Assembly: GCA_038400315.1 (NCBI GenBank)
Contig: CP151667.1
Location: 4,785,174 to 4,849,173, forward strand
DNA length: 64,000 nt
Origin: Isosphaeraceae bacterium EP7
GTDB lineage: Bacteria > Planctomycetota > Planctomycetia > Isosphaerales > Isosphaeraceae
Reading direction: 5' to 3'
Shown here: piece by piece, positions 1 to 64,000 of the stretch
How positions within the stretch are numbered: position 1 is the stretch's first letter
Layout of the letters: the number at the start of each line of letters is the position of its first letter
The notes under the pieces: generated by a model
The model's input: the letters and a program-made list of their open reading frames with translations, nothing else
The model's database searches: none
Told to the model about the DNA's origin: nothing
Program-made: the position numbers and the translations under genes

Positions 1-909
1 GTGGATGGTGAGGACGGCCAGGCGATAGTAGAGGTCTGCGCGGAAGCGACCGGTGCGGGCCCAGTCGGCGAGGTCGCGGTTGGTGGCCGAGATGACCCGG
101 GCGCGGAGATGGCGATCGGGGCCTCCGCCCACGGCCCGATACTCGCCGCCGTCCAGCACGCGCAGGAGTTTGGCCTGGAGAAGGGTGGGGGTCTCGGCGA
201 TCTCATCGAAGAAGATGGTGCCACCGGCGGCCCGGTCGAGCAGGCCGGGAGACGAGGCGTCGGCGCCGGTGAACGCACCTCGCTCGTGGCCGAACAGCTC
301 GCGCTCGGCCAGCGAATCGGGCAGGGCGGCGAGATGAACCGGGACGAACGGTTGGGACGCACGGTCGGAATGCTGGCGGATCGCGCGGGCGACGAGTTCC
401 TTGCCCGTGCCACTCTCGCCGGTGATGAGGACCGGCTCGGCGCAGGCCGCAGCGATGGCAATCTGCTTGAACGCCTGCTGGATCGGGGCGCTGCGGCCGA
501 CCATGAGGCCCGGGGTCTCGTCGCGGCGGTCGGGCTGCGACGGGGCCTCGCGGGAGTCGATGGCACGGCGGACGAGGCGACGGACCTGATCGAGGTCGAA
601 CGGCTTGGGGAGGTAGTCGAAGGCGCCACCTCGGACGGCGTCGACGGCGGTTTGCATCGTGCCGTGGGCAGTCATGATGACGACCGGTGTGGTCGGACAG
701 AGCCCTTTCAGGCGTGCCAGGGCCGAGAGGCCGTCGAGGCCAGGAAGGCGGACGTCCAGGAGGACGACGTCCGGGGGTGCGACGCGGGCGTCTTCGATGG
801 CCTGCTCGGCCGTGGACGCGATCGAGACGCGGTGACCGTCGCCGGTGAGGAACTCGCGGAACGCCCAGCAGATGCTCGGCTCGTCGTCGACGACCATCAC
901 GTAGGCCAT
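1..909 (-). CDS. NtrC-family sigma-54-dependent response regulator (3' end outside window)
   Basis: Only the first 303 codons are visible; the gene runs off the left edge. The N-terminus is a receiver domain: paired acidic residues in VVDDEP, the phospho-acceptor Asp in VVLLDVRLPG, the Thr of IMTAHG and the Lys of PKPF. After a short linker comes a sigma-54 AAA+ ATPase domain with Walker A GESGTGKE and the sigma-54 contact loop GAFTGA. The DNA-binding domain is not in the window. The ATG at 909 lies inside the 3' end of the upstream histidine kinase (13-base overlap), so the pair is probably translated together as a two-component system activating sigma-54 promoters. The signal is unknown. 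Family assignment is firm; the target genes cannot be inferred. Confidence 0.93.
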   Translation of the reverse strand, partial: MAYVMVVDDEPSICWAFREFLTGDGHRVSIASTAEQAIEDARVAPPDVVLLDVRLPGLDGLSALARLKGLCPTTPVVIMTAHGTMQTAVDAVRGGAFDYLPKPFDLDQVRRLVRRAIDSREAPSQPDRRDETPGLMVGRSAPIQQAFKQIAIAAACAEPVLITGESGTGKELVARAIRQHSDRASQPFVPVHLAALPDSLAERELFGHERGAFTGADASSPGLLDRAAGGTIFFDEIAETPTLLQAKLLRVLDGGEYRAVGGGPDRHLRARVISATNRDLADWARTGRFRADLYYRLAVLTIH

Positions 910-2312
910 GCCGTTGCGTCTCCCTTCTCCATGGGGGCCGTGGCCGGCAGACCGACCCTGAACCTTGTGCGGCCCCCCACCCGACTGTAACCGATTGTAC
1001 CGCCGTGCTCGCGGACGAGCGCGGCGCAGAGGGCCAGGCCCAGGCCGACGCCCTCGGGCTTGGTGGTGAAGAATGGTTCGAAGATCCGGCCGGCGGATCC
1101 CTCGGGAACCCCCGGTCCGCTGTCGAGCACGTCGATGCAGACCTGGCCCGCATCCATCGAAGCGGCCAGCGTCACGCGCCCGCCGGGGCCGGTGGCGTCG
1201 AGCGCATTGCCCGCGAGATTGGTAACGACCTGGGCGAGCTGGTCGGCATCGCCTTGGATGAGCGCGAGGTCATCGGCAAGCTCGACATCCAGGAGAATCC
1301 CCTGATGCGAGGCGGTGGCCGCCAGGCTGGCGGCGCAGCGTTCGAGGAGTGCGCCCGGGTCGACGGGCTCGATCGACTGCGGCTCGGGCCGGGCGATCTG
1401 GAGGAACCGCTTGACCTGACGCTCCATCCTGGCGAGTTCGTCGAGCGCGATGCGCACGGGCTGGTCGTCGCGGCGAGGGTTGCGTTCCAGGTCGATCTGG
1501 AGGGTCATCCGCGCGGCGGTCAGGGGATTGCGCAGCTCGTGGGCCAGGCCGGCGCTGACCTGCTGGATGAGCTGCAACCGATGGGTCCGCGCCTGCTCGT
1601 CTTGCAGCTTGCGGAGCCAGCCTGCCATCTGCGCCACCCCTTCGGCGAGTTCGCCGATCTCATCGCTGCGGCCGATGGGCAAGCCGGTCGGCTCCAGGTC
1701 GCCCCGGCCAACCTGGCGGATGGCGTCCAGCACCGCCGAGAGCGGGCGAGAGAGGCCCGCGGCGATCCGGCTTGCCAGCCAGGCGGCGATCACCGCGGCG
1801 ACCAAGCCCGGCACGATCGCGGCGCGGCTTGCATCTCGGGCGGCGTCGTTCAGGCCCGCCTCGGGAAGCAGGATGACCAGGCGACTCGGCCCGCCGCGGT
1901 CTGTCGGCCGGTCGAGCACTGAGACCCTGAAGCGTTCGCCGCCGCTGGTCCATTCCCGTTCGAAAGAGGTCGAATCGGGCGGGCGCGGGAGGTTGGCGGC
2001 GAGAGCCCGGACGTCGGACGCCGAGGGCGAGAGGGTGCTCGCCAGAAGCTGGCCGCCGTTGCTCAGGAGGACAAACTCGGCCCCGCCGAGCCCTTTGAGC
2101 TGGCCGAGCACCGGTCCGGTCCAGGGGAAGCTCGAGCGGGCCAGGGTCTGCGCGATGCCACGACCGCGTTCGAGGAACTGGGTGCGAGCCTGAGACCCAG
2201 CCCACGAGGCACACGCCAGCGCGGTGCCGCCGACGCTTGCCAGGGCGAGGGCGACGTAGGGGGCCATGATCCGGTCGCTGATCGATCGGGGGAAGGGGAG
2301 GCGGTGGGGCAT
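897..2312 (-). CDS. Membrane sensor histidine kinase, partner of the NtrC-type regulator
   Basis: 471 residues from the ATG at 2312; an upstream in-frame ATG at 2396 would add 28 low-complexity residues and is less likely. One membrane segment lies near residues 16-38, followed by a roughly 110-residue extracytoplasmic region, a second membrane segment near 165-185 and a HAMP-like linker. The kinase core has the H-box AHELRNPLTAAR (His near residue 258), the N-box NLAGNALDATG and the G boxes GPGVP and GVGLGLALC. This is the NtrB/ZraS-like architecture that phosphorylates NtrC-type regulators, in keeping with its 13-base overlap with one. The stimulus is unknown because the sensor region has no recognisable domain. 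Confidence 0.92.
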   Translation of the reverse strand: MPHRLPFPRSISDRIMAPYVALALASVGGTALACASWAGSQARTQFLERGRGIAQTLARSSFPWTGPVLGQLKGLGGAEFVLLSNGGQLLASTLSPSASDVRALAANLPRPPDSTSFEREWTSGGERFRVSVLDRPTDRGGPSRLVILLPEAGLNDAARDASRAAIVPGLVAAVIAAWLASRIAAGLSRPLSAVLDAIRQVGRGDLEPTGLPIGRSDEIGELAEGVAQMAGWLRKLQDEQARTHRLQLIQQVSAGLAHELRNPLTAARMTLQIDLERNPRRDDQPVRIALDELARMERQVKRFLQIARPEPQSIEPVDPGALLERCAASLAATASHQGILLDVELADDLALIQGDADQLAQVVTNLAGNALDATGPGGRVTLAASMDAGQVCIDVLDSGPGVPEGSAGRIFEPFFTTKPEGVGLGLALCAALVREHGGTIGYSRVGGRTRFRVGLPATAPMEKGDATAWPT

Positions 2313-2411
2313 GGCGGCCTCAAAACTGCGACCCCCGGGAACGAGGGACGGGCACCTTCGCATCGATGCGCAGCCCGCCCCTTGTACCCCTCTCACCCAG
2401 GCGATGACCGC

Positions 2412-3389
2412 CTAGAAGGTCTCGACCGACAGGGAGTGCTGAGCGATGAACGCGTCTGCCTCGGCGCGGTTGAAGACGCCAGCGGTGGTTCCGACGGCGC
2501 GGACGCAGCTTGCTCCGACGGCGCTGGCGAGCTTGAGGCATTCCAGCTCTGGGAGGCCGTCGACAAGGCCGGCGATGTAGCCGGAGTCGAAGGCATCGCC
2601 CCCGCCGGATCCGTCCACGAAGTTCACCGGGTAGGCGCCTACGCGGGCGTTGAACCCTTCGGAGGCGACGACGGAACCCTTGTCGCCGCAGGTGATGACG
2701 ACCCGTCGGGCGCCCATGGCGCGGAAGGCCAGGGCTTGCCGCACGGGGTCGTGCTCGCCCAGGATGATGGCGGCCTCGTCGGTGTTGGGCAGGAAGAGGT
2801 CGGTCTGCGGCAAGACCGGGCGGAGAAGGTCGAGGTGATTGCCAGGGCCGGTGGTCACCACGTCCAGCATCGTCCAGCCGCCCGAGGCGCGGACCTTGGC
2901 GAATCGGTCGGCGAGCGCGGCGGGGTCGAGGCCGGGTAGGATCAGGTAGCCGCCGACGTAGAGGACCTTCGGCATCCCCGCGGCGAGCGCCGCGTCGATG
3001 TCGGCAGCCACGAACCCCTTGCTGGCCGAGACGGCATGGATGAACCGGCGATCCTGGCCGCGGACGTTGATGATGAGCGACTGGCTGGTGGCCCGGTCGG
3101 GGTCGATGCGGATCCCTCCGACGTCGACGCCCGCGTCGGTGAGGGTCTGCGCGACGAACCGACCGAAGACGTCGTCGCCCACCTTGCCGCAGACGGTGGC
3201 GTGCACGCCCAGGCGGGTCAGGTTCATCGCGGCGTTGGTGGCGCAACCGCCGATGTTCAGCACCAGCTCATCGGCGGGGACGAGCTCGCCGGCGGCCGGG
3301 ATGTGGTCGATCGGGGTGCAGAGGTGGTCGGCGACGATGATCCCGGCGCAGACGACGGCGGGGGCGGATGAGGGAGTTGCGGCGGGCAC
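2412..3389 (-). CDS. PfkB-family carbohydrate kinase
   Basis: Ribokinase-fold kinase transferring ATP phosphate to a sugar or nucleoside; the substrate cannot be told. The frame is open up to 3554, but a GTG at 3389 has a GAGGAG ribosome site eight bases upstream, giving 325 residues, normal for the family; the extra upstream sequence is Arg/Ala/Pro-rich and unlike a protein start. The N-terminal family signature with paired glycines (NIGGCATNAAMNLTRLG) and the C-terminal active-site signature (DGSGGGDAFDSGY, with the catalytic Asp) are both visible. It stands alone between a two-component pair and ftsH on the same strand. Confidence 0.9.
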   Translation of the reverse strand: MPAATPSSAPAVVCAGIIVADHLCTPIDHIPAAGELVPADELVLNIGGCATNAAMNLTRLGVHATVCGKVGDDVFGRFVAQTLTDAGVDVGGIRIDPDRATSQSLIINVRGQDRRFIHAVSASKGFVAADIDAALAAGMPKVLYVGGYLILPGLDPAALADRFAKVRASGGWTMLDVVTTGPGNHLDLLRPVLPQTDLFLPNTDEAAIILGEHDPVRQALAFRAMGARRVVITCGDKGSVVASEGFNARVGAYPVNFVDGSGGGDAFDSGYIAGLVDGLPELECLKLASAVGASCVRAVGTTAGVFNRAEADAFIAQHSLSVETF

Positions 3390-3516
3390 GGCGGGGGCTC
3401 CTCGGCGAGCGTCGGGCGCACGTGGTCGGCGCACGGACGAAGCGGGCGGCGAAGCGGCCCCTGGCGTCCGACCCCCGGACACCCCCTGGGCGGCCTCGCC
3501 CGATCGGCGCGCGAGA

Positions 3517-3546
3517 GCGGCCCCCGAGTCTCGACTCGGGGGCCGC
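3517..3546. terminator. Perfect 14-bp GC-rich hairpin downstream of ftsH
   Basis: A perfect inverted repeat with arms GCGGCCCCCGAGTC and a two-base centre lies just beyond the ftsH stop (3570), before the next minus-strand gene. The place is right for a terminator of ftsH, but neither side has a T run, so it may act with Rho or as an RNA-stability hairpin. Confidence 0.5.
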
Positions 3547-3569
3547 ATCCGCACGGCCGGGTGGCCAGC

Positions 3570-5567
3570 TTAACCGAGGGAGTCGGGGTTGTCGATCGAG
3601 GCGATCACGGCGTCCTTCGGGGACGGCTCGGCCCCCTTCGGACGCTTGCCGATCAACTCCTCGATCTCGCCCACGGTGAGTACCTCGCGCTCGATGAGCG
3701 CCTCGGTGAGGCGTTCCATCTCGTCGCGATGCTCCTTCAGGAGGAGGTAGGCACGTTCGTCGGCCTCGCGGAGGATCCGGACGACTTCCTCGTCGATGAG
3801 CTGGGCGGTGTGCTCGGAATGGTCCCGGGTCTCGCCCATCTCGCGGCCGAGGAACGGATGCTCCTCGCCCTCGCGGAAGAACATCGGCCCGACCCGCTCG
3901 CTCATGCCCCACTGGGTGACCATCATCCGGGCCATACGGGTGGCCTGCTTCAGGTCATTGGCGGCGCCCGCGGTCAACTCGTCGTAGACGAGGCGTTCGG
4001 CCGCACGGCCGCCGAAGGCGACCGCCAGGCGGGCGAGGACCTCGCCGGCGTTGATGCCGATCCGGTCTTCCTCGGGGAGGAAGTGGGTCACGCCCAGGGA
4101 ACGTCCTCGGGGGATGATCGTCACCTTGTGAACTGGGTCGGCCTGGGGGATGAACCAGGCGACCAGCGCATGGCCGGCCTCGTGGTAGGCGGTCAGGCGC
4201 TTGTCCTTTTCGGTGATGACCTCCTCACGCTTGGCCCCCATGATGATCTTGTCGCGGGCGGCGTCCAGGTCGTCCATGTCGACGGCGGGCTTGTCCAGGC
4301 GTGTGGCCAGCAGGGCCGCCTCATTGACGAGGTTAGCCAGGTCGGCACCGCTCATCCCGACGCTCCCCTTGGCGATGTAGTCGAGGTCGACATTATCGGC
4401 CAGCGGGATGTTCCGGGTGTGGACCTTGAGGATCTCCATCCGCCCCTTGCGGGTCGGGCGGTCGACGGTGACGTGGCGGTCGAACCGGCCGGGTCGCAGG
4501 AGCGCGGGGTCGAGGACGTCGGGCCGGTTGGTGGCGGCCAGGACGATGACGCTCTCATTCGGCGAGAACCCGTCCATCTCGGTGAGGATCTGGTTGAGGG
4601 TCTGCTCGCGCTCGTCATGCCCGCCGCCGAGGCCCGCGCCTCGGACCCGGCCGACGGCGTCGATCTCGTCGATGAACAGGATGCAGGGGCTCGATTCCTT
4701 GGCCGTCTTGAACATGTCGCGGACGCGGCTGGCGCCCACGCCGACGAACATCTGGATGAATTCCGATCCCGAGATCGAGAAGAAAGGGACCCCCGCCTCG
4801 CCGGCCACCGCGCGGGCCAGCAGCGTTTTGCCCGAGCCCGGAGGGCCGATCAGGAGGACCCCCTTGGGGATCCGGCCGCCGAGGCGCTGGAACTTCTCGG
4901 GGTTCTTCAGGAACTCGACGATCTCCTGAAGCTCCATCTTGGCGTTCTCGAGGCCCGCGACCTCCTCGAAGGTGGTCCGGCTCTTGGACTTGTCGTGCCG
5001 CTTGGCGGGGCTCTTCACGAAGTTGCCCAGGATCCCGCCGTCGAACTGGTCGCGGGCCCGGCGCATCATGAAGTAGACGAGCCCGAAGATCAGGAAGGTC
5101 GGCAGCAGGAGGGTCGCCCAGACCAGGCTATTGGCCGTGTCGCGGGGGCTCCCCTGGATCCGCACGAGTCGCCGATCGTGGCCGTTGACCTTCTCGGTCG
5201 AGCGAAGCTTGGCGATGATCGGGTCGATCGACTCGTCCCGGGCCAGATAGGCGACGAACTTGTCGACGTCGACGGTCTGTGCGGGAGACGGGGGGTTGTA
5301 CTTCGTCTTGACGCGAAGCTTCCCCTTCACCTCGTTGCCCATGACAACGAGGCTCTCGATATTGTCCTTGTCGACCTGCTCGGTGAAGAAGGGGCTGAAG
5401 TCGACGACCGTCTCGTCGCGGGGCTTGATCATATAAATGAACAGGCCGACGATGCCGACGACGAAGATCCAGAGCCAGGGGGGCGTTTGCGCGCCTCCGG
5501 GGCTCGGGGCCTTGCGCGGCTTGGCGGGCGCCTTCTTGGGCGATTCTTGAGGCGGTCGGCTCTCCAT
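3570..5567 (-). CDS. ftsH: ATP-dependent zinc metalloprotease FtsH
   Basis: Membrane AAA+ protease that degrades misfolded and regulatory membrane proteins. From the ATG at 5567 the product is 665 residues; the frame is open to 5945, but the extra stretch overlaps trxB and is not FtsH-like. A basic, Pro-rich N-terminus leads into one membrane segment ([19 protein letters not shown]), an extracytoplasmic FtsH domain and a second segment ([20 protein letters not shown]). The AAA+ module shows Walker A GPPGSGKT, Walker [12 protein letters not shown] and the SRH region RPGRFDRHV. The protease domain has the zinc site HEAGH. The C-terminus has an acidic/hydrophobic tail. It lies downstream of trxB on the same strand. 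Confidence 0.98.
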
Positions 5568-5760
5568 ACGTTTCCGTTCCCGTGGATGTTGCGGCAAGGC
5601 CGACGGCCGCCCGCCTGAGTGGCGATCGGGCGATTCGGACGAAATCATTGTAGTCAACGGACCTGCAAAAGGCGAAAGGTCTACCACGGCCGTCACCGGT
5701 TGCCCATCCCATCCCGTCGCACGAGGTGGTCTGGGCGAAAACGACGCACCGTGAGCGACT

Positions 5761-6783
5761 TCATTCGCCCTGAAGTTCCAGCCATTTCTCGCAGTCGATC
5801 GCGGCGGCGCAGCCCGAGCCGGCGGCGGTGATCGCCTGCCGGTAGTGGGTGTCCACCACATCGCCGCAGGCGAAGACCCCCTCGATGCTCGTGCTGGTGC
5901 CGAATTCGGGGAAGCTCTCGTGCCAGTCGGCCGGGCCGCCGGCATCCTTCCAGGCCAGGGAGGTCCGGTTGAACAGATAGCCCTCGGCGTTCATCGCCAG
6001 CTGCTTCTCGAAGGCCGACGTGTTGGGGACGTGGCCGATGGCCAGGAAGAGCCCGTCGAGCTTCAACTCGCGCTTCGATCCGTCGTCGGTCGACTTGAGG
6101 CGGACCCCTTCGACCACCTTGTACGGCTCGCGGGCTCCAAGGACCTCTTCGACCTCGGTGTTCCAGGCCAGCTCGATCTTGGAATTGGCCAGGACGCGTT
6201 CGCGCATGATTTTGGAGGCGCGCAAGTCGTCGCGGCGATGGATAAGCGTCACCTTCCTGGCGAATCTGGTGAGGAAGTTCGCCTCCTCGGCGGCCGTGTC
6301 ACCGCCGCCGACGACGGCGACCTCGCGGTTGCGGTAGAGGGCCGCGTCGCAGGTTGCGCAGGTGCTAACGCCGAAGCCCATGAACTCCCACTCGCTGGGC
6401 AGGCCGAGCAGGCGGGCCGAGGCGCCTGTGGCGATGATGACGGCGTCGGCCTTGTACTCGACGACGGCCGAGTTCTCGTCCTTGGGGTCTTCGGTGGCCC
6501 AGACGCGGAAGGGGCGTTTGGAGAAGTCGACCTTGGTGACGGTCTCGAACCGGGTGTCGGCGCCGAAGCGTTGCGCCTGCTTGCGCATCTGCTCCATCAG
6601 GTCGGGGCCGTTGATGCCGTCGGGGAAGCCCGGGAAGTTCTCGACGATGGTGGTCCAGGTGAGCTGGCCACCCGGCTCCTTCCCCTCGAAGACGATCGGG
6701 GCGAGGTTGGCCCTGGCGGTATAGAGGGCGGCGGTAAGGCCGGCCGAGCCCGACCCGATGATGATGACCGATGGGTGCGACAT
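5761..6783 (-). CDS. trxB: Thioredoxin reductase
   Basis: NADPH-dependent flavoenzyme of 340 residues that reduces thioredoxin. The N-terminal FAD-binding glycine motif is IIIGSGSAGLTAALYTA; the redox-active pair is CATCDAAL; the NADPH-binding motif is VVGGGDTAAEEA; a C-terminal FAD contact is GVFACGDV. Length is slightly above the usual 310-320 because of an insert near the C-terminus before the FAD-contact motif. The ATG at 6783 begins directly at the FAD fold. It is about 190 bases upstream of ftsH on the same strand, so the two could share a transcript. Divergent from csrA. Confidence 0.97.
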   Translation of the reverse strand: MSHPSVIIIGSGSAGLTAALYTARANLAPIVFEGKEPGGQLTWTTIVENFPGFPDGINGPDLMEQMRKQAQRFGADTRFETVTKVDFSKRPFRVWATEDPKDENSAVVEYKADAVIIATGASARLLGLPSEWEFMGFGVSTCATCDAALYRNREVAVVGGGDTAAEEANFLTRFARKVTLIHRRDDLRASKIMRERVLANSKIELAWNTEVEEVLGAREPYKVVEGVRLKSTDDGSKRELKLDGLFLAIGHVPNTSAFEKQLAMNAEGYLFNRTSLAWKDAGGPADWHESFPEFGTSTSIEGVFACGDVVDTHYRQAITAAGSGCAAAIDCEKWLELQGE

Positions 6784-6875
6784 AATTGCGGGCTCGAGGA
6801 CGACGTAGGGAGGGGCGCCGCGGACGGCGGCCCGTCAGGGGGGTCGCGCGGCCGCCGACGCGTCGAAGGCCCACG

Positions 6876-6899
6876 ATTGTCGGGGCTGGGCCCGACAAT
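6876..6899. repeat. Inverted repeat in the trxB-csrA divergent region
   Basis: Nine-base arms ATTGTCGGG and CCCGACAAT surround a six-base centre, about 95 bases upstream of trxB and 220 upstream of csrA. The 338-base gap holds no gene and must contain both promoters. The repeat could be an operator or a short hairpin; no protein can be named. Confidence 0.4.
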
Positions 6900-7121
6900 T
6901 ACCAGACGGGCGAGGCCCCGGTGGTGCGCGCGGACCGGCCCTCACGGTTCGGTTGGTTCTTCGAAGGCCAACATCCCGCATTTTTTATCGGGTTGGTCGG
7001 ATGCGAGCTAGTGTTCTTGCAGACGCCCCGACCGCACGTCGAGGGCATAAACCAACCGATGGCCGAGGCCGCCCCGTCCGGGGCGTTCGGGCCGATCTGC
7101 GAACGACCTAGGAGCCGCACC

Positions 7122-7433
7122 ATGCTGGTGTTAACGCGCAAGCTCATGGAAAAGCTGTACATCGGCGACGAGATTTGCGTCACCGTGGTTCGACTCGAGG
7201 GGGGGCAGGTCCGCCTGGGAATCGAAGCCCCGCGAACGGTCTCCGTCGTCCGGGCCGAGCTGGTCGACGGCCGCGCTCGCCCCGTGGCTGCGCCGGGTCG
7301 CCGGGTCAACTCCGAAGTCGTCCTCTCCGCGACACCGACGACGGTGCTGGAGCCCCTGGTCAGTCTTCATCCGAATTCGGGCTCGAGCCCGGCTCGCGGA
7401 ATCGGTATCCAACGCCGCGTACCGTCTCGATGA
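7122..7433 (+). CDS. csrA: Carbon storage regulator CsrA with an extended C-terminus
   Basis: CsrA is a small homodimeric RNA-binding protein that blocks or stabilises mRNAs at GGA sites. The ATG at 7122 has AGGAG seven bases upstream. The first 50 or so residues match the family: MLVLTRKLMEKLYIGDEI, then VTVVRLEGGQVRLGIEAP and the VVRAEL segment, covering the RNA-contact strands and the residues of the GxxxxLGIxAP region. The product is 103 residues; most CsrA proteins are 55-75, so about 40 residues are extra. That tail overlaps the 3' end of the opposite-strand response regulator by 74 bases and may reflect loss of an earlier stop. Targets are not visible. Confidence 0.93.
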   Translation: MLVLTRKLMEKLYIGDEICVTVVRLEGGQVRLGIEAPRTVSVVRAELVDGRARPVAAPGRRVNSEVVLSATPTTVLEPLVSLHPNSGSSPARGIGIQRRVPSR

Positions 7434-8073
7434 GGTCGGCCGTCTCGCCCATCTTCTTCCGCAGGCTCTTGACGTGGACGTCGATGGTCCGCTCCAGGAC
7501 AATGGCGTCCTCGCCAATGGCCGCGTCCATCAGCTCGTGACGGCTGAAGGCACGTCCCGGCTGCCTCAGCAGCACCTCAAGAAGGCGGAACTCCGTCGGC
7601 GTGAGCACCAGCTCGCCCTCGGGGACGGTCGCCCGATGTCGCTGGCGGTCGACGACGACCCCCTGACTCTCGATGACCTGGGCCGACTGGTCCTGGCGGT
7701 GGTCCCTGCGCAGTTCCTTGCGGATGCGCTGGACGAGCACCTTCAGGCTGTACGGCTTGGTGACGTAGTCGTCGGCCCCCAGCGCAAAGCCGATCAGCTC
7801 GTCGGACTCCTCCGCCTTGGCCGTCAGCATGATGATCGGGATCGCCCGCGTCCTGGGCTCCCCTTTGAGGGCCCTGCAGACGTCCAGGCCGGGCATCACC
7901 GGCAGCATCAGGTCGAGCACCACCAGGTCGGGCAGCTTGAGCTGCGCCTGTCTGAGGCCGTCCTGGCCGTCGGTGGCCGTCATCACCTCGAACCCTTCGC
8001 GTTCGAGGTTATACGCCAGGACTTCGAGGAGCGCTCGCTCGTCTTCGATCACGAGGATACGGGGATTCGACAT
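7360..8073 (-). CDS. OmpR/PhoB-family response regulator
   Basis: 237 residues from the ATG at 8073. The frame is open to 8283, but upstream residues are not receiver-like. The receiver domain has the acidic pair in VIEDERALLEV, the phospho-acceptor Asp in VVLDLMLPVMPG, the Thr in IMLTAKAEESDE and Lys in YVTKPYS. The C-terminal winged helix carries LTPTEFRLLEVLLRQPG and the wing sequence VRGVGYRF. The receiver closely resembles PhoB, which controls phosphate starvation genes, but no phoR, pst or phoU gene is nearby, so the symbol is withheld. It is convergent with csrA, overlapping its last 74 bases. Confidence 0.94.
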   Translation of the reverse strand: MSNPRILVIEDERALLEVLAYNLEREGFEVMTATDGQDGLRQAQLKLPDLVVLDLMLPVMPGLDVCRALKGEPRTRAIPIIMLTAKAEESDELIGFALGADDYVTKPYSLKVLVQRIRKELRRDHRQDQSAQVIESQGVVVDRQRHRATVPEGELVLTPTEFRLLEVLLRQPGRAFSRHELMDAAIGEDAIVLERTIDVHVKSLRKKMGETADLIETVRGVGYRFREPGSSPNSDED

Positions 8074-8284
8074 CGACGGTCGCCTTCTTCCGGCCATTGA
8101 GTCTGGATCCGTTGCCCCGCGGCTCCATCGTATCCGCTCGTTCATTAAGGATCGTGAAGAAACGATGCGAGGCCCGTGAAGTTCGAGCTTAACTTCACGG
8201 GCGACGCCAAGGTTTCGCTCAAGGGCGACTCGAAGCACCGGCGGCCGAGTCTTGCCACGGCCACCGAGCGTGAATGGGCGCAAG

Positions 8285-8326
8285 AAAAAACCGCAGGACC
8301 CCGGCGTGGTCGCCGAGGCCCTGCGG
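8285..8326 (-). terminator. Rho-independent terminator of the small gene at 8371
   Basis: Read on the minus strand, CCGCAGG pairs with CCTGCGG around an inner CGGCG/CGCCG stem, followed directly by six T residues (A run 8285-8290). It lies 45 bases past the stop of the 80-residue gene and supports that gene being transcribed. Confidence 0.85.
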
Positions 8327-8370
8327 GATCGTTGTTGAAAGTGCGGACGCTCGATCGAGTCGTCGATGGC

Positions 8371-8613
8371 TCAGTTCGAGTCGGCGTTCAAGGTGCGTTG
8401 GGCGAGGTTATTGACCAATTCGGCCGCATCGGCCGCTCGCCTGGAGTCGCCGTACTTCGCCAGGGGCGCCGAACACGTCCCATCACCGTAGAGACCGACC
8501 ACGGTATGTAAGCCGTGAAGCTCACCGACCAAGGCACTCGTGAATAAACCCGAACGGATCAGCGACGCAAGGTTGCGCTGCCAGAGTTGGGTTTCGGCCA
8601 GCTTCGATGTCAT
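8371..8613 (-). CDS. Small hypothetical protein, 80 residues
   Basis: Not recognised. The ATG at 8613 has AAGGGG eight bases upstream and the gene ends 45 bases before a textbook terminator, so it is probably real. The product is soluble, mixed charge, with an amphipathic N-terminal half (LAETQLWQRNLASLIRSG) and a Gly/Cys-containing middle (GLYGDGTCSAPLAKYGD), then a helical Ala-rich C-terminus. There is no signal peptide or membrane segment. It stands alone in an otherwise empty stretch between a response regulator and a ROK kinase. Confidence 0.65.
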   Translation of the reverse strand: MTSKLAETQLWQRNLASLIRSGLFTSALVGELHGLHTVVGLYGDGTCSAPLAKYGDSRRAADAAELVNNLAQRTLNADSN

Positions 8614-9202
8614 GGCGAGCCCCTTGTCGTGAGGAGGGTGGACCCATCCTTGGCCAAGATCGCCCCGTGGCTTGGGGACGACCTCTACTAAGCTAAACGA
8701 TCGATCACGGCGTTTTGTTTTCCACGCAGTCGGAAAAACTCCGCAACGTTCAAGGGACAGGGGATTCTTACGCTTTTTTGTTAGTCGTAAAGGGCGAATT
8801 CCAAAATCATGGAAATTCGGTCTTCAGGACGGTTGCCACGTGACTTGACGTAAGTCGTCTCGCCACGCGGACAATTGACGAAAAGCGGGAACCCCGAGAC
8901 GCGTTCCGATGAGGAACAAAAGACGCAGAGCAAACCTTGGGCCGAGTGGTATTTATTCGCCAACCTCGTGATCGTCAAGGAGGACGTTTTTCATCAATCA
9001 CGGAGACCTCGACACCAGTATGCATCGCAAAGCCTTCCGCCAACGAAATTTTGAAGATCTGGGGTGGATTGGCCGAGCGCCTCGTTTTCCGTTCGCGACC
9101 CGCTCGGGACAGTTTAAGCAGGCGAATTCTCCCAGAGTCGCCGGGCCGTGATCGCCTCGATTCGAGGCTCGACTGCCAGACGACGGGGCAGAAGTCCCAC
9201 GC
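8614..9202. other. Gene-poor, AT-richer interval
   Basis: No convincing gene in 589 bases. Base composition is visibly more AT-rich than in flanking genes, with T runs near 8710-8720 and 8772-8778. It must hold the promoter of the 80-residue gene on the minus strand. A 65-codon minus-strand frame (8781-8978) opens only at TTG without a ribosome site and was not accepted. Confidence 0.5.
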
Positions 9203-10159
9203 TCAGGCGGCACTGCCCGCCAGGATCAGGGCGCCGTGGACGACGACTCGCTCGCCAAGCGAGGCCGGCACTAGTCGATAGGTCCCGCGAAATGGACCGA
9301 AGACGCGCCGGTGGAGTTCGCGCCGAATGGGTTCAAACCAGAGTTCTTCGCCCATGAGCGAGACCCCGCCACCCAGCACGATCGTGCGCGGGGCCAGGAG
9401 CGTGGTTGCATGCCCGAGGGCGATGGCCATCGCGTGGGTCGCGTCCTTGAGGACGGCCAGGGAGAGCGGATCGCCCTGGGAGGCCGCGCGGGCGACGATC
9501 TCGGCGTTGATCCGATCTGTCGGTCCAGCCGCGAGGCCCGGCATGGAACCGCCAGTCCCCCCTTCGCGGATGTTCTGCTCGACCAATCGCCGGGCCTTTT
9601 CCCCGATCCCCCAGCCTGAAGCGATGGATTCGAGCGTCGGCGGGTCGTCTCCGTCACCAATCCGGAGGTGGCCAATTTCGGTCGCGCCTCCCCCCCAGCC
9701 CCGATAGATCCGGTCGTCTAAGATCAGGCCGCCGCCGACTCCACTGCCGATGGTGACATAGAGAACGGGCGAGGTCCCCGCTCCGGCACCGATGCGGGCC
9801 TCGGCCAGTCCCGCGGTGTCGGCATCGTTCTCGATCGAGACCCGGCTCGTCTTCAGCAACCATGAGAACCAGTCGGCGAGTGGGAAGTCATCCCATCCAT
9901 CGACCTGGTGCGACTTGATCACGGCACCCGAGGCGGAATCCACCGGGCCGCCAAACCCGATCCCGACCCCCTCGATGTCGCCTCGGCCGAGCCCGACCTT
10001 GAGGAGTAAGGGCTCGATGGCGGACTCGATCTGGGCGAGGATTCCGGCGGCGCCTCGGGCAGGATCGATCTGGAGGCGTTCGAGCCCGTCGATCTTGCCG
10101 TCGGCGCCGCCGACTCCGAGTTGCAGCTTTGTGCCGCCGATCTCGATGCCGAGGAGCAT
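9203..10159 (-). CDS. ROK-family sugar kinase (glucokinase-like) without the usual zinc motif
   Basis: 318 residues from the ATG at 10159, which has AGAGGA eight bases upstream; the GTG at 10183 is a weaker alternative. The N-terminal phosphate loop GIEIGGTKLQLGV, the catalytic-loop segment ENDADTAGLAEA and the glycine-rich ATP site VTIGSGVGGGLI are all present. ROK kinases normally carry a zinc cluster CxCGxxGCxE after the EIGH segment; here EIGHLRIGDGDDPPTLES follows and no cysteine is present. The enzyme probably phosphorylates a hexose or amino sugar, but the lost zinc site makes substrate transfer from glucokinases uncertain. It lies 27 bases downstream of a GmhA-like isomerase, suggesting a joint sugar-phosphate role. 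Confidence 0.88.
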   Translation of the reverse strand: MLLGIEIGGTKLQLGVGGADGKIDGLERLQIDPARGAAGILAQIESAIEPLLLKVGLGRGDIEGVGIGFGGPVDSASGAVIKSHQVDGWDDFPLADWFSWLLKTSRVSIENDADTAGLAEARIGAGAGTSPVLYVTIGSGVGGGLILDDRIYRGWGGGATEIGHLRIGDGDDPPTLESIASGWGIGEKARRLVEQNIREGGTGGSMPGLAAGPTDRINAEIVARAASQGDPLSLAVLKDATHAMAIALGHATTLLAPRTIVLGGGVSLMGEELWFEPIRRELHRRVFGPFRGTYRLVPASLGERVVVHGALILAGSAA

Positions 10160-10186
10160 GGGCGGGGTCCTCTGCTGGGCCACGGT

Positions 10187-10807
10187 TCAGCGGGACAGGG
10201 CGGGCGCCGTGACCGGCCCCGAGATTCGCCGGTACATGTCGTCGATGATCCAGTGGAAGGCGACCTGGTGGACCGACTCCACGATGCCCATGTCGTCGAT
10301 GGGGACGTGCAGATTGTGTTGGGCGAGTCCCTTGAGCGCGCCGCCGCCGAAGCCGGTGATGCCCACCGTCTCGAGGCCGTTGGCGTTGGCCCAGTCGACC
10401 GCCTTGAGGATATTGGGGCTGTTGCCCGAGCCCGAGATGGCAAGGAGCAGGTCGCCGGGACCGGCGAGATTCTTCAACTGTTCGATGAAGATCCGGTCGT
10501 AGCCCTCGTCATTCGCCCAGGCCATGATGCCGGCGGTGTTGTCTGTTAGACTGAGGACCTTCAGGCGTTTCTGGCGTTCGAAATCACGCAAGGTACACTT
10601 AGCCAGGTCTTCGCAGAGGTGCGACGCATTGGCGCCCGAGCCTCCGTTGCCGCAGATGAAGACGAATCGGCCGGCGTGGTAGGCCCTCTCGATGAGAGTC
10701 GAGACCTGCTCAACCTGGCCCAGGTCGAGGCGGCCAATCTCGAGGCAGACGCGATCGAGGTAGTCTTTCGCGCCCAGGGTGGCACCGAGCATTCGACCGG
10801 CCTCCAT
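10187..10807 (-). CDS. SIS-domain phosphosugar isomerase, GmhA-like
   Basis: 206 residues, one SIS domain. The phosphosugar-binding loops FICGNGGSGANASHLCEDLAK and LLAISGSGNSPNILKAVDWA match sedoheptulose-7-phosphate isomerase GmhA, which makes the first heptose precursor of lipopolysaccharide or S-layer glycans. The same fold is found in DiaA and other single-domain SIS proteins, so function is likely but not certain. It precedes the ROK kinase by 27 bases on the same strand; in GmhA pathways a kinase of the PfkB (HldE) type usually follows, so a ROK partner would be unusual. Confidence 0.85.
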   Translation of the reverse strand: MEAGRMLGATLGAKDYLDRVCLEIGRLDLGQVEQVSTLIERAYHAGRFVFICGNGGSGANASHLCEDLAKCTLRDFERQKRLKVLSLTDNTAGIMAWANDEGYDRIFIEQLKNLAGPGDLLLAISGSGNSPNILKAVDWANANGLETVGITGFGGGALKGLAQHNLHVPIDDMGIVESVHQVAFHWIIDDMYRRISGPVTAPALSR

Positions 10808-10915
10808 TGATCGATGAGGGGATGCCGAGAGGGCGACTTCGTCCCCATCGGCCGGCGCCGATTCTAGCGGCGGGCCCCAAAAGCGAGAAGGTCGGTCGCG
10901 GGGGGGCGGTCAGCG

Positions 10916-13090
10916 ATGGGTCTCGCGGTCTCGGTCCTGTTGAACTCGCTGCTCGGGCTGGGCGCCTGGATCGCGGCGCGGTCGTGCTTTCGCCAGCGAG
11001 GTGGGCTGCCCCGCGCGATCGCGGCGGGCGTGCTGGCCTGGTCCTGGGCGGTCCTGGGGGTCGAGGTTCTGGGGGCCACCGGGTTCCTCGGCCGATGGCC
11101 GCTCGTCGGCTGGGCGACGCTGGGGCTTGCCACGGGGATCGGCGGCCGTCTCGTGCGCGGCACACTGGACGAGCCCGACGCGGGCCTGCCCGCGGGCAAG
11201 CTCGGGCCGATCGGGGTCGCGTCAATCGTCTCGACCTGGTGGGCTTGCCTCGTTCTGCTCACCCCTTCGCTCGTCTACGGCGTAAAGGTGGTGAGCGACG
11301 GTCCGATTTATCACCTCTACTTTGCGGTACGCTGGTGGAAAGCGGAAGCTTTGACGCTCGTCCCGATCCCGTTCGGCGAGAGTGCCGCGACCTACTTCCC
11401 GGCGGCCGGGGATGCCTGGTTTGCCTGGTTGGTGGCCGGGTATGGAGGGGAGCAGCTCGCCAAGGTGGGACAGGCCCCGTTCCTGATCCTCGCGGGATTC
11501 GCGGCCTACGGGCTGGCTCGGCGAATGGGCGCCTCGGCCGACTCCTCGGCCCTGGCCTCGGCCTGGTTCCTCACGGGTGCACCGCTCCTGCTCTTCGGTT
11601 TCGAGCCCAACGTCGACGTGATCTTCGTGGCCGCCTATCTGGCCTCGGCCTACTTCTTCGCGAGGTTCGCGCTCGGCGATGACGGGGCCGCCTCCCTGGC
11701 CCTGGGTGCCCTGTCGACGGGAGGGGCTTGGGCGACCAAGCCGACCGGGACAGTCTTCGTCCCGCCCATGCTCGCCTTGATCGCCTGGTCTGTCGCCCGC
11801 CAATCCTGCAAATCGGCGCGCACCAGGCGTCTGGAACTAGCCACACTGTTCGGCTGGACGCTCGTCATCCCGGCTTACTGGTGGGCCCGCAACGTCTGGT
11901 TGACGGGCAATCCGCTCTATCCCCTGCAAATTCGGGTCGGTGGGCTGGTGCTGCTTTCGGGCTGGTTCGACTCCGAGGCCATGACCCGGAGCGTCTACTA
12001 TCGCCCGATGGCCGACTGGCGCGCGTTCGTCGACATCCTCGCCGCCGTGACCGACCCCCGGATGCTGCCGCTCTGGTTCGCCGCGATTCTCTTCGGGATC
12101 GGGAGCCGGAGGGCGAGGCCGGTGCTGACCTGGATCTGCGTGGGCGCGATCGCCAACGTGGCACTCTACTGGCTGCTGATCCCGTACCGGACCCAGCAGC
12201 GTTTCATGCTGCAAGGGATCGGACTGGCGGTCGCACCGCTGGCACTCCTCCTCGATCGATCGACGCTCCTACGATGGCTGGGCCTCGTCCTGCTCGTTGC
12301 CCATTTGATCACGCCCCAGACATGGCCGTTCGCCAACGTGGAGGCGGCGATTCCCTGGGACCTCTCGCCTCAGATTCCGAACATGGTGCCCGCGATGGTC
12401 GACATCGGTCGGCAGACGACCGCCCGGGTCGAGCATCTCTGGCTAGGCTTCGGCGCGGCGCTGATCGGCCTGTCCTGGTTGTGGGCCTCGGCGAGACCGA
12501 CCGTGACGCGGCGGTGGGTGGCGTCTCTGGTCCCCTTGGGGGTCATTCTGGCAGCGGTCGCCGTCGATTGGCCCGCGGGGAAGGCGTCGATCTTGCGGTT
12601 CTACCCATCATTTCGCGATCACGTCGGCGGCTGGTTGGCCCTCGAGGAGCGGATGCCCTCGGCGGGGGCTCGCATCGCTTATGCCGGCACCAATATCCCT
12701 TACTACTTGTTCGGACAGCGGTTGCGAAACGACGTCAGGTACGTGAATGTTGACGATCATGCCGATTGGCTGATGCATGACTACCATCGGCGGGGCGTTG
12801 CCGAAGGCCTACCCAACTGGCCCAACTCGAGGCCCGGCTGGGACCGGATGCACCCGGACTACGCCGCCTGGCTGGCGAACCTGGAGCAGGCCGGAATCCA
12901 GATTCTGGTGACGACCCGCGTGAATCTCGGTGAAGGGGAGCACAACGCGGCGACCCCCGATGGTTTCCCGATTGAGGAGGCCTGGGCCGTCGCCCATCCC
13001 GAATCGTTCGAGCCGATCCACGGGGCGGCCGACGGCGATCGCCTGTTTCATGTTTACAGGGTGAAGTCGGCCGGGCCGAGAAGCCTCTGA
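10916..13090 (+). CDS. Polytopic membrane protein, glycosyltransferase-like (GT39/ArnT type)
   Basis: 724 residues with about ten to twelve hydrophobic segments in the first 500 residues, then a soluble C-terminal extracytoplasmic domain of about 170 residues. The first large loop contains SDGPIYHLYFAVRWW, the Asp-containing loop expected of polyprenyl-phosphate-dependent glycosyltransferases of the GT-C fold. No further catalytic motif can be assigned by eye. The start at 10916 follows a G-rich stretch (GGGGGGCGG). A sugar-related neighbour pair (GmhA-like, ROK kinase) is divergent, which fits envelope glycan assembly without proving it. Confidence 0.75.
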   Translation: MGLAVSVLLNSLLGLGAWIAARSCFRQRGGLPRAIAAGVLAWSWAVLGVEVLGATGFLGRWPLVGWATLGLATGIGGRLVRGTLDEPDAGLPAGKLGPIGVASIVSTWWACLVLLTPSLVYGVKVVSDGPIYHLYFAVRWWKAEALTLVPIPFGESAATYFPAAGDAWFAWLVAGYGGEQLAKVGQAPFLILAGFAAYGLARRMGASADSSALASAWFLTGAPLLLFGFEPNVDVIFVAAYLASAYFFARFALGDDGAASLALGALSTGGAWATKPTGTVFVPPMLALIAWSVARQSCKSARTRRLELATLFGWTLVIPAYWWARNVWLTGNPLYPLQIRVGGLVLLSGWFDSEAMTRSVYYRPMADWRAFVDILAAVTDPRMLPLWFAAILFGIGSRRARPVLTWICVGAIANVALYWLLIPYRTQQRFMLQGIGLAVAPLALLLDRSTLLRWLGLVLLVAHLITPQTWPFANVEAAIPWDLSPQIPNMVPAMVDIGRQTTARVEHLWLGFGAALIGLSWLWASARPTVTRRWVASLVPLGVILAAVAVDWPAGKASILRFYPSFRDHVGGWLALEERMPSAGARIAYAGTNIPYYLFGQRLRNDVRYVNVDDHADWLMHDYHRRGVAEGLPNWPNSRPGWDRMHPDYAAWLANLEQAGIQILVTTRVNLGEGEHNAATPDGFPIEEAWAVAHPESFEPIHGAADGDRLFHVYRVKSAGPRSL

Positions 13091-13193
13091 TCGGCCCTCG
13101 TCGAAATTCCGGCCGGATTTCTCGACGGATTACGTCCCGAGATCGCACTAACAAGGAAACGCGATCGACCGGACACCCGCGGGACGCACCGAG

Positions 13194-15038
13194 ATGAGAC
13201 TGACACTCCGAACGCTCCTGGCCTGGCTAGACGACACGCTCTCGCCGTCGCAAGTCCGCGAGATTGGCCAGCTGGTCAAGGACAGTCAATTCGCGCGTGA
13301 CCTCGTGGATCGGACCCACCGTGTCACCCGCCAGCGTCGTCTGACGGTGCCGACGGGCCCCGAGGCCTCCGACCCCAACGTGGTTGCGGCCTACATCGAC
13401 AATACGCTGCCCGCCGATCAGGTGAACGAGTTCGAGCGGATCTGCCTGACCTCGGACGTCCAGCTTGCCGAGGCGGCCAGTGTCCACCAGATCCTCAGTT
13501 TGCTCGGGCACAAGGCGAAGGTTCCGCCCGAGGCCAGGCAGCGGATGTACCGCCTGGTGAAGGGGCGTGAGGCGGTGACTCAGCAGACGATCCGGAAGGC
13601 CCCCGTCCCGCCGGTGGTCAAGTCTCACCACGTCTCGTCCGCTCCTGAGCCCAGGACGTTCGCCCCTCTGGAGGCGAGCCAGCGGGGCCCGATCGAGCGG
13701 TTCGGGCCGGCCGCCCTCGCCGTCGCGCTCATCGGCGTGCTACTGGCCTCGGCCTTGTACAGCCTCCCCTCGGATCGAGGCCCTGCCGTATCCAGGGACG
13801 AAATCCCGGCCATTGCCGAGGCTCCGAAGCCGGAGGTGAAGCCTGCCGCCAAGCCCAACGACGTTCCTCCCCCCGCCCTGACCAAGGTCGAGGCCAAGCC
13901 CGAGCCCGCCCCACCGACCGAGGAGCCCGAGGTCGCCGGCCTGCTGAACCTTCCCGCGGGAGCGATCGGAGGCCTGGCCCAGTCGCCCGGGGTCGTCTTG
14001 CGTGAGGACGAGGAGACCAAGGAATGGGGCCGGATGAAGGAGGGAGACGCCCTGAAGGCCGACGAGCGGGTCGTCAATCTCGACCCGTTCCGCGACACCT
14101 TCCAGGTTGGAAAGACCCGGCTCGAGATGGTCGGCGCCGGAGAGATTCATCCGCTGCCGAATACGGCCGATCAGAAGGGGAGGCTCCACCTCGACCGGGG
14201 CCGGATCCTGATCGGGCCGTTGGCCGACGGCGCCCGGCTCGCATTGGCTGAGGCCGTGGGCGACGTCTTGATCACACCGCCCCGCGACGGCAGGGTTGGT
14301 CTTGAACGGTTCTACGATGCAGGGAAACCGAGCCTCGACCTGCTCATTTCCGAAGGGAACGCGACCGTCTCGATTGGCGATGCCGTCCATGAACTCAAAG
14401 GGCCTGGCGTTTTCGAGCTAGCCGCCGACGCGGGGGCGCCGACCAAGACCGATGAGGAGCTTCCCGCCTGGTTCCTGGCCACGGAGCCGACCCCGTTTGC
14501 CAAAGGGATCGGCGAGAAATTCCTCTCCTACTTCAAGGAGGGCCGGCCCACCATCAACGTGTTGACCGAGGCCATGGACGACACCCAGAAGGACGTCCGC
14601 CAGGTGGCCATCGCCACCTTGGGCGTGCTGGGCGAGTGGTCCCTGATGGTCCCGTCGCTCGACAAGGCCAATGACCCACTCGCCAGGACCACCGCAATCG
14701 AAGTCTTGCGCGGGAGGCTTCAGGGCGGAGGACCCGGTGTCGAGGCCCTCCAGGCCGAGATCATGAAGGTGTTCGGAGACGAGGTCGGCGAGGTCGTCCA
14801 GAAGCTCCTCCTCGGGTTCTCCGAGGCCGAGTCCAAAGCCGACGCCACCTACACCCAGCTCGTCGCCGACCTGAATGCCCCCGAACTTGCCGTCAGGCAA
14901 CTGGCGGTCGACAATCTGATTCGCCTGACCGGCCGCGACGACATGGAGTTCGATCCCGACAAGCCCGATGCCACGGGCCTGAAGAACTGGCAGGATTGGC
15001 TCGTCCAGCGCAAGGCCAATCCGGCCAATCGCCGCTGA
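13194..15038 (+). CDS. Membrane-anchored protein with anti-sigma-like N-terminus, FecR-like middle and HEAT-like C-terminus
   Basis: 614 residues. The first about 130 residues are cytoplasmic, helical and contain a repeated pattern (LAWLDDTLSPSQVREI and VAAYIDNTLPADQVNEFER), like the N-terminal segments of anti-sigma or scaffolding proteins in planctomycetes. One membrane segment follows (AALAVALIGVLLASALYSL, about 178-196), then a Pro/Lys/Glu-rich linker and a beta-rich region resembling FecR (GRLHLDRGRILIG, LDLLISEGNATVSIG). The C-terminus has two HEAT-like helical repeats (DVRQVAIATLGVLGEW and ELAVRQLAVDNLIRLTG). It may be an envelope regulator or scaffold; no enzymatic motif. Function unknown. 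Confidence 0.72.
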   Translation: MRLTLRTLLAWLDDTLSPSQVREIGQLVKDSQFARDLVDRTHRVTRQRRLTVPTGPEASDPNVVAAYIDNTLPADQVNEFERICLTSDVQLAEAASVHQILSLLGHKAKVPPEARQRMYRLVKGREAVTQQTIRKAPVPPVVKSHHVSSAPEPRTFAPLEASQRGPIERFGPAALAVALIGVLLASALYSLPSDRGPAVSRDEIPAIAEAPKPEVKPAAKPNDVPPPALTKVEAKPEPAPPTEEPEVAGLLNLPAGAIGGLAQSPGVVLREDEETKEWGRMKEGDALKADERVVNLDPFRDTFQVGKTRLEMVGAGEIHPLPNTADQKGRLHLDRGRILIGPLADGARLALAEAVGDVLITPPRDGRVGLERFYDAGKPSLDLLISEGNATVSIGDAVHELKGPGVFELAADAGAPTKTDEELPAWFLATEPTPFAKGIGEKFLSYFKEGRPTINVLTEAMDDTQKDVRQVAIATLGVLGEWSLMVPSLDKANDPLARTTAIEVLRGRLQGGGPGVEALQAEIMKVFGDEVGEVVQKLLLGFSEAESKADATYTQLVADLNAPELAVRQLAVDNLIRLTGRDDMEFDPDKPDATGLKNWQDWLVQRKANPANRR

Positions 15039-15060
15039 GCCAGGCCTTAACTCGGTGTTC

Positions 15061-15109
15061 CGAAGCCCCGGTCCCTGGTTCCGCCCACGAACCTGGCGCC
15101 GGGGCTTCG
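15061..15109 (+). terminator. Hairpin after the 614-residue gene
   Basis: Outer arms CGAAGCCCCGG and CCGGGGCTTCG with an inner GGTTC/GAACC pair, starting 22 bases after the stop at 15038. A strong stem with only a modest T content after it. Confidence 0.6.
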
Positions 15110-15242
15110 CCGGTTTCTGGCCCGCCGGTTTGCCTGGACCGATCCCGCGAGACGGGGCAGAATGGCGCGGGACCGCCATGCGTCGGGGCGATCGTCGTTT
15201 CGCGACGCGGAAATCCCTGGTTTCCCGGGAAGGAACCCGACG

Positions 15243-15815
15243 ATGCCTCGACTCATCTCTCGCCCTGTTCCCGTGCTCTGCGTCCTGGGCCTGGGTTACC
15301 TCGCAGGCTGGCTGACGGGCCAGATTTCCTCCCCTCAGCTGAAAGCCGGGGGGGGCGATCGATGGGGCGACTCGATCCTGACCGCAGGGTCGGTGTCGAC
15401 GCAGTTCCATGAGGGCCTTAAGGTTCAGGTCACCCAGGACGCGCTCTATTTCCTCGACTATCGAGGGGGGCGACTGCTGGCGACCGTCCCCAACTCGATC
15501 GTCACGGCGACCGCGATCAAGCCGACGGGGACGACCAAGATGCTGGGCGAGTTCGCCGAGCGTGATCTGGCCGCCGACTTCAAGATCGACCCGGCCGTCG
15601 GCCCGACGCCGCACTTCCTGATGACACCGATGTCGCTGGGGATGGCCAGCGGCCTGCTGGCCGGGGTCAGCCCACTTTGCGTCGTCGAGACGACGACCAA
15701 CCAGGTTGCCCTCTATCAGGTCGAGCAAACGAACGTGGGCGCGGCTTCGAAGATGCGAATCGACCTGAAAGAGCTGAAGTCGATGAGCAAGAGCGACGCC
15801 GGCCAGGGTCGCTGA
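15243..15815 (+). CDS. Hypothetical exported or membrane-anchored protein, 190 residues
   Basis: The ATG at 15243 is preceded by GGAAGGA at a normal distance; an upstream in-frame ATG at 15162 would add 27 residues without sense. The N-terminus is basic then hydrophobic (VPVLCVLGLGYLAGWLTG), a signal anchor or uncleaved signal. The rest is a compact beta-rich domain with a short repeating strand pattern (DALYFLDYRGGRLLATVPN) and a helical end (RIDLKELKSM). I do not recognise the family. It follows the FecR/HEAT-like protein on the same strand by about 200 bases and a hairpin, so it is probably separately transcribed. Confidence 0.72.
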   Translation: MPRLISRPVPVLCVLGLGYLAGWLTGQISSPQLKAGGGDRWGDSILTAGSVSTQFHEGLKVQVTQDALYFLDYRGGRLLATVPNSIVTATAIKPTGTTKMLGEFAERDLAADFKIDPAVGPTPHFLMTPMSLGMASGLLAGVSPLCVVETTTNQVALYQVEQTNVGAASKMRIDLKELKSMSKSDAGQGR

Positions 15816-15831
15816 GAGCGACCCCGCCGGC
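15798..15831. terminator. Hairpin overlapping the stop of the 190-residue gene
   Basis: Arms GGGTCGCT and AGCGACCC with a three-base loop, extended by outer GCCGG/CCGGC. It overlaps the stop codon at 15813-15815 and is followed on the plus strand by GTTTGAGTTTG. It separates two convergent genes. Confidence 0.55.
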
Positions 15832-15877
15832 GTTTGAGTTTGATCGATTGACTTGCGACGATTCGTCAACGAAATCG

Positions 15878-16648
15878 TCAGGGATTCGTCGGGGCCAGGC
15901 CCCCGACGGCACCGGCGGTTCCTCCGGGAATCCCCGGCCCTGGGCGACCTTGCATCTGACCCTGCTGCCCGCCAGGGGCGCCGACCGGGGTCGGGGCGGC
16001 GCCGGTGGCCGCACTCGGGTCGGCCGGGGTATCGCCCAGGACCGATTCGTCGCCGTGGGGACGGGCTGCCATGTGGTCGATCAGCCATCGACCGTGCGGG
16101 TCGAAGGCGTGCGCGGTGCCGAACTCGCGGTCGCGGCTCTCGTTGCCATAGCGGGCGAACGGGTAGCCGCTGACGAACTGGAAGAAGCCGAGCCAGGATC
16201 GGTCGAGCCCCTGGCCGAACGGTGGCTTCGACTTGTAATCGATCGAGCCGAAGACCTTCTTGTCGACGGGCGAGGCCTCGTAGGCCAGCAGCATGATGCT
16301 CATCGTCACGATGCTGGCGCCGAGCCCGAAGATGATCCCGCCGATCATATACAGCATGGAAGGGAACCGGACCATCGCCGGCGCGATGCGGTCGGTGGTG
16401 ATGCGGAGGACGAACAGCGAGCCGGCGTAGATCCCCATCAGGCAGAGCGAGTCGGCGAAGTTCTCGAGGAACGAGACGTTGGTGGCGATGATCGCCGCCA
16501 GGGGCTCGTAGAAGTTGAATGCGATCATGCCCGCGAACAGGGCATTGAAGAACATGAGCGCCGCGCCCCAGAGCCCTTCGCTCATCAGCGCGTAGGTCAT
16601 GCCGAGCATGATGACGACGATTCCGACCTCGATCAACATCGGCGGCAT
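15878..16648 (-). CDS. CvpA-like polytopic membrane protein
   Basis: 256 residues from the ATG at 16648; another ATG lies three codons later. Four hydrophobic segments occupy the first 140 residues (for example MLIEVGIVVIMLGMTYALMS, ALMFFNALFAGMIAFNFY and MLYMIGGIIFGLGASIVTMS), the pattern of CvpA/colicin V production proteins. The remainder is soluble, with a Pro/Gly/Gln-rich low-complexity tail. Family assignment is by topology and residue pattern only. It is the last gene of a run with the pilus-type ATPases upstream (115 bases from pilB-like stop), so it may be part of that transcript. Confidence 0.68.
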   Translation of the reverse strand: MPPMLIEVGIVVIMLGMTYALMSEGLWGAALMFFNALFAGMIAFNFYEPLAAIIATNVSFLENFADSLCLMGIYAGSLFVLRITTDRIAPAMVRFPSMLYMIGGIIFGLGASIVTMSIMLLAYEASPVDKKVFGSIDYKSKPPFGQGLDRSWLGFFQFVSGYPFARYGNESRDREFGTAHAFDPHGRWLIDHMAARPHGDESVLGDTPADPSAATGAAPTPVGAPGGQQGQMQGRPGPGIPGGTAGAVGGLAPTNP

Positions 16649-16763
16649 GGCGGTGGGCCTCAGGGGCGAGTCGGACGCGGGGCCCGGGGGCACGCTCGCG
16701 CGGAAGTCAGACCGATGGACGATGAATTCGAGCCACAATCCTGGCGATCGCCGGGCGGCCCGG

Positions 16764-18515
16764 TTATTTGACGACGCGGAGCAATTCCTCGATCGAGGTC
16801 TTGCCCTGGATCACCTGGCGGAGGCCGTCTTCCTGGAGGTAGATCATCCCGTTCTTGCGGGCTTCTGCCTTGATCGCGTTGATCGAGGGATTCTCGCGGA
16901 TCATGTCGCGGATCGGCTCGGTGATGATCAGCAGCTCGAAGATGCCGGTCCGGCCCAGGTAGCCGGTCCCGCCGCACATCGGGCAGACCTGCTGCATCTC
17001 GGCCGGCTTGCGGTAGAAGACGTCGACCTTGTCCGCCGGCAGGTTCGCCTTCTTGAGGAACTCGGGCTTGGGCTTGTACGGCTCCTTGCAGGTTTCGCAG
17101 AGGACCCGCACCAGCCGCTGGCCCAGCACCGCGGTGAGTGCCGAGGCGATCATGAATGGCTCGACGCCCAGGTCGAGCAGGCGGAAGAGGGCCGTGACGG
17201 TGTCATTGGCATGGACGGTGGAGAAGACCATGTGGCCAGTGGTCGCCGCCTGGCAGGCGATGTTGGCCGTCTCCTGGTCGCGGACTTCGCCGATCATGAT
17301 CACGTCGGGGTCTTGCCGCAGGATCGACCGCAGGCTGCCGGCGAAGGTCTGGCCGCTCTTGGTGTTAATCTCCATCTGCGTGATGTTGTCGAGGTGATAC
17401 TCGATCGGGTCTTCGACCGTGATGATGTTCTTCTGGAACCGGTCGATCTCACGCAGGGCGGCGTAAAGCGTGGTCGTCTTGCCCGAACCGGTCGGCCCGC
17501 AGCAGAGGAACATCCCGTGGGGCTGGGTGACCAGCGAACGGATCTCGCCGACCAGCTTGGGGCGCAGACCGACCTCGTCGATCCGGCCGACGCTGGAGGC
17601 GTTGTCCAGGATTCGCATGACCATCTTCTCGCCGGCCTTCGACCCGGACGTGGCCACGCGGAAGTCGACCTCGCGGCCTTCTAGCTTCGCCCCGAAGGAG
17701 CCGTCCTGCGGCTTACGCTTCTCGGAGATGTCCATCGCGGCCAGGACCTTGAAGACGTTCAGGACGGCGTCGCCGGTGGGCCGGTCAAATGGCTCGGCGG
17801 CGTGGAGGATGCCGTCGATCCGGTATCGGATGGCCAGCTTCTCGGTGTCGGGCTCCAGGTGGATGTCGGTCGCTCGCCTCAGCACGGCGTCGTAGACCAG
17901 CTCCTTGGCCGCCATGTACGACTTCGATTCCTCGGCGCGGCGGATCCGTTCGGGGTCGTTCTTCGAGGCACCCTGGCTCTTGCCGACGAACTCGATGGGC
18001 GGGCCCGAGCGGTCGGACGAGCCGGTGTCTCGGTTGAAGATCCCCCTCATCCCGGCCTTGTTCATCAGGCCGTTGGCCACCTCGCCCAGGTGATAGGCGG
18101 TGAGGACCTTGGAGTCGTCGGGCACCGTCTGGTTGCGGGCGTAAACGTAGGTGAGCAGCGGCACGAAGTAGGCCAGCAGCAGCAGGGTGATGCCGACCGG
18201 GTACATCGGAATGGAGAGCACCAGTGCCAGGCCGAGCAGGCCCGAGGCGAAGATGACGCTATTCCAGAGCTCGAACTTGACGTTGTTCAGCTCGCGGGTG
18301 TCGTCGTCCACCCAGTAGGTGGTCCAGGCCCAGAGCAGGTAGATGCCCAGGACCGGGATGAACTTGAAGAGGTTCAGGTAGAAGCCCGGGCCGCGGAACG
18401 GGGCGATGGCCGCCGACTGGGCGAGCAGGGCCCAGGGCTCGGAGGCATGGGCCCCGGCGGCCGAGCCCAGGAGGATCAGGGCGGTCGTCGCGATCACGGG
18501 GCGCGGGCGGATCAT
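16764..18515 (-). CDS. Type II secretion/type IV pilus assembly ATPase with membrane-spanning N-terminus
   Basis: 583 residues from the ATG at 18515, with AGGAAGG six bases upstream. The C-terminal two-thirds is a full GspE/PilB assembly ATPase: Walker A CGPTGSGKTTTLYAAL, Asp box ITVEDPIEYHL, Walker B DPDVIMIGEVRDQETA, His box STVHANDT, and the zinc-binding four cysteines (CETC and CPMCGGTG). Instead of the usual N1/MshEN domain it starts with a signal-like segment (residues 4-24) and three hydrophobic segments (about 47-69, 84-103, 104-126). This predicts a membrane-anchored motor. Upstream PilT-like gene is 114 bases away. No pilin, PilC or secretin gene is in the window. Confidence 0.9.
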   Translation of the reverse strand: MIRPRPVIATTALILLGSAAGAHASEPWALLAQSAAIAPFRGPGFYLNLFKFIPVLGIYLLWAWTTYWVDDDTRELNNVKFELWNSVIFASGLLGLALVLSIPMYPVGITLLLLAYFVPLLTYVYARNQTVPDDSKVLTAYHLGEVANGLMNKAGMRGIFNRDTGSSDRSGPPIEFVGKSQGASKNDPERIRRAEESKSYMAAKELVYDAVLRRATDIHLEPDTEKLAIRYRIDGILHAAEPFDRPTGDAVLNVFKVLAAMDISEKRKPQDGSFGAKLEGREVDFRVATSGSKAGEKMVMRILDNASSVGRIDEVGLRPKLVGEIRSLVTQPHGMFLCCGPTGSGKTTTLYAALREIDRFQKNIITVEDPIEYHLDNITQMEINTKSGQTFAGSLRSILRQDPDVIMIGEVRDQETANIACQAATTGHMVFSTVHANDTVTALFRLLDLGVEPFMIASALTAVLGQRLVRVLCETCKEPYKPKPEFLKKANLPADKVDVFYRKPAEMQQVCPMCGGTGYLGRTGIFELLIITEPIRDMIRENPSINAIKAEARKNGMIYLQEDGLRQVIQGKTSIEELLRVVK

Positions 18516-18629
18516 CGCACACCTTCCTCGGTCGGGGGCAGGGGCCGCCCCGCGTCGACCCTCGCGGTCGTACGGGGGCGGGGGCACCGTCGTCTTCGTG
18601 TCGTCGTCGTCTGCAATCGCGCGGGACGC

Positions 18630-19781
18630 TTAAAGGATACCCGGTTGGGAGATGGTAATCCCCTTAAGGGCCATTTTCAAAGTCTCGGGCGACGGAGCGA
18701 CCTCGAAGGCCGTCGATCGCTCGATCTTCTCGGCGACGCAGAGTTGCCGCAGGCTCTCAGTGAAGTCCATCATTCCCTCGTCCTTGCCGATACGGATGGC
18801 GTCGCCCAGCTTGGTGTCTTCCTCGTTCAAGATCAGCTTGCGCACGGTCGGGTTGGTGCGCATGATCTCGACGGTCGGCACGCGGCCGACACCCTTGGCG
18901 GCCCATTCCTTGGTGGTCGGCAGCAGCTTCTGCGCGATGACCGCCTTCAGGTTGAAGGCCATCGACTGCCGCAGGGCCGAGTGCATGTCGCGGGGGAAGA
19001 GGTCCAGGATGCGGCTGATCGTCGACGGGGCGCTGGAGGCGTGGATGGTGCCGAAGACGAGGTGGCCCGTCTCGGCCGCGTGCATGGCCGCGCTGAAGGT
19101 CTCGCGATCACGCATCTCGCCCACCAGGATGATGTCGGGGTCCTGGCGCACGGCGTGCTTCAGGGCGATGTCCCAGTTGATGACGTCGATGCCGACCTCA
19201 CGCTGGTTGATGATCGACTTATCATCCTTGAATGTGAATTCGATCGGGTCTTCGATCGTGACGATGTGATAGCGCTCGTTCTCGTTGATGAACTGGAGCA
19301 TCGACGCGATGGTGGTGCTCTTGCCCGAGCCGGTGACGCCCGCCAGGATGATGATCCCTTGGTCGTACTTGGTGATCTCGGCCATGATCGGCGGCAGGCC
19401 GAGCCCCTCGAAGTTGGGGATCGACGTATTCACGCGGCGGGCGACCAGGCTGAGCCGGCTGCGCTGCTTGAAGAGATTCACGCGGAACCGGGTCTCGTCC
19501 TTGCCGTCGTAGATGATGTGGGCGAAGTCGACGCCCCCTTCCTCGTCGAGAATGCTCCGCTGGCGCGGGTTGAGCAGCGGGAACATCAGCCGTTCCATAT
19601 CGGCGGCCGACAGCTCGGGCAGCTGCATCTGGCGCAGGACACCCGAGAGGCGCATCGCGGGGGCAAGCCCCACCTTCAGGTGGAGGTCGGACCCCTTGTG
19701 CTTCATCACCATCCGGAAGAGCTTGTTGGCCTCGGGCTCGCTTGCAGGAACTTCGACGATGGATTCGATCGCGGTGGCCAT
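18630..19781 (-). CDS. pilT: Pilus retraction ATPase PilT
   Basis: 383 residues from the ATG at 19781, preceded by GGAGGA; the frame is open to 20009 but the extra part overlaps hisF. Hexameric ATPase that depolymerises type IV pili, driving twitching motility. Visible motifs: Walker A GVTGSGKSTTIASML, Asp box VTIEDPIEF, Walker B PDIILVGEMRDRETFSAA and the His box AETGHLVFGTIHA. Length and motif order match PilT rather than PilB, and it lacks the cysteine cluster. Together with the membrane-anchored ATPase downstream it suggests a type IV pilus or related machine whose other parts are elsewhere. Confidence 0.93.
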   Translation of the reverse strand: MATAIESIVEVPASEPEANKLFRMVMKHKGSDLHLKVGLAPAMRLSGVLRQMQLPELSAADMERLMFPLLNPRQRSILDEEGGVDFAHIIYDGKDETRFRVNLFKQRSRLSLVARRVNTSIPNFEGLGLPPIMAEITKYDQGIIILAGVTGSGKSTTIASMLQFINENERYHIVTIEDPIEFTFKDDKSIINQREVGIDVINWDIALKHAVRQDPDIILVGEMRDRETFSAAMHAAETGHLVFGTIHASSAPSTISRILDLFPRDMHSALRQSMAFNLKAVIAQKLLPTTKEWAAKGVGRVPTVEIMRTNPTVRKLILNEEDTKLGDAIRIGKDEGMMDFTESLRQLCVAEKIERSTAFEVAPSPETLKMALKGITISQPGIL

Positions 19782-19860
19782 GGGCAAGAAGTCCTCCGGC
19801 GAGAGCCTGAAGTGGCGGGAATCGATTCGCGGGACGTGGCTCGTTGGGGCGGGATCCGGA

Positions 19861-20652
19861 TCAATGGAGGCCGGCGTGGGCCTCGACCCTGCGGACGTGC
19901 ACTCCGTGCTCGGACAGATAGTCCTTGACCTCGCCGATTCCGTACTGACGATAGTGGAAGATGCTCGCGGCCAGGGCGGCCGAGGCCCCCCCCTCGTCGA
20001 GCGCCGCACGCAGGTGCTCCGGCGAGCCGGCGCCGCCGGAGGCGACCACGGGGATCTCCACGGCGTCGGCCACGGCGCGAGTCATCGGCAGGTCGTAGCC
20101 GTCCTTCGTGCCGTCGGCGTCCATGCTGGTCAGCACGATCTCGCCGGCGCCCATCCGCTCGACCTCGCGAGCCCAGTCGACCGCCTCGTGCTCTGTGGGG
20201 ATCCGGCCGCCGTTGATGTGCACCATCCAGCGTTCGCGGCCGTCGACCGTCACCCGTTTCGGGTCGATGTTCACCACGATGCATTGCCGGCCAAACCGGC
20301 GGGCCGCGGCGCGGACGAACTCGGGGTCGCGCACGGCCGCCGAGTTGATCGAAACCTTGTCGGCCCCGGCATTGAGCAACGCCCGGATATCGTCCAGGGT
20401 GCGGATTCCGCCGCCGACTGTCAGCGGCATGAAGCAGACGTCGGCCGTGCGAGCCACGACGTCGAGGATGATCCCGCGCCCCTCGTGGCTGGCCGTGATG
20501 TCGAGGAAGACCAGCTCGTCAGCCCCTTCGGCGTCATATCGGGCGGCTACCTCGACGGGATCGCCCGCGTCGCGAAGCTGGACGAAGTTCGTCCCCTTGA
20601 CCACGCGGCCCTTGTTCACGTCGAGGCAGGGGATGATCCGCTTGGCGAGCAT
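19861..20652 (-). CDS. hisF: Imidazole glycerol phosphate synthase cyclase subunit
   Basis: 263 residues; TIM-barrel enzyme that with HisH makes imidazole glycerol phosphate and AICAR in histidine synthesis. The two catalytic Asp segments are present: [14 protein letters not shown] near the N-terminus and [14 protein letters not shown] in the middle. The phosphate-binding loops [11 protein letters not shown] and [12 protein letters not shown] are intact. The ATG at 20652 is chosen because the upstream in-frame start (20706) adds residues not found in HisF. No other his gene is nearby, as is common in planctomycetes. It is 79 bases upstream of pilT on the same strand. Confidence 0.97.
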
Positions 20653-20814
20653 ACGAGTCCGTGGTCTTTTGACATCCGGGGAGCCGAAAGTGGGGCACCC
20701 GCTCACCCGGTATTGTATCTCACGGAATGCATCAATCCTAGCGGCTTGGTCCAGTTCGCTCGGGCCCGGGCATTCCCGGCCCGGTTCCCCCCTCGACGCC
20801 TCCCTCGATCCGGC

Positions 20815-22788
20815 TCAGCGACTCAGGTCCAGCACCTCGACGATCCGCTCGCAGTCGGGCAGCGATGCCAGGAATTGCCTTCCATAGGGCTTCGTCAGCA
20901 CCCTAGGGTCGAGGATCACCACGTTTCCCGTGTCGGTCCTCGTGCGGATCAGGCGGCCGAACCCTTGTTTTAGCTTGATGATCGCCTCGGGAATCTGATG
21001 CTCGGCGAACGGGTTCCCCCCGCGCTTGCGGATCGCCTCCAGCCGTGCCTCCAGCAACGGGCGATCGGGGACGCTGAATGGGAGCCGGACGATGATGACG
21101 TTGGAGAGGGTCTCGCCCGGCAGGTCGACCCCTTGCCAGAAGCTCTCGGCGCCGAAGATCACGCTGCGTACGTCGGCCTTGAATGCCTCGATCATCTTGG
21201 ATCGAGGCATGCCGTCGCATTGGGCCAGCAGCGTCATATCATGCTCGGCGAACCAGGGGGCAAGGTCGCGCGCCGCTCGTTCAAGCATCCTGTGTGACGT
21301 GAACAAGACCAGGGCCCGCCCGTTGCTCCGCCCGACGTAGTGGCGGATCGCGCGGACGGCCGCGTCCTCGAAGGCCGATGGATTTTCCGAGGGATCGGGC
21401 AGGTTCCTCGGGATCGTGATCGTCGCTTGCTTCTTGTAGTCAAACGGGCTGCCGTGCCTTGCCGTGCCGCACTTGGTCATGCCAAGGCGACTCTTGGCGA
21501 ATGTGAAGGAGGGGGGTGAGCTGACGCTCATGGTCGCCGAAGTGAGGATGCACGTCGGGCCGGCATCGAACAGCTCGCGTTTCAAGACCGGCCCTGCTTC
21601 CAGCGGGGCGCTGGCGAGCGTGATCCTCGGGCGTGTGCCCGGCTCGAAGTCGACCCAGTAGACCGTGTCCTTGATCGTCTGGCCGAGCCAGGCAGCCACC
21701 GAGTTGGCCAGGACCTCGCACCGCTCGGAGGATGAGGTCAGCTCGATCCGCTGGTCCTCGGCCTCTGTCTCCTGCGCCGCCCCATCGAGGGCCGTCGAGA
21801 GCTTGCGGAGCTCTTCGGAGAGCACGTCGGGCCAGACAACCGGGGACCTGAGCCGCCCGTTGCCGCTGGCTGCCTTCGACCTCCAGTCGGCGGCTCGCGT
21901 GAAGAGTTCGGAGGTGGCGTGGCGTGTCCTCCGCACCTGATCGATCACCTCGTTGAGCTGCATGTAGGCGAGCAGGCCCTTGCGGCTCCGGTCGTTGTAG
22001 AGCCGGCCCAGGAGGAACTCGATCTGGGTGTTGGCCGCACGCATCCCCAGGTGCTCGCTTGCGACCGACTCAAGCATGTGGGCTTCGTCGACGATCACCA
22101 CGTCATAGTCGGGCAGCAGGCTTGCCCCCTCGCTTCGAAGGGCGAGGTCGCTAATCAGCAAAGCGTGATTGACGATCAGGATATTGGCCGTACGCATCCG
22201 CTGCCTGGCTTTGTAGTAATGGCAGTCGCGGAAGCGCCTGCATTGCTTTCCAAGGCAATTTCCGTGCTCGCTGGCCACGGCATCCCAGACCGCGGGCGAC
22301 GGCTTGAACGAAATGTCGGACCGGCTGCCGTCGGTGGTCGATCCCGCCCAGAGTTTGAGGTCGACCAGCTGGTCGATGTCCTCGGGGCGCTGGAACGTCG
22401 ATCCGGCTCGCGCGGTCGCGGCCTCAAGCCTTCGCAGGCTGATGTAGTTGGACCGCCCTTTGACCAGCACCGCCGAGAACTCGTGCGGCATCACGGCGCG
22501 CAGGAAGGGGATGTCCTTGTCGAGGAGCTGTTCCTGGAGGCTGATGGTGTGGGTCGAGATCACGACCTTCTTGCCCGCCTCGGCCGCGGCCAGGATGGCC
22601 GGCACCAGGTAGGCGAAGCTCTTGCCGACGCCGGTGCCGGCCTCGACCATCAGGTGCTCGCCCGCCTCGATGGCGCGTGCGACGGCCTGGGCCATTTGGA
22701 GCTGCTCGGGCCGGCTCTCATAGCCCGGCAGGCGCCTGGCGATCGAGCCGCCTGGCCCTAGGACGGGTGCCGGATCGAATAACGACAT
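20815..22788 (-). CDS. DinG/XPD-family ATP-dependent helicase
   Basis: 657 residues. Superfamily 2 iron-sulfur DNA helicase, taking part in DNA repair or R-loop removal. Walker A is [17 protein letters not shown], the DEAH box is VIVDEAHML, and between them four cysteines lie in the iron-sulfur position ([17 protein letters not shown] plus one further upstream or downstream). Late motifs include [15 protein letters not shown] and [12 protein letters not shown]. The start at 22788 has AGAGGG upstream. The helicase-exonuclease fusion found in Gram-positive DinG is absent. It is separated from hisF by about 160 bases. Confidence 0.93.
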
Positions 22789-22845
22789 CCCTGTTTCCCT
22801 CTGTGCGACCCGATCCCGCGTGCCGCCGGCGGAGATGTCCGTCGG

Positions 22846-23880
22846 TCAGGTGCCGACGCGCCCATCGATCGGGCTCGACGCGGTCGCGTACAGCTTCCGT
22901 GCAATCCGCCCTGCGCCGCTGGCAAGGCGGCCCGCCTCGACGGCCAGCCGCATGGCGACGGCCATCCGCGCCGGGTCAGCGGCCCCGGCGATCCCCGTGT
23001 TCAATAGCACGCCGTCGCACCCCAGCTCCATGGCGAACGCGACGTCGCTTGCAGTCCCCACCCCGGCATCGATGATCACCGGGTAGGTGGGATCGTCCCC
23101 CTTCAGGTCTTCCAAGATGATCCGGATGTTGTTGGGGTTGAGCACCCCCTGACCGCTGCCAATCGGGCTTCCGGCCGGCATCACGCTGGCGGCGCCGGCG
23201 GCCTTGAGGCGGCGGGCCATCACGGGATCGTCGCTGGTGTAGCAGAGCACCTGGAAGCCTTCGGCCACGAGAACTTCGGTCGCCTCCAGGGTCGCCAGGG
23301 GGTCGGGCAGGAGGGTCCTGGTGTCGGCCAGGACTTCGAGCTTGACCCAGTCGGCCCCGGGGTTTCCCAGGTTCGTCAGCAGTTCACGGCCCAGCCTTGC
23401 GGTACGCAGGGCGTCCTCGGCGTTGAAGCAGCCGGCCGTGTTGGGCAGGATCGTGTACCGTTTGGGATCGAGGAACTCGAGCAGGCTCCGCCCTTCGCGG
23501 TCGAAGAGGCGTTCGCGCCTCACGGCAACCGTGACCACCTCGCAGCCGCTGAGCGCTAGGCAGTCGCGCATCAGCTCCAGGGTGGCGTACTTGCCAGTCC
23601 CGACCAGAAGACGGCTGCGGAATGAGTGCGTGCCGATCACCAGGGGGGGGGCCTCGGGCAGCCCGCCCAGCTCGTCTCCCGATCCGCCACCAACCAGGGT
23701 GACGATCTCGACGACATCCCCGCCGGTCAGGGCGACCTCGGCATGGCGTGCCCTGGGGACGATGTCGCGGTTTCGCTCCACGGCCACTTGCTCGGGCTTC
23801 ACGCCCAGCGACCGGACGAGATCGGCGACGCTCGATGGATCCGGGACTTCACGCCGCTGGCCATTCAGGGTGATGATCAC
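22846..23880 (-). CDS. thiG: ThiS-ThiG fusion: sulfur carrier plus thiazole synthase
   Basis: 344 residues from a GTG at 23880. Residues 1 to about 65 form a ThiS beta-grasp domain ([20 protein letters not shown] ... [12 protein letters not shown]) and residues about 80-340 a ThiG barrel ([19 protein letters not shown]; Schiff-base Lys in [10 protein letters not shown]; phosphate loops [13 protein letters not shown] and [11 protein letters not shown]). ThiG makes the thiazole phosphate of thiamine from deoxyxylulose phosphate, dehydroglycine and sulfur carried as a ThiS C-terminal thiocarboxylate. Here the ThiS Gly-Gly is followed by SGDELGG and ThiG, so the tail is not free unless the chain is cut. 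Starts before 23880 add only Arg/Gly-rich sequence. Confidence 0.92.
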
Positions 23881-24007
23881 TGTTCGCCCGTCTACCCGCC
23901 CGGACCGCCGCCCGCCGGCTCCGGCCCGACCTCGGGCCCGCCTCGTGCGTCGCGTTCGCCAGTCGCCATGGTAAATATGCGCCCACCATGCGGTCAAGCG
24001 GCCCCGT

Positions 24008-25357
24008 TCACGAACCGTCAGTCGCGGCCGCCCTAAGTCGCTGCCGCTCGAGAACCTCGAGGTTGCAGGCCAGGCCGCTGTAGAAGATGTAAATGATGCC
24101 GAGCTCCCAGGTCAGGAAGACGCTCAGCCAGGTGACAGTCCCGACGATACTTGCCGCGAATAGCCCGGAGGCCAGCGGCGCGTACGGGCCCACCTTCGCC
24201 CAGGCGATCTTGCCGTACCGGTAGATCATGCACACCGTGATGAGGTGGAACGAGAAGAGGAAAAAATATCCCGATTGCAGGGTGCTGAGGATGTAATGGC
24301 TGTCGATCGACCTGGAGAAGACCCCGGCCACGTTGTACCTCGACATGTAACCCTGAAGGTCCGGGCCGAGCCCGGTCATGCCCGCGTCCCTGAGCGCGAC
24401 GGCAAAGACCTTGTACTGCAGGATCCGATGCCGGGCGCTGTTGTACATGTACGGCTCGCCCTCGATGAAGATCATCGAGTTGCCGGTCTCATCCTCGCCC
24501 CCCATCGATGCGATCACGGAGATCGCCATTTCCTCGCCGAGGACCAAGCCCGCCGCGGCGACCGCCAAAGCCAGGCCCATCAGGAAGCGATGGCGAGAGC
24601 GTGTGAAGGCGATCAGGTAGAGGGACTCGAAGAACCCCAGGATCGCGCCTCGGGTCAGGGTGGTCACGATCGCCAGCAGGTTCATCCCCGGATAGAACCA
24701 CTTGCCGATTCTCGACCTCGATGTCTTCCGGGATGCCACGAGGCACCAGGGGAGCATCATGACCATCACCTGCCCCATCGTGATCGGGTGGCCGAAGAAA
24801 TTGTGGGCCCTCGACATTCCGAACCGCCCGCCCTCTGTGAGATACCAGACGCCGAGAAGCTTGGTCGACAGGCTGACGTGGGTCACCGCTTCGAAGAGGC
24901 CGATCAGGGCATTCACCACGCAGAGCCCGCCGACGATTCGACTGACCTTGGGGATGTCATCGGCCGACACCAGGAAGATCCGGCCCATGACGTAAGGCAG
25001 GAGCCACTGGCAGAACGCGGATGGGATGGACATCGGCGTCTGCTCGTTGTGGGAGAACTGCGACGCCAGGATCGCGATCGGGGCCAGGACCGCGGCGACG
25101 TCGCTGATCATGAACCGATAGCGGGGCAGCGGCACCGGGCTGACGAGATAGCTGATCAGGCAACTGAGCCCGGCGACCATCGGGAAATTGATGACGAACC
25201 CGCCGGTCGGCACGAATCGCAGGGCGCCCGGCAGGATCAACAGCGACATGAGCCAGACGACCCACATCCCCTCCCGCCATCGCCGCTGGAGTGCATACCA
25301 GAGATTGAGGAGGATGATCCCCGCGGAGAACGCGAAGAAGCAAATCGTGTAGAGCAT
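24008..25357 (-). CDS. O-antigen polymerase/ligase-like membrane protein
   Basis: 449 residues with ten or more hydrophobic segments spread over the whole length and a larger extracytoplasmic loop before the last four. A loop with [16 protein letters not shown] contains the conserved His often seen in the Wzy/WaaL (O-antigen ligase) superfamily, and arginines in [19 protein letters not shown] fit the periplasmic loop. Such proteins polymerise or ligate polyprenyl-linked glycans. There are no glycan biosynthesis neighbours. The ATG at 25357 lacks a strong ribosome site. Confidence 0.75.
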
Positions 25358-25660
25358 CGTGGTCGATTTGACTCGGCTCGGCGGTGCGGGGAATTGGTGA
25401 CCGATTCTAATCGAACTCGACGCCGGTGCGGGCCAGGTTCACGGGATAGGTAAAGCTCTCGACGCGAGCGGTGGCCTCGGCTCCCGGTGGCTCCGGGCGG
25501 ATGCGACGGCTAGGTCTTCGCCCTTCGAAGCGCGTCCCGGGTCAATCCAACATAGACGCGCCGTCGATCCCGCACTATCGTTTTCGAAGAAACACCCCGC
25601 CCCGACCGTGGCGGGCGGGCGACCTCCCTCGTCCCCAACGCCGTTCCGAAGGAGGAACTG

Positions 25661-25840
25661 ATGTCCGGACCGATCATCCGCAAGTACGGATTCCCCAACT
25701 TCGAAGAGATCTTCGGCAAGAGGGAGATGAAGCACGGCGTCGACCCCGCCGAGGCTTCCAAGCCCCAATCAACCAAGGATGAGCCTTCCAAGCCGGTGCC
25801 GACCGTGGGAGAAGACGCCGGCGTGAAGAAGCCGAATTGA
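25661..25840 (+). CDS. Small hypothetical protein, 59 residues
   Basis: An ATG at 25661 with a near-perfect AAGGAGG five bases upstream opens a 59-codon frame ending at 25840. The product has a conserved-looking N-terminal half (MSGPIIRKYGFPNFEEIFGK, then REMKHG) and a Pro/Lys/Ser/Asp-rich flexible tail. No membrane segment, signal or cysteine. It ends nine bases from the convergent sigma-like gene. I believe similar short proteins occur in other planctomycetes, but I cannot confirm this. Function unknown. Confidence 0.75.
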   Translation: MSGPIIRKYGFPNFEEIFGKREMKHGVDPAEASKPQSTKDEPSKPVPTVGEDAGVKKPN

Positions 25841-25849
25841 GGGCCCCGC

Positions 25850-26629
25850 TCAGCCGTTTAGGTCCGCCGACAGGGCATCGCGGAGCTTCTGGAAGGCCCT
25901 CGTCTTCTCGTTGCTGACCGTCTTGGGCGCGACGCCCCAGCGGGATGCGATCTCGGCGGGGGTCTCGCCTCGCATTGTGGAATCGATCAGGTCCGCTTCG
26001 CGGGTCGTCAGCGTCTTCGATACCGCCTGCCGGATCGTCGAGGACCAGTCATCCGGGTCGGGAGAAGGAGCGACGGCCACCATCGAAGATTCGACCAGGT
26101 CGAGCGGCTGGTAGGAGCGTTCTCGCTGGGCCCGCTTCTTGACCGTGTCGATGGCGCGGAAGAAGTCGGGCCCCTCGACCGTCTCGCGACTCAGGACGTC
26201 GCGAATGCCCGAATGGCCGATCTCACCCAGGAGGTCATCAAATCGGTCCCGTCCCAGGGTCTGAAGCAGGGTGACGTAAACGGCCTGGGTGCTGTCCTCA
26301 TGCTTCTGGGGAGCGATTCCGGCGCGGGACCACGCCCGGGTCAGATAGCGGTCGAGTTGGCCGAGCCCCTTGATGACGTCGGCGGATTGGTCGAGGGCAG
26401 TCGTCTTGCCCAGGAGGTCCGAGAGACGAGTCTGGCCGAGCGCCGCGTCCCAGGCGGATGTATCGCCTGCGAGCGATGAGCCGTAGGCCGCGTTCGGCTC
26501 GACCGTCGATCGCTCGGCGGCCAGGTCGGCCAGGAGATTCGAAGCCGCGTCGAGCAGACGCACGGCCTCGAGCGTCTCGACCGTCGGCCGATAGCTGCGT
26601 CGTCGCTTTTGAGGTCCGCGATCGGTCAC
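25850..26629 (-). CDS. Sigma-70-family-like protein with a planctomycete N-terminal motif
   Basis: 259 residues from a GTG at 26629 with GGGAG nine bases upstream; an upstream ATG exists at 26716. The C-terminal part has a sigma region 4 helix-turn-helix (LTTREADLIDSTMRGE, then AEIASRWGVAPKTVSNEKTR), and the middle (LDRYLTRAWSRAGIAPQKHE, then DSTQAVYVTLLQTLG) resembles region 2 of planctomycete ECF sigma factors. Residues 9-30 read KRRRSYRPTVETLEAVRLLDA, close to the R-P-x-LE-x-R-LL motif found at the start of planctomycete exported proteins. It is either an ECF-type sigma factor or a regulator with a borrowed N-terminus. Convergent with the 59-residue gene. Confidence 0.7.
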   Translation of the reverse strand: MTDRGPQKRRRSYRPTVETLEAVRLLDAASNLLADLAAERSTVEPNAAYGSSLAGDTSAWDAALGQTRLSDLLGKTTALDQSADVIKGLGQLDRYLTRAWSRAGIAPQKHEDSTQAVYVTLLQTLGRDRFDDLLGEIGHSGIRDVLSRETVEGPDFFRAIDTVKKRAQRERSYQPLDLVESSMVAVAPSPDPDDWSSTIRQAVSKTLTTREADLIDSTMRGETPAEIASRWGVAPKTVSNEKTRAFQKLRDALSADLNG

Positions 26630-26824
26630 CGCTCGCCACTCCCTGCGTGTGGAAATGCCCCGACTCCGCCGAGATGCGGCGAGAGTATCGGAACGCCCGA
26701 CTTCCATCGAGTCCAATTCTCTAGACTACGATATCATGCACGCAATTGTTCGGCAAGCACGGATGTTGCCTCGAGGTGTGCTGACTCCTTGAATGTAGTT
26801 CATCTCCTATGTGCTTGAGAACAC

Positions 26825-27922
26825 TTATTGCAACATTCCTCGCCCGGCGATCGGCCAGGATGCCTCGACCCGGCCCCGTCGATGGGCCAAAACACGGTCG
26901 TGGAGCACGAAAGTCAGGTCGCTATAACCGGGAATTAATTCCAAGAATTCTCCGATTCGTGGGTCGGCTCCTTCCGGCAAATCGACGGTCGCGTGCTCGG
27001 CCGAGAGCCCGACCACCCGATAATCGGGGTGTCCCTTCACGGTGGGCGGGGTCCGGTGCTCGCTCATCGACTTCAGTCCGGCGTCGAGGATGGCCCGGCC
27101 AGGCCGAGGCCGACTGACCACCGTCGTCAGGACGGTCAGGGCAGGGGAGTGCTCGACGACCTGGCAGACCTTCGAATAGTAATTGCAATAGAAGATGCCG
27201 CCCCCTGCCTGCAATTCGGTGGTCCCGGGCAGATCGGCGGTGACCTGGTACGAGCCGGTCCCGCCGGCGGAGACGATCCGGGTGGGCAAGCCTGCCGCGT
27301 TGACGGCCTCCCTGGCAAGATTCAAGCGGCCGATCGCCGCTACGATCGCCGCTTGCTTCTCAACGACGTCGGGCATGGGGACGGTATGGCCCTCGTATCC
27401 CATCACTCCATCGAACCGAAGGCCTGGTGCGTCGGCAACTTGCCTTGCAAGCTTTACGGCGGCCTCAGGCGACGTGACCCCCGTCCTTCCCATCCCCAGG
27501 TCCACATCGACGAGCAGGCCGACCGTTGTGCCGGCCTCGATCGCCGCCCGGGAGATCGGCCCGACTTGGTCGATGTGGTCGACCGTCGCCTTCACGTCGG
27601 CAATCCGCTGGAGCGCCGCCAGGCGGCGGACCTTGCTCTGGCCGACGACGAGGTGGGCGATGAGGATGTCATCGATTCCTCCCTGGGCCATGACCTCGGC
27701 CTCGGAGATCTTGGCCACCGTCACGCCGATCGCCCCGAAGCATTTCAGCCTGTGGGCAATCACCGGCGACTTGAACGCCTTGGAGTGCGGCCGCCACTGG
27801 ATCCCACGCTCCGCGAGGTGCCCGGCCATCTTCGCCGCGTTGTGTTCGAAAGCGTCGAGGTCGAGGAGGAGGGCAGGGGAGTCGAGCTGATCCAGGGTGA
27901 GGCCGACTGGGCTGAGCAGCAT
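26825..27922 (-). CDS. D-threonine aldolase-like PLP enzyme (alanine racemase-type fold)
   Basis: 365 residues, fold-type III PLP enzyme. The PLP lysine lies in WRPHSKAFKSPVIAH near residue 48, and the barrel continues with the segment VDVDLGMGRTG and the phosphate-contact glycines of VSAGGTGSY. The C-terminal domain contains a His/Asp metal-site-like stretch (VVGLSAEHATVDLPEG) and VLHDRVLAHRRGRV, as in D-threonine aldolase and D-serine dehydratase proteins. Such enzymes cleave or dehydrate D-3-hydroxyamino acids. Substrate cannot be decided. It is a single gene, separated from its neighbours by about 100-200 bases. Confidence 0.87.
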   Translation of the reverse strand: MLLSPVGLTLDQLDSPALLLDLDAFEHNAAKMAGHLAERGIQWRPHSKAFKSPVIAHRLKCFGAIGVTVAKISEAEVMAQGGIDDILIAHLVVGQSKVRRLAALQRIADVKATVDHIDQVGPISRAAIEAGTTVGLLVDVDLGMGRTGVTSPEAAVKLARQVADAPGLRFDGVMGYEGHTVPMPDVVEKQAAIVAAIGRLNLAREAVNAAGLPTRIVSAGGTGSYQVTADLPGTTELQAGGGIFYCNYYSKVCQVVEHSPALTVLTTVVSRPRPGRAILDAGLKSMSEHRTPPTVKGHPDYRVVGLSAEHATVDLPEGADPRIGEFLELIPGYSDLTFVLHDRVLAHRRGRVEASWPIAGRGMLQ

Positions 27923-28025
27923 CGTTCGAAGCTCTCCGGAATCGAGGCATGCGGAAGGTGAGATGCACCAGTGAGTGATCGCTGGGCGTCGTTTAAAAAC
28001 GGTTATTCACTCAGGAATCCGAGGA

Positions 28026-29279
28026 TCAGACCTGCGAAGGCATCTCGAACCGGCGGCCGTACTCGCGAGAGAGCAGGGCGTTGGCTTCGTTGTCTTTCCC
28101 GAACGACTCGGTCGCGGCGTCCCAGGTCAACTTCCGGCCCAGTCGATGGGCAATGTTGCCCATGTGGCAGAGCCGAGTGCTGGCGTGACCAATCTCGACG
28201 TCGGCGGCGGGTGCCTGGCGCGATCGGACGCAATCGAGGAAGTTCTTCACGTGGGCCGCCTGACCCTCGGTCTGCTTGCCACCCGCTTCGGGCCCGTCTT
28301 CGACGTGCCAGCCCTTCGAGTCGACGATCAAGGTCCCGGCGTCTCCGTAGAACGCGATGCCGAAGCCCGAGCCCTCCTCGCCGTGCTTCGACCACATCCG
28401 GTGCTCCCAGACGATGCACGTCCCGGGATAGTCCCAGGTCACGATCTGGGTGTCGGGAACCTCTTGGTCGTCGTCGAAGACATACTTCCCGCCGCCGGAA
28501 GTCACCGTCGTCGGGGTGTCGACTCCCAGGCCCCAGCGCGCGACGTCGACTCCGTGGATCCCGTTGTTGCCGATCTCACCGGTCCCCCAATTCCAGAACC
28601 AGTGCCAGTTGTAGTGGAACCGGTTTGCCATGAATGGGCGGTCGAGCGCCGGGCCCTGCCAGAGGTCGTAATTGACCCCCTCGGGCACCGGACCGGGGGC
28701 CCCTTTGCCGATCGGCTTGCGTTGCTGGTGGATCCATGCCCGGGCCATCCCGACCTTGCCCAAGGCTCCCGACTTCACGTAGGCGACGGCGTCGTGGATG
28801 TGCGGCATGCTCCGCCGTTGGGTTCCGACCTGGACGATCCGGCCATATTTTCGGGAGGCCTCGATCATCCGCCGTCCCTCGACGACGTTGTGGCTGGCGG
28901 GCTTCTCGACGTAGACGTCCTTGCCAGCCTGACAGCCCATCACCGTCATCAGGGCATGCCAGTGGTCGGGAGTGGCCACGGCGATCGCGTCGATCGACTT
29001 GTCTTCGAGGATCTTGCGGAAATCGGCCTCGGTCCGGGGAGCGGGGATTCCGGCGGCCTCGGCCGTCTTCAGGGGCTTGGCGAATGTCGACGGATCGATA
29101 TCGCAGATCGCCACGAGTTCCGCGCCAGGTTGCCTGGCAAACTCGTTGACGAGGTCGACGCCACGGCTGTGCACCCCGATGACGGCCACCCGAACCCGAT
29201 CATTGGGCCCGGCCCCGCGCGTCAACCTCGACCCCGCGACCGCGGCGGCCGTGCTCATGACAAAGACTCGGCGATTCAT
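28026..29279 (-). CDS. Exported Gfo/Idh/MocA-family oxidoreductase
   Basis: 417 residues. The N-terminus MNRRVFVMSTAAAVAGS has an arginine pair and a short hydrophobic run, a twin-arginine-type signal as seen in many planctomycete members, which would fit export of a folded NAD(P)-bound enzyme. The Rossmann fold begins VRVAVIGVHSRGVDLV, and the family signature VYVEKPASHNVVEGRRM carries the catalytic EKP lysine. The second domain has the WNWGTGEIGNNGIHGVDVAR stretch typical of the planctomycete/Bacteroidetes subgroup. Substrate, probably a sugar or cyclitol, is not predictable. Confidence 0.9.
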   Translation of the reverse strand: MNRRVFVMSTAAAVAGSRLTRGAGPNDRVRVAVIGVHSRGVDLVNEFARQPGAELVAICDIDPSTFAKPLKTAEAAGIPAPRTEADFRKILEDKSIDAIAVATPDHWHALMTVMGCQAGKDVYVEKPASHNVVEGRRMIEASRKYGRIVQVGTQRRSMPHIHDAVAYVKSGALGKVGMARAWIHQQRKPIGKGAPGPVPEGVNYDLWQGPALDRPFMANRFHYNWHWFWNWGTGEIGNNGIHGVDVARWGLGVDTPTTVTSGGGKYVFDDDQEVPDTQIVTWDYPGTCIVWEHRMWSKHGEEGSGFGIAFYGDAGTLIVDSKGWHVEDGPEAGGKQTEGQAAHVKNFLDCVRSRQAPAADVEIGHASTRLCHMGNIAHRLGRKLTWDAATESFGKDNEANALLSREYGRRFEMPSQV

Positions 29280-29373
29280 CGGCGATCCCCCGGGACGAAG
29301 TCGTGGCGTTGAGGTCCCATTCCGCCAAGGCTATCGGGCCGGCCGGCTCGGGGATAGCGCCCGCCGGATCGCT

Positions 29374-29835
29374 TCAGCGATGGTCGCGCGCCAGGGCAAT
29401 GATCGCATGCAAGAAAACGGCCGCCCCCAATAATAAAAACCAGACCCTGAGCTGAAAACCCGGCGAAGGCCTGCGCCAGCGTCGGCGCACCCCCTCCCGT
29501 CGCCGTAAGGCCACCATCTCGCATTCATGCCGGGGCCAGTTTCGATACATTCCTGTCCGGCCGCAGTCGCGACAGTGGAATTGCAGCAGGAGATAGGGGA
29601 TCGGGAGTGCCAGGAACGAGAGGACGACCGCGACGGTCGGATGGCCGTGAGTCAGCCGGAACAAGATTTTCCAGGTGGCAAGAACGCAGAACACCGCCAG
29701 GAATGGATTAACGACCAGCCTCTGAAAATGCTCGATGCGATCGTCCAGCAACTCACCCCGGCGCCCTGCGGGCGCGGCCAGGTCGAAATCGAGGTCGGCC
29801 TGTGGAGGCGGCCTGCTCCGTGATCCGGCCTGCAC
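29374..29835 (-). CDS. Small membrane protein with a CxxC pair
   Basis: 153 residues with three hydrophobic segments (NPFLAVFCVLATWKILF, VAVVLSFLALPIPYLLLQF and FLLLGAAVFLHAIIALA). Between the second and third lies HCRDCGRTGMYRNWPRHEC, a cysteine/histidine cluster that could bind zinc or serve as a redox pair. The cytoplasmic loop is strongly basic. Family not recognised. It starts 26 bases after rph, in the same direction, so it may be the last gene of the arg-rph transcript. Confidence 0.6.
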   Translation of the reverse strand: MQAGSRSRPPPQADLDFDLAAPAGRRGELLDDRIEHFQRLVVNPFLAVFCVLATWKILFRLTHGHPTVAVVLSFLALPIPYLLLQFHCRDCGRTGMYRNWPRHECEMVALRRREGVRRRWRRPSPGFQLRVWFLLLGAAVFLHAIIALARDHR

Positions 29836-29861
29836 GCGAGCCTCCCCGAAGTCCTCGTCAA

Positions 29862-30578
29862 TCAGACCTGGAACGGCCAGCGGTCGCCCAACGCATCGCG
29901 TTGGAGCCCCTTCAACTCGGCGATCCCTGCTGATGCCAGGTCGAGCATCTCGTCGAGTTGCCCCCTGGAGAACGTCCCGCCTTCGCCGGTCCCCTGGACC
30001 TCGACGAGGCCGCCGGAACCGAGTTGGACGACATTACAGTCCACGTCGGCACGTGAGTCTTCCACGTAGTCCAGGTCGAGGACGGCCGTTCCCTTGACGA
30101 TGCCCACGCTCACCGCGGCGATGCTGTCTCGCAAGATCGAGGCGGCGGCCATCGGGAAACGCGAGCCCACGGCGTCGGCCACGGCCACGAATGCAGCGGT
30201 GATCGCCGCCGTCCTGGTCCCGCCATCGGCCTCGATCACGTCGGCGTCGACATGGATGGTCCAGGGGCCCAGGGCCTTCGTGTCCACGATGGCCCTCAGG
30301 CTCCGGCCGATCAGACGCTGGATTTCGGTGGCCCGTCCGTCGGGCCCGCGCGATTTCCGGGACGGCGTGCTGCCGGGCAGCATCGCGTATTCGGCCGTCA
30401 GCCAGCCGACCCCTTTCCCTTCGAGAAACGGGGGGACCTTATCGGAGATCGAGGCCGTGACCAGCACGGTCGTCGCGCCCGAACTGTACAGGACGCTCCC
30501 GGCCGCCTGCCTGGCAAACCCTCGGCGCATCGTCACGGGGCGTAACTTGTCGGGCAGGCGGCCGTCGTGGCGAGTCAT
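29862..30578 (-). CDS. rph: Ribonuclease PH
   Basis: 238 residues, the usual length. Phosphorolytic 3'-5' exoribonuclease that trims tRNA 3' ends. The N-terminus MTRHDGRLPDKLRPVTM, the segment GWLTAEYAMLPGSTPSR and the catalytic/phosphate region VIEADGGTRTAAITAAFVA are all intact, as is VDCNVVQLGSGGLVEVQGTG. The ATG at 30578 is chosen over a GTG four codons upstream. It follows argF by 41 bases on the same strand. Confidence 0.97.
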   Translation of the reverse strand: MTRHDGRLPDKLRPVTMRRGFARQAAGSVLYSSGATTVLVTASISDKVPPFLEGKGVGWLTAEYAMLPGSTPSRKSRGPDGRATEIQRLIGRSLRAIVDTKALGPWTIHVDADVIEADGGTRTAAITAAFVAVADAVGSRFPMAAASILRDSIAAVSVGIVKGTAVLDLDYVEDSRADVDCNVVQLGSGGLVEVQGTGEGGTFSRGQLDEMLDLASAGIAELKGLQRDALGDRWPFQV

Positions 30579-30619
30579 TCGTCGGTTCACTCGGTGGGAG
30601 GGATCGTTGCGGACCGGGT

Positions 30620-31591
30620 TCAGACCGTCGTACGGGCGCGAGCTTGGGCGGGCTGCCCTTGGCCATCATTGGTCTTGTCCTGCATCAACCAGACGAGCAG
30701 AGCCTTCTGGAAGTGCAGCCGGTTCGCCGCCTGGGGGATGATCAGGCTGCGCGGGCCGTCGATCACATCGGCGGTGACTTCTTCCTCACGATGCGCGGGC
30801 AGACAGTGCAGGAAGATCGCGTCGGGGCTTGCCAGCCTGAACATCGCCGCGTTGACCTGATAAGCGCGGAATGCCTCGAGCCGCTTGGCACTCTCGGCCT
30901 CCTGTCCCATGCTCGTCCAGATATCGGTGTATACGACGTGCGCGTCGCGGACCGCCTTCGACGGGTCGTGCTCCACATTCAGCGGTACGCCCGGAAATGT
31001 CCTGGTGTACTGATCGCGGAACTCGGCCGGGAAGTCGTAGTCCGGCGGACAGGTCAGCACGAACTCCAGGCCCAGCAGCGCACAGGCCAGGGCCAAGGAT
31101 CTCGCCACATTATTGCCGTCGCCCACGAAGACCAGTCGGATTCCGTCGAGCTCGCCCAGGGCCTCGTGGATCGTCAAGATGTCGGCCATCGCCTGACAGG
31201 GGTGGGCGCTGTCGCTCAGGGCGTTGATGACCGGGACCGTGGCGTACCTGGCCAGTTCCTCGACGTTCGATTGCGCGAACGTCCGGACGGTCAGGACGTC
31301 GACGTACTGGCTAATCACCCGGGCGAAGTCGGCGATGGTTTCGCGCTTGCCCAGGCCAACTTCCTCGCCCCTGAGGAATATTGAGCTTCCTCCGAGCTGC
31401 GCCATTGCGGCCTCGAAGCTCACCCTCGTGCGCAAAGAGGGTTTCTCGAAGAGCAGGCCGAGCATCTGACCGGGCAGGTAGAGCCGGCGATTCCCCTCCT
31501 GCTCCTCGCGTTTGATCACGATCGCGAGCTGGAGCAGCTCCCGGGCCGCCTGGGGCGTCAGGTCGAACAGGTCGACGAAGTGGCGTATCAT
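30620..31591 (-). CDS. argF: Ornithine carbamoyltransferase
   Basis: 323 residues from the ATG at 31591. Makes citrulline from ornithine and carbamoyl phosphate in arginine synthesis. The carbamoyl-phosphate site reads EKPSLRTRVSFE (the S-L-R-T-R variant of STRTR), followed by HPCQAMAD. The ornithine site has SMGQEAE, and FLHCLPAHR holds the catalytic cysteine. It follows argD by 28 bases, so it belongs to an argB-argD-argF transcript continued by rph. Confident call. Confidence 0.97.
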   Translation of the reverse strand: MIRHFVDLFDLTPQAARELLQLAIVIKREEQEGNRRLYLPGQMLGLLFEKPSLRTRVSFEAAMAQLGGSSIFLRGEEVGLGKRETIADFARVISQYVDVLTVRTFAQSNVEELARYATVPVINALSDSAHPCQAMADILTIHEALGELDGIRLVFVGDGNNVARSLALACALLGLEFVLTCPPDYDFPAEFRDQYTRTFPGVPLNVEHDPSKAVRDAHVVYTDIWTSMGQEAESAKRLEAFRAYQVNAAMFRLASPDAIFLHCLPAHREEEVTADVIDGPRSLIIPQAANRLHFQKALLVWLMQDKTNDGQGQPAQARARTTV

Positions 31592-31619
31592 CTCTCGAAT
31601 TCCCTTGTACGCCGCCCGA

Positions 31620-32825
31620 TCAGAGGGCGCGAAGCACCTCGGCGAGGATCCCGCATCCTTCATCGACCTGCTCGTCGGTGAGCGTCAGGGCCGGCAGCAG
31701 GCGGACCACGGTGCCGTGGGTCGCGTTGATCAGTAAGTTCCGTTCCAAACAGGCCGCGACGACAGGCGACGCGTCCTTGGAGAGTTCAACGCCGATCATC
31801 ACCCCGCGGGCACGGATGTCGAGGATCAGGTCGGGCCGCTCGTCGCGGACCTTGCGGAAGTGTCCCTCGAAACGAGCGGCCAGTTCGCCGGCGCGTCGCA
31901 AGAGGCCGTCTTCCTCGATCGTCTCGATCGTGGCCAGGCCCGCACGGCAGGCGATGGGATTGCCGCCGAACGTGCTCGCGTGCGTCCCGGGGACCAGGCT
32001 CCTGGCCACCTCGGGACGGGCCATCATTACCCCGGCCGCAACCCCACCGGCCAGCGCCTTGGCGCAGGTCAGGACATCGGGAATAAGGCCAGCCTCATGC
32101 TGATAGGCGAACCAATTGCCTGTCCGGCCCAAACCCGTCTGCACCTCGTCGAGCATGAGCAGGGCGCCCCGCTCATCGCAAAGTCTTCGGAGGGCGGTCA
32201 GATACCCGGGCGGCGGGACATTGACTCCCCCTTCGCCCTGGATCGGCTCGATCAGCACGGCCGCGGTCGAGTCGTCGATCGCGGCGGCGGCGGCCTCGAC
32301 ATCGCCGTATGGCACATACTCGAAGCCGGGAACCAGCGGTTCGAAGCCCGCATGGTACTTGGGTTGGGCCGTGGCCGTCAGGGCGGCATAAGTCCGGCCG
32401 TGGAACCCGCCCGTCATGGTCACGATCTTTGACTTGCCGGCGGGATGCCCATGGACCCGCGCCAGCTTGATCGCCGCCTCGTTGGCCTCCGCCCCGCTGT
32501 TGCAGAAGAACGCCTGGCCGCCGAACGATCGTTCCGAGAGCGCCTGCGCGAAGGCCCCCTGCGACTCGATGTACCAGGTATTCGGCACGTGGATGAGCTG
32601 GCCGACCTGCTCGCGTACGGCCTCGACCAGCCTTGGCGGGCAATGGCCCAGCAGGTTGCAGCCCCAACCGGGGAAGAAGTCGAGGTACCGCGTACCCTCG
32701 GCGTCCCAGATCCAGGACCCCTCCCCGCGCACGAGTGCGACGGGATAGCGGCGATAGTTGCCGATCACGTAGCGATCGAACTGGGCGATAATCTCGGCCG
32801 AGCCGGGCTGGGCGACCTGGGCCAT
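31620..32825 (-). CDS. argD: Acetylornithine aminotransferase
   Basis: 401 residues, PLP-dependent class III aminotransferase acting on N-acetylglutamate semialdehyde. The PLP lysine is in VLTCAKALAGGVAAGVM, the cofactor Asp in LLMLDEVQTGLGRTG, and the family N-terminal segment YLDFFPGWGCNLLGHCPP is present. N-terminal residues MAQVAQPGSAEIIAQFDRYV match ArgD more than other class III enzymes. The gene is between argB (110 bases upstream) and argF (28 bases downstream), all on the minus strand. Confidence 0.95.
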   Translation of the reverse strand: MAQVAQPGSAEIIAQFDRYVIGNYRRYPVALVRGEGSWIWDAEGTRYLDFFPGWGCNLLGHCPPRLVEAVREQVGQLIHVPNTWYIESQGAFAQALSERSFGGQAFFCNSGAEANEAAIKLARVHGHPAGKSKIVTMTGGFHGRTYAALTATAQPKYHAGFEPLVPGFEYVPYGDVEAAAAAIDDSTAAVLIEPIQGEGGVNVPPPGYLTALRRLCDERGALLMLDEVQTGLGRTGNWFAYQHEAGLIPDVLTCAKALAGGVAAGVMMARPEVARSLVPGTHASTFGGNPIACRAGLATIETIEEDGLLRRAGELAARFEGHFRKVRDERPDLILDIRARGVMIGVELSKDASPVVAACLERNLLINATHGTVVRLLPALTLTDEQVDEGCGILAEVLRAL

Positions 32826-32935
32826 GGCGGCGGAATCTCCGACGTTGTCGAGCGAAAAGATCCGAATTGAAGGATGGACCCGTCGACCTGCGAGCGACGC
32901 AGGGGCGACGGGCTGCGTCAGATCGGGGCGATCTC

Positions 32936-33871
32936 TCAGGGCATCTTGGCCGGGACCGGCCTACGCTGGCGTTCGGCCTGCGTCGCGGCCGTCTCGTTCC
33001 TGGGGACGATCATCGTGCCGACGCCGGTGTCGGTGTACATCTCGACGAGCAGCGAGTGCCGCATCCGGCCGTCGATGATGTGCACCTTGCCCACGCCCGC
33101 CTCCAGGCTCTCCAGGCAGGCCTCGACCTTGGGGATCATCCCCTTGTCGATCACGCCCGATGCGATCAAGGCGCGACAGCCCTCTGGGTCGAGACTCTCG
33201 ATCAGGCTCTTGGGTTCGTGCCTGTCGCGCAAAATTCCGGGGGTGTCGGTCAGGAAGACCAACTTCTCGGCATGAAGCGCCTGCGCCACGGCCGCGGCGG
33301 CGGTGTCCGCATTCACGTTCAAGAGGTTCCCGTCGTCGTCCTCGGCCAGGCTGGGCAGCAGTGGGACAACCCCCGCCAGGCAGAGGTCCTCGATCGGCTG
33401 GGCGTCGACCTCCGTCACCTCGCCTACCCGCCCCAGGTCAACCTCGCGGCCGTCCAGCTTCGTCAACCTGCGGCCGAAGAGGCACTGATGAGTCTTGTGA
33501 TGCATCCCTCGGGCGCGGCCGCCGAACTTGTTGATGTGCCGCTCGATGTCGAGGTTGATCTCCTCGGCGAGCACACGAGCCACGATCTTCAGGGTCGCCT
33601 CATCGGTGTACCGGCGACCCTGGACGAACGTGGGCTCTAGCCCGGCGGCTGCCATCGCTGCCGTGATCGCCTTGCCCCCGCCGTGCACCAGCACGGGCCG
33701 CATCCCCACGCTCTGCATGAACACCACGTCGACCAGCAGCGCACGGAGCGCCTCGGGAGACTCCATCACCGAGCCCCCCAGCTTGATGACGGTGAACTTG
33801 CCGTGGAACTGGCGGATGTAGCCTAGGGCTTCGATCAGGACATCCGCCTTGCGGATCGCTTCCTCATACAA
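32936..33871 (-). CDS. argB: Acetylglutamate kinase (TTG start)
   Basis: 311 residues. Catalyses the second step of arginine synthesis, phosphorylating N-acetylglutamate. The ATP/phosphate loops FTVIKLGGSVMES and RPVLVHGGGKAITAAMA, and the site with NVNADTAAAAVAQ, are all intact. The only start giving the full N-terminal helix is a TTG at 33871 with GAGGG eight bases upstream. The long N-terminal helix (EEAIRKADVLIEALGYIRQF) is the type seen in arginine-inhibited ArgB, so feedback control is likely. First gene of the argB-argD-argF-rph run. Confidence 0.95.
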   Translation of the reverse strand: MYEEAIRKADVLIEALGYIRQFHGKFTVIKLGGSVMESPEALRALLVDVVFMQSVGMRPVLVHGGGKAITAAMAAAGLEPTFVQGRRYTDEATLKIVARVLAEEINLDIERHINKFGGRARGMHHKTHQCLFGRRLTKLDGREVDLGRVGEVTEVDAQPIEDLCLAGVVPLLPSLAEDDDGNLLNVNADTAAAAVAQALHAEKLVFLTDTPGILRDRHEPKSLIESLDPEGCRALIASGVIDKGMIPKVEACLESLEAGVGKVHIIDGRMRHSLLVEMYTDTGVGTMIVPRNETAATQAERQRRPVPAKMP

Positions 33872-34147
33872 CGTCGGAACCCTCGTCTACGACCGACCCA
33901 ATCCCGAAATCAGCAAGTCGCCGATTGTCCCGCCCATCCCGCGTCCTGTAAAGCCCCCATCGGTTGGCCTGATCAGAGACAAGCCTCTCCTCTTCGTTTA
34001 CAAAAGGTGTCGCTCACGCCGATGGCTCGGCCTTTTCGCACAGATTAAGATGCTGTGCATACTTAGGCTTGCTACGCCACGGTCCCATTGTCCGGTGCTG
34101 GCGCCGATACGGTCACCCACTCCCAGACTCTCATCCTAAGGGACGAA

Positions 34148-36876
34148 ATGCCCATCGCCCGCCGCCCTGTGACGTCCGAAGCCCGCCGCTCGCGTCTTAG
34201 TCCCCGTTTTCGAAGACCTCGAATCCCGCGCGTTAATGGCCGCATCACCGTCTACTGTCGGCTCTCAGATCGCCAAACGGCTGGCCGACACGGCCTACGT
34301 CGAGAAACTCATCGGCGCCAGGGCCTTGGCCACCGCCGACGGGACCGCCCTTCGAAATCGAACGGTCGCCGATCTCAGTCGCGGCGCCTCGCGCCAGGGC
34401 GTCGTCCTGCGCATCCTCCGCAGCCCGGCCGCCGCCAACGAGGAGGTCAGTCACGTTTACCTGAATGTCCTCGGCCGATCCCCCTCCGCCGCCGAGCTCA
34501 AGGTCGGTCGGCAGGTCCTTACGCTCGGGGGCGACTCGCGCACGCTCATCATCCGGGCCGCGTCTGGTGCCGAGTTCCTCGCCCGCAATGGCGGGGACCA
34601 GAGCAAGGCCATCGGGGCGCTCTACCCGCTCATCTTAAGCCGAAATGGCTCGGATGCCGAGATTGCCTCTCATGCCGCATAGTCCGCGGCCAGAAGTGGC
34701 AACCTTCGCGCCGTGGCCCGGGCCATCGCGTTCAGCCCCGAGTCAAACACCCGCACCGCGTCCGTGATCCTGGCCAAATTCGGCGCCGCCACGCCGCAGA
34801 CCCTCAGGTCGGCCGCGCTGGCCCTCCTCAGCCCGGGGGGCGTCACCCGGGTTGAGGCCAATGCGCTTGCGACGGACTCGGCGTACGCCATGCTGACGAT
34901 CCCCGCCGAGACGGCCACTCCGCGTCTTGCCGCCGGCAACGGGCAGGTCAAGACCCGTGCAGCAATCGAGAGCGCCCGATCCGGCGTGCCGCTCGCCCCC
35001 GGCTTCAATCTCCGCAGTTCGTTCACCAACTTGCCGGTCCTCATCGATCCGTTCGCCAACTCGTTCCTCACATTGAATCTCACCTCGATGGGGCAGGACG
35101 GATCGGTCTGGGCTAGCGACGGCTATTCCATCTTCGTGCTCCCGCCCGCCGCAACGGCCTGGACGGAGGTCCTGACGGTCTTCGGAGGTTTCTCGGATCT
35201 CGCGGCGACCTCCTCGAGCACTGCCTGGGCCATCACCAGCGGGTTCGTCTCCCATGTTGTTGGGGGCTCCTGGTCGATCGCACCGTTACTCCCCGGCGGG
35301 GACACGCCGTCGGCGATCGCGGCTGGTGTCGACACATTTGTCAACGTCCTCGGGGCCTCGGGCCAGATCTATCAACTCGATAACGCGGGACAGTCGTGGA
35401 ACACCCTCCCCACGCCAGGGGCCGGCCTCACCACGATCAAGGCGTCCGGGACCGATGTCCTCATCGGGATCGGGGCGGGCAATGGGGCCGCCGATCGGTC
35501 GCTCTGGACGTTTGCGAACGGGGCCTGGTCTCAGATCTCCGGAGGGCCCGCGCTGACCGATGCCGCGGTTGGCGCCGACGGAGCAATCTGGGCCTGGGGT
35601 CAGAATTCGACGACGATCAACGTCATGCTCCCGGACGGCACCTGGACCGTCCCCCCCACGACGAACCTGCTCTCGACGTCGCTGAATCAGACGATCGGTT
35701 ATGTGATGGCCACCTCGGCCAACCTCGCGGTTGTCGTCCCCACCCAGGGACTCTACCCGTTCCCGCAGACCGTTCAGTTTGCTTACGGGTTGCTCGACAG
35801 GCCGGCGACCACGTATCCGGCCTTCACGAACAACGATCAGGTGACGGCCTATAACGCGATCGGCACCACGCTGGGCATCACCGTCTCGGGCGGGATCCGC
35901 GGCCAATATCCAAATCTCGCCTTCGACCCGGATCTGGCGGCCCTGACGGTCACGCAGATGACCGCGCCGCTGGGCGTTTCCCAGTCCGACTGGCACATCG
36001 TCCAGACACAGGTCCTCAAAGAACTCTCCTACATCGGCCCCATCCAGAAGCTCTATCAGAACTTCGGAGACCTCAACTCCAGCCTCAACTCACTCAGCAA
36101 CACGGTCTTCCTCACCAGCATCGACCTGGTGCTGGGTTCGACCACTTCGCCCCAATCCAACAACACCGCCACGCTCGTCGTCGAGGCCCTGGGCGAGGCC
36201 ATCCTCGGGGCCATCGGAGGGGCAGGCGTCGGCCCCGCTTACTCGATCGCTGCCTCCCTCCTCTCCACGACCCTTGTGGCGGCCATCTCCGCCCTCCAGG
36301 GGACCAACCCTCCCGATGCCAACGGCGCCGTGTACATCGTGGCCGCCGACCTCGGCCAGACCGTCGCCAATCTTTTCGTCAACACCTCCAACCAACAGGG
36401 CAACGACGAGATCGCGGTCCTCTCCAACTGGTCCTATCTGTCGGCGGTCGGCCAGCAACTGACGTCCGGCCAGTGGGCCTGGCCCGCGAATCAGTCCGCC
36501 GTCATGCTCAACGCAGCCAGTCCCGCTCTGGAGCTCTACTTCCTCCAGGCCCTCATTCCCGCCAAATATCAAATCATCGGATTCGAGTACGGAGATTACG
36601 TCAAGCAGCCACTGAGCCAGAATCTCAACGTCCCGTCCTACGACATTGAGACCGTCTATGGCGGGATGCAACCACGGCCGCCCCTGGGAGTACGTCTACT
36701 TCATGAACGCCCAGGGCGCCTCACACAACCCGTTCGACGGGGAAGACCTGAGCCCGTTCCCAACCTCGAAGACGTTCGAGACCCTCTTCAATGACCTTGG
36801 CGTGAATCCGGACGATCTCTGGGCTGGAAATGGCGGCTGGGCCGAGATCCCCTACCTCTTCGTCAAGCCCGCCTGA
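34148..36876 (+). pseudogene. Broken gene for a motif-bearing exported protein with DUF4214-like and beta-propeller-like parts
   Basis: An ATG at 34148 with AAGGGA upstream begins MPIARRPVTSEARRSRLSPRF, then leaves frame at a four-T run (34207-34210). Removing one T restores RFEDLESRALMAAS, the planctomycete N-terminal motif. The next frame continues with DUF4214-like repeats (VYLNVLGRSPSAAELKVG, ILSRNGSDAEIASHAA), stops at a TAG (34680-34682), then continues in the same frame through more of the repeat (NLRAVARAIAFSPES) and a beta-propeller-like region with repeating WA/W-containing strands. A second frameshift near 36660-36670 leads into CNHGRPWEYVYFMNAQG and a C-terminus ending at 36876. 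Three lesions indicate a decayed gene; reading errors cannot be ruled out for any one of them. Confidence 0.8.
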
Positions 36877-36971
36877 ATGAGACCGCGGGCGGATCCCTGA
36901 TCGCCTCAGATCCGATTGTGGACGTCCACCACGATCGGGATCATCGTTGCCCGGCCGATCCTGTAAAATGT

Positions 36972-37001
36972 GATGAGCCCGGTCGATTGACCGGGCTCAT
37001 C
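36972..37001. terminator. Perfect 13-bp hairpin after the broken gene
   Basis: Arms GATGAGCCCGGTC and GACCGGGCTCATC with a four-base loop, about 95 bases beyond the end of the broken reading frame and 29 bases before the next start. No T run after it on the plus strand; a short T-rich stretch follows on the minus strand. Confidence 0.55.
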
Positions 37002-37029
37002 GATTCGTGCAGGGCAGGGGGCAGGGTGC

Positions 37030-38637
37030 ATGGCTTCGACATTCTGGTTGATCGCGGCCCTCGCAACGTCGCTCGCGGAAATCCCGCCGCAAGACATCCT
37101 CCCCCCGCCCGAGGCCGTCGATGCCGCTGCCGGCGCGCTCCGCCAGGAACGCCGGGCGATCCACGACCGTGAGACATCGCGACTGCTGACCGTCGCCGGC
37201 CGCCTCGAGAACGAGGGTAAGAGCGACGAGGCCCAGGCCGTACGCGGCCTGATTCGGCCCCTGGGGAAGGGGAGCGATGCCACCCGTTTCGTCCCCTGTG
37301 TCGACATCGTCCCGGCGGGTTCAGCGACCAGACCCAACCCCGGAGGCGAGGAGATCGCGGCCGTCCTGAGTGAAGCCGCCGATGCGCTCTTCGCTCTGGC
37401 CGGTAAGTCCGCAGCGGGCGTGGAGCCGAACCTGGCACTGGCCGACGCCTGCCTTCGGGATGTCCTCGAGCGCAGGCCCGACCATGCCGAGGCACGCAGA
37501 TTGATGGGCTATATCGCCTACAATGGCGGTTGGGCGACACCTTATGCCGTTGCACGCCTGAAAGAAGGGATGGTGCCGCACGCCACGTTCGGCTGGGTGC
37601 TGGGCGATTGGGTCCCGCACCTTGAACGAGGCGAACTGCCCGCCTTGCCCGTGAAGAATCAGGCGACCCGGTGGCTTCCCGCCTCGCAGGCCGATGCACA
37701 GCGGCAGGAATGGTCCTCGGCCTGGAAGATCAACACCGAGCATTTTCAGATCCAGACCAATGCGCCGCTGGCCGACGCCATCGCGTTCGGTCGCAAGCTC
37801 GAAGCTCTCGACGACCTCTTCTTCGCCCTCATGGCCGACGTGATTGGTCCCGAACTGCCGCTGGCTAAACGGTTCCGCTCGAAGGGTTTCGCGACGGCAG
37901 GCCCTGGCCGGACCCATCTCGTCTACTATTACGCCAACCAGAACGAGTACATCGACGCTCTCTTACCCCGCCAGGGAGAGTCGATCCGCGAGAGCCTGGG
38001 GATTTACATGCCGAGGGAACCGAAACGGAAAATCCCCGGGGCGAGCTATTTCTATCGAGACCCCAAGGCGCAGATTGACACCACTGCCACCCTCTTCCAC
38101 GAGGCCTCGCACCAGCTCCTCTTCGAGACCGCGGGCAAGTCGGATTACTCGGACAAGGCGAACTATTGGGTCATCGAAGGGATGGGCTGCTATTTCGAGA
38201 CCCTTAAATTCCAGTCCGACGGCACGCTCAGGATTGGCGGAATGGTCGGCCCACGCCTCGCCATCGCACGCAAGAGGGCGATTGATCATGGCGAGTTCAT
38301 GCCTACCGAACGCCTCGTTGCCCTCGGCCGCAACGCCTTTAACGGCATTAACGGAGGAGATGTCTACCTCAATTATGCCCAGGCAATGGCCCTGACCACG
38401 TTCTTGATGCAGCGCGAGGGGGCCCACGGCCGTGACGCCTTCCTCGATTATGTCCGCGATGTGTACAAGGGGCGCACCAGGGCCAAGATTGGCCGGAGCC
38501 TTCAAGATCGCCTCCAGGTGTCATACGAGACCCTGGACGCCGAACTCCTTGACTACCTGAAGGGTGAGGAGACCGCCGCGCCGATCCTAGACGGTGCGCG
38601 CGACGAGTCCGGCGACCCCGCCCGTAGGGGTCGCTAG
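37030..38637 (+). CDS. Secreted protein with a DUF1570/peptidase-MA-like HExxH domain
   Basis: 535 residues. A short N-terminal hydrophobic run (ASTFWLIAALATSLA) may be a signal sequence. Residues about 150-200 contain a TPR-like stretch (CLRDVLERRPDHAEARRLMG, then YIAYNGGWATP). The C-terminal part has TATLFHEASHQLLFE, an HExxH zinc-peptidase-type motif, followed by WVIEGMGCYFE, in which a Glu could be the third ligand, as in gluzincin-type families. DUF1570 proteins of this kind are abundant in planctomycetes; peptidase activity is inferred and not shown. Start at 37030 follows a G-rich stretch. Confidence 0.82.
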   Translation: MASTFWLIAALATSLAEIPPQDILPPPEAVDAAAGALRQERRAIHDRETSRLLTVAGRLENEGKSDEAQAVRGLIRPLGKGSDATRFVPCVDIVPAGSATRPNPGGEEIAAVLSEAADALFALAGKSAAGVEPNLALADACLRDVLERRPDHAEARRLMGYIAYNGGWATPYAVARLKEGMVPHATFGWVLGDWVPHLERGELPALPVKNQATRWLPASQADAQRQEWSSAWKINTEHFQIQTNAPLADAIAFGRKLEALDDLFFALMADVIGPELPLAKRFRSKGFATAGPGRTHLVYYYANQNEYIDALLPRQGESIRESLGIYMPREPKRKIPGASYFYRDPKAQIDTTATLFHEASHQLLFETAGKSDYSDKANYWVIEGMGCYFETLKFQSDGTLRIGGMVGPRLAIARKRAIDHGEFMPTERLVALGRNAFNGINGGDVYLNYAQAMALTTFLMQREGAHGRDAFLDYVRDVYKGRTRAKIGRSLQDRLQVSYETLDAELLDYLKGEETAAPILDGARDESGDPARRGR

Positions 38638-38752
38638 ACGCGTCTGCATCGATCGAACTTATCTCGGCCGATGCCGCTCAGGAATATGGAAGGCCCGGGG
38701 ATCAGGCGGGCTGGTTTCCTGTCCGTCGCGACGAACCTGGCCGGAAGTAAAT

Positions 38753-38770
38753 GCCGGGAGAAATCCCGGC
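38753..38770 (-). terminator. Short hairpin downstream of rpsR
   Basis: Arms GCCGGGA and TCCCGGC with a GAAA loop; on the minus strand it is followed by ATTTACTT. It lies 75 bases beyond the rpsR stop and is the likely end of that transcript. Confidence 0.55.
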
Positions 38771-38844
38771 CCTGGGCAAAGGGCGGCACTCAGGCCGCGT
38801 CAATCGCCGGCAATCGCGAGTCAATAAAACCCACCTTCGACGGC

Positions 38845-39087
38845 TTACTCGCCGACGTAGGGGATCAGGGCCAGGAAGCGGGCCCGCTTGACCGCGTCGC
38901 TGGAGGCTCGCTGGAACGCGGCGCAGTTGCCGCTTCGCTTGCGGGAGAACATCTTGCTCTGGTTGGTGCAGAGCTTCTTCAAGAGGCCGATGTCCTTGTA
39001 GTCGACATAGGCGGGGCGAGGGCAACCTTCGGGGGTGCAAAACCGGCAGCGGTTCTTGCGATTTCGGCCGAATTTCTTCCGCGGCAT
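38845..39087 (-). CDS. rpsR: Ribosomal protein bS18, zinc-binding form
   Basis: 80 residues from the ATG at 39087. A small-subunit ribosomal protein that pairs with bS6. The basic N-terminus MPRKKFGRNRKNRCRFC leads into the S18 core VDYKDIGLLKKLCTNQSKMF and the C-terminal KRARFLALIPYVGE. Cysteines at CRFC, EGCPRP, LCTNQ and GNCAAF give the zinc-type version. No rpsF, ssb or rplI is next to it, in contrast to the usual operon; it is a lone gene flanked by unrelated genes. Confidence 0.95.
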   Translation of the reverse strand: MPRKKFGRNRKNRCRFCTPEGCPRPAYVDYKDIGLLKKLCTNQSKMFSRKRSGNCAAFQRASSDAVKRARFLALIPYVGE

Positions 39088-39238
39088 GGAACCTGGTGTC
39101 CTGGATACGGTTGTGTCAAGCCTAGCGTCCGAATCGGGCGTCGGACGCATCCCGAGTCGCGCACAAGTGGGAATCGGACACTCTAGGCTCTCCCAGGATG
39201 CCGGTCAAGGTCAACCCTGACACATCGTCGCCCCTCGA

Positions 39239-40138
39239 TTAGCTCGGAGATGGGCGGGGAGGGGGGGCAGGACGGGATGCGGTGGTCGAACCGGTTAGTT
39301 CCTCACTGAGATCCCAGAGCCGTCGGGCCGCATCCACGTCGTTGGAGGCCTTCGACGACGGGACCGCCCGCTCATCGACGAAGTAGCGGCCGGTGACTCC
39401 CTCGACCTCGGGCGAGGATGCCAGGTACACCAACGTGCGTGCGCCTTCTTCGGGGCTGATGAATTTCGTACGCAGAAGGCGTTGATAGAAGAACGACAAC
39501 ACCTGCCAGGACAGGCCGTTATTGGTTCCAATGTTGGTCGCCACGAGGCCGGGGTGGAGTGCGTTCACGGTCACACTCGTCCCTTCGAGCCGACGCGCCA
39601 GCTCATAGGTAAAGAGCAGGTTTGCCAGCTTGGAGTGGTGGTAGGCAGGGAATCCGGCTCGGTATCCGCGTTCGAACTGGAGGTCGTCGAACCTGGCCCC
39701 TACGGACATCTCGTGACCGATCGACGAAACGTTCACGATACGCGCTGGTGCACCGGAGCAGATCCGGTCGAGCAACAGGGTTGTGAGTAGAAAGTAGGCA
39801 AGGTGATTCAAGGCGAAGGTCATTTCGATGCCGTCGGCGCTCAGACGCCGTGTCAGGAAGATGCCCCCGGCGTTGTTCACCAGCACGTCGAGGCGAGGAT
39901 ACTGTTCGAGGAACTGTCGAGCCAGCTCCCGGACGTCGGCTTGGCGGGATAGGTCGGCCACGAGGGATCCGACGGAAGGATTCCCGGTCCGCTGGCGAAT
40001 CCGAGCGGCCACTGCCTCGCACTTCGCCGGGTCTCGTCCCACGATGACGACCTTCGCCCCCTGTTGAGCCAGAGCTTCTGCAGTGACCGCGCCGATGCCT
40101 GAGGTCGCACCCGTGACCAAGCAGACTTTTCCCTGCAC
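39239..40138 (-). CDS. Short-chain dehydrogenase/reductase
   Basis: 299 residues from a GTG at 40138, which has GGGAGGG five bases upstream; the frame is open to 40297 but with non-homologous sequence. Classical/extended SDR: cofactor motif VTGATSGIGAVTAEA, NNAGG, catalytic Ser in VNVSSIG and YHHSKLANLLF with the Tyr/Lys pair. It resembles retinol dehydrogenase/WW-oxidoreductase-type SDRs (LHPGLVATNIGTN). The Pro/Ser-rich tail (PAPPPRPSPS) is extra. Gene lies 50 bases downstream of another SDR on the same strand, suggesting a two-gene unit. Substrate unknown. Confidence 0.9.
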   Translation of the reverse strand: MQGKVCLVTGATSGIGAVTAEALAQQGAKVVIVGRDPAKCEAVAARIRQRTGNPSVGSLVADLSRQADVRELARQFLEQYPRLDVLVNNAGGIFLTRRLSADGIEMTFALNHLAYFLLTTLLLDRICSGAPARIVNVSSIGHEMSVGARFDDLQFERGYRAGFPAYHHSKLANLLFTYELARRLEGTSVTVNALHPGLVATNIGTNNGLSWQVLSFFYQRLLRTKFISPEEGARTLVYLASSPEVEGVTGRYFVDERAVPSSKASNDVDAARRLWDLSEELTGSTTASRPAPPPRPSPS

Positions 40139-40188
40139 GGTAGCCCTCCCGTGGATCGGAGTTCGTGTGGGTGGGCGATCGGGACTCG

Positions 40189-40971
40189 CTATTCGGCGTC
40201 GTCGATCACCTTCTTGTTCATCGCCTTCGAGATGATGTGGTCGTAGACGGTGCAGGGGAGCAGTCGGAGGAGTCCCATGGCCCAGCTTGCCTGCCAAGGG
40301 AACCGCACTTCGGCACGCCCCTCGGCGATCCCCTTGAGGATTGCCCGCGCGGCGGGCTCGACCTCCACCATGAACCGTGGGGAGCGGATCGACGCGGTCA
40401 TCGGGGTGCGGACGAATCCTGGCCGGACGGTCGTCACCGAGACCCCGAATGGTTTCAGTTCCACGCGGAGGCCTTCCAGGAGTGCGGCCACAGCCGCCTT
40501 CGAGGCGATGTACCCCGAGACGAGCGGGGACCCCCGATAGGACGACAGGCTGCTGATCCCTGCAATTCGTCCTCGACCGCGTTCGAGCATCCCCGGGAGC
40601 GTGGCCTCGATTGCGTAGACGATCCCGAGGTAATTCACACGCATGAGCGTCTCGAAACCGCCGGCTTCGAAGGGGGTCGCCGGTGTCCCGAGTCCGATCC
40701 CGGCGTTGGCGATCAGAAGATCGATCGGCCCCAACTCCGCTTCAACTCGCGCGATGGCGTGCCGAACAGAGTCACGGTCCGAGACGTCGGCCTCGACCGC
40801 CGTCGCCACCCCTCCGCGTCCTCGGATGGATTCCATCGTGGCGTAGAGTGCATTCTCCGGCAAGGCGACCAGGCCGACACGGGCCCCGGCTGCCGCCAAC
40901 TGGCCGGCAAGCTCGGCACCGATCCCGCTGGATGCGCCCGTGATCACAGCGACCCGGTCCTTGAATGACAT
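40189..40971 (-). CDS. Short-chain dehydrogenase/reductase
   Basis: 260 residues from the ATG at 40971. Cofactor-binding ITGASSGIGAELAGQ, IANAGIG in place of NNAG, ISSLSSYRG with the catalytic Ser and YIASKAAVAALLEGLR with the Tyr/Lys pair. The C-terminal half (FPWQASWAMGLLRLLPCTVY) looks membrane-associating, as in DltE/YqjQ-type SDRs. Ribosome site is weak. Upstream of the second SDR by 50 bases. Substrate not predictable. Confidence 0.9.
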   Translation of the reverse strand: MSFKDRVAVITGASSGIGAELAGQLAAAGARVGLVALPENALYATMESIRGRGGVATAVEADVSDRDSVRHAIARVEAELGPIDLLIANAGIGLGTPATPFEAGGFETLMRVNYLGIVYAIEATLPGMLERGRGRIAGISSLSSYRGSPLVSGYIASKAAVAALLEGLRVELKPFGVSVTTVRPGFVRTPMTASIRSPRFMVEVEPAARAILKGIAEGRAEVRFPWQASWAMGLLRLLPCTVYDHIISKAMNKKVIDDAE

Positions 40972-41557
40972 TGAAATGCGACTCGATTTGAGGTCCGGCG
41001 TGGTGTGAAAGGGCTCTCTCCGTACTCGCTCGGTTGGCCCCAAGCCTGGATGAGGAGACCGGCGTCGCAAAGCCTCCGGCAGCGTGTCGAGGGTCGGGTC
41101 GTGGGCATCTGTTGAGATGGAGTCGGAGGCGAGGACCATGATCACCGCCGGCATCGGTCGGGTCAACAGATAAGGTGAAATGAGACGGGATGTACCCGAA
41201 AGCCGCCAATGGACATCGATAGTGAGCGACTGTGTGTCGACCATGCAATCTGCCACCTGCCACTCTGTCCGAGTCGCAGATCAATCCGATCGGAATAGCG
41301 ATGGCCGAGGCCGCTCGGCTGGTGCGGACCTGGCAGCGCCTGAACGGCACGGGAACGTGTTGCAAGAGTCGGGATTCTGCAACAATTCGACCGCAGCGGG
41401 TTATTGGCGGGGGCCGCCTGAGGAATTGTGACGATCGCGATACGCTCGGGACGGGGTTCGCCGGTCTCGCCATCGAAATGAACCCATAAGCTCCATTATC
41501 GGACGCAAAATCTGGCTGCAAAATTGGGGAGCATTCGATCGCATCGAATCGAACGCG
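40972..41557. other. Interval without a convincing gene
   Basis: 586 bases between an SDR and a small HTH gene, both on the minus strand. The short frames here have no ribosome sites and no family-like sequence. It probably carries the promoter of the SDR pair. Confidence 0.5.
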
Positions 41558-41932
41558 TCATCGGTCCTTCCCCATGACCTTGTTGAGCAGCTCGAGGATA
41601 CGACTTGATGCGGGCCCCGACCCCTCGACGAGCTCTTGAGCCTCGGCAAAGCTCAGCCTCGGGTCAGGGAATGGGAGTCGGCCTTGCGCGTGCTCAAGAG
41701 TCGCGTGAAGGCGGTAAGTCTTCTCCGAGAGCGAGACGCGGATCCCGCAGCGTTTGAGCAGTTGGAGCTCGCGATAGAAGGTTCTCAGGCCGATCCCGAG
41801 GTTCTGCATCAGGGCGTCCCTGGACTTGGGCGGGGATTCACCCATCAGTCCGAGGAGCCTGAAAAGCCGTGCGGCACGTGAAGGGGAAATTTGCGCGATT
41901 TGTCGACGTTTAGCGGCAGCTCGTTTCGGCAT
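41558..41932 (-). CDS. Small HTH-domain protein (DeoR/WYL-type N-terminus)
   Basis: 124 residues from the ATG at 41932 with a perfect AAGGAGG upstream. A basic N-terminus leads into a winged-helix pattern: RAARLFRLLGLMGESPPKSR, then ALMQNLGIGLRTFYRELQLL, then CGIRVSLSEKTYRL, matching the HTH part of DeoR/WYL regulators. There is no sugar-binding or WYL domain; the C-terminal 45 residues are a Pro-rich linker and a short helix (SSRILELLNKVMG). It is divergent from the motif-bearing exported protein by about 280 bases and could regulate it, which is an inference from position only. Confidence 0.78.
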   Translation of the reverse strand: MPKRAAAKRRQIAQISPSRAARLFRLLGLMGESPPKSRDALMQNLGIGLRTFYRELQLLKRCGIRVSLSEKTYRLHATLEHAQGRLPFPDPRLSFAEAQELVEGSGPASSRILELLNKVMGKDR

Positions 41933-42214
41933 GAATTCGGCCTCCTTGTCCAGTGGTGGGCTCTCCCCGCGAGCGTGTCAGTGGCGATGGTCCTGAGAAT
42001 TTCGACGGATGCATCAAGTCTGCCGGTTGTCCGGTCGATCTTTGCTATCAGGCCTGACCGACGCCGGTTTCACGATCGATGTTGGAGCCGAGCGTCGAGG
42101 CGAGGGCGGCCCTTGCCGGACGCCGCACCGTCGCGAGGAAACGCCGAGTCGAGGGGGAGTCTCCCCACGGCCGTCACTAACTCGCCGTCTTTCTGCGCAT
42201 TGGGAGCCCCGCTT

Positions 42215-43720
42215 ATGTCGACCCCGAAACAAGCCGCGAAAACGCGGTCCGTTCGCCCGGAAGCTGAGGCCCTGGAAGGACGTCGGCTCTTGTCCATGAC
42301 GGTCAGCGGGCAGGATGTCGACGGCGACACGTTCACCATCCGGCTCGTTGGGCCGGGCGATCTCCGCGTGGTCAAGCAGAACGATTCCACCGGCAATCCG
42401 GCGTCGCTCAGCTCGGCCAGCCTGATCAACGAGATCACGGTCGCCGGGACGAATCCCCAATCTTCCAGGCTCGTCGCCAGGGTGAACAAAGCGCCCACCG
42501 GGGACGGCAAGGTCTTTTTCGCCAACCTCACGCAGCTGAGTTCGCGTTCCCTGACCGCCGGGAATGGTAACGGCTTGCAGTCGGTTGATATGCCCAACTT
42601 CTACCTGGGAGACACCGACCCTGCGACCGCGAGCGTTCAGGGTACGCCCAAGGCCTCGATCAGGATCCCCGACGGTGTGAACACGTTCCGCTTCGGAGGT
42701 GCCGACACCACGGCCTTCTTCGGGACCACCAACAGCCAGCGTCTGAACCAGAACAACACCTCCGACCTTTTCGTCATCGCCCTGGGCGAGCCGGTCAGCG
42801 GAGGTGTTCGGGTCATCGCAAACAGCTTCGTCAGCGATGCCCAGGCCGCTGTAACCACCGGCACGACGCCCGGAAGCCCGACGCAGGACGGGATCCAGCT
42901 TGTCGTGCAGGGACGCCTGAATTACTTCCAGGCCAATACGATCCAGGGCAATTCGTCGCTCCCCTCCGGACGGTTTTCGAACTCCGGGGGGACCTTGGTT
43001 CAGAGCGTGCCCGACGTGGCCGGTCTGACCGGTCAGATTGGATTCGTGAAGATCGGCGGCGACGCGACCAACTTCTCCGTCCAGACGAATGACCGGATCA
43101 GCGATTTCTTCATCGGCGGTGAGACCAACAATATCTTCCTCCTCACGCCGGGCGGGTCGCGCAACCTGCAATTCGGCAAGGGGATGGATAATGTCAGTGT
43201 CCTCACCCATAACATCCAGACCGTCAGCGCAAATCGAGGCGCGACGAACTCGTCGATCTCGGCCAATCGCGAGGCGGGCCTTCTGAGATTCGGCGGCGAC
43301 GTCCAGGGCACGACCGTTGAGTCGGGCGTGAATCAGGATCTCCTCAGCGCCTTCAATAATCAGTCCGATCCGACGACGTCGAATGCCCAGTCGGGTGGCG
43401 GCATGACCGTCCAGATCGCCGGCAATGTCGTCGATTCGGTCTTCGCCGCCTCCGTCGAACCCTTCAACGGCGTCTTCGGCTCGGCCAATGACCTCAATCT
43501 GCCTCACGGCAATGTCGTCGCCAAGGTGGAGGGGACAATTAGCAACGCCAATGCGACCCCCGACTCGCCGAATCAGGCGTTCTACGCCAATGACGTGAAC
43601 GTGACCCGTGGACCGGTCATCCCACCCAACGTCGCAGAGACCCCCTTCACCCCGACGAGCACGGTGAAACTTCCCGGGATCGGGAAGCAGGTCAACGGTC
43701 AGCCAGTGATCCGGATTTGA
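42215..43720 (+). CDS. Exported protein with planctomycete N-terminal motif, beta-rich
   Basis: 501 residues from the ATG at 42215, preceded by GGGAG. The N-terminus MSTPKQAAKTRSVRPEAEAL, then EGRRLLSM, carries the R-P-x-x-E-x-LE-x-R-x-LLS motif that marks many planctomycete exported proteins. The rest is Asn/Gly/Thr-rich and beta-rich, with no cysteine, and has repeated strand patterns (RIPDGVNTFRFGGADTTAFF; QTNDRISDFFIGGETNNIFL; REAGLLRFGGDVQGTTVESG), suggesting a beta-solenoid or long beta-sandwich array. It ends with a clear terminator. Function unknown; a surface or envelope role is likely. An ORF open upstream to 41891 is not used. Confidence 0.82.
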   Translation: MSTPKQAAKTRSVRPEAEALEGRRLLSMTVSGQDVDGDTFTIRLVGPGDLRVVKQNDSTGNPASLSSASLINEITVAGTNPQSSRLVARVNKAPTGDGKVFFANLTQLSSRSLTAGNGNGLQSVDMPNFYLGDTDPATASVQGTPKASIRIPDGVNTFRFGGADTTAFFGTTNSQRLNQNNTSDLFVIALGEPVSGGVRVIANSFVSDAQAAVTTGTTPGSPTQDGIQLVVQGRLNYFQANTIQGNSSLPSGRFSNSGGTLVQSVPDVAGLTGQIGFVKIGGDATNFSVQTNDRISDFFIGGETNNIFLLTPGGSRNLQFGKGMDNVSVLTHNIQTVSANRGATNSSISANREAGLLRFGGDVQGTTVESGVNQDLLSAFNNQSDPTTSNAQSGGGMTVQIAGNVVDSVFAASVEPFNGVFGSANDLNLPHGNVVAKVEGTISNANATPDSPNQAFYANDVNVTRGPVIPPNVAETPFTPTSTVKLPGIGKQVNGQPVIRI

Positions 43721-43792
43721 ATTCTCAGGCATTGCTGTTCGCCCTCGAACACCCAGAGTACATGCCTGACGTCATGCACGCAATCTTTTTGG

Positions 43793-43818
43793 GACGGCCC
43801 GCCACTTGGCGGGCCGTC
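43793..43818 (+). terminator. Terminator after the exported beta-rich protein gene
   Basis: Arms GACGGCCCGCC and GGCGGGCCGTC with an ACTT loop, followed by TTCGTTGGTTT. It lies 73 bases past the stop at 43720. Confidence 0.75.
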
Positions 43819-44126
43819 TTCGTTGGTTTGCGCAAAAGCCCATTCCGAATACGGTTGCCGCAAGCATGTTGAGTAGCTCCCCGGCATTACGGGATCACTT
43901 ACTGCGTTTTAGACCGCGACAGGACTTGTTTTCCGCGTCGCCCAGAGTGGACTTGGAACGCCCAAATTCTCGTTTGAATGCGATCATCGACCCGTGCATG
44001 AGCGTGTGTTCGCCTGCAAGTGGCAACATGCGAGCGATCTCGATAAGCATCGCTCTCCTGAGAGGGACGCCTCTACTCTCAGCGGCGTGGACCGTGTTCA
44101 GGCCGGTCGTACAGCCGACGCTCCAA
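43819..44126. other. Interval without a gene
   Basis: 308 bases between two terminators pointing towards each other. The two short frames here begin inside the terminator stems, so neither is accepted. Nothing else seen. Confidence 0.55.
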
Positions 44127-44127
44127 T

Positions 44128-44167
44128 AAAAAAACCACAAGTCTGCCTTTCGACATAACTTGTGGTT
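44128..44167 (-). terminator. Terminator of the AsmA-like gene
   Basis: On the minus strand AACCACAAGT pairs with ACTTGTGGTT around a 15-base loop and is followed by a T run (A run 44128-44132 on the plus strand). It is 140 bases past the stop at 44308. Confidence 0.8.
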
Positions 44168-44307
44168 GAATTTTCAGATCAAGGATTGGCTTGGGGTGTC
44201 GTTTGGATGATCGATGAAGAAGGAGGGTCGGGTCAAATCAAGAGGTCAGCTATAGAGGGCCGTGCGGCCGTGTACTGCCAGAGAACCGACAGGATTCGGG
44301 GAGATGA

Positions 44308-45645
44308 TCAATTTCCGCCAAGCGTCTGCGTCCTGGAATCGGCCAGGCCGGGGGGGAGTGGCAGGTAGCGTTGAACCACCTGGGATTCGGCCGTACCGGG
44401 GACCAGGGTGCTGGCGTCGCCGGGGAACATCGCCTTGATCAGGCCACGTACGTTGGCCGTTCCCTGAGGGGCGCTTGCCATGGGGGAAACTTGATTGAGG
44501 GCGACCAGGATGCCGTCTGGATTGTATTCACCGCCGAGGGCGCCTGCGACGCGGATCTCGCCATCGTGGTTGAGGTGGAAGCTGGCCCCGAGTGCCCTGA
44601 ATTCGAGGTCTCGGCCTTGCTCCTGGTTCTGCACCTTGGCCGTGGTCCTAAACTGCATCTCGGAGGCGAGGGCCTGGACGAGACTCGGGCTGACGGAGCC
44701 CTGCCCCGCGGTCAGCTCACCCTCGGCCTCGACCCAGCCGAAGCCCTGTCCCGGGCGATCTCCCCATCGGGCCGATTTGAGCGACAGCTTCGCCTTGCCG
44801 CTCAATCTGTGCGCCGGGAACCGCTCAGAGACTAGCGAGGCGAGATTGATCTCGGTCAGGTCGCCTTGGAAGTGGCCGGTCCATTCCGAGTTCCCCACCT
44901 GACTGAGCGTCAGTGAGCCCCAGACGCGGGAGCCTTCCCCTAGCCAACTCCTGGAATCGAAAAAGGGGTTGAGGATCGAGGCGTCGATCGGAGGGCCTTC
45001 CATCGTCTTGAAGGCGATGGAAGTCCTGGCCGGGGAAGTCTGAGCATCCCGCGTGTAGGTCAGCTCGCATCGGGTGGACCCGCGGTCATCGGCCATCCGA
45101 TAGCTGACCTTCGCCTTGGGATTGCCCCTGTCGGTGAGCAACTCGCCGGCCACGTCACTGAGCCGATACTTTGTCGATTTCCCCTCGGGGCCAAGGTCGA
45201 TCTCGCAACCAGGGATTGCCAGGGCGACCCGACGCACGCTGGAGCTGGAAAGCCTGCGGAGGACCGCATTGACCTGGGACAGCAGGAGTTCGGCGCCGTC
45301 ACCTCGCACGCGAAGGCCCGAGGCCTCCAGAGTCAGGTCGCCCGTCGATCGATTCAGGCGGACGGAGTCGGCCCTGGCGACGACGGCCGGGCCTGTGCGT
45401 CGTGCATCGTCCTGGCGGATGACGAGCCCGCCGAAGACGACCTCGCCCGGCTTCGGATATCGGACGGTCTCGATCGAGACGGCCAGGCCGAGCTCGCGAC
45501 GGAACTCGGCCTCGACCTGCCTGACGTGCGACGGCCTGGAGATCGCCCAGGCCGTGAAAACGACGTAGCAGGTGGGAATGACGGCGAAGGCCAGGAGGCC
45601 GAGGGTCGCGAGCGCCTGGCGGGCGGGTCGAGTGAGGGGCAACAT
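44308..45645 (-). CDS. AsmA/TamB-like envelope protein
   Basis: 445 residues from the ATG at 45645, with GGGGAGGA six bases upstream. A single N-terminal membrane segment (LATLGLLAFAVIPTCYVVFTAWAIS) is followed by a long extracytoplasmic beta-rich region of repeating 20-30-residue units (for example LEASGLRVRGDGAEL; WTGHFQGDLTEINLASL; GFGWVEAEGELTAGQGS), the style of AsmA-clan proteins that bridge inner and outer membranes for lipid transport. The match is by pattern only. First membrane segment and size fit; no catalytic motif expected. It follows aroC by about 54 bases on the same strand and may be co-transcribed. Confidence 0.68.
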   Translation of the reverse strand: MLPLTRPARQALATLGLLAFAVIPTCYVVFTAWAISRPSHVRQVEAEFRRELGLAVSIETVRYPKPGEVVFGGLVIRQDDARRTGPAVVARADSVRLNRSTGDLTLEASGLRVRGDGAELLLSQVNAVLRRLSSSSVRRVALAIPGCEIDLGPEGKSTKYRLSDVAGELLTDRGNPKAKVSYRMADDRGSTRCELTYTRDAQTSPARTSIAFKTMEGPPIDASILNPFFDSRSWLGEGSRVWGSLTLSQVGNSEWTGHFQGDLTEINLASLVSERFPAHRLSGKAKLSLKSARWGDRPGQGFGWVEAEGELTAGQGSVSPSLVQALASEMQFRTTAKVQNQEQGRDLEFRALGASFHLNHDGEIRVAGALGGEYNPDGILVALNQVSPMASAPQGTANVRGLIKAMFPGDASTLVPGTAESQVVQRYLPLPPGLADSRTQTLGGN

Positions 45646-45699
45646 CCGTGTCCTCCCCGGAAGGTGGTGGGTGCGAGAGCGGCCTGGGTGTATCGCCGG

Positions 45700-46863
45700 T
45701 TATTTCCGAGCGTCTTCCGTCCAATGATCGGCCAAATGCCTGGCGGTCAGGACATGCATCGCGGACATTGCCGCGTGAATCGCGTCCAGGCTGGTCCCGA
45801 CATACTTCTCGACGACCGCCGCGGCGATCTCGAAGGCGACGACGTTCTCGACGATCACGCTTGCGGCGGGCACCGCACAGACGTCGGAACGCTCATAAGT
45901 CGCCGGCTGAGCCTGCTTGGTCGCCATGTTGATCGAGGGGCCGCGAGTGGCCAGCGTGCTGATCGGCTTCTTGCTGGCTCGGACGAGGATCGGCTCGGCG
46001 TTGGATGTCCCCCCCTCGATCCCACCGGCATTGTTCGTCGGCCTGCGGAAACCGAAACGGCGATCTTCGGGCGAATGATCCGGATCGAACGAGATCGAAT
46101 CCATCACCTTCGAGCCGGGCCTGCGGGCGGCTTCGACCCCCAGGCCGATCTCGACCCCCTTGATCGCCTGGATGCTCATGACGGCCGCGGCCAGCCGAGC
46201 ATCGAGCTTGCGGTCATACTGGACGTGGCTGCCGAGGCCGATGGGGCAGCCGGTGACGATGGCCTCGACGATCCCGCCGAGTGTGTCGCCCGCAGCCTTC
46301 GCCGCATCAATCGCCGCAATGATGGCGGCATCGGCTCCGGGGTTCAGGCTGTAGACCGGGCTGGAATCACGGACGGCCAGATCATGAGAGAGAGGGACGG
46401 CTTCGATCCCGCCCAGTTCGCGGACGTAGCCGAAGACCTGGATCTCCAGCTCTCGCAGGAGCAAGCGGGCGAGGGCCCCGACGGCGACCCGCAAGGCGGT
46501 TTCGCGGGCACTGGCGCGTTCGAGCACCTGGCGGATGCCGGTCTGATAGTTGAGCGAGCCCGCAAGGTCGACGTGCCCTCCCCTGGGCGAGGTCGGCTGC
46601 GCGAGGCGCTCCAGCTTCGAGTCGTTGTTGACCAGCCTGAGCGTGATCGGGGCGCCGGTCGTCACGCCGTGGAAGGTGCCCGACTCGATGAAGACGAGGT
46701 CGGTCTCCAGCGTCTGGCGTTTCCCTCGGCCGTAGCCCCCCTGCCGGCGCCTGAGCTCGCCGTCGATGAAATCCTTATCGATCGCGACGCCGGAGGGGAA
46801 CCCTTCGACGATCGCCGTCAGGGCCGGGCCGTGCGACTCGCCGGCGGTCAGATAGCGGAGCAT
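45700..46863 (-). CDS. aroC: Chorismate synthase
   Basis: 387 residues, a full-length FMN-dependent lyase for the last step of the shikimate pathway. The signature GESHGPALTAIVEGFPSG opens the protein, followed by RRQGGYGRGKRQTLE, and the later signatures GSHVQYDRKLDARLA and GIEGGTSNAEPI are intact. The ATG at 46863 follows the purC stop with a one-base gap, so aroC is translationally coupled to purC. Unrelated biosynthetic neighbours are usual for planctomycetes. Confidence 0.97.
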   Translation of the reverse strand: MLRYLTAGESHGPALTAIVEGFPSGVAIDKDFIDGELRRRQGGYGRGKRQTLETDLVFIESGTFHGVTTGAPITLRLVNNDSKLERLAQPTSPRGGHVDLAGSLNYQTGIRQVLERASARETALRVAVGALARLLLRELEIQVFGYVRELGGIEAVPLSHDLAVRDSSPVYSLNPGADAAIIAAIDAAKAAGDTLGGIVEAIVTGCPIGLGSHVQYDRKLDARLAAAVMSIQAIKGVEIGLGVEAARRPGSKVMDSISFDPDHSPEDRRFGFRRPTNNAGGIEGGTSNAEPILVRASKKPISTLATRGPSINMATKQAQPATYERSDVCAVPAASVIVENVVAFEIAAAVVEKYVGTSLDAIHAAMSAMHVLTARHLADHWTEDARK

Positions 46864-46864
46864 G

Positions 46865-47764
46865 TCATTCCCAGGTGAAGGCGCGGCCGGTCAGCGTCTC
46901 GTAAGCCTGCACATATTTGGCGCGGGTGAGTTCGACGACTTCGGCGGGCAGTGGCGGAGCCTCGCTCGACTTGTCCCAACCCGACGCGTCGAGCCAGTCT
47001 CTCACATATTGCTTGTCGAAGGAGGGCTGCGGGCCCCCCTCGGCGTACTTGTCGGCGGGCCAGTAGCGTGAGCTGTCCGGGGTGAGGACCTCGTCGACCA
47101 GCATCAGCTCGCGCGTTGCCGAGTCTCGGCCCCACTCAAACTTGGTGTCGGCGAGGATCAGGCCGACGTTTGCCGCGTGCTCGGCGGCGAGACTGTAAAC
47201 ATCCAGACTGGCCCGCCTCAGCTTGTCGGCCGTCTCGATGCCGGTGACCTGGGCCATCGTCTCGAAGGAGACGTTCTCGTCGTGGCCGGCGTCGGCCTTG
47301 GTCGCGGGGGTGAAGATTGGCGGGTCGATGCGGCTCGACTCCACCAGGCCCTCGGCCAGCCGCTCGCCGCAGACGGTGCCGCTCTGGCGATATTCCCGCC
47401 AGCCGCTCCCCGAGAGGTAGCCCCGGACGACGCACTCGAACGGGACGACTTCGGCCTTCTTCACGACCATGGAACGTCCGCGAAGCTGCTCGATCTCGGT
47501 CGGATCAAGTCCAAGGCCAGCGTCGACGGGATTGGTCGAGATGAGGTGGTGGCGGACGCCGAGCTTGGAGAACCAGAACTCGCTCAGGCCGGTGAGGATC
47601 CGCCCTTTGTCCGGGATGCCCGTGGGGAGGATCCAGTCGTAGGCGCTAATCCGATCGGTGGCCACGATCAGGAGGCGGTCGCCCAGGTCGTAGACATCCC
47701 TGACCTTGCCGCGCCGGCAAGGCAGGCCCCGTCCCAGGTCGGATCGCGTATACGCCTCGCCCAT
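46865..47764 (-). CDS. purC: Phosphoribosylaminoimidazole-succinocarboxamide synthase
   Basis: 299 residues from the ATG at 47764. Purine synthesis enzyme joining CAIR and aspartate with ATP. Motifs: [35 protein letters not shown], then [32 protein letters not shown] and the ATP-site segment [10 protein letters not shown], then [14 protein letters not shown]. Length matches the longer PurC type (SAICAR synthetase of yeast-like form). An upstream extension to 47881 is not family-like. Overlap-adjacent to aroC. Divergent from a glycosyltransferase-like gene. Confidence 0.97.
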
Positions 47765-47934
47765 CGCCGGCTCATCTCCCGTGATCAATCGACTTCGATC
47801 GCGATTCTCGACTCTAATCCAATCCCCTGAAACCGACAACCCAGGGTGGTCATTGCATGCAGTCGGCCCGAGATGGGTCACCAGCCTCGCAACCGAACTC
47901 GTCTCCCCGGCCTGGGCCCGATATCATCGGACCC

Positions 47935-49395
47935 ATGAAGACGCTGCCGATCATGATGCTCGGATTGGGGACGGCCCTCGTCCTGGTGCTGACTCTGGGA
48001 ATCGCCGGCGGACGCATCCCGACCGGCGTGGTTGGCGAATGGACGTGGCTCAAAATCCCGTTTTCACCCAATCTCGGGGGGCTTACGCTCGGGCTTGCCG
48101 TCGTCGTTGCGTATGCTTTGTTTGCGGGCCTGGGTTGGAGGGGCGTCGCCCGCAAGGGTCGGGCCAGGACGTTTTGGCTCGTGGGCCTCACTGGTGGCTC
48201 GGCCCTGACTCAGCTTGCACTTACCAGCGCGGCGCCCATCGGCTACGACTTCGCCAAGTGGAGCTTCGCGCTCTATAGCCCGGGTTCCAGCGGATATTAC
48301 ACGGTGGCGAAGCAACAGGTCTCGGCCGATCCCCGGAGATTCCTGGCCGAATATCCCGCCTGGATCAAGGGACAGGATGCCCTGCATGTCGGGACCCACC
48401 CGCCTGGTCTCTTCATGACGTCCTATGCCATGCTCCGACTGATGGAAAAATTCCCTTCCCTCGCCCGAGTTATCTGCGACTTCCTACCCCGCTCACTCGA
48501 CGAGGGATACCGACAGCTCGACGCTCTCTCGCGTCTTCCTAGAGCAGACCGAGCGGCTATGGCGGCGACGGGTCTGCTGATGCTCCTGGCGTGCTCCGCG
48601 ACGGTCTTGCCGATCTATGCGCTTGCACGGATCTCGGTGGAGCCGCGCGCGGCATGGTGCGCGGCGGCCCTCTGGCCGGTCGTCCCGTCGTCGATCCTCT
48701 TCGGTCCCGGGGCCGACACTGCCTTCCCTCTGCTGGCAACGCTGGCCCTTGCCCTGACGGGTTGGTCCGGTGTGCGCCGCGGCCGGTTGGGCTTCGGATT
48801 GGCAATCGGTGCGGGATTGGCCTTGGGGGTCGGGACTCTCTTCACCCTGGCCTTCTTCCCTGTCGGCCTGATCGCGGGGCTCATCCTCGGCTCGGCCCGA
48901 CTGGGAATCCGCCCGCGACTGGAGCGGATCGGGGCCGTGGGTGGAGGCTTCCTGGCGATAGTCCTCCTGTTCTGGGCGATCACCGGGGCCAACCCATTCG
49001 TGGTCTGGTGGTGGAACCAGGCGAATCACGGCCGATTTTACGTGGAGTATCCACGGACTTACTGGATCTGGATCTTCGTCAATGTCCTGGAGCTGGCAGT
49101 CGGCCTCGGCCTGCCGATCTTCGTCTGGGCCCTGGCCGGCCTTGGCCCTCGAACTTTGATCCCGAGGCCGGTCTGGGCCGGTGTCGGTGTGTTGATCCTG
49201 CTCAACCTCAGCGGCAAGAACCTGAGCGAGGTCGCCAGGATCTGGCTGATCTTCATGCCGACCCTGGTCATCGCGGCCGGCTGGGGGATGGCTCGGCTTG
49301 GCGGCGGAGCCAGGACGCTTGGCGCGACGATCGTTCTCACAGGGCTTCAGACGATGGCACTCCAGGTTCTGATCCAGGTGGTTTACCCCACCTGA
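47935..49395 (+). CDS. Polytopic membrane protein, mannosyltransferase-like (GT-C)
   Basis: 486 residues from the ATG at 47935 with about eleven to twelve hydrophobic segments. The long extracytoplasmic loop contains HVGTHPPGLFMTSYAML, the T-H-P-P-G motif common in the PMT/GT39-like superfamily, and FSPNLGGLTLGLAVVV and DFAKWSF precede it. C-terminal segments are Trp/Phe-rich (FVVWWWNQANHGRFY). The sugar donor and acceptor are unknown. Divergent from purC by about 170 bases; convergent with the SctQ-like gene (7-base gap). Confidence 0.78.
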   Translation: MKTLPIMMLGLGTALVLVLTLGIAGGRIPTGVVGEWTWLKIPFSPNLGGLTLGLAVVVAYALFAGLGWRGVARKGRARTFWLVGLTGGSALTQLALTSAAPIGYDFAKWSFALYSPGSSGYYTVAKQQVSADPRRFLAEYPAWIKGQDALHVGTHPPGLFMTSYAMLRLMEKFPSLARVICDFLPRSLDEGYRQLDALSRLPRADRAAMAATGLLMLLACSATVLPIYALARISVEPRAAWCAAALWPVVPSSILFGPGADTAFPLLATLALALTGWSGVRRGRLGFGLAIGAGLALGVGTLFTLAFFPVGLIAGLILGSARLGIRPRLERIGAVGGGFLAIVLLFWAITGANPFVVWWWNQANHGRFYVEYPRTYWIWIFVNVLELAVGLGLPIFVWALAGLGPRTLIPRPVWAGVGVLILLNLSGKNLSEVARIWLIFMPTLVIAAGWGMARLGGGARTLGATIVLTGLQTMALQVLIQVVYPT

Positions 49396-49402
49396 CGGCA
49401 AA

Positions 49403-50653
49403 CTACAGGAAGACATTCGTCAGGCGGATGGCCAGCTCCGTGTCGAGTTGGACCAGCTCTCCGCGGGCAACGAGGCGCCCGTTCGACGTGAGTTCGACCG
49501 GCTCACGCGGGTTACGCCCCATCTCGACAATGTCGCCGGGCTTCAGGTCGGCGACCCGCCCGAGCGAGAGGTTAACCCGACCCAGTTCTACGACGAGCGT
49601 GACGGGGATCTCGGTAGCCGGAAGGGCCGCCGGCGCCGGGGTTGTCTCGGCAGCTTCCGCGTCCTGATTGATGCTCACGGCGATGGGCCCTCGAGGGGTC
49701 TGGACTCTGAGGTGATGACTGGAAAGCCGGAGCTTGGCCCCCGCAGAGCCCGGCTCGACGTCGGCGAGAAACATCGAACGACCGTCCCGGTCGGTGAGCA
49801 TCAGCTTGACCGTCCCCCCGGGGCTGGCGACCGAGCCCCCGAGCGGTGCGCCGTCGATGGGCAAGACCCCACGAGGTCTCAGAGCACTCAGCCCTCGCGG
49901 TAAAGTGACCGTCCCGGCCTCGGCTCGCCAGATTCCGTCGAGGTCCGGGAGCGGTCGCGAGTCGAATCGACTCGATCGATCGGCGTTTTCCGGAACGCGT
50001 TCCGATAAGGCCCGAAGAACCACGGACTCGGGCAGCCACAGTCTGAGGGATCCCGTCACCCGGCCAAGGTGAACCGGCCAGCGGATCGTGCAGACCTGGC
50101 CTAGCCCCGAGGGATTGAATGGATCGGGACCCACACGATCGAGTCGCAGATCAAAGGGCCCGAGAATGCCGGCCAGTTCGCGGAGATGCCCGAGGAAGCG
50201 AGCTGCAACATGGGTGAGAATGCCCCACTCGACTGGCGTGACCTGGAGGTTATCTTCTCCAGGCTGACGATCGAAGCCGAGCAGGCGGTCGACCATTGCG
50301 TGCGCCAGGGCCGTGTCGACAGCCAGGGCAACGCGGGTTTCGAGACGAGGCCAGACGAACTCGGCGATCACGCCCGGCCGCTTCAATCCCGAAGGACGCC
50401 AGCGAACCTCTGGGGGATCGAACACGATCTCGTCTGGCCGAACGTTGATGAGGGCCTGCCGAAAAAGCCTTTCGGCCTGATCTGTGGCCAGGGAGCGGCC
50501 GAGCGACTCCTGGATTCGCCCCAGCTTGGGAAGATTGCCGAACACGCCCGACCAAGCGTGAGAAACCTGGGTCTTGGCTTCGGAACCCGGACCAGGGTCG
50601 ATCGGAACCTCTCCATCCAGGATGAATGCGGGCGATTTCTGCTCGCGGGTCAT
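49403..50653 (-). CDS. SctQ-like type III secretion/flagellar C-ring protein (FliM/FliN family)
   Basis: 416 residues from the ATG at 50653, with AGGAAGG five bases upstream. The C-terminal about 70 residues (EIPVTLVVELGRVNLSLGRV, then ADLKPGDIVEMGRNPREPVE, then LVARGELVQLDTELAIRLTN) are a clear SpoA/FliN surface-presentation domain. The middle carries FliM-like features (WPRLETRVALAVDTALAHAM, then DRLLGFDRQP) and a preceding SpoA-like copy. This layout, a FliM-like middle fused to FliN-like end, is that of SctQ (YscQ/HrcQ/Spa33) of non-flagellar type III secretion. The N-terminus has a Pro-rich linker. The neighbour 14 bases upstream is an unknown gene in the same unit; no other Sct or Fli gene is in the window. 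Confidence 0.82.
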   Translation of the reverse strand: MTREQKSPAFILDGEVPIDPGPGSEAKTQVSHAWSGVFGNLPKLGRIQESLGRSLATDQAERLFRQALINVRPDEIVFDPPEVRWRPSGLKRPGVIAEFVWPRLETRVALAVDTALAHAMVDRLLGFDRQPGEDNLQVTPVEWGILTHVAARFLGHLRELAGILGPFDLRLDRVGPDPFNPSGLGQVCTIRWPVHLGRVTGSLRLWLPESVVLRALSERVPENADRSSRFDSRPLPDLDGIWRAEAGTVTLPRGLSALRPRGVLPIDGAPLGGSVASPGGTVKLMLTDRDGRSMFLADVEPGSAGAKLRLSSHHLRVQTPRGPIAVSINQDAEAAETTPAPAALPATEIPVTLVVELGRVNLSLGRVADLKPGDIVEMGRNPREPVELTSNGRLVARGELVQLDTELAIRLTNVFL

Positions 50654-50667
50654 GGATGCCTTCCTGT

Positions 50668-51561
50668 CTAAGCCGGCCATTCAAGCAGTTGACGGGCTTC
50701 CAGCCCTCGGATCGCGTGCTCGACCAGGAGCGACTCGCCGCCAATCCAGAGCCGAGTTTTGGGAAGGACGACCGACATCCTTGCACGGATCTGCTTGGCC
50801 AGTGTGTAAGGGAGGTGCTGGAGCGTCCAGCGGACGCGAGTCGGCTCGACGAGCGAGAGAAGCCTGGCCGCCGTGGTCAATCCGAGCGAGGCGATCCCCC
50901 GGAAGTCGGTCGTTGGCAGGGCTTCGACCTCACGAAGAGTCAGCGCCGGGAATCTGGGATCGAATCGATCGATTGCCGGCTCGAATGGCGTGCCACTCCC
51001 GGAGGCTTTGGTACCTCGCACAGCCCATGTTCGCTTCAGCGTCCCGATTTCATGGGCCAGTCGAAGCAGGGCCATCGAGCCGAGACGACTCAAGGCAACG
51101 ACGACGGGCGGATCATCGGGACTTGGGGCTCCGCCGACCAGCCTCTCGGTCCAAAGGATCAAGGCGCGCCAGACGGACTCGGGATCGGGCTCATGTCGCG
51201 GGTCGAGTTCCGTGTCGTCGAGGCCAAACTCGCGTCGGAGGATTGCCTCGATCCGGCCTGAGGAGTTTCGTACCACCGTGCGGACAACTGCCGGCGACTC
51301 TTCCCGGAGTGCTCGGACGATCCAGGTCGAGTGGATGCGCGAGAGGTCGACATGCGCTTCGGCAGAATGCCAGCGACGCAGACGTTCCGACGCTCCCTCG
51401 CTTTCATTTTCGTGATCAGCTTCGACGGCCCCTCGAAGCCGATCCTGGAAGGCTTCGGTGAGGCCCGCCCAGAAGACCTCGTCGGTGGCCTCGCCCGAGT
51501 CGCGTATCGAGAGGGCGAAGGCCGCCTCGGCGGTGGAGTTCGATGACGCACGCTCGACCAT
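50668..51561 (-). CDS. Hypothetical protein in an operon with the SctQ-like gene
   Basis: 297 residues from the ATG at 51561, with GGGAGG upstream; an earlier ATG at 51615 is not preferred. Soluble, helical, with Leu/Arg-rich heptads: STWIVRALREESPAVVRTVV, LGLTTAARLLSLVEPTRVRW and LQHLPYTLAKQIRARMSVVL. The last two loosely recall FliG-type repeats (LREESPAVV compared with L-x-E-x-P-Q in FliG), and SctK/SctL-type stator-linker proteins often precede SctQ. This similarity is weak and by eye. The stop lies 14 bases before the SctQ-like start, so the two almost certainly act together. Confidence 0.6.
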   Translation of the reverse strand: MVERASSNSTAEAAFALSIRDSGEATDEVFWAGLTEAFQDRLRGAVEADHENESEGASERLRRWHSAEAHVDLSRIHSTWIVRALREESPAVVRTVVRNSSGRIEAILRREFGLDDTELDPRHEPDPESVWRALILWTERLVGGAPSPDDPPVVVALSRLGSMALLRLAHEIGTLKRTWAVRGTKASGSGTPFEPAIDRFDPRFPALTLREVEALPTTDFRGIASLGLTTAARLLSLVEPTRVRWTLQHLPYTLAKQIRARMSVVLPKTRLWIGGESLLVEHAIRGLEARQLLEWPA

Positions 51562-51843
51562 CGATCCTCCCGGATGAATGCCTCCCGGATCGCTCGCCGC
51601 AAGTGCGAACTCCAACGACCTCGATTAGATCTCCGCGCGGCCCGCAACGCTCCACATATTTCCGTCGATCGACCGATTTTCGCGGCCGGGTGGACGAGCA
51701 TCGAACCCCCTCGCCTGTCGGGTGTCTTGTCTGGGGCGTGCAATGATTGGTATGCTGATCCGCTTCTAAGGCTGGGACCCCGCGGCGGCGAGATGCCTCG
51801 ATCGACCGCGTTGCGGGCCGGCCAGCTTCAGCGAGATGGTGCG

Positions 51844-52437
51844 ATGTCGACCCCGAATCCTTCGAAGTCCGACGGCTCGTCCGGCCGGATGCGGCATGTG
51901 CTCTCGGCCCTGGTGCAGAACCAGCCCGGTGTCCTGGCCCACGTCTCCGGCATGTTCGCCTCGCGCGGATATAACATCGACAGCCTGGCGGTCGGCGAGA
52001 CCGAAGACCCGCAGATCTCCCGGATTACCGTCGTCGTCAGGGGCGATAACCGGGTCCTGGAGCAGATCCGTAAGCAGCTCGAGAAGATCGTCACGGTCGT
52101 CCGGGTCCAGGATATCTCCCGCGAGAACTTCGTCGAGCGGGACCTGATGCTGATCTCGGTGAACGTGCCCCCCGAGCGACGGATCGAGGTCCAGGCCCTC
52201 GTCCAGATGTTCCGCGGTCGAGTGGTGGACGTCGGCCCCGACCAGTTGATGATCGAGATCTCCGGCCAGGAGAAGAAGATCGAGGCCTTCATCGAGGCCG
52301 TCCGCTTCTATGGGATCCGCGAGCTTGCCCGCACCGGCCGCATCGCGCTCGTCCGCGGCAGCCACCCTTCCACGCTCGACGACGACGCGATTACCGACGA
52401 GCCGGCTGAGGCCGTCGTCGGGCACTCGAACCTCTGA
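51844..52437 (+). CDS. ilvN: Acetolactate synthase small (regulatory) subunit
   Basis: 197 residues from the ATG at 51844; earlier in-frame starts reach to 51574 but add non-family sequence. The ACT domain (RHVLSALVQNQPGVLAHVSG, then MFASRGYNIDSLAVGETED) is followed by the C-terminal IlvN domain with VERDLMLISVNVPPERRIEV and MIEISGQEKKIEAFIEAV. It binds valine and restrains the large subunit. No ilvB is in the window; the next plus-strand gene is ilvC after a 289-base gap. Confidence 0.95.
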   Translation: MSTPNPSKSDGSSGRMRHVLSALVQNQPGVLAHVSGMFASRGYNIDSLAVGETEDPQISRITVVVRGDNRVLEQIRKQLEKIVTVVRVQDISRENFVERDLMLISVNVPPERRIEVQALVQMFRGRVVDVGPDQLMIEISGQEKKIEAFIEAVRFYGIRELARTGRIALVRGSHPSTLDDDAITDEPAEAVVGHSNL

Positions 52438-52726
52438 TCGATCGCATCGGACCGATCCTGCCCCTGCCCCTTCTCGCGAGAGGCACGGGGCTTCGCTCGT
52501 CGTCGCCGCCGCGAATCTGGACTGAGTCCATCGCCCTCCCGGATCGCGATAAGATCGAGGTCGATTCGGCTGGACTGGGATGGGAACGACGGGGTTCGGA
52601 TGTCGTAGGTCTGACCGTCCCCCGGGTCCGTAGACGTCCGGACGCAGACTGCGTCTCGCAATTTTGTACCGCTTGGAATTAGGACCGTCCCGAGCAGGAC
52701 GGCCGCAATTGCTTCGAGGATTGACC
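52438..52726. promoter_or_regulatory. ilvN-ilvC spacer with a GC-rich hairpin
   Basis: 289 bases without a gene. A hairpin-like element lies near 52466-52491 (GCCCC and GGGGC around TCTCGCGAGA). It could end the ilvN message or form an attenuator before ilvC; I saw no leader peptide rich in branched-chain codons. An ilvC ribosome site (GAGGA) lies just upstream of 52727. Confidence 0.35.
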
Positions 52727-53731
52727 ATGCCGGCCACGATGTACTACGACCAGGATGCCGATCTCGGCCTGCTCAAGGGCAAGACGATCGCCATCATCGG
52801 CTATGGCAGCCAGGGGCACGCCCAGGCCCAGAATCTCCGCGACTCGGGCTGCACCGTCGTGGTCGGCCAGCGTCCCGGTTCGGCCAACTACGACGCGGCC
52901 ATCCGCGACGGCTTCAAGCCCGTCTCCGCCGCCGAGGCCGCCGCGGCCGGCGACCTGATCAACATCTTGCTGCCCGACGAAGTGCAGGGCGACATCTACG
53001 AGAAGGACATCAAGCCGCACCTGAAGCCGGGCAACCTGCTGCTCTGCTCGCACGGCTTCAACATCCATTTCGGTCAGGTCGTGCCGCCGAAGGGGGTCGA
53101 TTCGGCCCTCATCGCTCCTAAGGGTCCCGGCCACCTCGTCCGCAGCGAGTACGTCAAGGGCGGCGGCGTTCCCTGCCTCATCGCCACCGGCGACGGCTGC
53201 TCACCGGCCGGCAAGGCCCTGGCCCTGGCCTATGCCAAGGGGATCGGCGGCACGCGCGGCGGCGTGCTCGAGACGACCTTCGCCGAGGAGACCGAGACCG
53301 ACCTGTTCGGCGAGCAGGTCGTCCTCTGCGGCGGCGTGTCCGCGCTCGTGAAGATGGGCTTCGAGACGCTGGTCGAGGCCGGATACCAGCCTGAGAGCGC
53401 CTACTTCGAGTGCATGCACGAGCTGAAGTTGATCGTCGACCTGATGTATCAGGGCGGCCTCAACTACATGCGCTACAGCATCTCGAATACCGCCGAGTAT
53501 GGCGACTACACCCGCGGCCCGCGCATCATCAATGAGCAGACCCGGGTCGAGATGAAGAAGATTCTCGCCGAGATCCAGTCGGGCCAGTTCGCCCGCGAGT
53601 GGATCCTCGAGAACAAGGCGAACAGGCCTGGCTTCCTCGCCACCCGCCGCCGCGAGCAGAATCACCCGGTCGAGAAGGTCGGCAAGCGCCTCCGCGGCCT
53701 GATGACCTGGATCGACTCCAAGGACGTCTGA
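52727..53731 (+). CDS. ilvC: Ketol-acid reductoisomerase
   Basis: 334 residues from the ATG at 52727, with GAGGA six bases upstream. Class I KARI acting in valine/isoleucine synthesis. NADPH site [33 protein letters not shown], the metal-binding acidic region [21 protein letters not shown] and the knotted C-terminal domain [19 protein letters not shown] are all present. The loop after the Rossmann motif ([11 protein letters not shown]) contains an Arg expected for NADP specificity. Followed after 71 bases by a ferredoxin gene. Confidence 0.98.
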
Positions 53732-53802
53732 GCGAATCCGAGCCCGCCGGTGCGGCCCACGATGGTCGCGCCGGCGTCTCCTCTCCGGGGGCGAGTCCTC
53801 CC

Positions 53803-54036
53803 ATGGCCGACAAGACGCGCAAGGTCGCCGAGAATGTGCCCGGTCGTTACTTCGTCGATGTCACATGCATCGACTGCGACCTCTGCCGAGAAACTGCGCC
53901 TGGAAACTTTTCCCGCCAGGATAAGGCCCGCTACAGCTTCGTCTCGCACCAACCGCTCGACCCTGCCGAGGAAACCGCCTGCATGGTCGCCCTCGAAGAA
54001 TGCCCGGTCGAGGCGATCGGCTATCTCCCTTCCTGA
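53803..54036 (+). CDS. Ferredoxin, single [4Fe-4S]-type
   Basis: 77 residues from the ATG at 53803. Cysteine ligands lie in [17 protein letters not shown] and the later [13 protein letters not shown], giving the C-x2-C-x2-C ... C-P layout of a one-cluster bacterial/Thermotoga-type ferredoxin. There is no second CxxCxxC set. The middle segment ([19 protein letters not shown]) includes an extra cysteine that could form a disulfide. Electron partner unknown. Ends before a hairpin that is shared with the convergent cyanophycin synthetase gene. Confidence 0.9.
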
Positions 54037-54072
54037 CCGTTGGCGATTTCGGTCCGAGAACGGACAAGCAAC

Positions 54073-54108
54073 CCGGCCCGCCGCACCTTGAATGGTTTGG
54101 CGGGCCGG
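54073..54108. terminator. Bidirectional hairpin between ferredoxin and cphA
   Basis: Arms CCGGCCCGCC and GGCGGGCCGG with a 16-base loop. It lies 37 bases after the ferredoxin stop and 8 bases before the cphA stop (54116) on the other strand. Confidence 0.6.
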
Positions 54109-54115
54109 ATTCCGT

Positions 54116-56821
54116 TCATGACCGAGGGGTCCTGCTCATCAAAACTTGGGCCACCCGTTCGCGGCCGGACGAGACACCGGCCGGTGAAGAATCGGCCTCG
54201 TCCAGTTCGACCTCGGGGAGATTGGCAAGGCGATCACGAACGTATCGGAACGATTCCTCAACTGAGTCGGGCTGGATCAGGACGAGGTCACCCGGACGAA
54301 GTCCATCAATCGCAGCATCGATGGCGGCACGCTCCCCACGCCAGTCGGAGTGCTCGCGAACCCGACTGCAGGTGCTCATTCCGGCCTTGATCAGGGCCAC
54401 GATCTCGCCGTCGGGGCGACCTCGTGTGTACTGATCTTCGTAGAGGATCACCTTGTCGAAGGACTGCCCGAGTACCTCGCCCAGGCGGATGATGTCCGAA
54501 TCTCGGCGGTCGCCCACCGCGGTGAATACCGCCACCCGGCGCTCGTGGGGGAAATGGCCAATCGCTTCCACGAGGGCCATCAAGGCCGATGGATTGTGAC
54601 CGTAGTCCAGGATCACGGTCGCGCCACCGCCGTGGAGCATGTTAAACCGACCCGGGGTTTGCCGGTCATCGGCCCGGAACGATTCGAGTCCGGAACGGAT
54701 TGAGTTCAGGTCCACGCCCGAGGCCCAGGCGGCCCCGACCGCGGCGAGCACATTTTCGACCTGGAAGACGACCCGGCCCCCGTGGGTCATCGGTACATCA
54801 TCGAGTGAGATCAGGATGTTCTCGGTCTGCTGGCCTTGCGCCAGGATAATCGAGCCGTCGCGGACGAACGCGACCCGATGACCGGCCTCCCGGTGTGCGT
54901 CGAGCACGCGTTGGTTCTCATCCAGGGCGAAGAACAAGACTGATCCCTTGCACTTCTCGGCCATCGCGGCAACGAGCGGGTCATTCGCGTTGAGAACGGC
55001 CGTGCCGTCTTCGGCCAGCGAGTCGACGATCGTTTGCTTGACGGCGGCGAGACGTTCGGTGCTCTCGATCCAATTCAGCCCAAGATGGTCCCCTTCGCCG
55101 ATATTCGTCACGACGGCGACGTCGCATTGGTCGAAGGCCAGGCCCTCACGCAAGATTCCGCCTCGCGCGGTCTCCAGGACGGCCAGCTCGACGGCCGGAT
55201 TGAGGAGCACTGACCAGGCGCTCTTGGGGCCGCTGCAATCCCCGGTCTCCACCTGACGGGTGCCGATATAGATCCCGTCGGTGCAGGTCAGGCCCACATT
55301 CTTGCCGGTTTGGCGGGCGAGATGCGCGATGAGCCTCGACGTAGTCGTCTTGCCATTGACTCCCGTGACGGCCACGATCGGGATCCGACCGTCGTCTCCA
55401 GGGGGGAAGAGCATGTCGATAATCGCCCGGCCCACCGGCCTGGGCTGGCCAACCGACGGTTCGAGGTGCATCCGCAGGCCAGGGCCGGCGTTGACCTCGA
55501 CGATGATCCCGGCTTGCTCTTCCAGCGGGCGTGAGATGTCGCGGGCCACCACGTCGATGCCGGCGACGTCCAATCCGATCACCCGTGCGGCGTCCACCGC
55601 CCGTGCGGCGACGTCGGGATGAATCTCGTCAGTCACGTCGATCGCCGTACCGCCCGTGCTGAGGTTGGCATTGCGCCGGATCAGGACGAGGAGTCCGGCC
55701 GCGGGGACGGAATCGGGCTCGAACCCCTGCGAGGACAGGACATCGAGCGAGACCGCATCGAGCTGGATTTTCGACAGGGCTGTCGCGTGATCTTCCCCAC
55801 GTCGAGGGTCGGAGTTGACCACATCGATGAGTTGAGCAATCGACGAGATCCCGTCGCCGATGACATGTGCGGGCTCGCGCCTGGCGACGGCAACGACCTT
55901 GTTGTTGATGACGAGGACCCGATAGTCGGCGCCGGGGGAGAAGCTCTCGACGATGACGTAGGGAGACTCAGCCAGGGCGTGGGCGTACGCCGTACGCACC
56001 TGCTCCTCGGTGGTCAGCTCTGTTGCAACCCCCCTGCCGTGGTTGCCATACTGCGGCTTCACGACGACGGGGCCGCCGATTTCCTGTGCGGCGACCCAGG
56101 CATCCTCGGCACTCTCGACGGCGCGCCCGGTCGCCACCGGGACCCCCACGGCCTTGAGCAACGACCTGGTCATCTCCTTGTCCTGGGCGAGTGCCTCTGC
56201 GATGGCCGAAGTCATCTCGGTCTCGGCGGCGACGATCCGCTTGCGGCGGGCGCCGTGGCCGAGCTGGACGAGGCTGTCCTTGTTCAGTCGCCTGGCGGGA
56301 ATGTTGCGCTCTCGAGCGGCGTCGACGATGGCTCGTGTGCTCGGCCCGAGGCAGACCTGTTGGGCCAGCGACCTGAGGGTTTCGACCGTCGTCCCGACGG
56401 CATACTCGCGTCCTTCGACGGCGGCCATGCACAGGTCGCGAGCGTGTTCAATTGCGGCCCTCGCAACATTCTCGTCCTCGTACTCGATCGCGACCTTGTA
56501 GACCCCATCCTCGGAGGTTTCACGTGCGCGACCGAAGCTGACTTCGTTCCCGGCGAGCGACTGGAGCTCGAGCGTGACATGCTCGAGGATGTGGGCGAGA
56601 TAGGTCCCACGCCGGAGGCGCTCGAAGAACCCACCGCGCGTGCCGACGCTACATCGGTGCTCGACCATGCTGGGCAGCCACCCGGTCAGCCGTTCGTTGA
56701 AGCCGGGCATCTCGTCTGACGAGACGTCCTTGTGCGAACCGAGGTCCACCCAGGCTTCGAGGACGGGAAAATTGGCCCAGACGTTCGGCCCGCGCAGGGC
56801 CAGCACCTTACGAAACTGCAT
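54116..56821 (-). CDS. cphA: Cyanophycin synthetase
   Basis: 901 residues from the ATG at 56821, preceded by GGAG; the frame is open to 57055 with unlike sequence. Makes the storage polymer multi-L-arginyl-poly-L-aspartate. N-terminal cyanophycin domain starts MQFRKVLALRGPNVWANFPV; an ATP-grasp domain follows (VVKPQYGNHGRGVATELT and IVEVNAGPGLRMHLEPSVGQ); then a Mur-ligase-like domain with Walker A TGVNGKTTTSRLIAHLA, the segment LDYGHNPSALMALVEAI and the C-terminal substrate domain (YEDQYTRGRPDGEIVALIKA). All three domains and length fit CphA1. No cyanophycinase is in the window. Divergent from an ABC exporter/DUF1854 pair; see finding. Confidence 0.95.
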   Translation of the reverse strand: MQFRKVLALRGPNVWANFPVLEAWVDLGSHKDVSSDEMPGFNERLTGWLPSMVEHRCSVGTRGGFFERLRRGTYLAHILEHVTLELQSLAGNEVSFGRARETSEDGVYKVAIEYEDENVARAAIEHARDLCMAAVEGREYAVGTTVETLRSLAQQVCLGPSTRAIVDAARERNIPARRLNKDSLVQLGHGARRKRIVAAETEMTSAIAEALAQDKEMTRSLLKAVGVPVATGRAVESAEDAWVAAQEIGGPVVVKPQYGNHGRGVATELTTEEQVRTAYAHALAESPYVIVESFSPGADYRVLVINNKVVAVARREPAHVIGDGISSIAQLIDVVNSDPRRGEDHATALSKIQLDAVSLDVLSSQGFEPDSVPAAGLLVLIRRNANLSTGGTAIDVTDEIHPDVAARAVDAARVIGLDVAGIDVVARDISRPLEEQAGIIVEVNAGPGLRMHLEPSVGQPRPVGRAIIDMLFPPGDDGRIPIVAVTGVNGKTTTSRLIAHLARQTGKNVGLTCTDGIYIGTRQVETGDCSGPKSAWSVLLNPAVELAVLETARGGILREGLAFDQCDVAVVTNIGEGDHLGLNWIESTERLAAVKQTIVDSLAEDGTAVLNANDPLVAAMAEKCKGSVLFFALDENQRVLDAHREAGHRVAFVRDGSIILAQGQQTENILISLDDVPMTHGGRVVFQVENVLAAVGAAWASGVDLNSIRSGLESFRADDRQTPGRFNMLHGGGATVILDYGHNPSALMALVEAIGHFPHERRVAVFTAVGDRRDSDIIRLGEVLGQSFDKVILYEDQYTRGRPDGEIVALIKAGMSTCSRVREHSDWRGERAAIDAAIDGLRPGDLVLIQPDSVEESFRYVRDRLANLPEVELDEADSSPAGVSSGRERVAQVLMSRTPRS

Positions 56822-57498
56822 GCCCGAAGCTCCCGCGACCGCCCCCGTCGTGGTGAGGCCGCCGCGCATTCGTATGGAATCGAGTCGAGACGACGGAATT
56901 CGCGCCGACCCCTCGGGCGAATTCATGCCTCGATTCCGTGGTCCGTTCGCTACGAAGTGAGGGTCACCGAGAAGAGCGACGTGTGTGCGGCGTCCGGCCC
57001 GAACAGGCCCGAAATTCCTGAGCCGATCGGCTCGGGTGAAGTGAATACGGGCCAAACAGGCCGCGGCGTTGGAGGTTCATCGAGATGAAATCCACTCGGG
57101 CCATGTCATTGTCGCCCGCCATCGGATGAGAAGTCGAGCGGCTCGCGAAATTTCCAGGTCATTCGGATTAACATCCCATGTCGGGCGTAACACCAAAGAG
57201 ATTCCGCAATTTCGAGGCCGAAGTAACTCTGACCGTGAATCTCACGCGAACTCGCCTCGAGAGGTTCAGATTGGTCCATCGGAGCATAAAGATGATCCTT
57301 TTGCGAGATCGAACGAAATGAGATCTCACTGCGCTACGAAGATTCTAGACTATCTCGATCGGGATATGAAAAATCAATGTGTGAGACTGCAAATCTTTCG
57401 AGTGTTTCCGGATCACGTGAGGAAAGCACGGCCGATTCCCCTCGGGTCCAGGGGAGATCTTCTCGCGTCGACTGGTCGGGGGCGCTCATCGGGGTAGA
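56822..57498. promoter_or_regulatory. Divergent promoter region between cphA and the ABC exporter
   Basis: 677 bases without a convincing gene. AT content rises between about 57130 and 57400. It must contain both promoters, but no -10/-35 or operator can be assigned by eye. Confidence 0.45.
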
Positions 57499-59850
57499 AT
57501 GATTTTGGGCGGGGTCCGCCGTGGGCATGGTCGTGGGAATCGACCTCCTCGGGAGCGAATGGGATGCCCTCGGAGAAACGGATCGTTGGAGATCTCACCC
57601 GACGGACGCGCGGATGTCCCGCCACGCTGGCGAGCGGCGGTCCGCGACCGCCTCGAATCCGGCGAGTCGATCGTCGCCCATCTGACGATCGATCTGGATG
57701 ACTCCCTGCGCTTTGCCGAATCGTTGCTCGTCCTGACGGATCGTCGCCTCATTGTTTGGTCCTTCGACGGTTCGGTTCGTGACTGGCAGGTGGAACAGGT
57801 CGCGGCGATTGAGGTTCGCGATCGATCGGGCCTCGGCACTCTGGATCTCATCGCCGACGACCGTTTGCTGGCCCGCTGGAAATACACCGCAGCCCGCGTG
57901 TCGTCAGCTCGCCGCCTCGCGGACAAATTCGAGGCGCAGGCCCGGCCGGTCGTTGATGCGACGGCAACATCGGCAGAGCTGGCCGAAGACGCGATCCCGA
58001 CGTGCTCACGGTGCGGCGGTCTTCTGTCCGAGGAGGGGGCCCCCTGCCCCGATTGCGTCCCCGAGCCACGGGCCAAGGCCCTGGCGATGCTTCGTCTGGT
58101 CGGATTTGCCCGCAAGCAAGGGGTCGCGATCTTCATCGGATTCGTGCTGACCGCTCTCGGCACGGCGGCGGGACTCGTTCCGCCGTACCTGACCCAGCCA
58201 TTGATCGACGACGTCCTGGTGCCCCGGCAGGCCGGTCAGCCCGCCGATTTCGGCCTGGTCCGTTGGTACGTCGGCCTGATGGTCGTGGCGTCGGTGCTCT
58301 CGTGGCTGCTCGGCTGGCTCCGCAATTACGTCATGGGACGGGTCAGCGAACGGATCAGCGCCGAGCTGCGCGATCAGCTCTACAAGCACCTCCTCAAGTT
58401 GTCGTTGGAATTCTTCGGCGGCAAGCGCACCGGCGACCTGATGTCACGGATCGGCAGCGATACCGACCGGATCTGCACGTTTCTGTCGGTGAATCTCGTC
58501 GACTTCGCCAATGACCTTCTGATGATCGCCGGCACGGCCTGGATCTTGACGATGGCCTCACCCACCCTGGCGGCTGCGGCCCTGATCCCGCTGCCGCTCG
58601 GATTGATCGTCGTGCACTGGGTCCGAGGGAAGCTGAGGCGTGGATTCGCCGCGGGATCGCGGGCCTGGTCGGCCATGACGAGCGTCCTGGCCGACACGAT
58701 CCCGGGGATCCGGGTGGTCAAGGCGTTCGCGCAAGAGGGTCGCGAGTTCGATCGGTTTCAGCGTTCGAATTTGAATGTGGTGCTCGTCAACGACCGGGTG
58801 AACAACACCTGGGCCTTCTTCGGGCCGATGATCGGCCTGCTCTCTCAGGTCGGACTGCTTTTCGTCTGGGTCGTCGGTGCATGGCTTGTGTTCGATCACA
58901 ATTTCAAGGTCGGGCTCCTGACCATGTTTCTCACGTACCTGGGCCGGTTCTATACCCGCCTTGAGTCGATGAGTCGCATGGTGCAGGCCACCCAACGCGC
59001 GGCCGCCGGTGCCCAGCGCATCTTCGAGATCCTGGACCGCTCTCCCAGGGTCGCCGAGCCGACGAACCCGATCCTGCCCGGCAACCTGAAGGGGATGATT
59101 GAGCTGCGAGGGGTCGGGTTCAGGCACGGGAACCGGCGCATCCTGGAAGATATCAACCTCAAAATTCGCCCGGGCGAGATGATCGGCCTGGTCGGGCCGA
59201 GCGGGGCGGGCAAGAGCACGCTCGTCAACCTGATCTGCCGATTTTACGACGTGCTCGACGGTGCCATCCTGGTCGACGGCACCGACATTCGATCGTTTCC
59301 CATCTCGGCCTATCGCCAACACATCGGCATCGTCTTGCAGGAACCATTCCTCTTCTTCGGCACCATCGCCGAGAACATCTCCTACGGCAAGCCGGGGGCC
59401 TCGCGGGCGGAAATTGTGGCGGCGGCCCGTGCGGCTCGCGCCCATGAGTTCATCCTGCGGTTAGCCGATGGATACGACTCGCTTGTCGGGGAACGCGGCC
59501 AGTCCCTCTCGGGCGGCGAGCGGCAGCGAATCTCGATCGCCCGGGCCCTGCTCATCGATCCGACCATCCTGATCCTGGATGAGGCGACTTCATCGGTCGA
59601 CACCGAGACCGAACGCGAGATCCAGGAGGCCCTGGATAACCTGATCAAGGGACGCACGACGATCGCGATTGCGCATCGCCTGAGCACGTTGCGCAAGGCC
59701 GACCGGGTCGTGGTCCTCGAAGACGGACGGATCAGCGAGATCGGTCCGCATCGTGAGCTTGTTGGCCATTCGGGCACCTACTCCCGCTTGCACCGGGCTC
59801 AACTCGAACTAGCCGTCGGGGCGGATCTCGTCGGGGCAGACATCGAATGA
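57499..59850 (+). CDS. ABC exporter fused to a PH-like domain and a zinc ribbon
   Basis: 783 residues if the ATG at 57499 is used; ATG at 57559 is also possible, and neither has an ideal ribosome site. Residues about 55-140 form a small beta-rich PH-like domain (LLVLTDRRLIVWSFDG pattern). Cysteines at 169, 172, 183 and 186 (CSRC and CPDC) make a zinc ribbon. A six-segment ABC transmembrane domain of MsbA type begins near 205; the nucleotide domain has Walker A LVGPSGAGKSTLVN near 566, signature LSGGERQR near 669 and Walker B ILILDEATSSVD. Exporter-type half-transporter working as a dimer; substrate unknown. Overlaps DUF1854 by four bases. Confidence 0.92.
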   Translation: MILGGVRRGHGRGNRPPRERMGCPRRNGSLEISPDGRADVPPRWRAAVRDRLESGESIVAHLTIDLDDSLRFAESLLVLTDRRLIVWSFDGSVRDWQVEQVAAIEVRDRSGLGTLDLIADDRLLARWKYTAARVSSARRLADKFEAQARPVVDATATSAELAEDAIPTCSRCGGLLSEEGAPCPDCVPEPRAKALAMLRLVGFARKQGVAIFIGFVLTALGTAAGLVPPYLTQPLIDDVLVPRQAGQPADFGLVRWYVGLMVVASVLSWLLGWLRNYVMGRVSERISAELRDQLYKHLLKLSLEFFGGKRTGDLMSRIGSDTDRICTFLSVNLVDFANDLLMIAGTAWILTMASPTLAAAALIPLPLGLIVVHWVRGKLRRGFAAGSRAWSAMTSVLADTIPGIRVVKAFAQEGREFDRFQRSNLNVVLVNDRVNNTWAFFGPMIGLLSQVGLLFVWVVGAWLVFDHNFKVGLLTMFLTYLGRFYTRLESMSRMVQATQRAAAGAQRIFEILDRSPRVAEPTNPILPGNLKGMIELRGVGFRHGNRRILEDINLKIRPGEMIGLVGPSGAGKSTLVNLICRFYDVLDGAILVDGTDIRSFPISAYRQHIGIVLQEPFLFFGTIAENISYGKPGASRAEIVAAARAARAHEFILRLADGYDSLVGERGQSLSGGERQRISIARALLIDPTILILDEATSSVDTETEREIQEALDNLIKGRTTIAIAHRLSTLRKADRVVVLEDGRISEIGPHRELVGHSGTYSRLHRAQLELAVGADLVGADIE

Positions 59851-60380
59851 TCGGCGTCAATGAAGAATCCGCTGATGTCACCGAACAATCCGACGGTGCC
59901 GAGCCTGAAATCGCCAACGGTCCTTTCGGCCTGGTTCACGATGCCCGAGGGAGGCTCGTCCTCATCGACGCGATGGGCCGCCGTCATGTCGGCGTCGAGC
60001 CGGTCCGCTCGTTTCCGATCACCGATCCCGAGCGCTGGATCGTCTTGCTCGATTCGAGGGGGCGTGAACTGGCAACGGTCGCCGACCTCTCCTCCTTGCC
60101 TGTAGCCCTGAGGAAGACTCTGGAACAGGAACTCGCGTCGCGCGAATTTACACCCGTGATCCGCAGGATTGTGGACATCGCGGGCGAGAATCTGCCGACC
60201 GAGTGGAAAGTGGAGACCGATCGCGGCCCGACCCGATTCACCCTCGACGACGAGGACAACATCCGCAAGTTAGGATCGGGAAAGCTGATGATCTCCGATG
60301 CCCAGGGAACCCGTTATCTGATCGAGGATTCCAGCTCGATGGATTCGGCCAGTCGGCGTTTCCTCGAGCGTTTCCTCTGA
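59847..60380 (+). CDS. DUF1854-family protein coupled to the ABC exporter
   Basis: 177 residues. Its ATG at 59847 overlaps the stop of the exporter (ATGA), so it is translationally coupled. The DUF1854 core runs from about residue 25: GLVHDARGRLVLIDAMGRRH, then VRSFPITDPERWIVLLDSRG, later VDIAGENLPTEWKVETDRGP and the end LIEDSSSMDSASRRFLERFL. The N-terminal 20 residues are acidic and flexible. Function of the family is unknown; it is often next to this class of exporter and to cphA (see finding). No membrane segment. Confidence 0.9.
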   Translation: MIGVNEESADVTEQSDGAEPEIANGPFGLVHDARGRLVLIDAMGRRHVGVEPVRSFPITDPERWIVLLDSRGRELATVADLSSLPVALRKTLEQELASREFTPVIRRIVDIAGENLPTEWKVETDRGPTRFTLDDEDNIRKLGSGKLMISDAQGTRYLIEDSSSMDSASRRFLERFL

Positions 60381-60496
60381 TCAGAGACCGTCATGCATGG
60401 CGTCCGACGTTGAGTTAAGATGGAAGGAGCCGGGGCGGGGCGGGAGATCGGCCGACCTCGGACCAATGGAACCCGTCAAGGGGAGGGGCGGATGCC

Positions 60497-61897
60497 ATGG
60501 CGACCCCGCACCGTTTCCATCGAAGCACGCCGATCATGGCCGCCGCGTGTCTGGCCGTCTCGGGGCTGATGATCTACGCGATCCTCTCCGATGAGCGGCC
60601 TACGACCGGGGGGGCGGACTCAGGGGGCGGCGATGCCCTGGAAATCGCCGTCTTCCTCGAAGCTCGGTCGGACTGGTCGAACTTCCGCAAGGCGCTGCAT
60701 GCCTGTGCCAGGCTCGGCATCGTTGGCTCTGTCACCGATGGAAATGAGGAACTCGGCGCGATCACGTCGGGCCGAGGCCGCCAGCTCAGGTTTCGACGCC
60801 GGGCTGACGCGGGGAGCCAGGGGCTGCGAGAAGCGGTCAAACGCATGGCCGAACGGCCCGTTCCGCCGCTCGCCGTGATTGGTTCGGCCAACTCGCTCCT
60901 GACCGGCACCCTGGCCGATCAGCTCGCTCGGTCCTTCGCCCCCGACGCGAGAGAGGGGCCCTTGCTCTTCGTCCCATGGGCCAGCGCCGTCCTGATCGAT
61001 GCCGAAGACGGCGAAGTCCCCAGGCGTTTGCTCGACGTTTACCCGGGTCGGACCTTCCGCTTCTGCCCGAACAACCAGCGCGAGGCCGACCTAGTCGTCG
61101 ATGGCCTTCTCGCGCTCGACCCCCGATCAAAGCCTTGTCGCGCCCTCTTGATTGTGGATCGCCGCGACCCGTACTCGGTGGACTTCGCCGACTGCTTCCG
61201 CCGGTCGATCGCGCGGGCGGCGCCAGAGGCAGAGATCGTCGAGCGTGCCGATGGCCTCGACTTCTCAGGGGATGAGACCGGCCGACCTGGCCCGTCTGAA
61301 TACGCGCTCGCCGAGGCCGCCTGGAACTCCGCCGGCGAGGGGCGTGCCAAGGGGGCGACCTGGGTTGTCCTGCCGCTACTCGAGGAACCTGCCAGGCGAG
61401 TCTTGAATGCCCTACTCGATCGCGCCGGCAAGCCAATGAGCGAGTTCGGAGCGGGGCTGCTCCGCGTGATCTGCGGGGATGCGATCGGCTTCGAGGTGCT
61501 CGACGAACTCCAGGCGTCGAGCGGCCCCTTTCCTGTCTGGTGTCCGACGTCGGGGGCCGTCCTTACGGGGGGGCGTGCCGGTGAGAGGCTCACGCCCGAC
61601 ACCCAGGTTCTCGCCGAGATCATCGTGGCGCTTGCAATCGCCGTCGACTCGATCGATGCTCCACGTCCGACTCCCTCGGATCTGCACAAAGCGGTCGAGG
61701 CGCTCGATCTCCCGGCCGACGACCCGAGGGCGTTCGGCCGCCCGCTCGCGTTTACACGAGGCCATGAGCGGAAGGGCGATCTGGCCGGTCACGTCCTGGC
61801 CTATCGGCCCGAGGAAGGCGGAGTTGTCGCCCTGGAACGCGACAGCCAGGGGGCCTGGATCGCGACGCCGGCGGCGGTCGCCCGTCCCACGGAATGA
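60497..61897 (+). CDS. Membrane-anchored periplasmic-binding-like sensor protein
   Basis: 466 residues. One N-terminal hydrophobic segment (PIMAAACLAVSGLMIYAIL, about 13-31) anchors the protein; no lipobox cysteine is convincing. The rest fits a type-I periplasmic-binding (Leu/Ile/Val- or receptor-ligand-binding) fold: ALEIAVFLEARSDW, VIGSANSLLTGTLADQLAR, LLFVPWASAVLIDA, TFRFCPNNQREADLVVDGLL and VLPLLEEPARRVLNALL. The stop overlaps the histidine kinase start by four bases, so it is likely the sensory partner of that kinase. Ligand unknown. It is 116 bases after the DUF1854 gene. Confidence 0.72.
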   Translation: MATPHRFHRSTPIMAAACLAVSGLMIYAILSDERPTTGGADSGGGDALEIAVFLEARSDWSNFRKALHACARLGIVGSVTDGNEELGAITSGRGRQLRFRRRADAGSQGLREAVKRMAERPVPPLAVIGSANSLLTGTLADQLARSFAPDAREGPLLFVPWASAVLIDAEDGEVPRRLLDVYPGRTFRFCPNNQREADLVVDGLLALDPRSKPCRALLIVDRRDPYSVDFADCFRRSIARAAPEAEIVERADGLDFSGDETGRPGPSEYALAEAAWNSAGEGRAKGATWVVLPLLEEPARRVLNALLDRAGKPMSEFGAGLLRVICGDAIGFEVLDELQASSGPFPVWCPTSGAVLTGGRAGERLTPDTQVLAEIIVALAIAVDSIDAPRPTPSDLHKAVEALDLPADDPRAFGRPLAFTRGHERKGDLAGHVLAYRPEEGGVVALERDSQGAWIATPAAVARPTE

Positions 61898-63459
61898 TCA
61901 TGAACGCGCCTCGATACGCCCTCGACTGGCTCGGCCGGCTGCACAGGATCGTCGGCGGGCCCGGCCTGATGATCGCCCTGACGTCACTCGTCTCGTTCGT
62001 CTTCGGGCTTTTCATGCTGGTCCGCGAATATGACAAGCCTCGAGACTCGGGCCGTGCCGTGATGCGCTCGGTGCTCAAAGTCTGGGCCCGCGCCCCCTAT
62101 TACCCGGGCCTGAACCTCATCGACTGGGCTGACCGATGGCGTGAGGCCCGGCCCGAAGATCGGGAGCCTTACGTCGTCGAGCTGAACTCCGCGTTAATGC
62201 GCCTGGGCGGGGAACTGATCCGGCAGGAGGAGCGGTTCCCGCTCGTACGCGTCGAATCCATGGAATTGAAGCCCGGCTCCGGTGAGACTCTCGTCCGATG
62301 GACCTCAGACCCTGAAGTCAATGAGGCGGCTGGGACAGTCGTCGAGAATATCCGCCTGCTTGAAGCCTCCGGGTCGCAACCTTCCGTCGACCTCGTGGCG
62401 CGATATCGCCTGGAGTCCGAGCTAACTCGTGGCCTGATGGGCCTGGAAACCTCCTACAGGCGGCTGCTTCTGGCCCTCGCTGGACTCTCGGGCTACTCGC
62501 TGCTCTGCCTCGGATACATGGCCCTCCAGGCCAGGAATTTGAGGGACAGGGCGGCCGTTGAGGCGGCCCGCGAGGCGACGCTCGACCTGGCCGATCGGGC
62601 CTGCCACGAACTCGGCAACGGCGTCTTCGTGCTCTCCAACGAGCGTCGCAACCTCGTCTCACACCTCGAATTGGTCGACCGGTTTCTGACCGAGGAAGCG
62701 GACGCCTTCCAGACTGCGGCGCGGAGGGCGGGGCTCGATTCCGGGGCAATCGCCCGGCTGGAACATGCGCTGCGACGCGAACGCGAGCACCGGCAGATCG
62801 ATCCCGAAGCCGACCTTCGGCCCAGCCTGGCCCTGGCCCGTGACGTCTGCCGTCAGATCGCGGCCTGCTCTGATTTCTTGACCCTCACCGTCCGCGACCT
62901 CGACGGCCACCTCAAGGATGCCTGCTTGCCTGTCGCCATTGAGCCCGTAAATCTTGGCGATTGCCTGAGCGAGGCGGGCACCATGCTCGGTCCAAGACTG
63001 ACCGACGTCGTCTTCCAGGCCGAGATCGATCCTGACAGCACGGTAACAATGCGGGTCCTTGCCGATCGAAGGCTCCTGCTTCACGCCCTGATCAACCTGC
63101 TCAAGAACGCCCAGGAAGCGACCGCCGGAGATCCCAACGCGCGAGTGGTCGTGTCATGGCGGCGCCATGGCAACCATGCCGAGATCGACGTCGCGGACAA
63201 CGGCCCAGGCCTGCCCGCAGGGCTCGATGCCGCGATTTTCGACGGTGGCCGGAGTACCAAAGGACCTGGCCGAGGTCGAGGACTGGCCATCGTCCGCGAT
63301 GCGATCCGGTCCCAGGGGGGGACGATCTCGTCGCACCAGCCCGGGGGGCACGGGGCCCTCTTTCGGATTCGACTTCCGCTCGACCCGGAAGCGATAAAGG
63401 GTTCAACTGAGACAATGGGGCACTTGAATTCGACCGTCAGCGTGACTCACGGTCGTTGA
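61894..63459 (+). CDS. Sensor histidine kinase coupled to the periplasmic-binding-like protein
   Basis: 521 residues; ATG at 61894 overlaps the upstream stop by four bases (ATGA), ATG at 61900 is alternative. Two membrane segments (about 25-43 and 195-212) bracket a roughly 150-residue extracytoplasmic region. The H-box is ACHELGNGVFVLSNER, a variant of the usual HE-x-x-N, then the ATPase domain with LHALINLLKNAQEATAG (N-box), VADNGPGLP (G1) and GRGRGLAIVRDAI (G2). The convergent sigma-54-type gene overlaps its last 23 bases. Phosphotransfer partner not evident; the partial regulator is a candidate. Confidence 0.88.
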   Translation: MIMNAPRYALDWLGRLHRIVGGPGLMIALTSLVSFVFGLFMLVREYDKPRDSGRAVMRSVLKVWARAPYYPGLNLIDWADRWREARPEDREPYVVELNSALMRLGGELIRQEERFPLVRVESMELKPGSGETLVRWTSDPEVNEAAGTVVENIRLLEASGSQPSVDLVARYRLESELTRGLMGLETSYRRLLLALAGLSGYSLLCLGYMALQARNLRDRAAVEAAREATLDLADRACHELGNGVFVLSNERRNLVSHLELVDRFLTEEADAFQTAARRAGLDSGAIARLEHALRREREHRQIDPEADLRPSLALARDVCRQIAACSDFLTLTVRDLDGHLKDACLPVAIEPVNLGDCLSEAGTMLGPRLTDVVFQAEIDPDSTVTMRVLADRRLLLHALINLLKNAQEATAGDPNARVVVSWRRHGNHAEIDVADNGPGLPAGLDAAIFDGGRSTKGPGRGRGLAIVRDAIRSQGGTISSHQPGGHGALFRIRLPLDPEAIKGSTETMGHLNSTVSVTHGR

Positions 63460-64000
63460 TCCATTGCCTGAGTGTGTTGGCGGGGATCCCCAGCGATTTC
63501 TCGGCGGGAGCCGGTCCACCAAGGCGGCTGACCGAGTAGCAACGCCAAAGGTCATCCCAGACCGGCAGCGGGATCGTCGGCCTCGACGAGGCGGGGGCTC
63601 GGGCCGATTCGACCGCCTTCCAGACCAACGGAAGTTCCGACTCGAAGAGCGTCTCCGCGAGGAGTTCTGCCTCTGACGGCGGGATGGAGAGCCCCTTGGC
63701 CAACATCTTCGCCGCCAGCGATCGGAGTCGCCTGGACCACTCATTTGTGGGCGTGCTGCTCGCCTCGGGGAAAGAGGAGATCGCCCCGACCCGGACTGTA
63801 GTAGGTGCGGGCGCCGGGTTCGAGTTGAGGGTCAGCGAGGGGCGGACCAGATCCCAGGTGAGCAGATCGGTCTCTCGGGCATGGCGATAGATCGAGCGTT
63901 CGATGACATTGCGAAGCTCACGGCTGTTGCTCTCGGCGAAGTCCTGGTTTTTCAGGCCTTCGATCGTGTCATCCGCCAGCTCGATGTCGACCCGCAGCTC
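63437..64000 (-). CDS. Sigma-54-type AAA+ transcriptional regulator, C-terminal part (5' end outside window)
   Basis: 187 codons of the 3' end are visible, reading in from the right edge without a start. The segment FAESNSRELRNVIERSIYRH is the C-terminal subdomain of a sigma-54 AAA+ activator. It is followed by a Pro/Ser linker, LAKGLSIPPSEAELLAETLF and a region ending in SLGIPANTLRQWINDRES, which resembles a Fis-type helix-turn-helix. The AAA+ core with Walker motifs and GAFTGA lies beyond the window. It is convergent with the histidine kinase, overlapping 23 bases. Whether these two are a pair is an inference. Confidence 0.8.
   Translation of the reverse strand, partial: ELRVDIELADDTIEGLKNQDFAESNSRELRNVIERSIYRHARETDLLTWDLVRPSLTLNSNPAPAPTTVRVGAISSFPEASSTPTNEWSRRLRSLAAKMLAKGLSIPPSEAELLAETLFESELPLVWKAVESARAPASSRPTIPLPVWDDLWRCYSVSRLGGPAPAEKSLGIPANTLRQWINDRESR

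Follow-up and report, generated by a model that had tools for sequence, protein, structure and literature searches.

The broken gene and its surroundings

The window that we analyzed, a stretch of 64,000 nucleotides from Isosphaeraceae bacterium EP7 (genome of 7.2 Mb in five contigs, 99.89% complete), carries on the plus strand at positions 34148-36876 a surface-type gene whose reading frame is interrupted by two frame changes and one in-frame TAG (Table 1). Its two nearest neighbours are whole as judged by their Pfam matches, in agreement with an earlier note on this DNA that had described all neighbouring genes as intact; the other genes were checked with the frame-aware gene model only, which made a single further call in the rest of the window, at position 916, where it reflects an overlap of about two bases. 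A scan of positions 33850-37050 for promoters and terminators found no terminator, and its two promoter-like sites are on the minus strand. The window also contains an open gene of 609 amino acids (positions 41891-43720) with the motif EALEGRRLLS, for which no Pfam match was found up to E=0.1.

Table 1. Features at the locus of the broken gene and its nearest neighbours (window positions)
Feature	Position	Strand	Remarks
Neighbour, amino acid kinase (argB-like), intact	32936-33871	-	AA_kinase 1-234 of 234
Start codon and basic N-terminal stretch	34148-34211	+	Frame differs from that of the motif; basic stretch of the relatives is in frame
Lesion 1, frame change, likely at or near the T run	34205-34211	+	Strict range: ATG to 34212
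Fragment 1: N-terminal motif, first DUF4214 repeat, beginning of the second	34212-34679	+	
DUF4214 (PF13946) match	34446-34577	+	25.4 bits, cut-off 23.2
Lesion 2, in-frame TAG within the second DUF4214 repeat	34680-34682	+	
Fragment 2: end of DUF4214, tectonin-like propeller (roughly in the middle), helical region	34683-36656	+	
Lesion 3, second frame change	36656-36671	+	tblastn, gene model, coding model
C-terminal fragment in a new frame, ending NGGWAEIPYLFVKPA	36670-36876	+	Stop codon included
Neighbour with DUF1570, intact	37030-38637	+	DUF1570 2-120 of 129

The ATG at 34148 lies in a frame other than that of the N-terminal motif EDLESRALMAAS, and no ATG, GTG or TTG was found in the frame of the motif between its last stop codon and the motif itself. 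Reading from this ATG continues for about 235 codons of mostly unrelated sequence up to a stop at 34855. The evidence for lesion 1 consists of the basic stretch, the motif and the lack of a start codon in the frame of the latter; the coding model separates the two frames only weakly in this region (-2.0 vs -4.7). The frameshift that the earlier note had placed at the T run is present as a frame change, while its assignment to that run is likely rather than strict.

The two other lesions were delineated with the help of an intact orthologue from Aquisphaera insulae JC669 (G033; NZ_JAALJH010000001.1), a member of the Isosphaeraceae. When we used this protein as a tblastn query against the window, it matched a single frame from 34173 to 36710, running past the TAG, and in a second piece the next frame from 36664 to 36873, with 61% identity over 70 amino acids. 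The TAG shares its frame with the open coding frames on either side; in the alignment it corresponds to about residue 184 of the A. insulae protein, within the DUF4214 stretch of the latter (residues 143-205). A search of the EP7 genome with a profile built from six relatives also recovered the broken locus, with '1 TAG' inside the match, which ends at profile position 830 of 895. Ahead of lesion 3 the coding model clearly favours the first frame (13.2 vs -16.8), and behind it the other frame (5.3 vs -7.9, then 8.2 vs -16.1); the frame-aware gene model places the change at 36671. Across the gene the frames run from 2 to 0 to 1, an identical net step at both frame changes.

These data bear out the proposal of a surface-type gene with three lesions, including the TAG within a DUF4214-like repeat and the second frameshift ahead of the C-terminus: the comparison with a relative that had been suggested there revealed an A. 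insulae frame of 919 amino acids that is unbroken at all three places. The expectation that three T residues and no TAG would give one intact gene needs amendment, since such a correction would repair lesions 1 and 2 only and lesion 3 still breaks the gene.

Intact relatives and their domain composition

Searches for relatives gave matches in 6 of 59 and in 7 of 45 genomes, the EP7 genome being counted both times and being the only one of its genus in either set. Seven intact relatives emerged: the paralogue in the EP7 genome and one each in A. insulae and the genomes G008, G025, G005, G028 and G063; an eighth match, at a second place in G028, is short and was set aside. All seven are single open frames without internal stops, and each has an N-terminal motif of the same kind whose frame includes an upstream start. 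The whole arrangement of parts is found in five of them. Those of G028 (684 amino acids) and G063 (a frame of 774 amino acids, absent from the six-relative profile) are shorter and were without a Pfam match up to E=0.1, so that no counterpart of the TAG site was recognised in them. When up to two candidates per genome were scored in a sample of the phylum, 7 of 392 genomes matched the profile at 1e-10, and the matches outside the EP7 genome were partial.

The A. insulae orthologue has the same order of parts as the broken gene and is 45% identical to it over 867 aligned positions, but it forms one unbroken frame of 919 amino acids from a likely ATG where the EP7 gene has three lesions. We found no neighbours in common between the two loci. 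More generally, a comparison of the open frames of at least 150 amino acids in window positions 25001-45000 with the surroundings of the seven relatives (13 to 20 kb each) disclosed no shared gene order around the broken gene at E 1e-8, the only matches being those of the gene itself and of shadow frames.

In the relatives, a planctomycete-type motif at the N-terminus is joined to DUF4214, a tectonin-like propeller and a conserved C-terminus. DUF4214 (PF13946), a domain of unknown function that makes up a small part of the protein of the broken gene, scores above its cut-off in fragment 1 and, in a Pfam scan that covered the relatives other than that of G025, also in the paralogue (35.7 bits for the stretch equivalent to A. 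insulae residues 143-205) and in the G008 and G005 relatives; the A. insulae stretch remains below it with 20.1 bits. With the profile of the six relatives, the solved structure of Tectonin 2 (5fsb) was matched at E=2.2e-14; far weaker matches were to two two-component sensor kinases and, for the DUF4214 part, to phycobilisome linkers. By profile, the relatives resemble Tectonin beta-propellers (PF19193), but their Pfam scores of 22.7 and 26.7 bits (the paralogue and the G005 relative, respectively) lie below the cut-off of 30, and a search with the piece from the window up to E=1 did not return Tectonin. The tectonin-like beta-propeller may bind glycans. Structure prediction from four alignment rows reached a mean pLDDT of 46.7, and the two relatives that we compared with NCBIfam had no match there.

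At the N-terminus, the broken gene and its relatives carry, after a basic stretch, a motif of the LExRxLL kind known from Planc_extracel (PF07595), which we take to be typical of planctomycete extracellular proteins and which probably directs the proteins of the relatives to the cell surface. Two relatives score 17.9 and 15.2 bits against PF07595, below its cut-off of 25.5, and the piece from the window has no match. None of the 150 of 198 candidates scored in the EP7 genome exceeded this cut-off. Two were sub-threshold matches, neither of which is the broken gene, its paralogue or the gene at 41891-43720. At the opposite end, all seven intact relatives have in common a C-terminal signature of GP[FY]P and, after it, NGW, which lies outside every Pfam match found.

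Origin and age of the damage

The frame of the EP7 gene is broken where those of its homologues are unbroken, the property by which pseudogenes are recognized. Since both the orthologue and the paralogue are uninterrupted at the sites of the lesions, three lesions fall within one gene, the codon signal is normal and substitutions are not in significant excess, we regard 34148-36876 as most likely a recently inactivated gene, a pseudogene of the ordinary kind. This makes recent decay, here of a large exported protein, the best supported of the three readings given in the earlier note. The closest intact relatives encode proteins of about 900 amino acids. In EP7, translation from the ATG would leave the frame before the motif and stop at 34855, so that the mature protein should not form; the TAG and the second frame change would pose two further blocks to its expression.

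Fragment 2 possesses an internal GTG start, a frame of 693 amino acids and normal-looking codons, as might be expected if the pieces were separate functional genes or if one protein were made from them by recoding, through frameshifting and stop readthrough. We consider this very improbable: the seven intact relatives are single frames, fragment 2 by itself would be devoid of the N-terminal motif and the conserved C-terminus, and recoding would require three events. Phase variation through slippage at the T run has, in our estimation, a negligible probability. A frame change does lie at or near a short T run ahead of the motif, but this run consists of four T, and the plus strand of the window has 50 runs of at least four. 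A slip there would leave the two other lesions in place and the gene off, and the region of the motif in the relatives is free of frame changes. A phase-variable gene is marked by a long simple repeat whose length alone sets the frame, which this run of four T, with two further lesions behind it, does not provide.

The third-position G+C content of the three pieces (0.80, 0.84 and 0.85) is close to that of 40 coding-like frames (0.82), a yardstick taken from the 81 long open frames of the window and itself chosen by a coding-like G+C pattern. This normal codon-position signal suggests that the damage is recent. In Tajima-type relative rate tests with five outgroups (G025, a near copy of G008, being omitted), substitutions unique to the broken gene and to A. 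insulae numbered 79:72, 88:66, 69:62, 73:58 and 57:44; the broken gene is slightly higher in all five, none of them significantly (p 0.08-0.57). Such a non-significant excess is expected if the inactivation is recent and fits an artefact as well. The broken gene retains 36 of the 46 columns that do not vary among the relatives and have residues in at least six; four of the other 10 are gaps. When A. insulae is set aside, 54 columns are invariant in the remaining six relatives; the broken gene and A. insulae each keep 35 of these, and at 77 columns invariant in four of the six they keep 48 and 44, respectively. Judged from G+C content and rates, the inactivation would be recent when set against the divergence from A. 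insulae, unless the damage is an artefact.

An artefact would mean three faulty sites in the consensus of a gene that the organism itself possesses intact. Long-read consensus sequences commonly suffer from small indels, and both the equal net step of the two frame changes and the lack of a significant excess of substitutions accord with such a local error. A stop codon, on the other hand, is atypical of indel error. A collapsed repeat was rejected, because the sole other copy in the genome is the paralogue, with about 30% identity. We further applied the frame-change detector to 464 kb, made up of the window and of twenty segments of 20 kb taken at even spacing along the main contig, the only one of the five contigs sampled. 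It made seven calls, one of them in the broken gene; of the six others, three are overlaps of one or two bases between an old stop and a new start and one is a transposase. This leaves two unexplained calls, one of them ahead of an SCO1/SenC domain. The background is a lower bound, since the detector registered a single one of the broken gene's two frame changes, misses short shifts and is blind to stops. So few unexplained frame changes argue against general sequencing error, and together with the lack of a collapsed repeat they render the assembly problem raised in the earlier note less likely than decay; we view it as unlikely, though of some weight. Same-frame pairs separated by one stop proved uninformative as a gauge of how rare such a TAG is, as ordinary neighbouring genes look alike.

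Some of the loci encountered along the way deserve mention in their own right. The transposase (L024:13805-15046) encodes its HTH domains and a DDE_3 domain in two different frames; two-frame transposases are common. A second candidate broken gene lies at L034:18796-20000 (G000:C1 about 6018796-6020000), where a frame change near 19292 separates a coding frame of 183 amino acids from one with an SCO1/SenC domain that lacks a nearby start codon. At L019:8245-11518, a frame change near 9005, which may be an overlap or a break, lies between open frames of 853 and 308 amino acids, neither with a Pfam match.

Implications for the Isosphaeraceae

A comparative genomics study of four Isosphaeraceae (PMC5352709) already notes pseudogenes in this family, among them the chromosomal Sinac_1451 and the plasmid-borne Sinac_7679 of Singulisphaera acidiphila; a broken gene is not unusual here. 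One might imagine that the loss was selected, the several hits in a single surface gene reflecting pressure in this lineage, exerted for instance by phages or predators, to shed a glycan-binding protein of the cell surface; we consider this improbable. Literature searches that paired either DUF4214 or tectonin with Planctomycetes found nothing. For annotation, inactivation implies that 34148-36876 should stand as one broken gene and not as separate short proteins. Its intact relatives represent a little-described family that joins DUF4214 to a tectonin-like propeller, found whole here in Isosphaeraceae only, and they are a better subject of study than the broken gene.
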